DNA of 64,000 nt. Source: Loxodes magnus. Its lineage: Eukaryota; Ciliophora; Karyorelictea; Loxodida; Loxodidae. The notes under the pieces are model-generated. The model did not search any database. It saw nothing but the letters and a program-made list of their open reading frames with translations, and was not told where the DNA came from. Below, piece after piece: positions 1 to 64,000 of the stretch. Positions within the stretch are counted from its first letter, which is position 1; every line of letters starts with the position of its first letter. The stretch covers positions 1 to 64,000 of the forward strand of contig CAMPDV010002158.1 in NCBI GenBank assembly GCA_946699065.1. Reading direction: 5' to 3'. The translations under genes were made by a program, and so were the position numbers.

Positions 1-3000
1 TCTTCTTAATCCACTTCTTCACTTTTCTAAATACTTATTACTTCTCAAAGCATACTCCTTTAAACTGAAACGCTACTTTCTCTTCTTACTTTACTTCTTC
101 ACTTTTCTAAATACTTATTACTTCTCAAAGCATACTCCTTTAAACTGAAAATCTATTTTCTTTTCTTACTTTACTTCTTCACTTTTCTAAATACTTATTA
201 CTTCTCAAAGCATACTCCTTTAAACTGAAACTTTATTTTCTTTTCTTACTTTACTTCTTCACTTTTCTAAATACTTATTACTTATCAAAGCATGCTCCTT
301 AAAACTGAAATTCTATTTTCTTTTCTTGATTACTTCTTCGCTTTTCTAAATACTTATTACTTCTCAAAGCATACTCCTTTAAACTGAAAATTTATCTTCT
401 CTTCTTACTTTACTTCTTCACTTTTCTAAATACTTAATTACTTCTCAAAGCATACTACTTAAAACTGAAATTCTATCTTTTTTTCTTACTTACTTCTTCG
501 CTTTTCTAAATACTTATTACTTCTCAAAGCATACTCCATAAAACTGAAATTCTATCTTCTTTTCTTACTTTACTTCTTCACTTTTCTAAATACTTATTAC
601 TTCTCAAAGCATACTCCTTAAAACTGAAATTCTATCTTCTTTTCTTACTTTACTTCAGACTTTTCTAAATACTTATTACTTCTCAAAGCATACTACTTAA
701 AACTGAAATTCTACCTTCTTTTCTTACTTTACTTCTTCACTTTTCATAATACTTATTACTTCTCAAAGCATACTCCTTTAAACTGAAACGCTACTTTCTC
801 TTCTTACTTTACTTCTTCACTTTTCTAAATACTTATTACTTCTCAAAGCATGCTCCTTAAAACTGAAATTCTATTTTCTTTTCTTACTTACTTCTTCACT
901 TTTCTAAATACTTATTACTTCTCAAAGCATACTCCATAAAACTGAAATTCTACCTTCTTTTCTTACTTTACTTCTTCACTTTTCTAAATACTTATTACTT
1001 CTCAAAGCATACTCCTTTAAACTGAAAATCTATCTTCTCTTCTTACTTTACTTTTCTAAATACTTAATTACTTCTCCAAGCATGCTCCTTAAAACTGAAA
1101 TTCTATCTTCTTTTCTTACTTTACTTCTTCGCTTTTCTAAATACTTAATACTTCTAAAATCATACTACTTAAAACTTAAAATCTATCTTCTCTTCTTACT
1201 TTACATCTTCACTTTTCTAAATACTTATTACTTCTCAAAGCATACTCCATAAAACTGAAATTCTACCTTCTTTTCTTACTTTACTTCTTCACTTTTCTAA
1301 ATACTTATTACTTCTCAAAGCATACTCCTTTAAACTGAAAATCTATTTTCTTTTCTTACTTTACTTCTTCACTTTTCTAAATACTTATTACTTCTCGAAG
1401 CATACTCCATAATACTGAAACTCTATCTTCTTTTCTTACTTTACTTCTTCACTTTTCTAAATACTTATTACTTATCAAAGCATGCTCCTTAAAACTGAAA
1501 TTCTATTTTCTTTTCTTACTTACTTCTTCGCTTTTCAAAATACTTATTACTTCTCAAAGCATACTACTTAAAACTGAAATTCTATCTTCTTTTCTTAACT
1601 TACTTCTTCACTTTTCTAAATACTTAATACTTCTCAAAGCATACTACTTAAAACTGAAATTCTATCTTTTTTTCTTACTTTACTTCTTCATTCTTCTAAA
1701 TACTTATTACTTCTCAAAGCATACTCCTTTAAACTGAAATTCTACCTTCTATTCTTACTTTACTTCTTCACTTTTCTAAATACTTAATACTACTCAAAGC
1801 ATACTACTTAATTCTGAAATTCTATTTTCTCTTCTTAATCCACTTCTTCACTTTTCTAAATACTTAATACTTCTCAAAGCATACTCCTTAAAACTGAAAC
1901 TCTATCTTCTTTTCTTACTTTACTTCTTCACTTTTCTAAATACTTAATTACTTCTCAAAGCATACTACTTAAAACTGAAATTCTATCTTCTTTTCTTACT
2001 TTACTTCAGACTTTTCTAAATACTTAATACTTCTCAAAGCATACTACTTAAAACTGAAATTCTATCTTTTTTTCTTACTTACTTCTTCGCTTTTCTAAAT
2101 ACTTATTACTTCTCAAAGCATACTCCTTAAAACTGAAATTATATCTTCTTTTCTTACTTTACTTCTTCACTTTTCTAAATACTTAATACTTCTCAAAACA
2201 TACTACTTAATATTTAAATTCTATCTTCTCTTCTTAATCCACTTCTTCACTTTTCTAAATACTTAATACTTCTCAAAGCATACTCCTTTGAACTGAAACG
2301 CTACTTTCTCTTCTTAATCCACTTCTTCACTTTTCTAAATACTTATTACTTCTCAAAGCATACTCCTTTAAACTGAAACGCTACTTTCTCTTCTTACTTT
2401 ACTTCTTCACTTTTCTAAATACTTATTACTTCTCAAAGCATACTCCTTTAAACTGAAAATCTATTTTCTTTTCTTACTTTACTTCTTCACTTTTCTAAAT
2501 ACTTATTACTTCTCAAAGCATACTCCTTTAAACTGAAACTTTATTTTCTTTTCTTACTTTACTTCTTCACTTTTCTAAATACTTATTACTTATCAAAGCA
2601 TGCTCCTTAAAACTGAAATTCTATTTTCTTTTCTTGATTACTTCTTCGCTTTTCTAAATACTTATTACTTCTCAAAGCATACTCCTTTAAACTGAAAATT
2701 TATCTTCTCTTCTTACTTTACTTCTTCACTTTTCTAAATACTTAATTACTTCTCAAAGCATACTACTTAAAACTGAAATTCTATCTTTTTTTCTTACTTA
2801 CTTCTTCGCTTTTCTAAATACTTATTACTTCTCAAAGCATACTCCATAAAACTGAAATTCTATCTTCTTTTCTTACTTTACTTCTTCACTTTTCTAAATA
2901 CTTATTACTTCTCAAAGCATACTCCTTAAAACTGAAATTCTATCTTCTTTTCTTACTTTACTTCAGACTTTTCTAAATACTTATTACTTCTCAAAGCATA

Positions 3001-3157
3001 CTACTTAAAACTGAAATTCTACCTTCTTTTCTTACTTTACTTCTTCACTTTTCATAATACTTATTACTTCTCAAAGCATACTCCTTTAAACTGAAACGCT
3101 ACTTTCTCTTCTTACTTTACTTCTTCACTTTTCTAAATACTTATTACTTCTCAAAGC
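1..3157 (+). repeat. Higher-order duplication, 2,308-bp shift
   Basis: Bases 1-849 return at 2,309-3,157. The match includes rare markers in the same order: the TTAATCCAC variant at the start, a CTTTATTTTC tail, TTGATTACTTCTTCGC, the shortened ACTTCAGACTTTTC monomer, and TTTTCATAATAC in place of TTTTCTAAATAC. Identity breaks just after CAAAGCA at about 3,157, where the second copy also loses a base (CAAAGCAACTCC). The intervening 850-2,308 belongs to the overlapping 2,945-bp duplication. Confidence 0.85.
61..140 (+). repeat. Representative 80-bp monomer (class A junction to B)
   Basis: This stretch is one exact period: the same position in the next copy lies 80 bp later. It shows the internal order: variable tail (TAAACTGAAACGCTACTTTC), pyrimidine block with TTACTTCTTC, constant core ACTTTTCTAAATACTTA, then CTTCTCAAAGCATACTCCTT. 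ACTT recurs at irregular spacing inside the unit (5, 8, 12 and 7 bp). That offers many short direct repeats for slippage, but it is not a clean shorter period. Because 80 is not a multiple of 3, reading frames rotate from monomer to monomer. Confidence 0.9.
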
Positions 3158-5261
3158 AACTCCTTTAAACTGAAAATCTATTTTCTTTTCTTACTTTACT
3201 TCTTCACTTTTCTAAATACTTATTACTTCTCGAAGCATACTCCATAATACTGAAACTCTATTTTCTTTTCTTACTTACTTCTTCGCTTTTCTAAATACTT
3301 AATACTTCTCAAAGCATACTACTTAAAACTGAAAATCTATTTTCTTTTCTTGATTACTTCTTCGCTTTTCTAAATACTTATTACTTCTCAAAGCATACTC
3401 CTTAAAACTTAAAATCTATCTTCTCTTCTTACTTTACTTCTTCGCTTTTCTAAATACTTAATACTACTCAAAGCATACTACTTAATTCTGAAATTCTATT
3501 TTCTCTTCTTAATCCACTTCTTCACTTTCCTAAATACTTATTACTTCTCAAAGCATGCTCCTTAAAACTGAAATTCTATTTTCTTTTCTTACTTTACTTC
3601 TTCACTTTTCTAAATACTTAATACTTCTAAAATCATACTACTTAAAACTTAAAATCTATCTTCTCTTCTTACTTTACTTCTTCACTTTTCTAAATACTTA
3701 ATTACTTCTCAAAGCATACTACTTAAAACTGAAATTCTATCTTCTTTTCTTACTTTACTTCAGACTTTTCTAAATACTTAATACTTCTCAAAGCATACTA
3801 CTTAAAACTGAAATTCTATCTTTTTTTCTTACTTACTTCTTCGCTTTTCTAAATACTTATTACTTCTCAAAGCATACTCCATAAAACTGAAATTCTACCT
3901 TCTTTTCTTACTTTACTTCTTCACTTTTCTAAATACTTATTACTTCTCAAAGCATACTCCTTTAAACTGAAAATCTATCTTCTCTTCTTACTTTACTTTT
4001 CTAAATACTTAATTACTTCTCCAAGCATGCTCCTTAAAACTGAAATTCTATCTTCTTTTCTTACTTTACTTCTTCGCTTTTCTAAATACTTAATACTTCT
4101 AAAATCATACTACTTAAAACTTAAAATCTATCTTCTCTTCTTACTTTACATCTTCACTTTTCTAAATACTTATTACTTCTCAAAGCATACTCCATAAAAC
4201 TGAAATTCTACCTTCTTTTCTTACTTTACTTCTTCACTTTTCTAAATACTTATTACTTCTCAAAGCATACTCCTTTAAACTGAAAATCTATTTTCTTTTC
4301 TTACTTTACTTCTTCACTTTTCTAAATACTTATTACTTCTCGAAGCATACTCCATAATACTGAAACTCTATCTTCTTTTCTTACTTTACTTCTTCACTTT
4401 TCTAAATACTTATTACTTATCAAAGCATGCTCCTTAAAACTGAAATTCTATTTTCTTTTCTTACTTACTTCTTCGCTTTTCAAAATACTTATTACTTCTC
4501 AAAGCATACTACTTAAAACTGAAATTCTATCTTCTTTTCTTAACTTACTTCTTCACTTTTCTAAATACTTAATACTTCTCAAAGCATACTACTTAAAACT
4601 GAAATTCTATCTTTTTTTCTTACTTTACTTCTTCATTCTTCTAAATACTTATTACTTCTCAAAGCATACTCCTTTAAACTGAAATTCTACCTTCTATTCT
4701 TACTTTACTTCTTCACTTTTCTAAATACTTAATACTACTCAAAGCATACTACTTAATTCTGAAATTCTATTTTCTCTTCTTAATCCACTTCTTCACTTTT
4801 CTAAATACTTAATACTTCTCAAAGCATACTCCTTAAAACTGAAACTCTATCTTCTTTTCTTACTTTACTTCTTCACTTTTCTAAATACTTAATTACTTCT
4901 CAAAGCATACTACTTAAAACTGAAATTCTATCTTCTTTTCTTACTTTACTTCAGACTTTTCTAAATACTTAATACTTCTCAAAGCATACTACTTAAAACT
5001 GAAATTCTATCTTTTTTTCTTACTTACTTCTTCGCTTTTCTAAATACTTATTACTTCTCAAAGCATACTACTTAAAACTGAAATTATATCTTCTTTTCTT
5101 ACTTTACTTCTTCACTTTTCTAAATACTTAATACTTCTCAAAACATACTACTTAATATTTAAATTCTATCTTCTCTTCTTAATCCACTTCTTCACTTTTC
5201 TAAATACTTATTACTTCTCAAAGCATACTCCTTTGAACTGAAACGCTACTTTCTCTTCTTA
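899..5261 (+). repeat. Higher-order duplication, 2,945-bp shift
   Basis: Bases 899-2,316 return at 3,844-5,261. Shared private markers are an 8-bp deletion monomer (CTTTACTTTTCTAAAT), the variant CTTCTCCAAGCATGC (1,071 and 4,016), and a single G in CCTTTGAACTG (2,290 and 5,235), all exactly 2,945 bp apart. A few point differences occur (for example ACTCC versus ACTAC near 2,130/5,070), but no net indel. Bases 3,158-3,843 between the copies are ordinary mixed monomers of classes B, C, E and G. Confidence 0.85.
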
Positions 5262-5513
5262 CTTTACTTCTTCACTTTTCTAAATACTTATTACTTCTCA
5301 AAGCATACTCCTTTAAACTGAAAATCTATTTTCTTTTCTTACTTTACTTCTTCACTTTTCTAAATACTTATTACTTCTCAAAGCATACTCCTTTAAACTG
5401 AAACTTTATTTTCTTTTCTTACTTTACTTCTTCACTTTTCTAAATACTTATTACTTATCAAAGCATGCTCCTTAAAACTGAAATTCTATTTTCTTTTCTT
5501 GATTACTTCTTCA
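5174..5513 (+). repeat. Third copy of the 1-340 block
   Basis: Four monomers match bases 1-340 at a 5,173-bp shift: class A, class B, the CTTTATTTTC variant and a class D monomer leading into TTGATTACTTCTTC. Divergence starts at the CGCTTTT/CACTTTT difference. This block also exists at 2,309-2,648, so it occurs three times in the first 5.5 kb. Confidence 0.75.
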
Positions 5514-5589
5514 CTTTTCTAAATACTTATTACTTATCAAAGCATGCTCCTTAAAACTGAAATTCTATTTTCTTTTCTTACTTACTTCT

Positions 5590-8091
5590 TCACTTTTCTA
5601 AATACTTATTACTTCTCAAAGATACTCCTTAAAACTGAAATTCTATCTTCTTTTCTTACTTTACTTATTCACTTTTCTAAATATTAATTACTTATCAAAG
5701 CATGCTCCTTAAAACTGAAATTATATCTTCTTTTCTTACTTTACATCTTCACTTTTCTAAATACTTATTACTTCTCAAAGCATACTCCATAAAACTGAAA
5801 TTCTACCTTCTTTTCTTACTTTACTTCTTCACTTTTCTAAATACTTATTACTTCTCAAAGCATACTCCTTTAAACTGAAACGCTACTTTCTCTTCTTACT
5901 TTACTTCTTCACTTTTCTAAATACTTATTACTTCTCAAAGCATACTCCTTTAAACTGAAAATCTATTTTCTTTTCTTACTTTACTTCTTCACTTTTCTAA
6001 ATACTTATTACTTCTCGAAGCATACTCCATAATACTGAAACTTTATTTTCTTTTCTTACTTTACTTCTTCACTTTTCTAAATACTTATTACTTATCAAAG
6101 CATGCTCCTTAAAACTGAAATTCTATTTTCTTTTCTTGATTACTTCTTCGCTTTTCTAAATACTTATTACTTCTCAAAGCATACTACTTAAAACTGAAAT
6201 TCTATCTTCTTTTCTTACTTTACTTCTTCACTTTTCTAAATACTTATTACTTCTCAAAGCATACTACTTAAAACTGAAATTCTATCTTCTATTCTTACTT
6301 TACATCTTCACTTTTCTAAATACTTATAACTTCTCAAAGCATACTCCTTAAAACTGAAATTCTATCTTCTTTTCTTACTTTACTTCTTCACTTTTCTAAA
6401 TACTTAATTACTTCTCAAAGCATACTACTTAAAACTGAAATTCTATCTTCTTTTCTTACTTTACTTCTTCACTTTTCTAAATACTTAATACTTCTCAAAA
6501 CATACTACTTAATATTTAAATTCTATCTTCTCTTCTTAATCCACTTCTTCACTTTTCTAAATTCTTAATTACTTCTAAAATCATACTACTTAAACTGAAA
6601 TTCTATTTTCTTTTCTTACTTTACTTCTTCACTTTTCTAAATACTTATTACTTCTCGAAGCATACTCCATAATACTGAAACTCTATTTTCTTTTCTTACT
6701 TTACTTCTTCACTTTTCTAAATACTTATTACTTATCAAAGCATGCTCCTTAAAACTGAAATTCTATTTTCTTTTCTTGATTACTTCTTCGCTTTTCTAAA
6801 TACTTATTACTTCTCAAAGCATACTCCTTTAAACTGAAAATTTATCTTCTCTTCTTACTTTACTTCTTCACTTTTCTAAATACTTAATTACTTCTCAAAG
6901 CATACTACTTAAAACTGAAATTCTATCTTCTTTTCTTACTTTACTTATTCACTTTTCTAAATACTTATTACTTCTCAAAGATACTCCTTAAAACTGAAAT
7001 TCTATCTTCTTTTCTTACTTTACTTATTCACTTTTCTAAATATTAATTACTTATCAAAGCATGCTCCTTAAAACTGAAATTATATCTTCTTTTCTTACTT
7101 TACATCTTCACTTTTCTAAATACTTATTACTTCTCAAAGCATACTCCATAAAACTGAAATTCTACCTTCTTTTCTTACTTTACTTCTTCACTTTTCTAAA
7201 TACTTATTACTTCTCAAAGCATACTCCTTTAAACTGAAACGCTACTTTCTCTTCTTACTTTACTTCTTCACTTTTCTAAATACTTATTACTTCTCAAAGC
7301 ATACTCCTTTAAACTGAAAATCTATTTTCTTTTCTTACTTTACTTCTTCACTTTTCTAAATACTTATTACTTCTCGAAGCATACTCCATAATACTGAAAC
7401 TCTATTTTCTTTTCTTACTTTACTTCTTCGCTTTTCTAAATACTTATTACTTCTCAAAGCATACTACTTAAAACTGAAATTCTATCTTCTTTTCTTACTT
7501 TACTTCTTCACTTTTCTAAATACTTATTACTTCTCAAAGCATACTACTTAAAACTGAAATTCTATCTTCTATTCTTACTTTACATCTTCACTTTTCTAAA
7601 TACTTAATTACTTCTCAAAGCATACTACTTAAAACTGAAATTATATCTTCTTTTCTTACTTTACATCTTCACTTTTCTAAATACTTATTACTTCTCAAAG
7701 CATACTCCATAAAACTGAAATTCTACCTTCTTTTCTTACTTTACTTCTTCACTTTTCTAAATACTTATTACTTCTCAAAGCATACTCCTTTAAACTGAAA
7801 CGCTACTTTCTCTTCTTACTTTACTTCTTCACTTTTCTAAATACTTATTACTTCTCAAAGCATACTCCTTTAAACTGAAAATCTATTTTCTTTTCTTACT
7901 TTACTTCTTCACTTTTCTAAATACTTATTACTTCTCGAAGCATACTCCATAATACTGAAACTCTATTTTCTTTTCTTACTTTACTTCTTCACTTTTCTAA
8001 ATACTTATTACTTATCAAAGCATGCTCCTTAAAACTGAAATTCTATTTTCTTTTCTTGATTACTTCTTCGCTTTTCTAAATACTTATTACT
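5590..8091 (+). repeat. Higher-order repeat region, shifts 1,359 / 1,280 / 1,920 bp
   Basis: A monomer lacking GC (CTCAAAGATACTCC) lies at 5,621 and again at 6,980, a 1,359-bp shift. Both are followed by CTAAATATTAATTAC and by A, B and C monomers. From about 7,430 the match continues at a shift of 1,280, meaning one class D monomer is missing in the second copy. A third partial copy at 7,642-8,091 matches 5,722-6,171 at exactly 1,920 bp (24 monomers). The differences between copies are whole-monomer losses and point changes. Confidence 0.8.
6380..6778 (+). repeat. Conserved five-monomer F-module, copy 1
   Basis: This stretch carries a fixed series of rare variants: CTCAAAACATACT, TTAATATTTAAATTC, TTAATCCAC, CTAAATTCTTAATTAC, CTAAAATCATACT and a shortened ACTTAAACTGAAATTC, then class C and class D. 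The same series occurs at 13,321, 29,699 and 34,408. Within copies the spacing is constant, so it behaves as one unit that has been moved or copied within the array. Confidence 0.8.
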
Positions 8092-8209
8092 TCTCAAAGC
8101 ATACTCCTTAAAACTGAAATTCTTTCTTCTTTTCTTACTTTACTTAATCACTTTTCTAAATACTTATAACTTCTATAAGAATACACCTTAAAACGTAAAT
8201 TATATCTTC

Positions 8210-9264
8210 TTTTCTTACTTTACTTCTTCACTTTTCTAAATACTTAATACTTCTCAAAGCATACTACTTAAAACTGAAATCCTATCTTCTTTTCTTACTT
8301 TACTTCTTCACTTTTCATAATACTTATTACTTCTCAAAGCATACTCCTTTAAACTGAAACGCTACTTTCTCTTCTTACTTTACTTCTTCGCTTTTCTAAA
8401 TACTTATTACTTCTCAAAGCATGCTCCTTAAAACTGAAATTCTATTTTCTTTTCTTACTTACTTCTTCGCTTTTCTAAATACTTATTACTTCTCAAAGCA
8501 TACTCCTTTAAACTGAAATTCTACCTTCTTTTCTTACTTTACTTCTTCACTTTTCTAAATACTTATTACTTCTCAAAGCATACTCCTTTAAACTGAAACG
8601 CTACTTTCTCTTCTTACTTTACTTCTTCACTTTTCTAAATACTTAATTACTTCTCAAAGCATACTACTTAAAACTGAAATTCTATCTTCTTTTCTTAACT
8701 TACTTTTTCACTTTTCTAAATACTTAATACTTCTCAAAGCATACTACTTAAAACTGAAATTCTATCTTTTTTTCTTACTTACTTCTTCGCTTTTCTAAAT
8801 ACTTATTACTTATCAAAGCATGCTCCTTAAAACTGAAATTCTATTTTCTTTTCTTACTTACTTCTTCACTTTTCTAAATACTTATTACTTCTCAAAGCAT
8901 ACTCCTTTAAACTTAAAATCTATCTTCTTTTCTTACTTTACTTCAGACTTTTCTAAATACTTATTACTTCTCTAAGCATACTACTTAAAACTGAAATTCT
9001 ATCTTCTTTTCTTACTTTACTTCTTCACTTTTCTAAATACTTAATACTTCTCAAAGCATACTACTTAAAACTGAAATCCTATCTTCTTTTCTTACTTTAC
9101 TTCTTCACTTTTCATAATACTTATTACTTCTCAAAGCATACTCCTTTAAACTGAAACGCTACTTTCTCTTCTTACTTTACTTCTTCGCTTTTCTAAATAC
9201 TTATTACTTCTCAAAGCATGCTCCTTAAAACTGAAATTCTATTTTCTTTTCTTACTTACTTCTT
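8210..9264 (+). repeat. Local duplication, 797-bp shift
   Basis: Bases 8,210-8,467 match 9,007-9,264. The diagnostic markers are GAAATCCTATC (8,281 and 9,078), which I noticed nowhere else, followed by TTTTCATAATAC and a class A monomer. The intervening 8,468-9,006 holds ordinary A, D and E monomers plus an ACTTCAGAC monomer. The monomer at about 8,140-8,210 is unusually diverged (TTCTATAAGAATACACC, AAACGTAAATTATATC). Confidence 0.75.
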
Positions 9265-11559
9265 CACTTTTCTAAATACTTATTACTTCTCAAAGCATAC
9301 TCCTTTAAAATGAAAATTTATCTTCTCTTCTTACTTTACTTCTTCACTTTTCTAAATACTTATTACTTCTCAAAGCATGCTCCTTAAAACTGAAATTCTA
9401 TTTTCTTTTCTTACTTTACTTCTTCACTTTTCTAAATACTTATTACTTATCAAAGCATGCTCCTTAAAACTGAAACTCTATTTTCTTTTCTTACTTTACT
9501 TCTTCACTTTTCTAAATACTTATTACTTATCAAAGCATGCTCCTTAAAACTGAAATTCTATTTTCTTTTCTTACTTACTTCTTCACTTTTCTAAATACTT
9601 ATTACTTCTCAAAGCATACTCCTTAAAACTGAAATTCTACCTTCTATTCTTACTTTACTTCTTCACTTTTCTAAATACTTATTACTTCTCAAAGCATGCT
9701 CCTTAAAACTGAAATTCTATTTTCATTTCTTACTTTACTTCTTCACTTTTCTAAATACTTATTACTTCTCAAAGCATACTCCATAATACTGAAACTCTAT
9801 TTTCTTTTCTTACTTTACTTCTTCACTTTTCTAAATACTTATAACTTCTCAAAGCATACTCCTTAAAACTGAAATTATATCTTCTTTTCTTACTTTACAT
9901 CTTCACTTTTCTAAATACTTATTACTTCTCAAAGCATACTCCTTTAAACTGAAATTCTACATTCTTTTCTTACTTTACTTCTTCACTTTTCTAAATACTT
10001 ATTACTTCTCGAAGCATACTCCTTAATACTGAAACTCAATTTTCTTTTCTTACTTTACTTCTTCACTTTTCTAAATACTTATTACTTATCAAAGCATGCT
10101 CCTTAAAACTGAAACTCAATTTTCTTTTCTTACTTTACTTCTTCGCTTTTCTAAATACTTATTACTTATCAAAGCATGCTCCTTAAAACTGAAATTCTAT
10201 CTTCTTTTCTTACTTTACTTCAGACTTTTCTAAATACTTAATACTTCTCAAAGCATACTCCTTTAAACTGAAATTCTACCTTCTTTTCTTACTTTACATC
10301 TTCACTTTTCTAAATACTTATTACTTCTCAAAGCATACTCCTTTAAACTGAAATTCTACCTTCTTTTCTTACTTTACTTCTTCACTTTTCTAAATACTTA
10401 TTACTTCTCGAAGCATACTCCTTAATACTGAAACTCAATTTTCTTTTCTTACTTTACTTCTTCGCTTTTCTAAATACTTATTACTTATCAAAGCATGCTC
10501 CTTAAAACTGAAATTCTATCTTCTTTTCTTACTTTACTTCAGACTTTTCTAAATACTTAATACTTCTCAAAGCATACTACTTAAAACTGAAATTCTACCT
10601 TCTATTCTTACTTTACTTCTTCACTTTTCTAAATACTTATTACTTCTCAAAGCATGCTCCTTAAAACTGAAATTCTATTTTCATTTCTTACTTTACTTCT
10701 TCACTTTTCTAAATACTTATTACTTCTCAAAGCATACTCCATAATACTGAAACTCTATTTTCTTTTCTTACTTTACTTCTTCACTTTTCTAAATACTTAT
10801 TACTTATCAAAGCATACTCCATAATACTGAAACTCTATTTTCTTTTCTTACTTTACTTCTTCACTTTTCTAAATACTTATTACTTCTCAAAGCATGCTCC
10901 TTAAAACTGAAATTCTATCTTTTTTTCTTACTTACTTCTTCGCTTTTCTAAATACTTATTACTTCTCAAAGCATGCTCCTTAAAACTGAAATTCTATCTT
11001 TTTTTCTTACTTACTTCTTCGCTTTTCTAAATACTTAATACTTCTCAAAGCATACTACTTAAAACTGAAAATCTATTTTCTTTTCTTACTTACTTCTTCG
11101 CTTTTCTAAATACTTATTACTTCTCAAAGCATACTCCTTTAAACTTAAAATCTATCTTCTCTTCTTACTTTACTTCTTCACTTTTCTAAATACTTATTAC
11201 TTCTCAAAGCATACTCCTTAAAACTGAAATTCTATCTTCTTTTCTTACTTTACTTCTTCACTTTTCTAAATACTTATAACTTCTCAAAGCATACTCCTTA
11301 AAACTGAAATTATATCTTCTTTTCTTAACTTACTTCTTCACTTTTCTAAATACTTAATACTTCTCAAAGCATACTACTTAAAACTGAAATTCTATCTTTT
11401 TTTCTTACTTTACTTCTTCGCTTTTCAAAATACTTATTACTTCTCGAAGCATACTCCTTAATACTGAAACTCAATTTTCTTTTCTTACTTTACTTCTTCG
11501 CTTTTCTAAATACTTATTACTTCTCTAAGCATACTACTTAAAACTGAAATTCTATCTTC
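9265..11559 (+). repeat. Mosaic satellite region with a 958-bp shift
   Basis: This is satellite with no gene. The variant TTTTCATTTCTTAC lies at 9,721 and 10,679, and its neighbours match for about 225 bp (9,617-9,841 and 10,575-10,799). A tail variant ACTGAAACTCAATTTTC is concentrated here (near 10,030, 10,110, 10,430 and 11,470), on both CTCGAAGC and TTATCAAAG backbones. That points to exchange between classes C and D. Confidence 0.7.
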
Positions 11560-13340
11560 TTTTCTTACTTTACTTCAGACTTTTCTAAATACTTAATACT
11601 TCTCAAAGCATACTACTTAAAACTGAAATTCTATCTTTTTTTCTTACTTACTTCTTCGCTTTTCTAAATACTTATTACTTATCAAAGCATGCTCCTTAAA
11701 ACTGAAATTCTATTTTCTTTTCTTACTTACTTCTTCGCTTTTCTAAATACTTATTACTTCTCAAAGCATACTCCTTTAAACTTAAAATCTATCTTCTCTT
11801 CTTACTTTACTTCAGACTTTTCTAAATACTTATTACTTCTCAAAGCATACTACTTAAAACTGAAATTCTATCTTCTTTTCTTAACTTACTTTTTCACTTT
11901 TCTAAATACTTATAACTTCTCAAAGCATACTCCTTAAAACTGAAATTATATCTTCTTTTCTTACTTTACATCTTCACTTTTCTAAATACTTATTACTTCT
12001 CAAAGCATACTCCTTTAAACTGAAATTCTACCTTCTTTTCTTACTTTACTTCTTCACTTTTCTAAATACTTATTACTTCTCAAAGCATACTCCTTTAAAC
12101 TGAAACGCTACTTTCTCTTCTTACTTTACTTCTTCACTTTTCTAAATACTTAATTACTTCTCAAAGCATACTACTTAAAACTGAAATTCTATCTTCTTTT
12201 CTTAACTTACTTTTTCACTTTTCTAAATACTTATAACTTCTCAAAGCATACTCCTTAAAACTGAAATTATATCTTCTTTTCTTACTTTACATCTTCACTT
12301 TTCTAAATACTTATTACTTCTCAAAGCATACTCCTTTAAACTGAAATTCTACCTTCTTTTCTTACTTTACTTCTTCACTTTTCTAAATACTTATTACTTC
12401 TCGAAGCATACTCCTTAATACTGAAACTCAATTTTCTTTTCTTACTTTACTTCTTCACTTTTCTAAATACTTATTACTTATCAAAGCATGCTCCTTAAAA
12501 CTGAAATTCTATCTTCTTTTCTTACTTTACTTCAGACTTTTCTAAATACTTAATACTTCTCAAAGCATACTACTTAAAACTGAAATTCTATCTTTTTTTC
12601 TTACTTACTTCTTCGCTTTTCTAAATACTTAATTACTTATCAAAGCATGCTCCTTAAAACTGAAATTCTATTTTCTTTTCTTACTTACTTCTTCACTTTT
12701 CTAAATACTTATTACTTCTCAAAGCATACTCCTTTAAACTTAAAATCTATCTTCTTTTCTTACTTTACTTCAGACTTTTCTAAATACTTATTACTTCTCT
12801 AAGCATACTACTTAAAACTGAAATTCTATCTTCTTTTCTTACTTTACTTCTTCACTTTTCTAAATACTTAATTACTTCTCAAAGCATACTACTTAAAACT
12901 GAAATTCTATCTTCTATTCTTACTTTACATCTTCACTTTTCTAAATACTTATTACTTATCAAAGCATGCTCCTTAAAACTGAAATTCTATCTTCTTTTCT
13001 TACTTTACTTCAGACTTTTCTAAATACTTAATACTTCTCAAAGCATACTACTTAAAACTGAAATTCTATCTTTTTTTCTTACTTACTTCTTCGCTTTTCT
13101 AAATACTTATTACTTATCAAAGCATGCTCCTTAAAACTGAAATTCTATTTTCTTTTCTTACTTACTTCTTCACTTTTCTAAATACTTATTACTTCTCAAA
13201 GCATACTCCTTTAAACTTAAAATCTATCTTCTCTTCTTACTTTACTTCAGACTTTTCTAAATACTTATTACTTCTCAAAGCATACTACTTAAAACTGAAA
13301 TTCTATCTTCTTTTCTTACTTTACTTCTTCACTTTTCTAA
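11560..13340 (+). repeat. Triplicated ~340-bp block plus 321-bp shift
   Basis: A block starting with ACTTCAGACTTTTC, then E, a 79-bp CGC monomer, class D, class G and another ACTTCAGAC monomer, appears at 11,560-11,900, 12,520-12,860 and 13,000-13,340. The CAGAC marker lies at 11,576, 12,533 and 13,011. Between the first two copies, about 240 bp with TATAACTTCTC (11,911 and 12,232) is repeated at a 321-bp shift. Two short open frames beginning at class D ATGs lie here, but they are translated satellite. Confidence 0.75.
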
Positions 13341-13719
13341 ATACTTAATTACTTCTCAAAGCATACTACTTAAAACTGAAATTCTATCTTCTTTTCTTAC
13401 TTTACTTCTTCACTTTTCTAAATACTTAATACTTCTCAAAACATACTACTTAATATTTAAATTCTATCTTCTCTTCTTAATCCACTTCTTCACTTTTCTA
13501 AATTCTTAATTACTTCTAAAATCATACTACTTAAACTGAAATTCTATTTTCTTTTCTTACTTTACTTCTTCACTTTTCTAAATACTTATTACTTCTCGAA
13601 GCATACTCCATAATACTGAAACTCTATTTTCTTTTCTTACTTTACTTCTTCACTTTTCTAAATACTTATTACTTATCAAAGCATGCTCCTTAAAACTGAA
13701 ATTCTATTTTCTTTTCTTA
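13321..13719 (+). repeat. Conserved five-monomer F-module, copy 2
   Basis: The order of rare variants is the same as at 6,380-6,778, at a 6,941-bp shift: CTCAAAACATACT at 13,433, then TTAATATTTAAATTC, TTAATCCAC, CTAAATTCTTAATTAC and CTAAAATCATACT. After the module the flanks differ: TTTACTTCTTC here, TTGATTACTTC at copy 1. Confidence 0.8.
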
Positions 13720-15094
13720 CTTTACTTCTTCACTTTTCTAAATACTTATAACTTCTCAAAGCATACTCCTTTAAACTGAAACGCTACTTTCTCTTCTTAC
13801 TTTACTTCTTCACTTTTCTAAATACTTATTACTTCTCAAAGCATGCTCCTTAAAGCTGAAATTCTATCTTCTTTTCTTACTTTACATCTTCACTTTTCTA
13901 AATACTTATTACTTCTCAAAGCATACTCCATAAAACTGAAATTCTACCTTCTTTTCTTACTTTACTTCTTCACTTTTCTAAATTCTTATTACTTCTCAAA
14001 GCATACTCCTTTAAACTGAAACGCTACTTTCTCTTCTTACTTTACTTCTTCACTTTTCTAAATACTTATTACTTATCAAAGCATGCTCCTTAAAACTGAA
14101 ATTCTATTTTCTTTTCTTACTTACTTCTTCGCTTTTCAAAATACTTATTACTTCTCAAAGCATACTACTTAAAACTGAAATTCTATCTTCTTTTCTTAAC
14201 TTACTTCTTCACTTTTCTAAATACTTAATACTTCTCAAAGCATACTACTTAAAACTGAAATTCTATCTTTTTTTCTTACTTTACTTCTTCATTCTTCTAA
14301 ATACTTATTACTTCTCAAAGCATACTCCATAATACTGAAACTCTATTTTCTTTTCTTACTTTACTTCTTCACTTTTCTAAATACTTATTACTTATCAAAG
14401 CATACTCCATAATACTGAAACTCTATTTTCTTTTCTTACTTTACTTCTTCACTTTTCTAAATACTTATTACTTATCAAAGCATGCTCCTTAAAACTGAAA
14501 TTCTATCTTTCTCTTCTTACTTTACTTCTTCGCTTTTCTAAATACTTATTACTTCTCAAAGCATACTCCTTAAAACTGAAATTCTATTTTCTTTTCTTAC
14601 TTACTTCTTCGCTTTTCTAAATACTTATTACTTCTCAAAGCATACTCCTTTAAACTTAAAATCTATCTTCTCTTCTTACTTTACTTCTTCACTTTTCTAA
14701 ATACTTATTACTTCTCAAATCATACTCCTTAAAACTGAAATTCTATCTTCTTTTCTTACTTTACTTCTTCACTTTTCTAAATACTTATAACTTCTCAAAG
14801 CATACTACTTAAAACTGAAATTATATCTTCTTTTCTTAACTTACTTCTTCACTTTTCTAAATACTTAATACTTCTCAAAGCATACTACTTAAAACTGAAA
14901 ATCTATTTTCTTTTCTTACTTACTTCTTCGCTTTTCAAAATACTTATTACTTCTCAAAGCATACTACTTAAAACTGAAATTCTATCTTCTTTTCTTAACT
15001 TACTTCTTCACTTTTCTAAATACTTAATACTTCTCAAAGCATACTACTTAAAACTGAAATTCTACCTTCTTTTCTTACTTTACTTCTTCACTTT
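13720..15094 (+). repeat. Mosaic satellite region without clear HOR
   Basis: Ordinary monomers of classes A, C, D, E and G in no period I could follow. It contains a variant seen repeatedly further right, CTTCATTCTTCTAAATAC, and a monomer with one extra base (CTATCTTTCTCTTC near 14,505). No gene or foreign insertion is visible. Confidence 0.65.
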
Positions 15095-17735
15095 TCTAAA
15101 TACTTATTACTTCTCAAAGCATACTCCTTTAAACTGAAACGCTACTTTCTCTTCTTACTTTACTTCTTCACTTTTCTAAATACTTAATTACTTATCAAAG
15201 CATGCTCATTAAAACTGAAATTCTATTTTCTTTTCTTACTTACTTCTTCATTTTTCTAAATACTTATTACTTCTCAAAGCATACTACTTAAAACTGAAAT
15301 TCTATCTTTTTTTCTTACTTTACTTCTTCATTCTTCTAAATACTTATTACTTCTCAAAGCATACTCCTTAAAACTGAAATTCTACCTTCTTTTCTTACTT
15401 TACTTCTTCACTTTTCTAAATACTTATTACTTCTCAAAGCATACTCCTTTAAACTGAAACGCTACTTTCTCTTCTTACTTTACTTCTTCACTTTTCTAAA
15501 TACTTAATACTTCTCAAAGCATACTCCTTAAAACTGAAATTCTACTTTCTCTTCTTACTTTACTTCTTCGCTTTTCTAAATACTTATTACTTCTCAAAGC
15601 ATACTACTTAAAACTGAAATTCTATCTTCTTTTCTTACTTACTTCTTCGCTTTTCTAAATACTTATTACTTCTCAAAGCATACTCCTTTAAACTTAAAAT
15701 CTATCTTCTCTTCTTACTTTACTTCTTCACTTTTCTAAATACTTATTACTTCTCAAATCATACTCCTTAAAACTGAAATTCTATCTTCTTTTCTTACTTT
15801 ACTTCTTCACTTTTCTAAATACTTATAACTTCTCAAAGCATACTCCATAAAACTGAAATTCTACCTTCTTTTCTTACTTTACTTCTTCACTTTTCTAAAT
15901 ACTTAATACTTCTCAAAGCATACTACTTAAAACTGAAAATCTATTTTCTTTTCTTACTTACTTCTTCGCTTTTCAAAATACTTATTACTTCTCAAAGCAT
16001 ACTACTTAAAACTGAAATTCTATCTTCTTTTCTTAACTTACTTCTTCACTTTTCTAAATACTTAATACTTCTCAAAGCATACTACTTAAAACTGAAATTC
16101 TACCTTCTTTTCTTACTTTACTTCTTCACTTTTCTAAATACTTATTACTTCTCAAAGCATACTCCTTTAAACTGAAATTCTACCTTCTTTTCTTACTTTA
16201 CTTCTTCACTTTTCTAAATACTTATAACTTCTCAAAGCATACTCCTTTAAACTGAAACGCTACTTTCTCTTCTTACTTTACTTCTTCACTTTTCTAAATA
16301 CTTAATTACTTATCAAAGCATGCTCATTAAAACTGAAATTCTATTTTCTTTTCTTACTTACTTCTTCATTTTTCTAAATACTTATTACTTCTCAAAGCAT
16401 ACTACTTAAAACTGAAATTCTATCTTTTTTTCTTACTTTACTTCTTCATTCTTCTAAATACTTATTACTTCTCAAAGCATACTCCTTAAAACTGAAATTC
16501 TACCTTCTTTTCTTACTTTACTTCTTCACTTTTCTAAATACTTATTACTTCTCAAAGCATACTCCTTTAAACTGAAACGCTACTTTCTCTTCTTACTTTA
16601 CTTCTTCACTTTTCTAAATACTTAATACTTCTCAAAGCATACTCCTTAAAACTGAAATTCTACTTTCTCTTCTTACTTTACTTCTTCGCTTTTCTAAATA
16701 CTTATTACTTCTCAAAGCATACTACTTAAAACTGAAATTCTATCTTCTTTTCTTACTTACTTCTTCGCTTTTCTAAATACTTATTACTTCTCAAAGCATA
16801 CTCCTTTAAACTTAAAATCTATCTTCTCTTCTTACTTTACTTCTTCACTTTTCTAAATACTTATTACTTCTCAAATCATACTCCTTAAAACTGAAATTCT
16901 ATCTTCTTTTCTTACTTTACTTCTTCACTTTTCTAAATACTTATAACTTCTCAAAGCATACTCCATAAAACTGAAATTCTACCTTCTTTTCTTACTTTAC
17001 TTCTTCACTTTTCTAAATACTTAATACTTCTCAAAGCATACTACTTAAAACTGAAAATCTATTTTCTTTTCTTACTTACTTCTTCGCTTTTCAAAATACT
17101 TATTACTTCTCAAAGCATACTACTTAAAACTGAAATTCTATCTTCTTTTCTTAACTTACTTCTTCACTTTTCTAAATACTTAATACTTCTCAAAGCATAC
17201 TACTTAAAACTGAAATTCTACCTTCTTTTCTTACTTTACTTCTTCACTTTTCTAAATACTTATTACTTCTCAAAGCATACTCCTTTAAACTGAAATTCTA
17301 CCTTCTTTTCTTACTTTACTTCTTCACTTTTCTAAATACTTATAACTTCTCAAAGCATACTCCTTTAAACTGAAACGCTACTTTCTCTTCTTACTTTACT
17401 TCTTCACTTTTCTAAATACTTAATTACTTATCAAAGCATGCTCATTAAAACTGAAATTCTATTTTCTTTTCTTACTTACTTCTTCATTTTTCTAAATACT
17501 TATTACTTCTCAAAGCATACTACTTAAAACTGAAATTCTATCTTTTTTTCTTACTTTACTTCTTCATTCTTCTAAATACTTATTACTTCTCAAAGCATAC
17601 TCCATAAAACTGAAATTCTACCTTCTTTTCTTACTTTACTTCTTCACTTTTCTAAATACTTATTACTTCTCAAAGCATACTCCTTTAAACTGAAACGCTA
17701 CTTTCTCTTCTTACTTTACTTCTTCACTTTTCTAA
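15095..17735 (+). repeat. 1,118-bp higher-order repeat (14 monomers)
   Basis: A class D variant with GCATGCTCATT lies at 15,201, 16,319 and 17,437, exactly 1,118 bp apart. Around it the order of monomers is the same in each copy: A before, then CTTCATTCTTCTAAATAC, A, a TCTACTTTCTC monomer, 79-bp CGC, G, CAAATCATACT, and CTTTTCAAAATAC. Between copies 1 and 2, upstream of the marker, the shift is 1,038, so copy 1 lacks one monomer there. The third copy is partial and ends near 17,735. 1,118 is 14 x 80 minus 2, reflecting two 79-bp units. Confidence 0.85.
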
Positions 17736-20535
17736 ATACTTAATTACTTATCAAAGCATGCTCATTAAAACTGAAATTCTATTTTCTTTTCTTACTTACT
17801 TCTTCGCTTTTCTAAATACTTATTACTTCTCAAAGCATACTACTTAAAACTGAAATTCTATCTTCTTTTCTTAACTTACTTCTTCACTTTTCTAAATACT
17901 TAATACTTCTCAAAGCATACTACTTAAAACTGAAATTCTACCTTCTTTTCTTACTTTACTTCTTCATTCTTCTAAATACTTATTACTTCTCAAAGCATAC
18001 TACTTAAAACTGAAATTCTACCTTCTATTCTTACTTTACTTCTTCACCTTTCTAAATACTTAATACTACTCAAAGCATACTACTTAAAACTGAAATTCTA
18101 TCTTCTTTTCTTACTTTACTTCTTCACTTTTCTAAATACTTATAACTTCTCAAAGCATACTCCTTAAAACTGAAATTATATCTTCTTTTCTTAACTTACT
18201 TCTTCACTTTTCTAAATACTTAATACTTCTCAAAGCATACTACTTAAAACTGAAAATCTATTTTCTTTTCTTACTTACTTCTTCGCTTTTCAAAATACTT
18301 ATTACTTCTCGAAGCATACTCCTTAAAACTGAAATTCTATCTTCTTTTCTTAACTTACTTCTTCACTTTTCTAAATACTTAATACTTCTCAAAGCATACT
18401 ACTTAAAACTGAAATTCTATCTTTTTTTCTTACTTTACTTCTTCATTCTTCTAAATACTTATTACTTCTCAAAGCATACTCCTTAAAACTGAAATTCTAC
18501 CTTCTATTCTTACTTTACTTCTTCACTTTTCTAAATACTTAATACTTCTCAAAGCATACTACTTAAAACTGAAAATCTATTTTCTTTTCTTACTTACTTC
18601 TTCGCTTTTCAAAATACTTATTACTTCTCAAAGCATACTACTTAAAACTGAAATTCTATATTCTTTTCTTAACTTACTTCTTCACTTTTCTAAATACTTA
18701 ATACTTCTAAAATCATACTACTTAAAACTTAAAATCTATCTTCTCTTCTTACTTTACATCTTCACTTTTCTAAATACTTATTACTTATCAAAGCATACTC
18801 CATAAAACTGAAATTCTACCTTCTTTTCTTACTTTACTTCTTCACTTTTCTAAATACTTATAACTTCTCAAAGCATACTCCTTAAAACTGAAATTATATC
18901 TTCTTTTCTTAACTTACTTCTTCACTTTTCTAAATACTTAATACTTCTCAAAGCATACTACTTAAAACTGAAAATCTATTTTCTTTTCTTACTTACTTCT
19001 TCGCTTTTCAAAATACTTATTACTTCTCAAAGCATACTACTTAAAACTGAAATTCTATCTTCTTTTCTTAACTTACTTCTTCACTTTTCTAAATACTTAT
19101 TACTTCTCAAAGCATACTACTTAAAACTGAAATTCTACCTTCTTTTCTTACTTTACTTCTTCACTTTTCTAAATACTTATTACTTCTCAAAGCATACTCC
19201 TTTAAACTGAAACGCTACTTTCTCTTCTTACTTTACTTCTTCACTTTTCTAAATACTTATTACTTCTCAAAGCATACTACTTAAAACTGAAATTCTACTT
19301 TCTCTTCTTACTTTACTTCTTCGCTTTTCTAAATACTTATTACTTCTCAAAGCATACTACTTAAAACTGAAATTCTATCTTTTTTTCTTACTTTACTTCT
19401 TCATTCTTCTAAATACTTATTACTTCTCAAAGCATACTCCATAAAACTGAAATTCTACCTTCTTTTCTTACTTTACTTCTTCACTTTTCTAAATACTTAT
19501 TACTTCTCAAAGCATACTCCTTAAAACTGAAATTCTACCTTCTTTTCTTACTTTACTTATTCACTTTTCTAAATACTTATTACTTATCAAAGCATGCTCC
19601 TTAAAACTGAAATTCTATCTTCTATTCTTACTTTACATCTTCACTTTTCTAAATACTTATTACTTCTCAAAGCATACTCCTTAAAACTGAAATTCTACCT
19701 TCTATTCTTACTTTACTTCTTCACTTTTCTAAATACTTAATACTTCTCAAAGCATACTACTTAAAACTGAAAATCTATTTTCTTTTCTTACTTACTTCTT
19801 CGCTTTTCAAAATACTTATTACTTCTCAAAGCATACTCCATAAAACTGAAATTCTACCTTCTTTTCTTACTTTACTTCTTCACTTTTCTAAATACTTATT
19901 ACTTCTCAAAGCATACTCCTTTAAACTGAAACGCTACTTTCTCTTCTTACTTTACTTCTTCACTTTTCTAAATACTTAATTACTTCTCAAAGCATACTCC
20001 TTTAAACTGAAACGCTACTTTCTCTTCTTACTTTACTTCTTCACTTTTCTAAATACTTAATTACTTATCAAAGCATGCTCATTAAAACTGAAATTCTATT
20101 TTCTTTTCTTACTTACTTCTTCGCTTTTCTAAATACTTATTACTTCTCAAAGCATACTACTTAAAACTGAAATTCTATCTTCTTTTCTTAACTTACTTCT
20201 TCACTTTTCTAAATACTTAATACTTCTCAAAGCATACTACTTAAAACTGAAATTCTACCTTCTTTTCTTACTTTACTTCTTCATTCTTCTAAATACTTAT
20301 TACTTCTCAAAGCATACTACTTAAAACTGAAATTCTACCTTCTATTCTTACTTTACTTCTTCACCTTTCTAAATACTTAATACTACTCAAAGCATACTAC
20401 TTAAAACTGAAATTCTATCTTCTTTTCTTACTTTACTTCTTCACTTTTCTAAATACTTATAACTTCTCAAAGCATACTCCTTAAAACTGAAATTATATCT
20501 TCTTTTCTTAACTTACTTCTTCACTTTTCTAAATA
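17665..20535 (+). repeat. Higher-order duplication, 2,317-bp shift
   Basis: Bases 17,665-18,218 match 19,982-20,535. The GCATGCTCATT marker (17,757 and 20,074) and the CACCTTTCT marker followed by TACTACTC (18,045 and 20,362) are both 2,317 bp apart. The region between, 18,219-19,981, is mixed satellite. It includes a block around TATATTC (18,657) that is re-used at 23,611, 25,447 and 33,273. Confidence 0.8.
18540..18960 (+). repeat. Re-used TATATTC block, copy 1 of 4
   Basis: The series is an AAAATCTATT monomer on an ACTACTT backbone, CTTTTCAAAATAC, ATTCTATATTC, TTAACTTAC, CTAAAATCATACT with AAACTTAAAATC, TTTACATCTTC, then TATAACTTCTC with AATTATATC. It recurs near 23,500-23,900, 25,335-25,760 and 33,180-33,530 in the same order. 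The block is about five monomers long and sits in different surroundings each time. Confidence 0.7.
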
Positions 20536-20989
20536 CTTATTACTTATCAAAGCATACTCCATAAAACTGAAATTCTACCTTCTTTTCTTACTTTACTTCT
20601 TCACTTTTCTAAATACTTAATACTTCTCAAAGCATACTACTTAAAACTGAAATTCTATCTTCTTTTCTTAACTTACTTCTTCACTTTTCTAAATACTTAA
20701 TACTTCTCAAAGCATACTACTTAAAACTGAAAATCTATTTTCTTTTCTTACTTACTTCTTCGCTTTTCAAAATACTTATTACTTCTCAAAGCATACTACT
20801 TAAAACTGAAATTCTATCTTCTTTTCTTAACTTACTTCTTCACTTTTCTAAATACTTAATACTTCTCAAAGCATACTACTTAAAACTGAAATTCTATCTT
20901 CTTTTCTTAACTTACTTCTTCACTTTTCTAAATACTTAATACTTCTCAAAGCATACTACTTAAAACTGAAATTCTATCTTTTTTTCTTA

Positions 20990-23900
20990 CTTTACTTCTT
21001 CATTCTTCTAAATACTTATTACTTCTCAAAGCATACTCCTTAAAACTGAAATTCTACCTTCTATTCTTACTTTACTTCTTCACCTTTCTAAATACTTAAT
21101 ACTACTCAAAGCATACTACTTAATTCTGAAATTCTATTTTCTCTTCTTAATCCACTTCTTCACTTTTCTAAATACTTAATACTTCTCAAAGCATACTACT
21201 TAAAACTGAAATTCTATCTTTTTTTCTTACTTACTTCTTCGCTTTTCTAAATACTTATTACTTATCAAAGCATGCTCCTTAAAACTGAAATTCTATTTTC
21301 TTTTCTTACTTTACTTCTTCACTTTTCTAAATACTTATTACTTCTCAAAGCATACTCCTTAAAACTGAAATTCTATCTTCTTTTCTTAACTTACTTCTTC
21401 ACTTTTCTAAATACTTAATACTTCTCAAAGCATACTACTTAAAACTGAAATTCTATCTTTTTTTCTTACTTTACTTCTTCATTCTTCTAAATACTTATTA
21501 CTTCTCAAAGCATACTCCTTAAAACTGAAATTCTACCTTCTATTCTTACTTTACTTCTTCACTTTTCTAAATACTTAATACTTCTCAAAGCATACTACTT
21601 AAAACTGAAAATCTATTTTCCTTTCTTACTTTACTTCTTCACTTTTCTAAATACTTATTACTTCTCAAAGCATACTACTTAAAACTGAAATTCTATATTC
21701 TTTTCTTACTTTACTTATTCACTTTTCTAAATACTTAATACTTCTAAAATCATACTCCTTTAAACTTAAAATCTATCTTCTCTTCTTACTTTACTTCTTC
21801 ACTTTTCTAAATACTTATTACTTCTCAAAGCATACTACTTAAAACTGAAATTCTATCTTCTTTTCTTACTTTACTTCAGACTTTTCTAAATACTTAATAC
21901 TTCTCAAAGCATACTACTTAAAACTGAAATTCTATCTTTTTTTCTTACTTACTTCTTCGCTTTTCTAAATACTTATTACTTCTCAAAGCATACTCCTTAA
22001 AACTGAAATTATATCTTCTTTTCTTACTTTACTTCTTCACTTTTCTAAATACTTATTACTTCTCAAAGCATACTACTAAATATTTAAATTCTATCTTCTC
22101 TTCTTAATCCACTTCTTCACTTTTCTAAATACTTATTACTTCTCAAAGCATACTCCTTTAAACTGAAACGCTACTTTCTCTTCTTACTTTACTTCTTCAC
22201 TTTTCTAAATACTTATTACTTCTCAAAGCATACTCCTTTAAACTGAAAATCTATTTTCTTTTCTTACTTTACTTCTTCACTTTTCTAAATACTTATTACT
22301 TCTCGAAGCATACTCCATAATACTGAAACTTTATTTTCTTTTCTTACTTTACTTCTTCACTTTTCTAAATACTTATTACTTATCAAAGCATGCTCCTTAA
22401 AACTGAAATTCTATTTTCTTTTCTTGATTACTTCTTCGCTTTTCTAAATACTTATTACTTCTCAAAGCATACTCCTTTAAACTGAAAATTTATCTTCTCT
22501 TCTTACTTTACTTCTTCACTTTTCTAAATACTTAATTACTTCTCAAAGCATACTACTTAAAACTGAAATTCTATCTTCTTTTCTTACTTTACTTCTTCAC
22601 TTTTCTAAATACTTATTACTTCTCAAAGCATACTCCTTTAAACTGAAACGTTACTTTCTCTTCTTACTTTACTTCTTCACTTTTCTAAATACTTAATTAC
22701 TTCTCAAAGCATACTACTTAAAACTGAAATTCTATCTTCTTTTCTTAACTTACTTCTTCACTTTTCTAAATACTTATTACTTATCAAAGCATGCTCCTTA
22801 AAACTGAAATTCTATCTTCTTTTCTTAACTTACTTCTTCACTTTTCTAAATACTTATTACTTCTCAAAGCATACTCCTTTAAACTGAAACGCTACTTTCT
22901 CTTCTTACTTTACTTCTTCACTTTTCTAAATACTTATTACTTCTCAAAGCATACTCCTTTAAACTGAAAATCTATTTTCTTTTCTTACTTTACTTCTTCA
23001 CTTTTCTAAATACTTATTACTTCTCGAAGCATACTCCATAATACTGAAACTCTATTTTCTTTTCTTACTTTACTTCTTCACTTTTCTAAATACTTATTAC
23101 TTATCAAAGCATGCTCCTTAAAACTGAAATTCTATTTTCTTTTCTTGATTACTTCTTCGCTTTTCTAAATACTTATTACTTCTCAAAGCATACTACTTAA
23201 AACTGAAATTCTATCTTCTTTTCTTACTTTACTTATTCACTTTTCTAAATACTTATTACTTCTCAAAGCATACTACTTAAAACTGAAATTCTATCTTCTA
23301 TTCTTACTTTACATCTTCACTTTTCTAAATACTTATTACTTCTCAAAGCATACTCCTTTAAACTGAAATTCTATCTTTTTTTCTTACTTTACTTCTTCAT
23401 TCTTCTAAATACTTATTACTTCTCAAAGCATACTCCTTAAAACTGAAATTCTACCTTCTATTCTTACTTTACTTCTTCACTTTTCTAAATACTTATTACT
23501 TCTCAAAGCATACTACTTAAAACTGAAAATCTATTTTCTTTTCTTACTTACTTCTTCGCTTTTCAAAATACTTATTACTTCTCAAAGCATACTACTTAAA
23601 ACTGAAATTCTATATTCTTTTCTTAACTTACTTCTTCACTTTTCTAAATACTTAATACTTCTAAAATCATACTACTTAAAACTTAAAATCTATCTTCTCT
23701 TCTTACTTTACATCTTCACTTTTCTAAATACTTATTACTTATCAAAGCATACTCCATAAAACTGAAATTCTACCTTCTTTTCTTACTTTACTTCTTCACT
23801 TTTCTAAATACTTATAACTTCTCAAAGCATACTCCTTAAAACTGAAATTATATCTTCTTTTCTTAACTTACTTCTTCACTTTTCTAAATACTTATTACTT

Positions 23901-25374
23901 CTCAAAGCATACTACTTAATATTTAAATTCTATCTTCTCTTCTTAATCCACTTCTTCACTTTTCTAAATACTTATTACTTCTCAAAGCATACTCCTTTAA
24001 ACTGAAATTCTATCTTCTTTTCTTAACTTACTTCTTCACTTTTCTAAATACTTAATACTTCTCAAAGCATACTACTTAAAACTGAAATTCTACCTTCTTT
24101 TCTTACTTTACTTCTTCACTTTTCTAAATACTTATTACTTCTCAAAGCATACTCCTTTAAACTGAAACGCTACTTTCTCTTCTTACTTTACTTCTTCACT
24201 TTTCTAAATACTTATTACTTCTCAAAGCATACTACTTAAAACTGAAATTCTATCTTCTTTTCTTAACTTACTTCTTCACTTTTCTAAATACTTAATACTT
24301 CTCAAAGCATACTACTTAAAACTGAAATTCTATCTTTTTTTCTTACTTTACTTCTTCATTCTTCTAAATACTTATTACTTCTCAAAGCATACTCCATAAA
24401 ACTGAAATTCTACCTTCTTTTCTTACTTTACTTCTTCACTTTTCTAAATACTTATTACTTCTCAAAGCATACTCCATAAAACTGAAATTCTACCTTCTTT
24501 TCTTACTTTACTTCTTCACTTTTCTAAATACTTATTACTTATCAAAGCATGCTCCTTAAAACTGAAATTCTATTTTCTTTTCTTACTTACTTCTTCGCTT
24601 TTCAAAATACTTATTACTTCTCAAAGCATACTACTTAAAACTGAAATTCTATCTTCTTTTCTTAACTTACTTCTTCACTTTTCTAAATACTTAATACTTC
24701 TCAAAGCATACTCCTTAAAACTGAAATTCTACCTTCTTTTCTTACTTTACTTCTTCATTCTTCTAAATACTTATTACTTCTCAAAGCATACTCCTTAAAA
24801 CTGAAATTCTACCTTCTATTCTTACTTTACTTCTTCACCTTTCTAAATACTTAATACTACTCAAAGCATACTACTTAATTCTGAAATTCTATTTTCTCTT
24901 CTTAATCCACTTCTTCACTTTTCTAAATACTTAATACTTCTCAAAGCATACTACTTAAAACTGAAATTCTATCTTTTTTTCTTACTTACTTCTTCGCTTT
25001 TCTAAATACTTATTACTTATCAAAGCATGCTCCTTAAAACTGAAATTCTATTTTCTTTTCTTACTTTACTTCTTCACTTTTCTAAATACTTATTACTTCT
25101 CAAAGCATACTCCTTAAAACTGAATTCTATCTTCTTTTCTTAACTTACTTCTTCACTTTTCTAAATACTTAATACTTCTCAAAGCATACTACTTAAAACT
25201 GAAATTCTATCTTTTTTTCTTACTTTACTTCTTCATTCTTCTAAATACTTATTACTTCTCAAAGCATACTCCTTAAAACTGAAATTCTACCTTCTATTCT
25301 TACTTTACTTCTTCACTTTTCTAAATACTTAATACTTCTCAAAGCATACTACTTAAAACTGAAAATCTATTTTC
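20990..25374 (+). repeat. Higher-order duplication, 3,755-bp shift
   Basis: Bases 20,990-21,620 match 24,745-25,374. CACCTTTCT with TACTACTC and TTAATTCTGAAATTC lies at 21,081 and 24,836. A one-base deletion in the right copy (CTGAATTC near 25,122, creating an EcoRI site) changes the shift to 3,754 afterwards. The middle, 21,621-24,744, is mixed satellite that includes the left copy of the 6,071-bp duplication. Confidence 0.75.
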
Positions 25375-28300
25375 TTTTCTTACTTACTTCTTCGCTTTTC
25401 AAAATACTTATTACTTCTCAAAGCATACTACTTAAAACTGAAATTCTATATTCTTTTCTTAACTTACTTCTTCACTTTTCTAAATACTTAATACTTCTAA
25501 AATCATACTACTTAAAACTTAAAATCTATCTTCTCTTCTTACTTTACATCTTCACTTTTCTAAATACTTATTACTTATCAAAGCATACTCCATAAAACTG
25601 AAATTCTACCTTCTTTTCTTACTTTACTTCTTCACTTTTCTAAATACTTATAACTTCTCAAAGCATACTCCTTAAAACTGAAATTATATCTTCTTTTCTT
25701 AACTTACTTCTTCACTTTTCTAAATACTTAATACTTCTCAAAGCATACTACTTAAAACTGAAAATCTATTTTCTTTTCTTACTTACTTCTTCGCTTTTCA
25801 AAATACTTATTACTTCTCAAAGCATACTACTTAAAACTGAAATTCTATCTTCTTTTCTTAACTTACTTCTTCACTTTTCTAAATACTTAATACTTCTCAA
25901 AGCATAATACTTAAAACTGAAATTCTACCTTCTTTTCTTACTTTACTTCTTCACTTTTCTAAATACTTATTACTTCTCAAAGCATACTCCTTTAAACTGA
26001 AACGCTACTTTCTCTTCTTACTTTACTTCTTCACTTTTCTAAATACTTATTACTTCTCAAAGCATACTACTTAAAACTGAAATTCTATCTTCTTTTCTTA
26101 ACTTACTTCTTCACTTTTCTAAATACTTAATACTTCTCAAAGCATACTACTTAAAACTGAAATTCTATCTTTTTTTCTTACTTTACTTCTTCATTCTTCT
26201 AAATACTTATTACTTCTCAAAGCATACTCCATAAAACTGAAATTCTACCTTCTTTTCTTACTTTACTTCTTCACTTTTCTAAATACTTAATTACTTCTCA
26301 AAGCATACTACTTAAAACTGAAATTCTATCTTCTTTTCTTACTTTACTTATTCACTTTTCTAAATACTTATTACTTCTCAAAGCATACTCCATAAAACTG
26401 AAATTCTACCTTCTTTTCTTACTTTACTTCTTCACTTTTCTAAATACTTAATACTTCTCAAAGCATACTACTTAAAACTGAAATTCTATCTTTTTTTCTT
26501 ACTTTACTTCTTCATTCTTCTAAATACTTATTACTTCTCAAAGCATACTACTTAAAACTGAAATTCTACCTTCTTTTCTTAACTTACTTCTTCACTTTTC
26601 TAAATACTTATTACTTCTCAAAGCATAATACTTAAAACTGAAATTCTACCTTCTTTTCTTACTTTACTTCTTCACTTTTCTAAATACTTATTACTTCTCA
26701 AAGCATGCTCCTTAAAACTGAAATTCTATTTTCTTTTCTTACTTACTTCTTCGCTTTTCAAAATACTTATTACTTCTCAAAGCATACTACTTAAAACTGA
26801 AATTCTATCTTCTTTTCTTAACTTACTTCTTCACTTTTCTAAATACTTAATACTTCTCAAAGCATACTACTTAAAACTGAAATTCTATCTTTTTTTCTTA
26901 CTTTACTTCTTCATTCTTCTAAATACTTATTACTTCTCAAAGCATACTCCTTAAAACTGAAATTCTACCTTCTATTCTTACTTTACTTCTTCACCTTTCT
27001 AAATACTTAATACTACTCAAAGCATACTACTTAATTCTGAAATTCTATTTTCTCTTCTTAATCCACTTCTTCACTTTTCTAAATACTTAATACTTCTCAA
27101 AGCATACTACTTAAAACTGAAATTCTACCTTCTATTCTTACTTTACTTCTTCACTTTTCTAAATACTTAATACTTATCAAAGCATGCTCCTTAAAACTGA
27201 AATTCTATTTTCTTTTCTTACTTTACTTCTTCACTTTTCTAAATTCTTAATTACTTCTCAAAGCATGCTCCTTAAAACTGAAATTCTATCTTCTTTTCTT
27301 AACTTACTTCTTCACTTTTCTAAATACTTAATACTTCTCAAAGCATACTACTTAAAACTGAAATTCTATCTTTTTTTCTTACTTACTTCTTCGCTTTTCT
27401 AAATACTTATTACTTATCAAAGCATGCTCCTTAAAACTGAAATTCTACCTTCTATTCTTACTTTACTTCTTCACTTTTCTAAATACTTATTACTTCTCAA
27501 AGCATACTCCTTAAAACTGAAATTCTATCTTCTTTTCTTAACTTACTTCTTCACTTTTCTAAATACTTAATACTTCTCAAAGCATACTACTTAAAACTGA
27601 AATTCTATATTCTTTTCTTAACTTACTTCTTCACTTTTCTAAATACTTATTACTTATCAAAGCATGCTCCTTAAAACTGAAATTCTATTTTCTTTTCTTA
27701 CTTACTTCTTCGCTTTTCAAAATACTTATTACTTCTCAAAGCATACTCCTTAAAACTGAAATTCTATCTTCTTTTCTTACTTTACTTCTTCACTTTTCTA
27801 AATACTTATTACTTCTCAAAGCATACTCCTTTAAACTGAAAATCTATTTTCTTTTCTTACTTTACTTCTTCGCTTTTCTAAATACTTATTACTTCTCAAA
27901 GCATACTACTTAAAACTGAAATTCTATCTTCTTTTCTTACTTTACTTCAGACTTTTCTAAATACTTAATACTTCTCAAAGCATACTACTTAAAACTGAAA
28001 TTCTATCTTTTTTTCTTACTTACTTCTTCGCTTTTCTAAATACTTATTACTTCTCAAAGCATACTCCTTAAAACTGAAATTATATCTTCTTTTCTTACTT
28101 TACTTCTTCACTTTTCTAAATACTTATTACTTCTCAAAGCATACTACTTAATATTTAAATTCTATCTTCTCTTCTTAATCCACTTCTTCACTTTTCTAAA
28201 TACTTATTACTTCTCAAAGCATACTCCTTTAAACTGAAACGCTACTTTCTCTTCTTACTTTACTTCTTCACTTTTCTAAATACTTATTACTTCTCAAAGC

Positions 28301-28651
28301 ATACTCCTTTAAACTGAAAATCTATTTTCTTTTCTTACTTTACTTCTTCACTTTTCTAAATACTTATTACTTCTCGAAGCATACTCCATAATACTGAAAC
28401 TTTATTTTCTTTTCTTACTTTACTTCTTCACTTTTCTAAATACTTATTACTTATCAAAGCATGCTCCTTAAAACTGAAATTCTATTTTCTTTTCTTGATT
28501 ACTTCTTCGCTTTTCTAAATACTTATTACTTCTCAAAGCATACTCCTTTAAACTGAAAATTTATCTTCTCTTCTTACTTTACTTCTTCACTTTTCTAAAT
28601 ACTTAATTACTTCTCAAAGCATACTACTTAAAACTGAAATTCTATCTTCTT
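21810..28651 (+). repeat. Duplicated ~770-bp block, 6,071-bp shift
   Basis: Bases 21,810-22,580 match 27,881-28,651. The shared order is E, ACTTCAGAC, 79-bp CGC, AATTATATC, the F variant with TTAATCCAC, A, B, a C variant with CTTTATTTTC, D, TTGATTACTTC and AAAATTTATC. The left copy has ACTACTAAATATTT where the right has ACTACTTAATATTT. The right half of this block also matches 38,704 onward, so the block was copied more than once. Confidence 0.75.
25375..27880 (+). repeat. Mosaic satellite region
   Basis: Mixed monomers, including the third TATATTC block, several CTTCATTCTTCTAAATAC units and another CACCTTTCT/TACTACTC unit near 26,990. A point variant CATAATACTTAAAACTG appears near 25,906 and 26,624. 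One short open frame of 72 codons starts at a class D ATG near 27,184 and is translated satellite. There is no gene. Confidence 0.7.
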
Positions 28652-29698
28652 TTCTTACTTTACTTATTCACTTTTCTAAATACTTATTACTTCTCAAAGC
28701 ATACTCCTTTAAACTGAAACGCTACTTTCTCTTCTTACTTTACTTCTTCACTTTTCTAAATACTTAATTACTTCTCAAAGCATACTACTTAAAACTGAAA
28801 TTCTATCTTCTTTTCTTAACTTACTTTTTCACTTTTCTAAATACTTATAACTTCTCAAAGCATACTCCTTAAAACTGAAATTCTACCTTCTTTTCTTACT
28901 TTACTTCTTCACTTTTCTAAATACTTATTACTTCTCAAAGCATACTCCTTTAAACTGAAACGCTACTTTCTCTTCTTACTTTACTTCTTCACTTTTCTAA
29001 ATACTTATTACTTCTCAAAGCATACTCCTTTAAACTGAAAATCTATTTTCTTTTCTTACTTTACTTCTTCACTTTTCTAAATACTTATTACTTCTCAAAG
29101 CATACTACTTAAAACTGAAATTCTATCTTCTTTTCTTACTTTACTTATTCACTTTTCTAAATACTTATTACTTCTCAAAGCATACTACTTAAAACTGAAA
29201 TTCTATCTTCTATTCTTACTTTACATCTTCACTTTTCTAAATACTTATTACTTCTCAAAGCATACTCCTTTAAACTGAAATTCTATCTTCTTTTCTTACT
29301 TTACATCTTCACTTTTCAAAATACTTAATACTTCTCAAAGCATACTACTTAAAACTGAAATTCTATCTTCTTTTCTTACTTTACTTCTTCACTTTTCTAA
29401 ATACTTATTTAATCTCAAAGCATACTCATAAAACTGAAACGCTACTTTCTCTTCTTACTTTACTTCTTCACTTTTCTAAATACTTATTACTTATCAAAGC
29501 ATGCTCCTTAAAACTGAAATTCTATCTTTTTTTCTTACTTACTTCTTCACTTTTCTAAATACTTATTACTTCTCGAAGCATACTCCTTAAAACTGAAATT
29601 ATATCTTCTTTTCTTAACTTACTTCTTCACTTTTCTAAATACTTATTACTTCTCAAAGCATACTCCTTAAAACTGAAATTCTATCTTCTTTTCTTACT

Positions 29699-30097
29699 TT
29701 ACTTCTTCACTTTTCTAAATACTTAATTACTTCTCAAAGCATACTACTTAAAACTGAAATTCTATCTTCTTTTCTTACTTTACTTCTTCACTTTTCTAAA
29801 TACTTAATACTTCTCAAAACATACTACTTAATATTTAAATTCTATCTTCTCTTCTTAATCCACTTCTTCACTTTTCTAAATTCTTAATTACTTCTAAAAT
29901 CATACTACTTAAACTGAAATTCTATTTTCTTTTCTTACTTTACTTCTTCACTTTTCTAAATACTTATTACTTCTCGAAGCATACTCCATAATACTGAAAC
30001 TCTATTTTCTTTTCTTACTTTACTTCTTCACTTTTCTAAATACTTATTACTTATCAAAGCATGCTCCTTAAAACTGAAATTCTATTTTCTTTTCTTA
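29699..30097 (+). repeat. Conserved five-monomer F-module, copy 3
   Basis: The variant order is the same as copies 1 and 2, at a 16,378-bp shift from copy 2. Here it lies inside the 28,912-30,210 block that is duplicated at 33,621, so copies 3 and 4 arose together. CTCAAAACATACT begins at 29,811. Confidence 0.8.
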
Positions 30098-30210
30098 CTT
30101 ACTTCTTCACTTTTCTAAATACTTATTACTTCTCAAAGCATACTCCTTTAAAATGAAAATTTATCTTCTCTTCTTACTTTACTTCTTCACTTTTCTAAAT
30201 ACTTATTACT

Positions 30211-33200
30211 TCTCAAAGCATGCTCCTTAAAACTGAAATTCTATTTTCATTTCTTACTTTACTTCTTCACTTTTCTAAATACTTATTACTTCTCAAAGCA
30301 TACTCCATAATACTGAAACTCTATTTTCTTTTCTTACTTTACTTCTTCACTTTTCTAAATACTTATTACTTATCAAAGCATACTCCTTTAAACTGAAACT
30401 CTATTTTCTTTTCTTACTTTACTTCTTCACTTTTCTAAATACTTATTACTTATCAAAGCATGCTCCTTAAAACTGAAATTCTATCTTTTTTTCTTACTTA
30501 CTTCTTCGCTTTTCTAAATACTTATTACTTCTCAAAGCATGCTCCTTAAAACTGAAATTCTATTTTCTTTTCTTACTTACTTCTTCGCTTTTCTAAATAC
30601 TTATTACTTCTCAAAGCATACTCCTTTAAACTTAAAATCTATCTTCTCTTCTTACTTTACTTCTTCACTTTTCTAAATACTTATTACTTCTCAAAGCATA
30701 CTCCTTAAAACTGAAATTCTATCTTCTTTTCTTACTTTACTTCTTCACTTTTCTAAATACTTAATATTTCTCAAAGCATACTACTTAAAACTGAAATTCT
30801 ATCTTCTTTTCTTAACTTACTTCTTCACTTTTCTAAATACTTAATACTTCTAAAATCATACTACTTAAAACTGAAAATCTATTTTCTTTTCTTACTTACT
30901 TCTTCGCTTTTCTAAATACTTATTACTTCTCAAAGCATACTACTTAAAACTGAAATTCTATCTTCTTTTCTTAACTTACTTCTTCACTTTTCTAAATACT
31001 TAATACTTCTCAAAGCATACTACTTAAAACTGAAATTCTACCTTCTTTTCTTACTTTACTTCTTCACTTTTCTAAATACTTATTACTTCTCAAAGCATAC
31101 TCCTTTAAACTGAAACGCTACTTTCTCTTCTTACTTTACTTCTTCACTTTTCTAAATACTTATTACTTCTCAAAGCATACTCCTTTAAACTGAAATTCTA
31201 TCTTTTTTTCTTACTTACTTCTTCACTTTTCTAAATACTTATTACTTCTCAAAGCATACTCCTTAAAACTGAAATTCTACCTTCTTTTCTTACTTACTTC
31301 TTCGCTTTTCTAAATACTTATTACTTCTCAAAGCATACTCCTTAAAGCTGAAATTCTATCTTCTTTTCTTACTTTACATCTTCACTTTTCTAAATACTTA
31401 TTACTTCTCAAAGCATACTCCATAAAACTGAAATTCTACCTTCTTTTCTTACTTTACTTCTTCACTTTTCTAAATACTTATTACTTCTCAAAGCATACTC
31501 CTTTAAACTGAAACGCTACTTTCTCTTCTTACTTTACTTCTTCACTTTTCTAAATACTTATTACTTATCAAAGCATGCTCCTTAAAACTGAAATTCTATT
31601 TTCTTTTCTTACTTACTTCTTCGCTTTTCAAAATACTTATTACTTCTCAAAGCATACTACTTAAAACTGAAATTCTATCTTCTTTTCTTAACTTACTTCT
31701 TCACTTTTCTAAATACTTAATACTTCTCAAAGCATACTACTTAAAACTGAAATTCTATCTTTTTTTCTTACTTTACTTCTTCATTCTTCTAAATACTTAT
31801 TACTTCTCAAAGCATACTCCTTAAAACTGAAATTCTACCTTCTATTCTTACTTTACTTCTTCACTTTTCTAAATACTTAATACTACTCAAAGCATACTAC
31901 TTAATTCTGAAATTCTATTTTCTCTTCTTAATCCACTTCTTCACTTTTCTAAATACTTAATACTTCTCAAAGCATACTACTTAAAACTGAAATTCTATCT
32001 TTTTTTCTTACTTACTTCTTCACTTTTCTAAATACTTATTACTTCTCAAAGCATACTCCTTAAAACTGAAATTCTACCTTCTTTTCTTACTTTACTTCTT
32101 CACTTTTCTAAATACTTATTACTTCTCAAAGCATACTCCTTAAAACTGAAATTCTATCTTCTATTCTTACTTTACATCTTCACTTTTCTAAATACTTAAT
32201 ACTTATCAAAGCATACTACTTAAAACTGAAATTCTATCTTTTTTTCTTACTTTACTTCTTCATTCTTCTAAATACTTATTACTTCTCAAAGCATACTCCT
32301 TAAAACTGAAATTCTACCTTCTATTCTTACTTTACTTCTTCACTTTTCTAAATACTTAATACTTCTCAAAGCATACTACTTAAAACTGAAAATCTATTTT
32401 CTTTTCTTACTTACTTCTTCGCTTTTCAAAATACTTATTACTTCTCAAAGCATACTCCATAAAACTGAAATTCTACCTTCTTTTCTTACTTTACTTCTTC
32501 ACTTTTCTAAATACTTATTACTTCTCAAAGCATACTCCTTTAAACTGAAACGCTACTTTCTCTTCTTACTTTACTTCTTCACTTTTCTAAATACTTATTA
32601 CTTATCAAAGCATGCTCCTTAAAACTGAAATTCTATTTTCTTTTCTTACTTACTTCTTCGCTTTTCTAAATACTTATTACTTCTCAAAGCATACTCCTTT
32701 AAACTTAAAATCTATCTTCTCTTCTTACTTTACTTCTTCACTTTTCTAAATACTTATTACTTCTCAAAGCATACTCCTTAAAACTGAAATTCTATCTTCT
32801 TTTCTTACTTTACTTCTTCACTTTTCTAAATACTTATAACTTCTCAAAGCATGCTCCTTAAAACTGAAATTCTATTTTCTTTTCTTACTTTACTTCTTCA
32901 CTTTTCTAAATACTTATTACTTCTCAAAGCATACTCCTTAAAACTGAAATTCTATCTTCTTTTCTTAACTTACTTCTTCACTTTTCTAAATACTTAATAC
33001 TTCTCAAAGCATGCTCCTTAAAACTGAAATTCTATATTCTTTTCTTAACTTACTTCTTCGCTTTTCTAAATACTTATTACTTCTCAAAGCATACTCCTTA
33101 AAACTGAAAATTTATCTTCTCTTCTTACTTTACTTCTTCACTTTTCTAAATACTTAATTACTTCTCAAAGCATACTACTTAAAACTGAAAATCTATTTTC

Positions 33201-33620
33201 TTTTCTTACTTACTTCTTCGCTTTTCAAAATACTTATTACTTCTCAAAGCATACTACTTAAAACTGAAATTCTATATTCTTTTCTTAACTTACTTCTTCA
33301 CTTTTCTAAATACTTAATACTTCTAAAATCATACTACTTAAAACTTAAAATCTATCTTCTCTTCTTACTTTACATCTTCACTTTTCTAAATACTTATTAC
33401 TTATCAAAGCATACTCCATAAAACTGAAATTCTACCTTCTTTTCTTACTTTACTTCTTCACTTTTCTAAATACTTATAACTTCTCAAAGCATACTCCTTA
33501 AAACTGAAATTATATCTTCTTTTCTTAACTTACTTCTTCACTTTTCTAAATACTTAATACTTCTAAAATCATACTACTTAAAACTTAAAATCTATCTTCT
33601 CTTCTTACTTTACATCTTCA
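30211..33620 (+). repeat. Mosaic satellite region
   Basis: Monomers of classes A, C, D, E and G with no period I could follow. It includes another TTTTCATTTCTTAC unit near 30,243, CTTCATTCTTCTAAATAC units near 31,790 and 32,260, and the fourth TATATTC block (33,273). No gene, RNA gene or foreign insertion is visible. Confidence 0.65.
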
Positions 33621-34407
33621 CTTTTCTAAATACTTATTACTTCTCAAAGCATACTCCTTTAAACTGAAACGCTACTTTCTCTTCTTACTTTACTTCTTCA
33701 CTTTTCTAAATACTTATTACTTCTCAAAGCATACTCCTTTAAACTGAAAATCTATTTTCTTTTCTTACTTTACTTCTTCACTTTTCTAAATACTTATTAC
33801 TTCTCAAAGCATACTACTTAAAACTGAAATTCTATCTTCTTTTCTTACTTTACTTATTCACTTTTCTAAATACTTATTACTTCTCAAAGCATACTACTTA
33901 AAACTGAAATTCTATCTTCTATTCTTACTTTACATCTTCACTTTTCTAAATACTTATTACTTCTCAAAGCATACTCCTTTAAACTGAAATTCTATCTTCT
34001 TTTCTTACTTTACATCTTCACTTTTCAAAATACTTAATACTTCTCAAAGCATACTACTTAAAACTGAAATTCTATCTTCTTTTCTTACTTTACTTCTTCA
34101 CTTTTCTAAATACTTATTTAATCTCAAAGCATACTCATAAAACTGAAACGCTACTTTCTCTTCTTACTTTACTTCTTCACTTTTCTAAATACTTATTACT
34201 TATCAAAGCATGCTCCTTAAAACTGAAATTCTATCTTTTTTTCTTACTTACTTCTTCACTTTTCTAAATACTTATTACTTCTCGAAGCATACTCCTTAAA
34301 ACTGAAATTATATCTTCTTTTCTTAACTTACTTCTTCACTTTTCTAAATACTTATTACTTCTCAAAGCATACTCCTTAAAACTGAAATTCTATCTTCTTT
34401 TCTTACT

Positions 34408-34806
34408 TTACTTCTTCACTTTTCTAAATACTTAATTACTTCTCAAAGCATACTACTTAAAACTGAAATTCTATCTTCTTTTCTTACTTTACTTCTTCAC
34501 TTTTCTAAATACTTAATACTTCTCAAAACATACTACTTAATATTTAAATTCTATCTTCTCTTCTTAATCCACTTCTTCACTTTTCTAAATTCTTAATTAC
34601 TTCTAAAATCATACTACTTAAACTGAAATTCTATTTTCTTTTCTTACTTTACTTCTTCACTTTTCTAAATACTTATTACTTCTCGAAGCATACTCCATAA
34701 TACTGAAACTCTATTTTCTTTTCTTACTTTACTTCTTCACTTTTCTAAATACTTATTACTTATCAAAGCATGCTCCTTAAAACTGAAATTCTATTTTCTT
34801 TTCTTA
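34408..34806 (+). repeat. Conserved five-monomer F-module, copy 4
   Basis: It lies 4,709 bp from copy 3 and appears identical to it by eye. CTCAAAACATACT begins at 34,520. It is followed by class C, class D and a CTTTAAAATGAAAATT monomer, as in copy 3. Confidence 0.8.
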
Positions 34807-37526
34807 CTTACTTCTTCACTTTTCTAAATACTTATTACTTCTCAAAGCATACTCCTTTAAAATGAAAATTTATCTTCTCTTCTTACTTTACTTCTTCACT
34901 TTTCTAAATACTTATTACTTCTCAAAGCATACTCCATAAAACTGAAATTCTACCTTCTTTTCTTACTTTACTTCTTCACTTTTCTAAATACTTATTACTT
35001 CTCAAAGCATACTCCTTAAAACTGAAATTCTATCTTCTATTCTTACTTTACATCTTCACTTTTCTAAATACTTAATACTTATCAAAGCATACTACTTAAA
35101 ACTGAAATTCTATCTTTTTTTCTTACTTTACTTCTTCATTCTTCTAAATACTTATTACTTCTCAAAGCATACTCCTTAAAACTGAAATTCTACCTTCTAT
35201 TCTTACTTTACTTCTTCACTTTTCTAAATACTTAATACTTCTCAAAGCATACTACTTAAAACTGAAAATCTATTTTCTTTTCTTACTTACTTCTTCACTT
35301 TTCTAAATACTTAATACTTCTCAAAGCATACTACTTAAAACTGAAAATCTATTTTCTTTTCTTACTTACTTCTTCGCTTTTCAAAATACTTATTACTTCT
35401 CAAAGCATACTACTTAAAACTGAAATTCTATATTCTTTTCTTAACTTACTTCTTCACTTTTCTAAATACTTAATACTTCTCAAATCATACTCCTTTAAAC
35501 TTAAAATCTATCTTCTCTTCTTACTTTACTTCTTCACTTTTCTAAATACTTATTACTTCTCAAAGCATACTCCTTAAAACTGAAATTCTATTTTCTTTTC
35601 TTACTTTACTTCTTCGCTTTTCTAAATACTTATTACTTCTCAAAGCATACTCCTTTAAACTGAAAATCTATTTTCTTTTCTTACTTTACTTCTTCACTTT
35701 TCTAAATACTTATTACTTCTCGAAGCATACTCCATAATACTGAAATTCTATTTTCTTTTCTTACTTTACTTCTTCACTTTTCTAAATACTTATTACTTAT
35801 CAAAGCATGCTCCTTAAAACTGAAATTCTATTTTCTTTTCTTGATTACTTCTTCGCTTTTCAAAATACTTATTACTTCTCAAAGCATACTACTTAAAACT
35901 GAAATTCTATCTTACTTTCTTACTTTACTTCTTCACTTTTCTAAATACTTATTACTTCTCAAAGCATACTACTTAAAACTGAAATTCTATCTTCTATTCT
36001 TACTTTACATCTTCACTTTTCTAAATACTTATTACTTCTCAAAGCATACTCCTTTAAACTGAAATTCTATCTTCTTTTCTTACTTTACTTCTTCACTTTT
36101 CTAAATACTTATAACGTCTCAAAGCATACTCTTAAAACTGAAATTCTATCTTCTTTTCTTACTTTACTTCTTCACTTTTCTAAATACTTATTTAATCTCA
36201 AAGCATACTCATAAAACTGAAACGCTACTTTCTCTTCTTACTTTACTTCTTCACTTTTCTAAATACTTATTACTTATCAAAGCATGCTCCTTAAAACTGA
36301 AATTCTATTTTCTTTTCTTAACTTAGTTCTTCGCTTTTCTAAATACTTATTACTTCTCAAAGCATACTCCTTAAAACTGAAATTCTACCTTCTATTCTTA
36401 CTTTACTTCTTCACCTTTCTAAATACTTAATACTACTCAAAGCATACTACTTAATTCTGAAATTCTATTTTCTCTTCTTAATCCACTTCTTCACTTTTCT
36501 AAATACTTAATACTTCTCAAAGCATGCTCTTTAAAACTGAAATTCTATCTTCTATTCTTACTTTACATCTTCACTTTTCTAAATACTTATTACTTCTCAA
36601 AGCATACTCCTTTAAACTGAAATTCTATCTTCTTTTCTTACTTTACTTCTTCACTTTTCTAAATACTTAATTACTTCTCAAAGCATACTACTTAAAACTG
36701 AAATTCTATCTTACTTTCTTACTTTACTTCTTCACTTTTCTAAATACTTATTACTTCTCAAAGCATACTCCTTTAAACTGAAAATCTATTTTCTTTTCTT
36801 ACTTTACTTCTTCACTTTTCTAAATACTTAATACTTCTCAAAGCATACTCCATAATACTGAAACTCTATTTTCTTTTCTAACTTTACTTCTTCACTTTTC
36901 TAAATACTTATTACTTCTCGAAGCATACTCCATAATACTGAAACTCTATTTTCTTTTCTTACTTTACTTCTTCACTTTTCTAAATACTTATTACTTATCA
37001 AAGCATACTCCTTTAAACTGAAACGCTACTTTCTCTTCTTACTTTACTTCTTCACTTTTCTAAATACTTATTACTTCTCAAAGCATACTACTTAAAACTG
37101 AAATTCTATCTTCTTTTCTTAACTTACTTCTTCACTTTTCTAAATACTTAATACTTCTCAAAGCATACTACTTAAAACTGAAATTCTACCTTCTATTCTT
37201 ACTTTACTTCTTCACTTTTCTAAATACTTATTACTTCTCAAAGCATACTCCTTTAAACTGAAAATCTATTTTCTTTTCTTACTTTACTTCTTCACTTTTC
37301 TAAATACTTAATACTACTCAAAGCATACTACTTAATTCTGAAATTCTATTTTCTCTTCTTAATCCACTTCTTCACTTTTCTAAATACTTAATACTTCTCA
37401 AAGCATACTACTTAAAACTGAAATTCTATCTTTTTTTCTTACTTACTTCTTCGCTTTTCTAAATACTTATTACTTATCAAAGCATGCTCCTTAAAACTGA
37501 AATTCTATTTTCTTTTCTTACTTTAC

Positions 37527-38448
37527 TTCTTCACTTTTCTAAATACTTATTACTTCTCAAAGCATACTCCTTAAAACTGAAATTCTATCTTCTATTCTTA
37601 CTTTACATCTTCACTTTTCTAAATACTTATTACTTCTCAAAGCATACTCCTTTAAACTGAAAATTTATCTTCTCTTCTTACTTTACTTCTTCACTTTTCT
37701 AAATACTTAATTACTTCTCAAAGCATACTACTTAAAACTGAAATTCTATCTTACTTTCTTACTTTACTTCTTCACTTTTCTAAATACTTAATACTTCTCA
37801 AAGCATACTACTTAAAACTGAAAATCTATTTTCTTTTCATACTTACTTCTTCGCTTTTCAAAATACTTATTACTTCTCAAAGCATACTACTTAAAACTGA
37901 AATTCTATATTCTTTTCTTAACTTACTTCTTCACTTTTCTAAATACTTAATACTTCTAAAATCATACTCCTTTAAACTTAAAATCTATCTTCTCTTCTTA
38001 CTTTACTTCTTCACTTTTCTAAATACTTAATACTACTCAAAGCATACTACTTAATTCTGAAATTCTATTTTCTCTTCTTAATCCACTTCTTCACTTTTCT
38101 AAATACTTATTACTTCTCAAAGCATACTCCTTAAAACTGAAATTCTATCTTCTATTCTTACTTTACATCTTCACTTTTCTAAATACTTATTACTTCTCAA
38201 AGCATACTCCTTTAAACTGAAAATTTATCTTCTCTTCTTACTTTACTTCTTCACTTTTCTAAATACTTAATTACTTCTCAAAGCATACTACTTAAAACTG
38301 AAATTCTATCTTACTTTCTTACTTTACTTCTTCACTTTTCTAAATACTTAATACTTCTCAAAGCATACTACTTAAAACTGAAAATCTATTTTCTTTTCAT
38401 ACTTACTTCTTCGCTTTTCAAAATACTTATTACTTCTCAAAGCATACT
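37527..38448 (+). repeat. 560-bp higher-order repeat (7 monomers)
   Basis: The marker TTCTTTTCATACTTAC lies at 37,831 and 38,391, exactly 560 bp apart. The monomers before it (TCTATTCTTAC with TTTACATCTTC, AAAATTTATC, CTTACTTTCTTAC) are in the same order in both copies. The second copy is cut short near 38,448, where ACTACTT becomes ACTCCTT. The two copies look near-identical. The corresponding place in the distant copy (57.5-58.6 kb) lacks this tandem, which accounts for part of the 400-bp shift change. Confidence 0.8.
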
Positions 38449-38703
38449 CCTTAAAACTGAAATTCTATTTTCTTTTCTTACTTTACTTCTTCGCTTTTCT
38501 AAATACTTATTACTTCTCAAAGCATACTCCATAATACTGAAACTCTATTTTCTTTTCTTACTTTACTTCTTCACTTTTCTAAATACTTATTACTTCTCAA
38601 AGCATACTCCTTTAAACTGAAAATCTATTTTCTTTTCTTACTTTACTTCTTCGCTTTTCTAAATACTTATTACTTCTCAAAGCATACTCCTTAAAACTGA
38701 AAT

Positions 38704-39714
38704 TATATCTTCTTTTCTTACTTTACTTCTTCACTTTTCTAAATACTTATTACTTCTCAAAGCATACTACTTAATATTTAAATTCTATCTTCTCTTCTTA
38801 ATCCACTTCTTCACTTTTCTAAATACTTATAACTTCTCAAAGCATACTCCTTTAAACTGAAACGCTACTTTCTCTTCTTACTTTACTTCTTCACTTTTCT
38901 AAATACTTATTACTTCTCAAAGCATACTCCTTTAAACTGAAAATCTATTTTCTTTTCTTACTTTACTTCTTCACTTTTCTAAATACTTATTACTTCTCAA
39001 AGCATACTCCATAATACTGAAACTTTATTTTCTTTTCTTACTTTACTTCTTCACTTTTCTAAATACTTATTACTTCTCAAAGCATACTCCTTAAAACTGA
39101 AATTCTATCTTCTTTTCTTACTTTACTTCTTCGCTTTTCTAAATACTTATTACTTCTCAAAGCATACTCCTTTAAACTGAAAATTTATCTTCTCTTCTTA
39201 CTTTACTTCTTCACTTTTCTAAATACTTAATTACTTCTCAAAGCATACTACTTAAAACTGAAATTCTATCTTCTTTTCTTACTTTACTTATTCACTTTTC
39301 TAAATACTTATTACTTCTCAAAGCATACTCCTTTAAACTGAAACGCTACTTTCTCTTCTTACTTTACTTCTTCACTTTTCTAAATACTTAATTACTTCTC
39401 AAAGCATACTACTTAAAACTGAAATTCTATCTTCTTTTCTTAACTTACTTTTTCACTTTTCTAAATACTTATAACTTCTCAAAGCATACTCCTTAAAACT
39501 GAAATTCTACCTTCTTTTCTTACTTTACTTCTTCACTTTTCTAAATACTTATTACTTCTCAAAGCATACTCCTTTAAACTGAAACGCTACTTTCTCTTCT
39601 TACTTTACTTCTTCACTTTTCTAAATACTTATTACTTCTCAAAGCATACTCCTTTAAACTGAAAATCTATTTTCTTTTCTTACTTTACTTCTTCACTTTT
39701 CTAAATACTTATTA
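38704..39714 (+). repeat. Copy of the 28,081-29,090 block
   Basis: This stretch matches 28,081-29,090 at a shift of 10,623-10,624 bp: AATTATATC, F with TTAATCCAC, A, B, a C variant with CTTTATT, then AAAATTTATC, TTTACTTATTC, A and TTAACTTACTTTTTC. It also matches 58,677 onward as part of the 20-kb duplication. The monomer series therefore occurs, in whole or part, at 22.0, 28.1, 38.7 and 58.7 kb. Confidence 0.75.
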
Positions 39715-42410
39715 CTTCTCGAAGCATACTCCATAATACTGAAACTCTATTTTCTTTTCTTACTTTACTTCTTCACTTTTCTAAATACTTATTACTTCTC
39801 AAAGCATACTCCATAATACTGAAACTCTATTTTCTTTTCTTGATTACTTCTTCGCTTTTCAAAATACTTATTACTTCTCAAAGCATACTACTTAAAACTG
39901 AAATTCTATCTTCTTTTCTTACTTACTTATTCACTTTTCTAAATACTTATTACTTCTCAAAGCATACTACTTAAAACTGAAATTCTATCTTCTATTCTTA
40001 CTTTACATCTTCACTTTTCTAAATACTTATTACTTCTCAAAGCATACTCCTTTAAACTGAAATTCTATCTTCTTTTCTTACTTTACATCTTCACTTTTCA
40101 AAATACTTAATACTTCTCAAAGCATACTACTTAAAACTGAAATTCTATCTTCTTTTCTTACTTTACTTCTTCACTTTTCTAAATACTTATTTAATCTCAA
40201 AGCATACTCATAAAACTGAAACGCTACTTTCTCTTCTTACTTTACTTCTTCACTTTTCTAAATACTTATTACTTATCAAAGCATGCTCCTTAAAACTGAA
40301 ATTCTATCTTTTTTTCTTACTTACTTCTTCACTTTTCTAAATACTTATTACTTCTCGAAGCATACTCCATAATACTGAAACTCTATTTTCTTTTCTTACT
40401 TTACTTCTTCACTTTTCTAAATACTTATTACTTCTCGAAGCATACTCCATAATACTGAAATTCTATCTTCTTTTCTTACTTTACTTATTCACTTTTCTAA
40501 ATATTAATTACTTATCAAAGCATGCTCTTTAAAACTGAAATTCTATCTTCTATTCTTACTTTACATCTTCACTTTTCTAAATACTTATTACTTCTCAAAG
40601 CATACTCCTTTAAACTGAAATTCTATCTTCTCTTCTTACTTTACTTCTTCACTTTTCTAAATACTTATTACTTCTCAAAGCATACTACTTAAAACTGAAA
40701 TTCTATCTTACTTTCTTACTTTACTTCTTCACTTTTCTAAATACTTATTACTTCTCAAAGCATACTCCTTTAAACTGAAAATCTATTTTCTTTTCTTACT
40801 TTACTTCTTCACTTTTCTAAATACTTAATACTTCTCAAAGCATACTCCATAATACTGAAACTCTATTTTCTTTTCTTACTTTACTTCTTCACTTTTCTAA
40901 ATACTTATTACTTCTCGAAGCATACTCCATAATACTGAAACTCTATTTTCTTTTCTTACTTTACTTCTTCACTTTTCTAAATACTTATTACTTATCAAAG
41001 CATACTCCTTTAAACTGAAACGCTACTTTCTCTTCTTACTTTACTTCTTCACTTTTCTAAATACTTATTACTTCTCAAAGCATACTCCTTTAAACTGAAA
41101 ATCTATTTTCTTTTCTTACTTTACTTCTTCACTTTTCTAAATACTTATTACTTCTCGAAGCATACTACTTAAAACTGAAATTCTACCTTCTATTCTTACT
41201 TTACTTCTTCACTTTTCTAAATACTTATTACTTCTCAAAGCATACTCCTTTAAACTGAAAATCTATTTTCTTTTCTTACTTTACTTCTTCACTTTTCTAA
41301 ATACTTATTACTTCTCAAAGCATACTCCTTAAAACTGAAATTCTACCTTCTTTTCTTACTTTACTTCTTCACTTTTCTAAATACTTATTACTTCTCAAAG
41401 CATACTCCTTTAAACTGAAACGCTACTTTCTCTTCTTACTTTACTTCTTCACTTTTCTAAATACTTATTACTTCTCAAAGCATACTCCTTTAAACTGAAA
41501 CTCTATTTTCTTTTCTTACTTTACTTCTTCACTTTTCTAAATATTAATTACTTATCAAAGCATGCTCCTTAAAACTGAAATTCTATTTTCTTTTCTTACT
41601 TACTTCTTCGCTTTTCTAAATACTTATTACTTCTCAAAGCATGCTCCTTAAAGCTGAAATTCTATCTTCTTTTCTTACTTTACATCTTCACTTTTCTAAA
41701 TACTTAATTACTTCTCAAAGCATACTACTTAAAACTGAAATTCTATCTTCTTTTCTTACTTTACTTATTCACTTTTCTAAATACTTATTACTTCTCAAAG
41801 CATACTCCTTTAAACTGAAACGCTACTTTCTCTTCTTACTTTACTTCTTCACTTTTCTAAATACTTATTACTTCTCAAAGCATGCTCCTTAAAACTGAAA
41901 TTCTATTTTCATTTCTTACTTTACTTCTTCACTTTTCTAAATACTTATTACTTCTCAAAGCATACTCCATAATACTGAAACTCTATTTTCTTTTCTTACT
42001 TTACTTCTTCACTTTTCTAAATACTTATTACTTATCAAAGCATGCTCCTTAAAACTGAAATTCTATTTTCTTTTCTTACTTTACTTCTTCACTTTTCTAA
42101 ATACTTATTACTTCTCGAAGCATACTCCATAATACTGAAACTCTATCTTCTTTTCTTACTTTACTTCTTCACTTTTCTAAATACTTATTACTTATCAAAG
42201 CATGCTCCTTAAAACTGAAATTCTATTTTCTTTTCTTACTTACTTCTTCGCTTTTCAAAATACTTATTACTTCTCAAAGCATACTACTTAAAACTGAAAT
42301 TCTATCTTCTTTTCTTAACTTACTTCTTCACTTTTCTAAATACTTATTACTTCTCGAAGCATACTACTTAAAACTGAAATTCTATCTTTTTTTCTTACTT
42401 TACTTCTTCA

Positions 42411-43462
42411 CTTTTCTAAATACTTAATTACTTCTCAAAGCATACTACTTAATATTGAAATTCTACCTTCTTTTCTTACTTTACTTCTTCACTTTTCTAA
42501 ATACTTATTACTTCTCAAAGCATACTACTTAATACTGAAATTCTATCTTCTTTTCTTACTTTACTTCTTCACTTTTCTAAATACTTATTACTTATCAAAG
42601 CATGCTCCTTAATACTGAAATTCTATCTTCTTTTCTTACTTTACTTCTTCACTTTTCTAAATACTTATTACTTCTCAAAGCATACTACTTAAAACTGAAA
42701 TTCTATCTTCTTTTCTTACTTTACTTCTTCACTTTTCTAAATACTTATTACTTCTCAAAGCATACTCCTTTAAACTGAAACGCTACTTTCTCTTCTTACT
42801 TTACTTCTTCACTTTTCTAAATACTTATTACTTCTCAAAGCATACTCCTTTAAACTGAAAATCTATTTTCTTTTCTTACTTTACTTCTTCACTTTTCTAA
42901 ATACTTAATTACTTCTCAAAGCATACTACTTAAAACTGAAATTCTATCTTACTTTCTTACTTTACTTCTTCACTTTTCTAAATACTTAATTACTTCTCAA
43001 AGCATACTACTTAATATTGAAATTCTACCTTCTTTTCTTACTTTACTTCTTCACTTTTCTAAATACTTATTACTTATCAAAGCATGCTCCTTAATACTGA
43101 AATTCTATCTTCTTTTCTTACTTTACTTCTTCACTTTTCTAAATACTTATTACTTCTCAAAGCATACTACTTAATACTGAAATTCTATCTTCTTTTCTTA
43201 CTTTACTTCTTCACTTTTCTAAATACTTATTACTTCTCAAAGCATACTACTTAAAACTGAAATTCTATCTTCTTTTCTTACTTTACTTCTTCACTTTTCT
43301 AAATACTTATTACTTCTCAAAGCATACTCCTTTAAACTGAAACGCTACTTTCTCTTCTTACTTTACTTCTTCACTTTTCTAAATACTTATTACTTCTCAA
43401 AGCATACTCCTTTAAACTGAAAATCTATTTTCTTTTCTTACTTTACTTCTTCACTTTTCTAA
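42411..43462 (+). repeat. 562-bp higher-order repeat with two monomers transposed
   Basis: AATATTGAAATTC lies at 42,451 and 43,013. Both copies continue with an E monomer, A and B. Directly after the marker, copy 1 has CTCAAAGCATACTACTTAATACTG then TTATCAAAGCATGCTCCTTAATACTG; copy 2 has these two monomers in the opposite order. Each is a rare TTAATACTG form, so they belong together. Confidence 0.8.
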
Positions 43463-43682
43463 ATACTTATTACTTCTCAAAGCATACTACTTAAAACTGA
43501 AATTCTATCTTCTTTTCTTACTTTACTTCTTCACTTTTCTAAATACTTATTACTTCTCAAAGCATACTCCTTTAAACTGAAACGCTACTTTCTCTTCTTA
43601 CTTTACTTCTTCACTTTTCTAAATACTTATTACTTCTCAAAGCATACTACTTAAAACTGAAATTCTATCTTCTTTTCTTAAC

Positions 43683-46600
43683 TTACTTCTTCACTTTTCT
43701 AAATACTTATTACTTCTCGAAGCATACTACTTAAAACTGAAATTCTATCTTTTTTTCTTATTTTACTTCTTCACTTTTCTAAATACTTAATTACTTCTCA
43801 AAGCATACTACTTAATATTGAAATTCTACCTTCTTTTCTTACTTTACTTCTTCACTTTTCTAAATACTTATTACTTATCAAAGCATGCTCCTTAAAACTG
43901 AAATTCTATCTTCTTTTCTTACTTTACTTCTTCACTTTTCTAAATACTTATTACTTCTCAAAGCATACTACTTAAAACTGAAATTCTATCTTCTTTTCTT
44001 ACTTTACTTCTTCACTTTTCTAAATACTTATTACTTCTCAAAGCATACTCCATAATACTGAAACTCTATTTTCTTTTCTTACTTTACTTCTTCACTTTTC
44101 TAAATACTTATTACTTATCAAAGCATGCTCCTTAAAACTGAAATTCTATTTTCTTTTCTTACTTTACTTCTTCACTTTTCTAAATACTTATTACTTCTCG
44201 AAGCATACTCCATAATACTGAAACTCTATCTTCTTTTCTTACTTTACTTCTTCACTTTTCTAAATAATTATTACTTATCAAAGCATGCTCCTTAAAACTG
44301 AAATTCTATTTTCTTTTCTTACTTACTTCTTCGCTTTTCTAAATACTTATTACTTCTCAAAGCATACTACTTAAAACTGAAATTCTATCTTCTTTTCTTA
44401 ACTTACTTCTTCACTTTTCTAAATACTTATTACTTATCAAAGCATGCTCCTTAAAACTGAAATTCTATTTTCTTTTCTTGATTACTTCTTCACTTTTCTA
44501 AATACTTATTACTTCTCAAAGCATACTCCATAATACTGAAACTCTATTTTCTTTTCTTACTTACTTCTTCGCTTTTCTAAATACTTATTACTTCTCAAAG
44601 CATACTCCTTTAAACTGAAAATCTATTTTCTTTTCTTACTTTACTTCTTCACTTTTCTAAATACTTATTACTTCTCAAAGCATACTACTTAAAACTGAAA
44701 TTCTATCTTTTTTTCTTACTTTACTTCTTCACTTTTCTAAATACTTATAACTTCTCAAAGCATACTCCTTTAAACTGAAACGCTACTTTCTCTTCTTACT
44801 TTACTTCTTCACTTTTCTAAATACTTATTACTTCTCAAAGCATACTCCTTTAAACTGAAAATCTATTTTCTTTTCTTACTTTACTTCTTCACTTTTCTAA
44901 ATACTTATTACTTCTCGAAGCATACTACTTAAAACTGAAATTCTATCTTTTTTTCTTACTTTACTTCTTCGCTTTTCAAAATACTTATTACTTCTCAAAG
45001 CATACTCCTTTAAACTGAAAATCTATTTTCTTTTCTTACTTTACTTCTTCACTTTTCTAAATACTTATTACTTCTCGAAGCATACTCCATAATACTGAAA
45101 TTCTATTTTCTTTTCTTACTTTACTTCTTCACTTTTCTAAATACTTATTACTTCTCAAAGCATACTCCTTAAAACTGAAATTCTATTTTCTTTTCTTACT
45201 TACTTCTTCGCTTTTCTAAATACTTATTACTTCTCAAAGCATACTCCTTTAAACTTAAAATCTATCTTCTCTTCTTACTTTACTTCTTCACTTTTCTAAA
45301 TACTTATTACTTCTCAAAGCATACTCCTTTAAACTGAAATTCTATCTTCTTTTCTTACTTTACTTCTTCACTTTTCTAAATACTTATTACTTCTCAAAGC
45401 ATACTCCTTTAAACTGAAACGCTACTTTCTCTTCTTACTTTACTTCTTCACTTTTCTAAATACTTATTACTTCTCAAAGCATACTCCTTTAAACTGAAAA
45501 TCTATTTTCTTTTCTTACTTACTTCTTCGCTTTTCAAAATACTTATTACTTATCAAAGCATGCTCCTTAAAACTGAAATTCTATTTTCTTTTCTTACTTA
45601 CTTCTTCGCTTTTCTAAATACTTATTACTTCTCAAAGCATGCTCCTTAAAACTGAAATTCTATTTTCTTTTCTTACTTTACTTCTTCACTTTTCTAAATA
45701 CTTATTACTTCTCAAAGCATACTCCTTTAAACTGAAAATCTATTTTCTTTTCTTACTTTACTTCTTCACTTTTCTAAATACTTATTACTTCTCGAAGCAT
45801 ACTACTTAAAACTGAAATTCTATCTTTTTTTCTTACTTTACTTCTTCACTTTTCTAAATACTTAATTACTTCTCAAAGCATACTACTTAATATTGAAATT
45901 CTACCTTCTTTTCTTACTTTACTTCTTCACTTTTCTAAATACTTATTACTTATCAAAGCATGCTCCTTAAAACTGAAATTCTATCTTCTTTTCTTACTTT
46001 ACTTCTTCACTTTTCTAAATACTTATTACTTCTCAAAGCATACTACTTAAAACTGAAATTCTATCTTCTTTTCTTACTTTACTTCTTCACTTTTCTAAAT
46101 ACTTATTACTTCTCAAAGCATACTCCATAATACTGAAACTCTATTTTCTTTTCTTACTTTACTTCTTCACTTTTCTAAATACTTATTACTTATCAAAGCA
46201 TGCTCCTTAAAACTGAAATTCTATTTTCTTTTCTTACTTTACTTCTTCACTTTTCTAAATACTTATTACTTCTCGAAGCATACTCCATAATACTGAAACT
46301 CTATCTTCTTTTCTTACTTTACTTCTTCACTTTTCTAAATAATTATTACTTATCAAAGCATGCTCCTTAAAACTGAAATTCTATTTTCTTTTCTTACTTA
46401 CTTCTTCGCTTTTCTAAATACTTATTACTTCTCAAAGCATACTACTTAAAACTGAAATTCTATCTTCTTTTCTTAACTTACTTCTTCACTTTTCTAAATA
46501 CTTATTACTTATCAAAGCATGCTCCTTAAAACTGAAATTCTATTTTCTTTTCTTGATTACTTCTTCACTTTTCTAAATACTTATTACTTCTCAAAGCATA

Positions 46601-48450
46601 CTCCATAATACTGAAACTCTATTTTCTTTTCTTACTTACTTCTTCGCTTTTCTAAATACTTATTACTTCTCAAAGCATACTCCTTTAAACTGAAAATCTA
46701 TTTTCTTTTCTTACTTTACTTCTTCACTTTTCTAAATACTTATTACTTCTCAAAGCATACTACTTAAAACTGAAATTCTATCTTTTTTTCTTACTTTACT
46801 TCTTCACTTTTCTAAATACTTATAACTTCTCAAAGCATACTCCTTTAAACTGAAACGCTACTTTCTCTTCTTACTTTACTTCTTCACTTTTCTAAATACT
46901 TATTACTTCTCAAAGCATACTCCTTTAAACTGAAAATCTATTTTCTTTTCTTACTTTACTTCTTCACTTTTCTAAATACTTATTACTTCTCGAAGCATAC
47001 TACTTAAAACTGAAATTCTATCTTTTTTTCTTACTTTACTTCTTCGCTTTTCAAAATACTTATTACTTCTCAAAGCATACTCCTTTAAACTGAAAATCTA
47101 TTTTCTTTTCTTACTTTACTTCTTCACTTTTCTAAATACTTATTACTTCTCGAAGCATACTCCATAATACTGAAATTCTATTTTCTTTTCTTACTTTACT
47201 TCTTCACTTTTCTAAATACTTATTACTTCTCAAAGCATACTCCTTAAAACTGAAATTCTATTTTCTTTTCTTACTTACTTCTTCGCTTTTCTAAATACTT
47301 ATTACTTCTCAAAGCATACTCCTTTAAACTTAAAATCTATCTTCTCTTCTTACTTTACTTCTTCACTTTTCTAAATACTTATTACTTCTCAAAGCATACT
47401 CCTTTAAACTGAAATTCTATCTTCTTTTCTTACTTTACTTCTTCACTTTTCTAAATACTTATTACTTCTCAAAGCATACTCCTTTAAACTGAAACGCTAC
47501 TTTCTCTTCTTACTTTACTTCTTCACTTTTCTAAATACTTATTACTTCTCAAAGCATACTCCTTAAAACTGAAATTCTATTTTCTTTTCTTACTTACTTC
47601 TTCGCTTTTCTAAATACTTATTACTTCTCAAAGCATACTCCTTTAAACTTAAAATCTATCTTCTCTTCTTACTTTACTTCTTCACTTTTCTAAATACTTA
47701 TTACTTCTCAAAGCATACTCCTTTAAACTGAAATTCTATCTTCTTTTCTTACTTTACTTCTTCACTTTTCTAAATACTTATTACTTCTCAAAGCATACTC
47801 CTTTAAACTGAAACGCTACTTTCTCTTCTTACTTTACTTCTTCACTTTTCTAAATACTTATTACTTCTCAAAGCATACTCCTTTAAACTGAAAATCTATT
47901 TTCTTTTCTTACTTACTTCTTCGCTTTTCAAAATACTTATTACTTATCAAAGCATGCTCCTTAAAACTGAAATTCTATTTTCTTTTCTTACTTACTTCTT
48001 CGCTTTTCTAAATACTTATTACTTCTCAAAGCATGCTCCTTAAAACTGAAATTCTATTTTCTTTTCTTACTTTACTTCTTCACTTTTCTAAATACTTATT
48101 ACTTCTCAAAGCATACTCCTTTAAACTGAAAATCTATTTTCTTTTCTTACTTTACTTCTTCACTTTTCTAAATACTTATTACTTCTCGAAGCATACTACT
48201 TAAAACTGAAATTCTATCTTTTTTTCTTACTTTACTTCTTCACTTTTCTAAATACTTAATTACTTCTCAAAGCATACTACTTAATATTGAAATTCTACCT
48301 TCTTTTCTTACTTTACTTCTTCACTTTTCTAAATACTTATTACTTATCAAAGCATGCTCCTTAATACTGAAATTCTATCTTCTTTTCTTACTTTACTTCT
48401 TCACTTTTCTAAATACTTATTACTTCTCAAAGCATACTACTTAAAACTGA
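43683..48450 (+). repeat. 2,075-bp higher-order repeat, three copies
   Basis: Bases 43,683-45,489 match 45,758-47,564 at exactly 2,075 bp. A private variant, CTAAATAATTATTAC (44,266 and 46,341), and AATATTGAAATTC (43,816 and 45,891) confirm the shift. Near 47,249-47,886 a 319-bp, four-monomer segment is tandemly doubled, so the third copy follows at 2,394 (2,075 + 319) and continues to about 48,450. One point difference near the start is TTATTTTAC against TTACTTTAC. Confidence 0.85.
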
Positions 48451-48479
48451 AATTCTATCTTTTTTTCTTACTTACTTCT

Positions 48480-51406
48480 TCACTTTTCTAAATACTTATT
48501 ACTTCTCAAAGCATACTCCTTTAAACTGAAATTCTATCTTCTTTTCTTACTTTACTTCTTCACTTTTCTAAATACTTATTACTTCTCAAAGCATACTCCA
48601 TAATACTGAAACTCTATCTTCTTTTCTTACTTTACTTCTTCGCTTTTCTAAATACTTATTACTTCTCAAAGCATGCTCCTTAAAACTGAAATTCTATTTT
48701 CTTTTCTTACTTACTTCTTCGCTTTTCTAAATACTTATTACTTCTCAAAGCATACTCCTTTAAACTTAAAATCTATCTTCTCTTCTTACTTTACTTCTTC
48801 ACTTTTCTAAATACTTATTACTTCTCGAAGCATACTCCTTTAAACTGAAATTCTATCTTCTTTTCTTACTTTACTTCTTCACTTTTCTAAATACTTATTA
48901 CTTCTCAAAGCATACTACTTAAAACTGAAATTCTATCTTCTTTTCTTACTTACTTCTTCACTTTTCTAAATACTTATTACTTCTCAAAGCATACTACTTA
49001 ATATTGAAATTCTACCTTCTTTTCTTACTTTACTTCTTCACTTTTCTAAATACTTATTACTTCTCAAAGCATACTCCATAATACTGAAACTCTATCTTCT
49101 TTTCTTACTTTACTTCTTCGCTTTTCTAAATACTTATTACTTCTCAAAGCATGCTCCTTAAAACTGAAATTCTATTTTCTTTTCTTACTTACTTCTTCGC
49201 TTTTCTAAATACTTATTACTTCTCAAAGCATACTCCTTTAAACTTAAAATCTATCTTCTCTTCTTACTTTACTTCTTCACTTTTCTAAATACTTATTACT
49301 TCTCAAAGCATACTCCTTAAAACTGAAAATCTATTTTCTTTTCTTACTTTACTTCTTCACTTTTCTAAATACTTATTACTTCTCAAAGCATACTCCTTTA
49401 AACTGAAACGCTACTTTCTCTTCTTAACTTACTTCTTCACTTTTCTAAATACTTATTACTTCTCAAAGCATACTCCTTTAAACTGAAACGCTACTTTCTC
49501 TTCTTACTTTACTTCTTCACTTTTCTAAATACTTATTACTTCTCAAAGCATACTCCTTTAAACTGAAACGCTACTTTCTCTTCTTACTTTACTTATTCAC
49601 TTTTCTAAATACTTATTACTTCTCAAAGCATACTCCTTTAAACTGAAACGCTACTTTCTCTTCTTAACTTACTTCTTCACTTTTCTAAATACTTATTACT
49701 TCTCAAAGCATACTACTTAAAACTGAAATTCTATCTTTTTTTCTTACTTACTTCTTCACTTTTCTAAATACTTATTACTTCTCAAAGCATACTCCTTTAA
49801 ACTGAAACGCTACTTTCTCTTCTTAACTTACTTCTTCACTTTTCTAAATACTTATTACTTCTCAAAGCATACTCCTTTAAACTGAAAATCTATTTTCTTT
49901 TCTTACTTTACTTCTTCACTTTTCTAAATACTTATTACTTCTCAAAGCATACTCCTTTAAACTGAAACGCTACTTTCTCTTCTTACTTTACTTATTCACT
50001 TTTCTAAATACTTATTACTTCTCAAAGCATACTCCTTTAAACTGAAACGCTACTTTCTCTTCTTAACTTACTTCTTCACTTTTCTAAATACTTATTACTT
50101 CTCAAAGCATACTCCTTTAAACTGAAAATCTATTTTCTTTTCTTACTTTACTTCTTCACTTTTCTAAATACTTATTACTTCTCAAAGCATACTCCTTTAA
50201 ACTGAAACGCTACTTTCTCTTCTTAACTTACTTCTTCACTTTTCTAAATACTTATTACTTATCAAAGCATGCTCCTTAATACTGAAATTCTATCTTCTTT
50301 TCTTACTTTACTTCTTCACTTTTCTAAATACTTATTACTTCTCAAAGCATACTACTTAAAACTGAAATTCTATCTTCTTTTCTTACTTTACTTCTTCACT
50401 TTTCTAAATACTTATTACTTCTCAAAGCATACTCCTTTAAACTGAAATTCTATCTTCTTTTCTTACTTTACTTCTTCACTTTTCTAAATACTTATTACTT
50501 CTCAAAGCATACTCCATAATACTGAAACTCTATCTTCTTTTCTTACTTTACTTCTTCGCTTTTCTAAATACTTATTACTTCTCAAAGCATGCTCCTTAAA
50601 ACTGAAATTCTATTTTCTTTTCTTACTTACTTCTTCGCTTTTCTAAATACTTATTACTTCTCAAAGCATACTCCTTTAAACTTAAAATCTATCTTCTCTT
50701 CTTACTTTACTTCTTCACTTTTCTAAATACTTATTACTTCTCAAAGCATACTCCTTTAAACTGAAATTCTATCTTCTTTTCTTACTTTACTTCTTCACTT
50801 TTCTAAATACTTTTTACTTCTCAAAGCATACTACTTAAAACTGAAATTCTATCTTTTTTTCTTACTTACTTCTTCACTTTTCTAAATACTTATTACTTCT
50901 CAAAGCATACTACTTAATATTGAAATTCTACCTTCTTTTCTTACTTTACTTCTTCACTTTTCTAAATACTTATTACTTCTCAAAGCATACTCCATAATAC
51001 TGAAACTCTATCTTCTTTTCTTACTTTACTTCTTCGCTTTTCTAAATACTTATTACTTCTCAAAGCATGCTCCTTAAAACTGAAATTCTATTTTCTTTTC
51101 TTACTTACTTCTTCGCTTTTCTAAATACTTATTACTTCTCAAAGCATACTCCTTTAAACTTAAAATCTATCTTCTCTTCTTACTTTACTTCTTCACTTTT
51201 CTAAATACTTATTACTTCTCAAAGCATACTCCTTAAAACTGAAAATCTATTTTCTTTTCTTACTTTACTTCTTCACTTTTCTAAATACTTATTACTTCTC
51301 AAAGCATACTCCTTTAAACTGAAACGCTACTTTCTCTTCTTAACTTACTTCTTCACTTTTCTAAATACTTATTACTTCTCAAAGCATACTCCTTTAAACT
51401 GAAAAT
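48480..51406 (+). repeat. 1,916-bp higher-order repeat
   Basis: Bases 48,480-49,490 match 50,396-51,406. CCATAATACTG (48,599 and 50,515) and AATATTGAAATTC (49,001 and 50,917) are both 1,916 bp apart. Copy differences are small: CTCGAAGC against CTCAAAGC near 48,837, and TACTTTTTAC near 50,810 in place of TACTTATTAC. The space between, 49,491-50,395, holds a younger local repeat. Confidence 0.8.
49400..50250 (+). repeat. Class A-rich local repeat, ~399-bp shift
   Basis: Class A monomers (AAACGCTAC with TCTCTTCTTAAC or TCTCTTCTTAC) are packed here more densely than elsewhere, broken by single B and E units. The unit with TTTACTTATTCAC lies at 49,590 and 49,990, about five monomers apart. This region has the highest local density of ACGC-type CpG that I noticed in the window. 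Confidence 0.7.
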
Positions 51407-52164
51407 CTATTTTCTTTTCTTACTTTACTTCTTCACTTTTCTAAATACTTATTACTTCTCAAAGCATACTCCTTTAAAATGAAACGCTACTTTCTCTTCT
51501 TACTTTACTTATTCACTTTTCTAAATACTTATTACTTCTCAAAGCATACTCCTTTAAACTGAAACGCTACTTTCTCTTCTTAACTTACTTCTTCACTTTT
51601 CTAAATACTTATTACTTCTCGAAGCATACTACTTAAAACTGAAATTCTATCATTTTTTCTTACTTTACTTCTTCACTTTTCTAAATACTTAATTACTTCT
51701 CAAAGCATACTACTTAATATTGAAATTCTACCTTCTTTTCTTACTTTACTTCTTCACTTTTCTAAATACTTATTACTTCTCAAAGCATACTCCTTTAAAC
51801 TGAAATTCTATCTTACTTTCTTACTTTACTTCTTCACTTTTCTAAATACTTATTACTTCTCAAAGCATACTACTTAAAACTGAAATTCTATCTTCTTTTC
51901 TTACTTTACTTCTTCACTTTTCTAAATACTTATTACTTCTCAAAGCATACTACTTAAAACTGAAATTCTATATTCTTTTCTTAACTTACTTCTTCACTTT
52001 TCTAAATACTTATTACTTCTCAAAGCATACTACTTAAAACTGAAATTCTATATTCTTTTCTTAACTTACTTCTTCACTTTTCTAAATACTTAATACTTCT
52101 AAAATCATACTCCTTTAAACTGAAATTCTACCTTCTTTTCTTGATTACTTCTTCACTTTTCTAA
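51407..52164 (+). repeat. Mosaic satellite region
   Basis: Mixed monomers, including another A/TTATTCAC pair, one AATATTGAAATTC unit, CTTACTTTCTTAC and two adjacent TATATTC units. The variant TATCATTTTTTC near 51,650 is a private point change. No gene or insertion is visible. Confidence 0.65.
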
Positions 52165-53999
52165 ATACTTATTACTTCTCAAAGCATACTCCATAATACT
52201 GAAACTCTATTTTCTTTTCTTACTTTACTTCTTCACTTTTCTAAATACTTATTACTTCTCGAAGCATACTACTTAAAACTGAAATTCTATCTTTTTTTCT
52301 TACTTACTTCTTCACTTTTCTAAATACTTATTACTTCTCAAAGCATACTCCTTTAAACTGAAATTCTATCTTCTTTTCTTACTTTACTTCTTCACTTTTC
52401 TAAATACTTATTACTTCTCAAAGCATACTACTTAATATTGAAATTCTACCTTCTTTTCTTACTTTACTTCTTCACTTTTCTAAATACTTATTACTTCTCA
52501 AAGCATACTCCATAATACTGAAACTCTATCTTCTTTTCTTACTTTACTTCTTCGCTTTTCTAAATACTTATTACTTCTCAAAGCATGCTCCTTAAAACTG
52601 AAATTCTATTTTCTTTTCTTACTTACTTCTTCGCTTTTCTAAATACTTATTACTTCTCAAAGCATACTCCTTTAAACTTAAAATCTATCTTCTCTTCTTA
52701 CTTTACTTCTTCACTTTTCTAAATACTTATTACTTCTCAAAGCATACTCCATAATACTGAAACTCTATTTTCTTTTCTTACTTTACTTCTTCACTTTTCT
52801 AAATACTTATTACTTCTCGAAGCATACTACTTAAAACTGAAATTCTATCTTTTTTTCTTACTTACTTCTTCACTTTTCTAAATACTTATTACTTCTCAAA
52901 GCATACTCCTTTAAACTGAAATTCTATCTTCTTTTCTTACTTTACTTCTTCACTTTTCTAAATACTTATTACTTCTCAAAGCATACTACTTAATATTGAA
53001 ATTCTACCTTCTTTTCTTACTTTACTTCTTCACTTTTCTAAATACTTATTACTTCTCAAAGCATACTCCATAATACTGAAACTCTATCTTCTTTTCTTAC
53101 TTTACTTCTTCGCTTTTCTAAATACTTATTACTTCTCAAAGCATGCTCCTTAAAACTGAAATTCTATTTTCTTTTCTTACTTACTTCTTCGCTTTTCTAA
53201 ATACTTATTACTTCTCAAAGCATACTCCTTAAAACTGAAATTCTATCTTCTTTTCTTACTTTACTTCTTCACTTTTCTAAATACTTATTACTTCTCAAAG
53301 CATACTACTTAAAACTGAAATTCTATCTTCTTTTCTTACTTTACTTCTTCACTTTTCTAAATACTTATTACTTCTCAAAGCATACTCCATAATACTGAAA
53401 CTCTATTTTCTTTTCTTACTTTACTTCTTCACTTTTCTAAATACTTATTACTTATCAAAGCATACTCCATAATACTGAAACTCTATTTTCTTTTCTTACT
53501 TTACTTCTTCACTTTTCTAAATACTTATTACTTCTCGAAGCATACTACTTAAAACTGAAATTCTATCTTTTTTTCTTACTTACTTCTTCACTTTTCTAAA
53601 TACTTATTACTTCTCAAAGCATACTCCTTTAAACTGAAATTCTATCTTCTTTTCTTACTTTACTTCTTCACTTTTCTAAATACTTATTACTTCTCAAAGC
53701 ATACTACTTAATATTGAAATTCTACCTTCTTTTCTTACTTTACTTCTTCACTTTTCTAAATACTTATTACTTCTCAAAGCATACTCCATAATACTGAAAC
53801 TCTATCTTCTTTTCTTACTTTACTTCTTCACTTTTCTAAATACTTATTACTTCTCAAAGCATGCTCCTTAAAACTGAAATTCTATTTTCTTTTCTTACTT
53901 ACTTCTTCGCTTTTCTAAATACTTATTACTTCTCAAAGCATACTCCTTTAAACTTAAAATCTATCTTCTCTTCTTACTTTACTTCTTCACTTTTCTAAA
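52165..53999 (+). repeat. Seven- to nine-monomer higher-order repeat, shifts 558 and 718 bp
   Basis: CTCGAAGCATACTACTTAAAAC lies with its GAAG at 52,261, 52,819 and 53,537. In all three copies it is preceded by a C monomer and followed by a 79-bp unit, CTTTAAACTGAAATTC, AATATTGAAATTC, CCATAATACTG with CTATCTTC, a GCATGC unit and a 79-bp CGC unit. The middle copy carries two extra monomers (718 = 558 + 160). The same series of units is also the core of the 1,916-bp repeat to the left. Confidence 0.8.
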
Positions 54000-55261
54000 T
54001 ACTTATTACTTCTCAAAGCATACTCCTTAAAACTGAAATTCTATCTTCTTTTCTTACTTTACTTCTTCACTTTTCTAAATACTTAATTACTTCTCAAAGC
54101 ATACTCCTTAAAACTGAAATTATATCTTCTTTTCTTAACTTACTTCTTCACTTTTCTAAATACTTAATACTTCTCAAAGCATACTACTTAAAACTGAAAA
54201 TCTATTTTCTTTTCTTACTTACTTCTTCGCTTTTCTAAATACTTATTACTTATCAAAGCATGCTCCTTAAAACTGAAATTATATTTTCTTTTCTTGATTA
54301 CTTCTTCGCTTTTCTAAATACTTATTACTTCTCAAAGCATACTCCTTTAAAATGAAAATTTATCTTCTCTTCTTACTTTACTTCTTCACTTTTCTAAATA
54401 CTTAATTACTTCTCAAAGCATACTACTTAAAACTGAAATTCTACCTTCTTTTCTTACTTTACTTCTTCACTTTTCTAAATACTTATTACTTATCAAAGCA
54501 TGCTCCTTAAAACTGAAACGCTACTTTCTCTTCTTACTTTACTTCTTCACTTTTCTAAATACTTATTACTTCTCAAAGCATACTCCTTTAAACTGAAAAT
54601 CTATTTTCTTTTCTTACTTTACTTCTTCACTTTTCTAAATACTTAATTACTTCTCAAAGCATACTACTTAAAACTGAAATTCTATCTTCTTTTCTTACTT
54701 TACTTCAGACTTTTCTAAATACTTAATACTTCTCAAAGCATACTACTTAAAACTGAAATTCTATCTTTTTTTCTTACTTACTTCTTCGCTTTTCTAAATA
54801 CTTATTACTTCTCAAAGCATACTCCTTAAAACTGAAATTCTATCTTCTTTTCTTACTTTACTTCTTCACTTTTCTAAATACTTATTACTTCTCAAAGCAT
54901 ACTACTTAATATTGAAATTCTACCTTCTTTTCTTACTTTACTTCTTCACTTTTCTAAATACTTATTACTTCTCAAAGCATACTACTTAAAACTGAAATTC
55001 TATCTTCTTTTCTTACTTTACTTCTTCACTTTTCTAAATACTTATTACTTCTCAAAGCATACTACTTAATATTGAAATTCTACCTTCTTTTCTTACTTTA
55101 CTTCTTCACTTTTCTAAATACTTATTACTTCTCAAAGCATACTCCTTTAAACTGAAACGCTACTTTCTCTTCTTACTTTACTTCTTCACTTTTCTAAATA
55201 CTTATTACTTCTCAAAGCATACTCCTTTAAACTGAAAATCTATTTTCTTTTCTTACTTTAC
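54000..55261 (+). repeat. Mosaic satellite region
   Basis: Mixed monomers. Near 54,350 there is a CTTTAAAATGAAAATTTATC unit like those at 30,150 and 34,857, and near 54,700 an ACTTCAGAC unit. A pair of E plus AATATTGAAATTC units is repeated at about a 160-bp spacing near 54,900-55,080. No gene is present. Confidence 0.65.
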
Positions 55262-58200
55262 TTCTTCACTTTTCTAAATACTTATTACTTCTCAAAGCAT
55301 ACTCCTTAAAACTGAAATTCTACCTTCTATTCTTACTTTACTTATTCACTTTTCTAAATACTTATTACTTATCAAAGCATGCTCCTTAAAACTGAAATTC
55401 TATTTTCTTTTCTTGATTACTTCTTCGCTTTTCAAAATACTTATTACTTCTCAAAGCATACTACTTAAAACTGAAATTCTATCTTCTTTTCTTACTTTAC
55501 TTATTCACTTTTCTAAATACTTATTACTTCTCAAAGCATACTACTTAAAACTGAAATTCTATCTTCTATTCTTACTTTACATCTTCACTTTTCTAAATAC
55601 TTATTACTTCTCAAAGCATACTCCTTTAAACTGAAATTCTATCTTCTTTTCTTACTTTACATCTTCACTTTTCAAAATACTTAATACTTCTCAAAGCATA
55701 CTACTTAAAACTGAAATTCTATCTTCTTTTCTTACTTTACTTCTTCACTTTTCTAAATACTTATTTAATCTCAAAGCATACTCATAAAACTGAAACGCTA
55801 CTTTCTCTTCTTACTTTACTTCTTCACTTTTCTAAATACTTATTACTTATCAAAGCATGCTCCTTAAAACTGAAATTCTATCTTTTTTTCTTACTTACTT
55901 CTTCACTTTTCTAAATACTTATTACTTCTCGAAGCATACTCCATAATACTGAAACTCTATTTTCTTTTCTTACTTTACTTCTTCACTTTTCTAAATACTT
56001 ATTACTTCTCGAAGCATACTCCATAATACTGAAATTCTATCTTCTTTTCTTACTTTACTTATTCACTTTTCTAAATATTAATTACTTATCAAAGCATGCT
56101 CTTTAAAACTGAAATTCTATCTTCTATTCTTACTTTACATCTTCACTTTTCTAAATACTTATTACTTCTCAAAGCATACTCCTTTAAACTGAAATTCTAT
56201 CTTCTTTTCTTACTTTACTTCTTCACTTTTCTAAATACTTAATTACTTCTCAAAGCATACTACTTAAAACTGAAATTCTATCTTACTTTCTTACTTTACT
56301 TCTTCACTTTTCTAAATACTTATTACTTCTCAAAGCATACTCCTTAAAACTGAAATTCTATTTTCTTTTCTTACTTACTTCTTCGCTTTTCTAAATACTT
56401 AATACTTCTCAAAGCATACTCCATAATACTGAAACTCTATTTTCTTTTCTTACTTTACTTCTTCACTTTTCTAAATACTTATTACTTCTCGAAGCATACT
56501 CCATAATACTGAAACTCTATTTTCTTTTCTTACTTTACTTCTTCACTTTTCTAAATACTTATTACTTATCAAAGCATACTCCTTTAAACTGAAACGCTAC
56601 TTTCTCTTCTTACTTTACTTCTTCACTTTTCTAAATACTTATTACTTCTCAAAGCATACTACTTAAAACTGAAATTCTATCTTCTTTTCTTAACTTACTT
56701 CTTCACTTTTCTAAATACTTAATACTTCTCAAAGCATACTACTTAAAACTGAAATTCTACCTTCTATTCTTACTTTACTTCTTCACTTTTCTAAATACTT
56801 ATTACTTCTCAAAGCATACTCCTTTAAACTGAAAATCTATTTTCTTTTCTTACTTTACTTCTTCACTTTTCTAAATACTTAATACTACTCAAAGCATACT
56901 ACTTAATTCTGAAATTCTATTTTCTCTTCTTAATCCACTTCTTCACTTTTCTAAATACTTAATACTTCTCAAAGCATACTACTTAAAACTGAAATTCTAT
57001 CTTTTTTTCTTACTTACTTCTTCGCTTTTCTAAATACTTATTACTTATCAAAGCATGCTCCTTAAAACTGAAATTCTATTTTCTTTTCTTACTTTACTTC
57101 TTCACTTTTCTAAATACTTATTACTTCTCAAAGCATACTCCTTAAAACTGAAATTCTATCTTCTATTCTTACTTTACATCTTCACTTTTCTAAATACTTA
57201 TTACTTCTCAAAGCATACTCCTTTAAACTGAAATTCTATCTTCTTTTCTTACTTTACTTCTTCACTTTTCTAAATACTTAATTACTTCTCAAAGCATACT
57301 ACTTAAAACTGAAATTCTATCTTCTTTTCTTACTTTACTTCTTCACTTTTCTAAATACTTAATACTTCTCAAAGCATACTACTTAAAACTGAAAATCTAT
57401 TTTCTTTTCTTACTTACTTCTTCGCTTTTCAAAATACTTATTACTTCTCAAAGCATACTACTTAAAACTGAAATTCTATATTCTTTTCTTAACTTACTTC
57501 TTCACTTTTCTAAATACTTATTACTTCTCAAAGCATACTACTTAAAACTGAAATTCTATATTCTTTTCTTAACTTACTTCTTCACTTTTCTAAATACTTA
57601 ATACTTCTAAAATCATACTCCTTTAAACTGAAATTCTACCTTCTTTTCTTACTTTACTTCTTCACTTTTCTAAATACTTATTACTTCTCAAAGCATACTC
57701 CTTAAAACTGAAATTCTATTTTCTTTTCTTACTTTACTTCTTCGCTTTTCTAAATACTTATTACTTCTCAAAGCATACTCCATAATACTGAAACTCTATT
57801 TTCTTTTCTTACTTTACTTCTTCACTTTTCTAAATACTTATTACTTCTCAAAGCATACTCCTTTAAACTGAAATTCTATCTTCTATTCTTACTTTACATC
57901 TTCACTTTTCTAAATACTTATTACTTCTCAAAGCATACTCCTTTAAACTGAAATTCTATCTTCTTTTCTTACTTTACTTCTTCACTTTTCTAAATACTTA
58001 ATTACTTCTCAAAGCATACTACTTAAAACTGAAATTCTATCTTACTTTCTTACTTTACTTCTTCACTTTTCTAAATACTTAATTACTTCTCAAAGCATAC
58101 TACTTAAAACTGAAATTCTATCTTACTTTCTTACTTTACTTCTTCACTTTTCTAAATACTTAATACTTCTCAAAGCATACTACTTAAAACTGAAAATCTA

Positions 58201-61200
58201 TTTTCTATTCTTACTTTACTTCTTCACTTTTCTAAATACTTATTACTTCTCAAAGCATACTACTTAAAACTGAAATTCTATATTCTTTTCTTAACTTACT
58301 TCTTCACTTTTCTAAATACTTATTACTTCTCAAAGCATACTCCTTTAAACTGAAATTCTACCTTCTTTTCTTACTTTACTTCTTCACTTTTCTAAATACT
58401 TATTACTTCTCAAAGCATACTCCTTAAAACTGAAATTCTATTTTCTTTTCTTACTTTACTTCTTCGCTTTTCTAAATACTTATTACTTCTCAAAGCATAC
58501 TCCATAATACTGAAACTCTATTTTCTTTTCTTACTTTACTTCTTCACTTTTCTAAATACTTATTACTTCTCAAAGCATACTCCTTTAAACTGAAACGCTA
58601 CTTTCTCTTCTTAACTTACTTCTTCACTTTTCTAAATACTTATTACTTCTCAAAGCATACTCCTTAAAACTGAAATTATATCTTCTTTTCTTACTTTACT
58701 TCTTCACTTTTCTAAATACTTATTACTTCTCAAAGCATACTACTTAATATTTAAATTCTATCTTCTCTTCTTAATCCACTTCTTCACTTTTCTAAATACT
58801 TATAACTTCTCAAAGCATACTACTTAAAACTGAAATTCTATCTTTTTTTCTTACTTACTTCTTCACTTTTCTAAATACTTATTACTTCTCAAAGCATACT
58901 ACTTTAAACTGAAAATCTATTTTCTTTTATTACTTTACTTCTTCACTTTTCTAAATACTTATTACTTCTCAAAGCATACTCCATAATACTGAAACTTTAT
59001 TTTCTTTTCTTACTTTACTTCTTCACTTTTCTAAATACTTATTACTTCTCAAAGCATACTCCTTAAAACTGAAATTCTATCTTCTTTTCTTACTTTACTT
59101 CTTCGCTTTTCTAAATACTTATTACTTCTCAAAGCATACTCCTTTAAACTGAAAATTTATCTTCTCTTCTTACTTTACTTCTTCACTTTTCTAAATACTT
59201 AATTACTTCTCAAAGCATACTACTTAAAACTGAAATTCTATCTTCTTTTCTTACTTTACTTATTCACTTTTCTAAATACTTATTACTTCTCAAAGCATAC
59301 TCCTTTAAACTGAAACGCTACTTTCTCTTCTTACTTTACTTCTTCACTTTTCTAAATACTTAATTACTTCTCAAAGCATACTACTTAAAACTGAAATTCT
59401 ATCTTCTTTTCTTAACTTACTTTTTCACTTTTCTAAATACTTATAACTTCTCAAAGCATACTCCTTAAAACTGAAATTCTACCTTCTTTTCTTACTTTAC
59501 TTCTTCACTTTTCTAAATACTTATTACTTCTCAAAGCATACTCCTTTAAACTGAAACGCTACTTTCTCTTCTTACTTTACTTCTTCACTTTTCTAAATAC
59601 TTATTACTTCTCAAAGCATACTCCTTTAAACTGAAAATCTATTTTCTTTTCTTACTTTACTTCTTCACTTTTCTAAATACTTATTACTTCTCGAAGCATA
59701 CTCCATAATACTGAAACTCTATTTTCTTTTCTTACTTTACTTCTTCACTTTTCTAAATACTTATTACTTATCAAAGCATGCTCCTTAAAACTGAAATTCT
59801 ATTTTCTTTTCTTGATTACTTCTTCGCTTTTCAAAATACTTATTACTTCTCAAAGCATACTACTTAAAACTGAAATTCTATCTTCTTTTCTTACTTTACT
59901 TATTCACTTTTCTAAATACTTATTACTTCTCAAAGCATACTACTTAAAACTGAAATTCTATCTTCTATTCTTACTTTACATCTTCACTTTTCTAAATACT
60001 TATTACTTCTCAAAGCATACTCCTTTAAACTGAAATTCTATCTTCTTTTCTTACTTTACATCTTCACTTTTCAAAATACTTAATACTTCTCAAAGCATAC
60101 TACTTAAAACTGAAATTCTATCTTCTTTTCTTACTTTACTTCTTCACTTTTCTAAATACTTATTTAATCTCAAAGCATACTCCTTTAAACTGAAACGCTA
60201 CTTTCTCTTCTTACTTTACTTCTTCACTTTTCTAAATACTTATTACTTATCAAAGCATGCTCCTTAAAACTGAAATTCTATCTTTTTTTCTTACTTACTT
60301 CTTCACTTTTCTAAATACTTATTACTTCTCGAAGCATACTCCATAATACTGAAACTCTATTTTCTTTTCTTACTTTACTTCTTCACTTTTCTAAATACTT
60401 ATTACTTCTCGAAGCATACTCCATAATACTGAAATTCTATCTTCTTTTCTTACTTTACTTATTCACTTTTCTAAATATTAATTACTTATCAAAGCATGCT
60501 CTTTAAAACTGAAATTCTATCTTCTATTCTTACTTTACATCTTCACTTTTCTAAATACTTATTACTTCTCAAAGCATACTCCTTTAAACTGAAATTCTAT
60601 CTTCTTTTCTTACTTTACTTCTTCACTTTTCTAAATACTTAATTACTTCTCAAAGCATACTACTTAAAACTGAAATTCTATCTTACTTTCTTACTATACT
60701 TCTTCACTTTTCTAAATACTTATTACTTCTCAAAGCATACTCCTTTAAACTGAAAATCTATTTTCTTTTCTTACTTTACTTCTTCACTTTTCTAAATACT
60801 TAATACTTCTCAAAGCATACTCCATAATACTGAAACTCTATTTTCTTTTCTTACTTTACTTCTTCACTTTTCTAAATACTTATTACTTCTCGAAGCATAC
60901 TCCATAATACTGAAACTCTATTTTCTTTTCTTACTTTACTTCTTCACTTTTCTAAATACTTATTACTTATCAAAGCATACTCCTTTAAACTGAAACGCTA
61001 CTTTCTCTTCTTACTTTACTTCTTCACTTTTCTAAATACTTATTACTTCTCAAAGCATACTCCTTTAAACTGAAAATCTATTTTCTTTTCTTACTTTACT
61101 TCTTCACTTTTCTAAATACTTATTACTTCTCGAAGCATACTACTTAAAACTGAAATTCTACCTTCTATTCTTACTTTACTTCTTCACTTTTCTAAATACT

Positions 61201-62345
61201 TATTACTTCTCAAAGCATACTCCTTTAAACTGAAAATCTATTTTCTTTTCTTACTTTACTTCTTCACTTTTCTAAATACTTATTACTTCTCAAAGCATAC
61301 TCCTTTAAACTGAAACTCTATTTTCTTTTCTTACTTTACTTCTTCACTTTTCTAAATACTTATTACTTCTCAAAGCATACTCCTTAAAACTGAAATTCTA
61401 CCTTCTTTTCTTACTTTACTTCTTCACTTTTCTAAATACTTATTACTTCTCAAAGCATACTCCTTTAAACTGAAACGCTACTTTCTCTTCTTACTTTACT
61501 TCTTCACTTTTCTAAATACTTATTACTTCTCAAAGCATACTCCTTTAAACTGAAACTCTATTTTCTTTTCTTACTTTACTTCTTCACTTTTCTAAATATT
61601 AATTACTTATCAAAGCATGCTCCTTAAAACTGAAATTCTATTTTCTTTTCTTACTTACTTCTTCGCTTTTCTAAATACTTATTACTTCTCAAAGCATGCT
61701 CCTTAAAGCTGAAATTCTATCTTCTTTTCTTACTTTACATCTTCACTTTTCTAAATACTTAATTACTTCTCAAAGCATACTACTTAAAACTGAAATTCTA
61801 TCTTCTTTTCTTACTTTACTTATTCACTTTTCTAAATACTTATTACTTCTCAAAGCATACTCCTTTAAACTGAAACGCTACTTTCTCTTCTTACTTTACT
61901 TCTTCACTTTTCTAAATACTTATTACTTCTCAAAGCATGCTCCTTTAAACTGAAACGCTACTTTCTCTTCTTACTTTACTTATTCACTTTTCTAAATACT
62001 TATTACTTCTCAAAGCATACTCCTTTAAACTGAAACGCTACTTTCTCTTCTTAACTTACTTCTTCACTTTTCTAAATACTTATTACTTCTCGAAGCATAC
62101 TACTTAAAACTGAAATTCTATTTTCTTTTCTTACTTTACTTCTTCACTTTTCTAAATACTTATTACTTCTCGAAGCATACTCCATAATACTGAAACTCTA
62201 TCTTCTTTTCTTACTTTACTTCTTCACTTTTCTAAATACTTATTACTTATCAAAGCATGCTCCTTAAAACTGAAATTCTATTTTCTTTTCTTACTTACTT
62301 CTTCGCTTTTCAAAATACTTATTACTTCTCGAAGCATACTACTTA
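55262..62345 (+). repeat. Long-range duplicated block, right copy (~20 kb apart)
   Basis: This is the right-hand copy of 35,690-42,290. It contains its own internal repetition: the series starting with TTGATTACTTCTTCGC and CTTTTCAAAATAC occurs at 55,414 and 59,813 (4,399-bp shift), as it does at 35,842 and 39,841 (3,999-bp shift) in the left copy. It has an extra monomer near 61,300. The stretch 61,935-62,110 differs, yet matching resumes afterwards at the same 20,055-bp shift. Four short open frames of about 73-85 codons across the two copies are translated satellite. Confidence 0.8.
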
Positions 62346-62731
62346 AAACTGAAAATCTATTTTCTTTTCTTACTTTACTTCTTCACTTTTCTAAATACTT
62401 ATTACTTCTCGAAGCATACTACTTAAAACTGAAATTCTACCTTCTATTCTTACTTTACTTCTTCACTTTTCTAAATACTTATTACTTCTCAAAGCATACT
62501 CCTTTAAACTGAAAATCTATTTTCTTTTCTTACTTTACTTCTTCACTTTTCTAAATACTTATTACTTCTCAAAGCATACTCCTTTAAACTGAAACTCTAT
62601 TTTCTTTTCTTACTTTACTTCTTCACTTTTCTAAATACTTATTACTTCTCAAAGCATACTCCTTAAAACTGAAATTCTACCTTCTTTTCTTACTTTACTT
62701 CTTCACTTTTCTAAATACTTATTACTTCTCA
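62346..62731 (+). repeat. Last canonical monomers before the HindIII block
   Basis: About five ordinary monomers of B, E and A-like type with AAAGCATACT. The last one carrying AAGCAT ends near 62,700. There is no gap, inversion or foreign sequence at the change, so the next block grew from this same array. Confidence 0.75.
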
Positions 62732-62830
62732 AAGCTTACTCCTTAAAACTGAAACTCTATCTTCTTTTCTTACTTTACTTCTTCACTTTTCTATAGGCTA
62801 ACTTTCATCTACAAGCATATCTTGACAAAC

Positions 62831-62844
62831 CGAATACAGATTCG
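62831..62844. other. Short inverted repeat CGAAT-ACAG-ATTCG
   Basis: A perfect 5-bp inverted repeat with a 4-base loop inside the 130-bp segment, repeated at 63,073, 63,395, 63,637 and 63,959. Both arms carry a CpG-containing CGA/TCG, which is rare in this array. It could be a protein-binding palindrome or mere chance; the stem is too short to argue for a stable hairpin. Confidence 0.6.
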
Positions 62845-62897
62845 TAATTGTGACATTATTACTAACATTTTGGATATTCTAACTTATATTTTAGTGC

Positions 62898-62908
62898 TTG
62901 CTACGCAA
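62898..62908. other. Short inverted repeat TTGC-TAC-GCAA
   Basis: A perfect 4-bp inverted repeat around a 3-base centre, in the right half of the 130-bp segment, repeated in copies 2-4 (63,140, 63,462, 63,704). It is short, so its significance rests only on its place in a homogenised unit. Confidence 0.5.
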
Positions 62909-63035
62909 ACTTATCATTAGATATTCTTTTCTTACTTTACTTCTTCACTTTTCTAAATACTTATTACTTCTCAAAGCTTACTCCTTAAAACTGAAACTCT
63001 ATCTTCTTTTCTTACTTTACTTCTTCACTTTTCTA

Positions 63036-63165
63036 TAGGCTAACTTTCATCTACAAGCATATCTTGACAAACCGAATACAGATTCGTAATTGTGACATTA
63101 TTACTAACATTTTGGATATTCTAACTTATATTTTAGTGCTTGCTACGCAAACTTATCATTAGATA
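63036..63165 (+). repeat. 130-bp non-canonical segment, copy 2
   Basis: Same sequence as copy 1 by eye, 242 bp downstream, separated by a single HindIII-type monomer stretch of 112 bp. Confidence 0.9.
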
Positions 63166-63357
63166 TTCTTTTCTTACTTTACTTCTTCACTTTTCTAAAT
63201 ACTTATTACTTCTCAAAGCTTACTCCTTAAAACTGAAACTCTATCTTCTTTTCTTACTTTACTTCTTCACTTTTCTAAATACTTATTACTTCTCAAAGCT
63301 TACTCCTTAAAACTGAAACTCTATCTTCTTTTCTTACTTTACTTCTTCACTTTTCTA

Positions 63358-63487
63358 TAGGCTAACTTTCATCTACAAGCATATCTTGACAAACCGAATA
63401 CAGATTCGTAATTGTGACATTATTACTAACATTTTGGATATTCTAACTTATATTTTAGTGCTTGCTACGCAAACTTATCATTAGATA
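63358..63487 (+). repeat. 130-bp non-canonical segment, copy 3
   Basis: Same sequence as copy 1 by eye, 322 bp after copy 2, with two HindIII-type monomers between. It starts the second 564-bp unit. Confidence 0.9.
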
Positions 63488-63599
63488 TTCTTTTCTTACT
63501 TTACTTCTTCACTTTTCTAAATACTTATTACTTCTCAAAGCTTACTCCTTAAAACTGAAACTCTATCTTCTTTTCTTACTTTACTTCTTCACTTTTCTA

Positions 63600-63729
63600 T
63601 AGGCTAACTTTCATCTACAAGCATATCTTGACAAACCGAATACAGATTCGTAATTGTGACATTATTACTAACATTTTGGATATTCTAACTTATATTTTAG
63701 TGCTTGCTACGCAAACTTATCATTAGATA
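63600..63729 (+). repeat. 130-bp non-canonical segment, copy 4
   Basis: Same sequence as copy 2 by eye and exactly 564 bp from it; 242 bp after copy 3. Confidence 0.9.
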
Positions 63730-63921
63730 TTCTTTTCTTACTTTACTTCTTCACTTTTCTAAATACTTATTACTTCTCAAAGCTTACTCCTTAAAACTGA
63801 AACTCTATCTTCTTTTCTTACTTTACTTCTTCACTTTTCTAAATACTTATTACTTCTCAAAGCTTACTCCTTAAAACTGAAACTCTATCTTCTTTTCTTA
63901 CTTTACTTCTTCACTTTTCTA

Positions 63922-64000
63922 TAGGCTAACTTTCATCTACAAGCATATCTTGACAAACCGAATACAGATTCGTAATTGTGACATTATTACTAACATTTTG
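63922..64000 (+). repeat. 130-bp non-canonical segment, copy 5 (cut by window end)
   Basis: The first 79 bases match copy 1 by eye, 1,128 bp (2 x 564) downstream. It shows that the 564-bp repeat continues beyond the window. Confidence 0.9.

What the first reader, a model, noticed from the sequence alone, without database searches (positions are those of the whole stretch)
62732..64000. A 564-bp HOR with alternating one- and two-monomer spacing begins at the right end
Five copies of a 130-bp non-canonical segment lie at intervals of 242, 322, 242 and 322 bp. This gives a compound unit of 564 bp built from two sub-units that differ by one monomer. The two full copies look identical, while HORs elsewhere in the window show point changes and whole-monomer gains. 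That suggests the window catches the edge of a younger, actively homogenised domain, where one might look for centromere activity.
Basis: partly seen in the sequence, partly recalled or inferred. Interest (0 to 1): 0.72.

Follow-up and report, generated by a model that had tools for sequence, protein, structure and literature searches.

The report
Two interleaved satellites in Loxodes
This is a stretch where two abundant satellite DNAs of a ciliate, very probably Loxodes magnus, are interleaved; the main satellite sits at contig ends in one nearly fixed orientation, which makes it a candidate for the chromosome-end DNA not yet identified in this organism.

Summary
In detail: 135-bp segments start at 62792, 63034, 63356, 63598 and 63920, and the sequence matches itself exactly at shift 564. 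The contig runs on to 75,339, and the 564 rhythm breaks at 64,164. There 28 identical 162-bp units (D) alternate irregularly with one, two or three identical 80-bp monomers (A) or ordinary monomers. D is a satellite of its own: 85,732 matches genome-wide, beside 462,903 for the 80-bp monomer. The domain is recently duplicated (exact copy of 3,455 bp), but 1,728-bp exact repeats occur elsewhere too. Genetic code and assembly size point to the Loxodes magnus macronuclear assembly, whose telomeres and telomerase "have eluded" detection. Four telomere-pattern searches found no arrays. At ends of large contigs the satellite has near-fixed polarity: starts 19 plus, 2 minus; ends 11 minus, 2 plus (Fisher p = 1.8e-5), G-rich strand outward. 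Best reading: a recombining satellite mosaic at or near chromosome ends, not a young centromeric HOR. Terminal position is inferred; mirrored interstitial blocks are the main rival. Telomerase was not tested, and the paper's SI was not readable.

The parts
13..62696 (+). 80-bp satellite array, ordinary monomers, one orientation
   Evidence: TRF period 80 over 13-63921, 800 copies; wraparound alignment, mean identity to consensus 0.944 over the first 780 rows
62457..62696 (+). three ordinary monomers (m1 m2 m3) that precede the mosaic here and precede its two later exact copies in the contig
   Evidence: block of 1932 bp from 62457 occurs exactly at 62457, 64469 and 71449
62697..62776 (+). A monomer, 80 bp, HindIII site; identical copies at 62939-63018, 63181-63260, 63261-63340, 63503-63582, 63745-63824, 63825-63904
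   Evidence: 7 exact copies in window, 47 in contig
62777..62938 (+). D unit, 162 bp (holds the 135-bp segment 62792-62926)
   Evidence: 28 exact copies in contig
63019..63180 (+). D unit
63341..63502 (+). D unit
63583..63744 (+). D unit
63905..64000 (+). D unit, cut by the window edge
62681..64000 (+). stretch with exact 564-bp period (continues to 64163 in the contig)

Best explanation
The feature is the edge of a mosaic of two satellites of Loxodes magnus: the 80-bp monomer and a 162-bp unit (D) that shares an exact 32-bp box with it and keeps its phase (162 = 2 x 81). Unequal exchange and segmental duplication have multiplied one D type and one A type into runs of D plus one to three A; the 564-bp period is one short regular stretch of this. 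SHOWN: the mosaic, identity of the units, three exact copies of the 1.9-kb edge block, genome-wide abundance of both repeats, contig-end location and prevailing polarity in the sample. INFERRED: the arrays lie at or next to chromosome ends with the G-rich strand running 5'->3' outward, and recombination between ends keeps them alike and long, as proposed for other organisms without canonical telomeres.
For: Irregular D + n x A order and threefold edge block. D as a separate satellite: 85,732 matches, pure 161-162-bp arrays on C1128 and C68; D + A mixtures on C34, C36, C1311. Listed exact monomer matches, 100 of 100 (a capped list, contigs C3-C17), lie within 40 kb of a contig end. Polarity 30 of 34 termini. 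No telomere arrays of eight or so known types. Published: Loxodes telomeres and telomerase not found (PMC11441545).
Against: Four dissenting termini (starts of C26 and C68, ends of C29 and C15). C68 inverts inside its D array. 23 of 40 starts and 23 of 34 ends, and 17 of 20 starts, show no satellite. No physical chromosome end was seen; no GGG and no G-quadruplex motif in the contig. Termini that share nothing show no strand skew (n = 44, +0.04).
Confidence: 0.55

Rival explanations
1. Interstitial arrays with mirror symmetry: unique - A(minus) - inversion - A(plus) - unique, for example around a centromere. Contigs break inside the block and so show the same polarity as true ends.
For: C68 begins with D(minus), inverts at about 11.8 kb and goes on as D(plus). 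Arrays break assemblies, so contig ends need not be chromosome ends.
Against: Only one inversion was seen in the stretches read, and its arms agree in 1476 of 1477 bases, which suggests a foldback artefact or a very recent event. The capped list of exact matches shows no interior array on C1-C16.
Confidence: 0.25
2. One reading: edge of a young, homogenised HOR domain with centromere activity.
For: Identical units; longest exact repeats of the contig involve this domain.
Against: No stable HOR period; two satellite families; end location and polarity; macronuclear assembly. Telocentric centromeres could give the same polarity and are not excluded.
Confidence: 0.1
3. Assembly artefact: collapsed or multiplied repeats by the assembler.
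For: The authors attribute the MIC/MAC size difference to misassembly of low-complexity repeats (PMC11441545 section 8); C68 palindrome.
Against: D + n x A organisation recurs with other variants and spacings on C34 (399, 241, 320) and C1311 (242, 324, 162). Misassembly within arrays would not create the polarity.
Confidence: 0.1

Closest known systems
Stranded complex telomeric repeats of Meloidogyne incognita, javanica and arenaria (PMC10844300; abstract start and 12 passages seen)
   Same: Complex repeat enriched at contig extremities, plus at starts and minus at ends, some contigs all repeat, G-richer strand outward, no canonical telomere repeat found
   Different: There confirmed by FISH, mostly at one end of chromosomes, with predicted G-quadruplexes and transcripts; here no FISH, several contigs with both ends, no GGG at all
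Satellite chromosome ends of Chironomus and other dipterans (recalled; only search listings seen)
   Same: Satellite-length tandem repeats in place of short telomerase repeats
   Different: Here terminal position unproven; different phylum; telomerase not tested
Centromeric higher-order repeats such as human alpha satellite (recalled)
   Same: Multi-monomer unit with near-identical copies inside a diverse monomer array
   Different: Unit order irregular; second satellite mixed in; no centromere evidence
Tandem repeats of the Loxodes magnus assemblies (PMC11441545: abstract, sections 8, 13, 25 and passages seen; SI not seen)
   Same: Same organism by code and size; 231 Mbp of tandem repeats reported for the macronuclear assembly
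   Different: Main text does not mention satellites or centromeres (term search); families, positions and polarity not described in what I could read

Membership tests
Higher-order repeat of a centromeric satellite | A multi-monomer unit repeated head to tail with near-identical copies | tested here: not met
   564-bp unit holds for 2.6 periods, then spacing becomes irregular
Higher-order repeat of a centromeric satellite | CENP-A/kinetochore association | not testable with these tools
   needs ChIP
Complex telomeric satellite (Meloidogyne/dipteran kind) | Located at contig extremities | tested here: met
   100 of 100 listed exact matches within 40 kb of an end (capped list); 26 of 74 termini plus 2 weak-polarity dissenters counted there as hits, i.e. 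28 of 74 carry it; 3 of 20
Complex telomeric satellite (Meloidogyne/dipteran kind) | Fixed strand orientation relative to the end | tested here: met
   30 of 34 termini; dissenters C26 and C68 starts, C29 and C15 ends
Complex telomeric satellite (Meloidogyne/dipteran kind) | Canonical telomere repeats absent | tested here: met
   8 scattered hits (control 142), 4 hits (control 1), 0, 0; other motifs untested
Complex telomeric satellite (Meloidogyne/dipteran kind) | Telomerase absent | not tested
   PF12009 search did not complete; published as not detected (PMC11441545)
Complex telomeric satellite (Meloidogyne/dipteran kind) | Signal at physical chromosome ends | not testable with these tools
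   needs FISH or BAL-31
Complex telomeric satellite (Meloidogyne/dipteran kind) | G-quadruplex potential of the outward strand | tested here: not met
   no GGG and no G4 motif in 75,339 bases; found in Meloidogyne, not required of the dipteran kind (recalled)
Loxodes (karyorelict) genome | TAA/TAG = Gln, TGA = Trp inside genes (NCBI table 27) | tested here: met
   kinase-pentapeptide-WD40 frame on C5 (L043), one gene
Loxodes (karyorelict) genome | Assembly size of L. magnus macronucleus, 706 Mbp | tested here: met
   705,730,643 bases against 706 Mbp

The most novel reading that the evidence does not exclude
The 80-bp satellite, with the 162-bp D unit mixed in, is the missing chromosome-end DNA of Loxodes: an oriented, G-skewed but G-quadruplex-free complex telomere in a ciliate (the group in which telomerase was discovered; recalled), kept by recombination. 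Contigs of 1.3-2.5 Mb with end satellites at both ends in opposite orientation (C9, C14, C16, C25, C32; and C3 with a 96-bp satellite at its start) would then be whole chromosomes.
Probability: 0.35. Interest if true: 0.87.

Novelty: new member of a known kind. Interest (0 to 1): 0.6.

Why it matters
[quoted passage not shown] A concrete sequence with end polarity makes that question testable by one FISH or BAL-31 experiment. For the window finding alone the lesson is smaller: a neat 564-bp rhythm can be a short regular stretch inside an irregular mosaic of two satellites.

Tried and rejected
The 135-bp segment as two diverged 80-bp monomers: not established. Its first half aligns in register with the monomer (local score reached by 33 and 22 of 1000 dinucleotide shuffles in two tests), its second half does not (836 and 899 of 1000) (earlier test gave 0 of 400 global and 9 of 400 local for the first half, 314 and 361 of 400 for the second).

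Insect, ant or kissing-bug origin (listings): dropped once the genetic code was read. RNA gene: no Rfam match up to E 5 in 60000-64000. Relatives in plasmids (one match, E 0.8) and viral contigs (0): none of note. A DNA search of the own genome with the segment found nothing, not even itself, because common words are skipped. Strings of the repeat are in none of the held papers. Not described in print as far as I searched: and a term search in the main text of PMC11441545; its SI (Fig. S6, SI Results 13) could not be read and may list the repeat.

Not counted as evidence: all non-satellite sequences shared between termini also have one polarity (WD40 group 13 of 13 pairs, five other pairs), but assembly that stops at a similar depth in a dispersed repeat would give the same. 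The null used plain shuffles, that dinucleotide shuffles. Termini were not a blind sample: C29, C34, C36, C68 and the starts of C5, C11, C14, C17 were already known to carry satellite; C41-C60 starts were unseen.

Full report
What is there. The window is an 80-bp satellite almost from edge to edge (TRF, 800 copies over 13-63921), strongly strand-skewed (GC skew -0.73 to -0.79 in 31 of 32 blocks and -0.60 in the last). Five copies of a different 135-bp segment start at 62792, 63034, 63356, 63598 and 63920, and the sequence matches itself at shift 564 with no mismatch for 919 bases.

What follows. The window is positions 1-64000 of a 75,339-base contig in a 705.7-Mb assembly. The 564-bp rhythm stops at 64,164. 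The 27 spacings between 28 identical segments are 242 (9), 322 (14), 402, 562, 2001 and 2481. In units, A = 80-bp monomer with a HindIII site, D = 162 bp: the run A D A D A A D A D A A D A A D occurs exactly three times (62697, 64709, 71689), each time behind the same three ordinary monomers (1932-bp block at 62457, 64469, 71449), with other A/D runs and ordinary monomers between. All 28 D and 47 A counted are exact copies. So the edge itself was duplicated with its neighbours; this is recent, irregular local amplification and not a regular HOR.

D is not a deviant monomer. A 33-base piece (up to 3 mismatches) has 39,121 forward and 46,611 reverse matches in the genome, roughly 14 Mb if each stands for 162 bp. 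Period 161-162 arrays open contigs C1128 and C68. The 80-bp monomer (32 bases, up to 3 mismatches) has 216,238 + 246,665 matches, about 37 Mb at 80 bp each. Mixed D and A arrays occur on C34, C36 and C1311. D and A share an exact 32-bp box and the phase; beyond the box the first half of D is weakly alike to the monomer and the second is not.

Age. The longest exact direct repeats of the contig involve this domain (3455 bp at 61003/69995, 2039 bp at 64459/71439), but exact repeats of 1728, 1377, 1316 and 1226 bp lie elsewhere in the window. Local identity along the rest of the array is even, 0.90-0.93 (the last block, 0.846, contains D). So 'younger' is fair, 'uniquely young' is not.

Whose genome. 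On contig C5 the satellite ends near 5.2 kb. A gene behind it reads as kinase, pentapeptide and WD40 repeats (Pfam) if TAA and TAG are glutamine and TGA tryptophan. That is the karyorelict code, table 27 (PMC11441545, passage). The same paper gives 706 Mbp for the Loxodes magnus macronuclear assembly; this one has 705,730,643 bases. The species is thus inferred, with high confidence, from one gene and the size. I saw its abstract, sections 8, 13 and 25, and search passages. It reports 231 Mbp of tandem repeats and says that telomeres and telomerase have eluded detection.

Where the satellite sits. The 100 exact monomer matches listed (a capped list, contigs C3-C17) all lie within 40 kb of a contig end. 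I then scored the first or last bases of large contigs. Of 40 starts, 15 carry the satellite on plus, 2 on minus, 23 not; of 34 ends, 9 on minus, 2 on plus, 23 not. Twenty further starts, unseen before, gave 3 plus, 0 minus, 17 none. With three termini known from match lists (C29 start, C3 and C13 ends), 30 of 34 agree (Fisher p = 1.8e-5); without those three, C68 and the borderline C15, 27 of 29. A single-orientation interstitial array would give both polarities alike. The G-rich strand runs outward, as at telomeres (recalled). C9, C14, C16, C25 and C32 carry it at both ends, inverted.

Telomere arrays. TTAGG/TTAGGG/TTAGGC/TTTAGGG-type triplets: 8 scattered hits, reversed-pattern control 142. 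(TNRGG)5: 4 hits, all TAAGG runs, control 1. Blepharisma and hypotrich type: 0 (Blepharisma motif from PMC9942806, one passage). Tetrahymena/Paramecium type: 0. Other motifs were not tested. Telomerase was not tested: the search did not complete.

Results against. The starts of C26 and C68 and the ends of C29 and C15 dissent. C68 holds an inversion whose arms match in 1476 of 1477 bases, as far as fetched: a foldback artefact, a very recent inversion, or the centre of a mirrored block. There is no GGG in the contig. About two thirds of the termini scored carry no satellite, and those that share nothing show no strand skew. No physical end was seen.

How it most likely works. Arrays at or near chromosome ends exchange with each other, which keeps one polarity and spreads variants such as A and D in bursts; the window shows such a burst. 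The closest precedent is Meloidogyne, where complex repeats on plus at contig starts and on minus at contig ends were confirmed as telomeric by FISH (PMC10844300, passages). A review lists Loxodes among potential telomerase losses (PMC12133305, one passage). The step from contig end to chromosome end is inference; mirrored interstitial blocks and telocentric centromeres remain possible.

Verdict. Observation right; '564-bp HOR' and 'centromere' not supported; the satellite itself is a testable candidate for the chromosome ends of Loxodes.

Noticed in passing
L031/L032 (C68:10320-13676), centre near C68:11,796: Inverted 162-bp array with arms identical in 1476 of 1477 bases: foldback artefact, recent inversion or hairpin-like end.
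   Followed up: partly
L043 (C5:1-10000), 7.4-9.9 kb, minus strand: Kinase - pentapeptide - WD40 gene in karyorelict code next to the satellite; WD40 sequence also forms the ends of C4, C6, C31, C68 and starts of C46, C47, all in one polarity.
   Followed up: partly
L075 (C3:1-120) and L135 (C56:1-50): A further C/T-rich, G-poor satellite of 96-bp period starts both contigs on plus; 533 forward and 143 reverse exact matches genome-wide.
   Followed up: partly
C5505 and C5958 (not fetched): COX1 matches lie in mirrored pairs on both contigs: mitochondrial DNA with large inverted copies, real or foldback.
   Followed up: no
L029 (C36:1287177-1290209), about position 546: A D unit that switches into an A-like monomer with a HindIII site in its second half: a recombinant between the two satellites.
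   Followed up: partly
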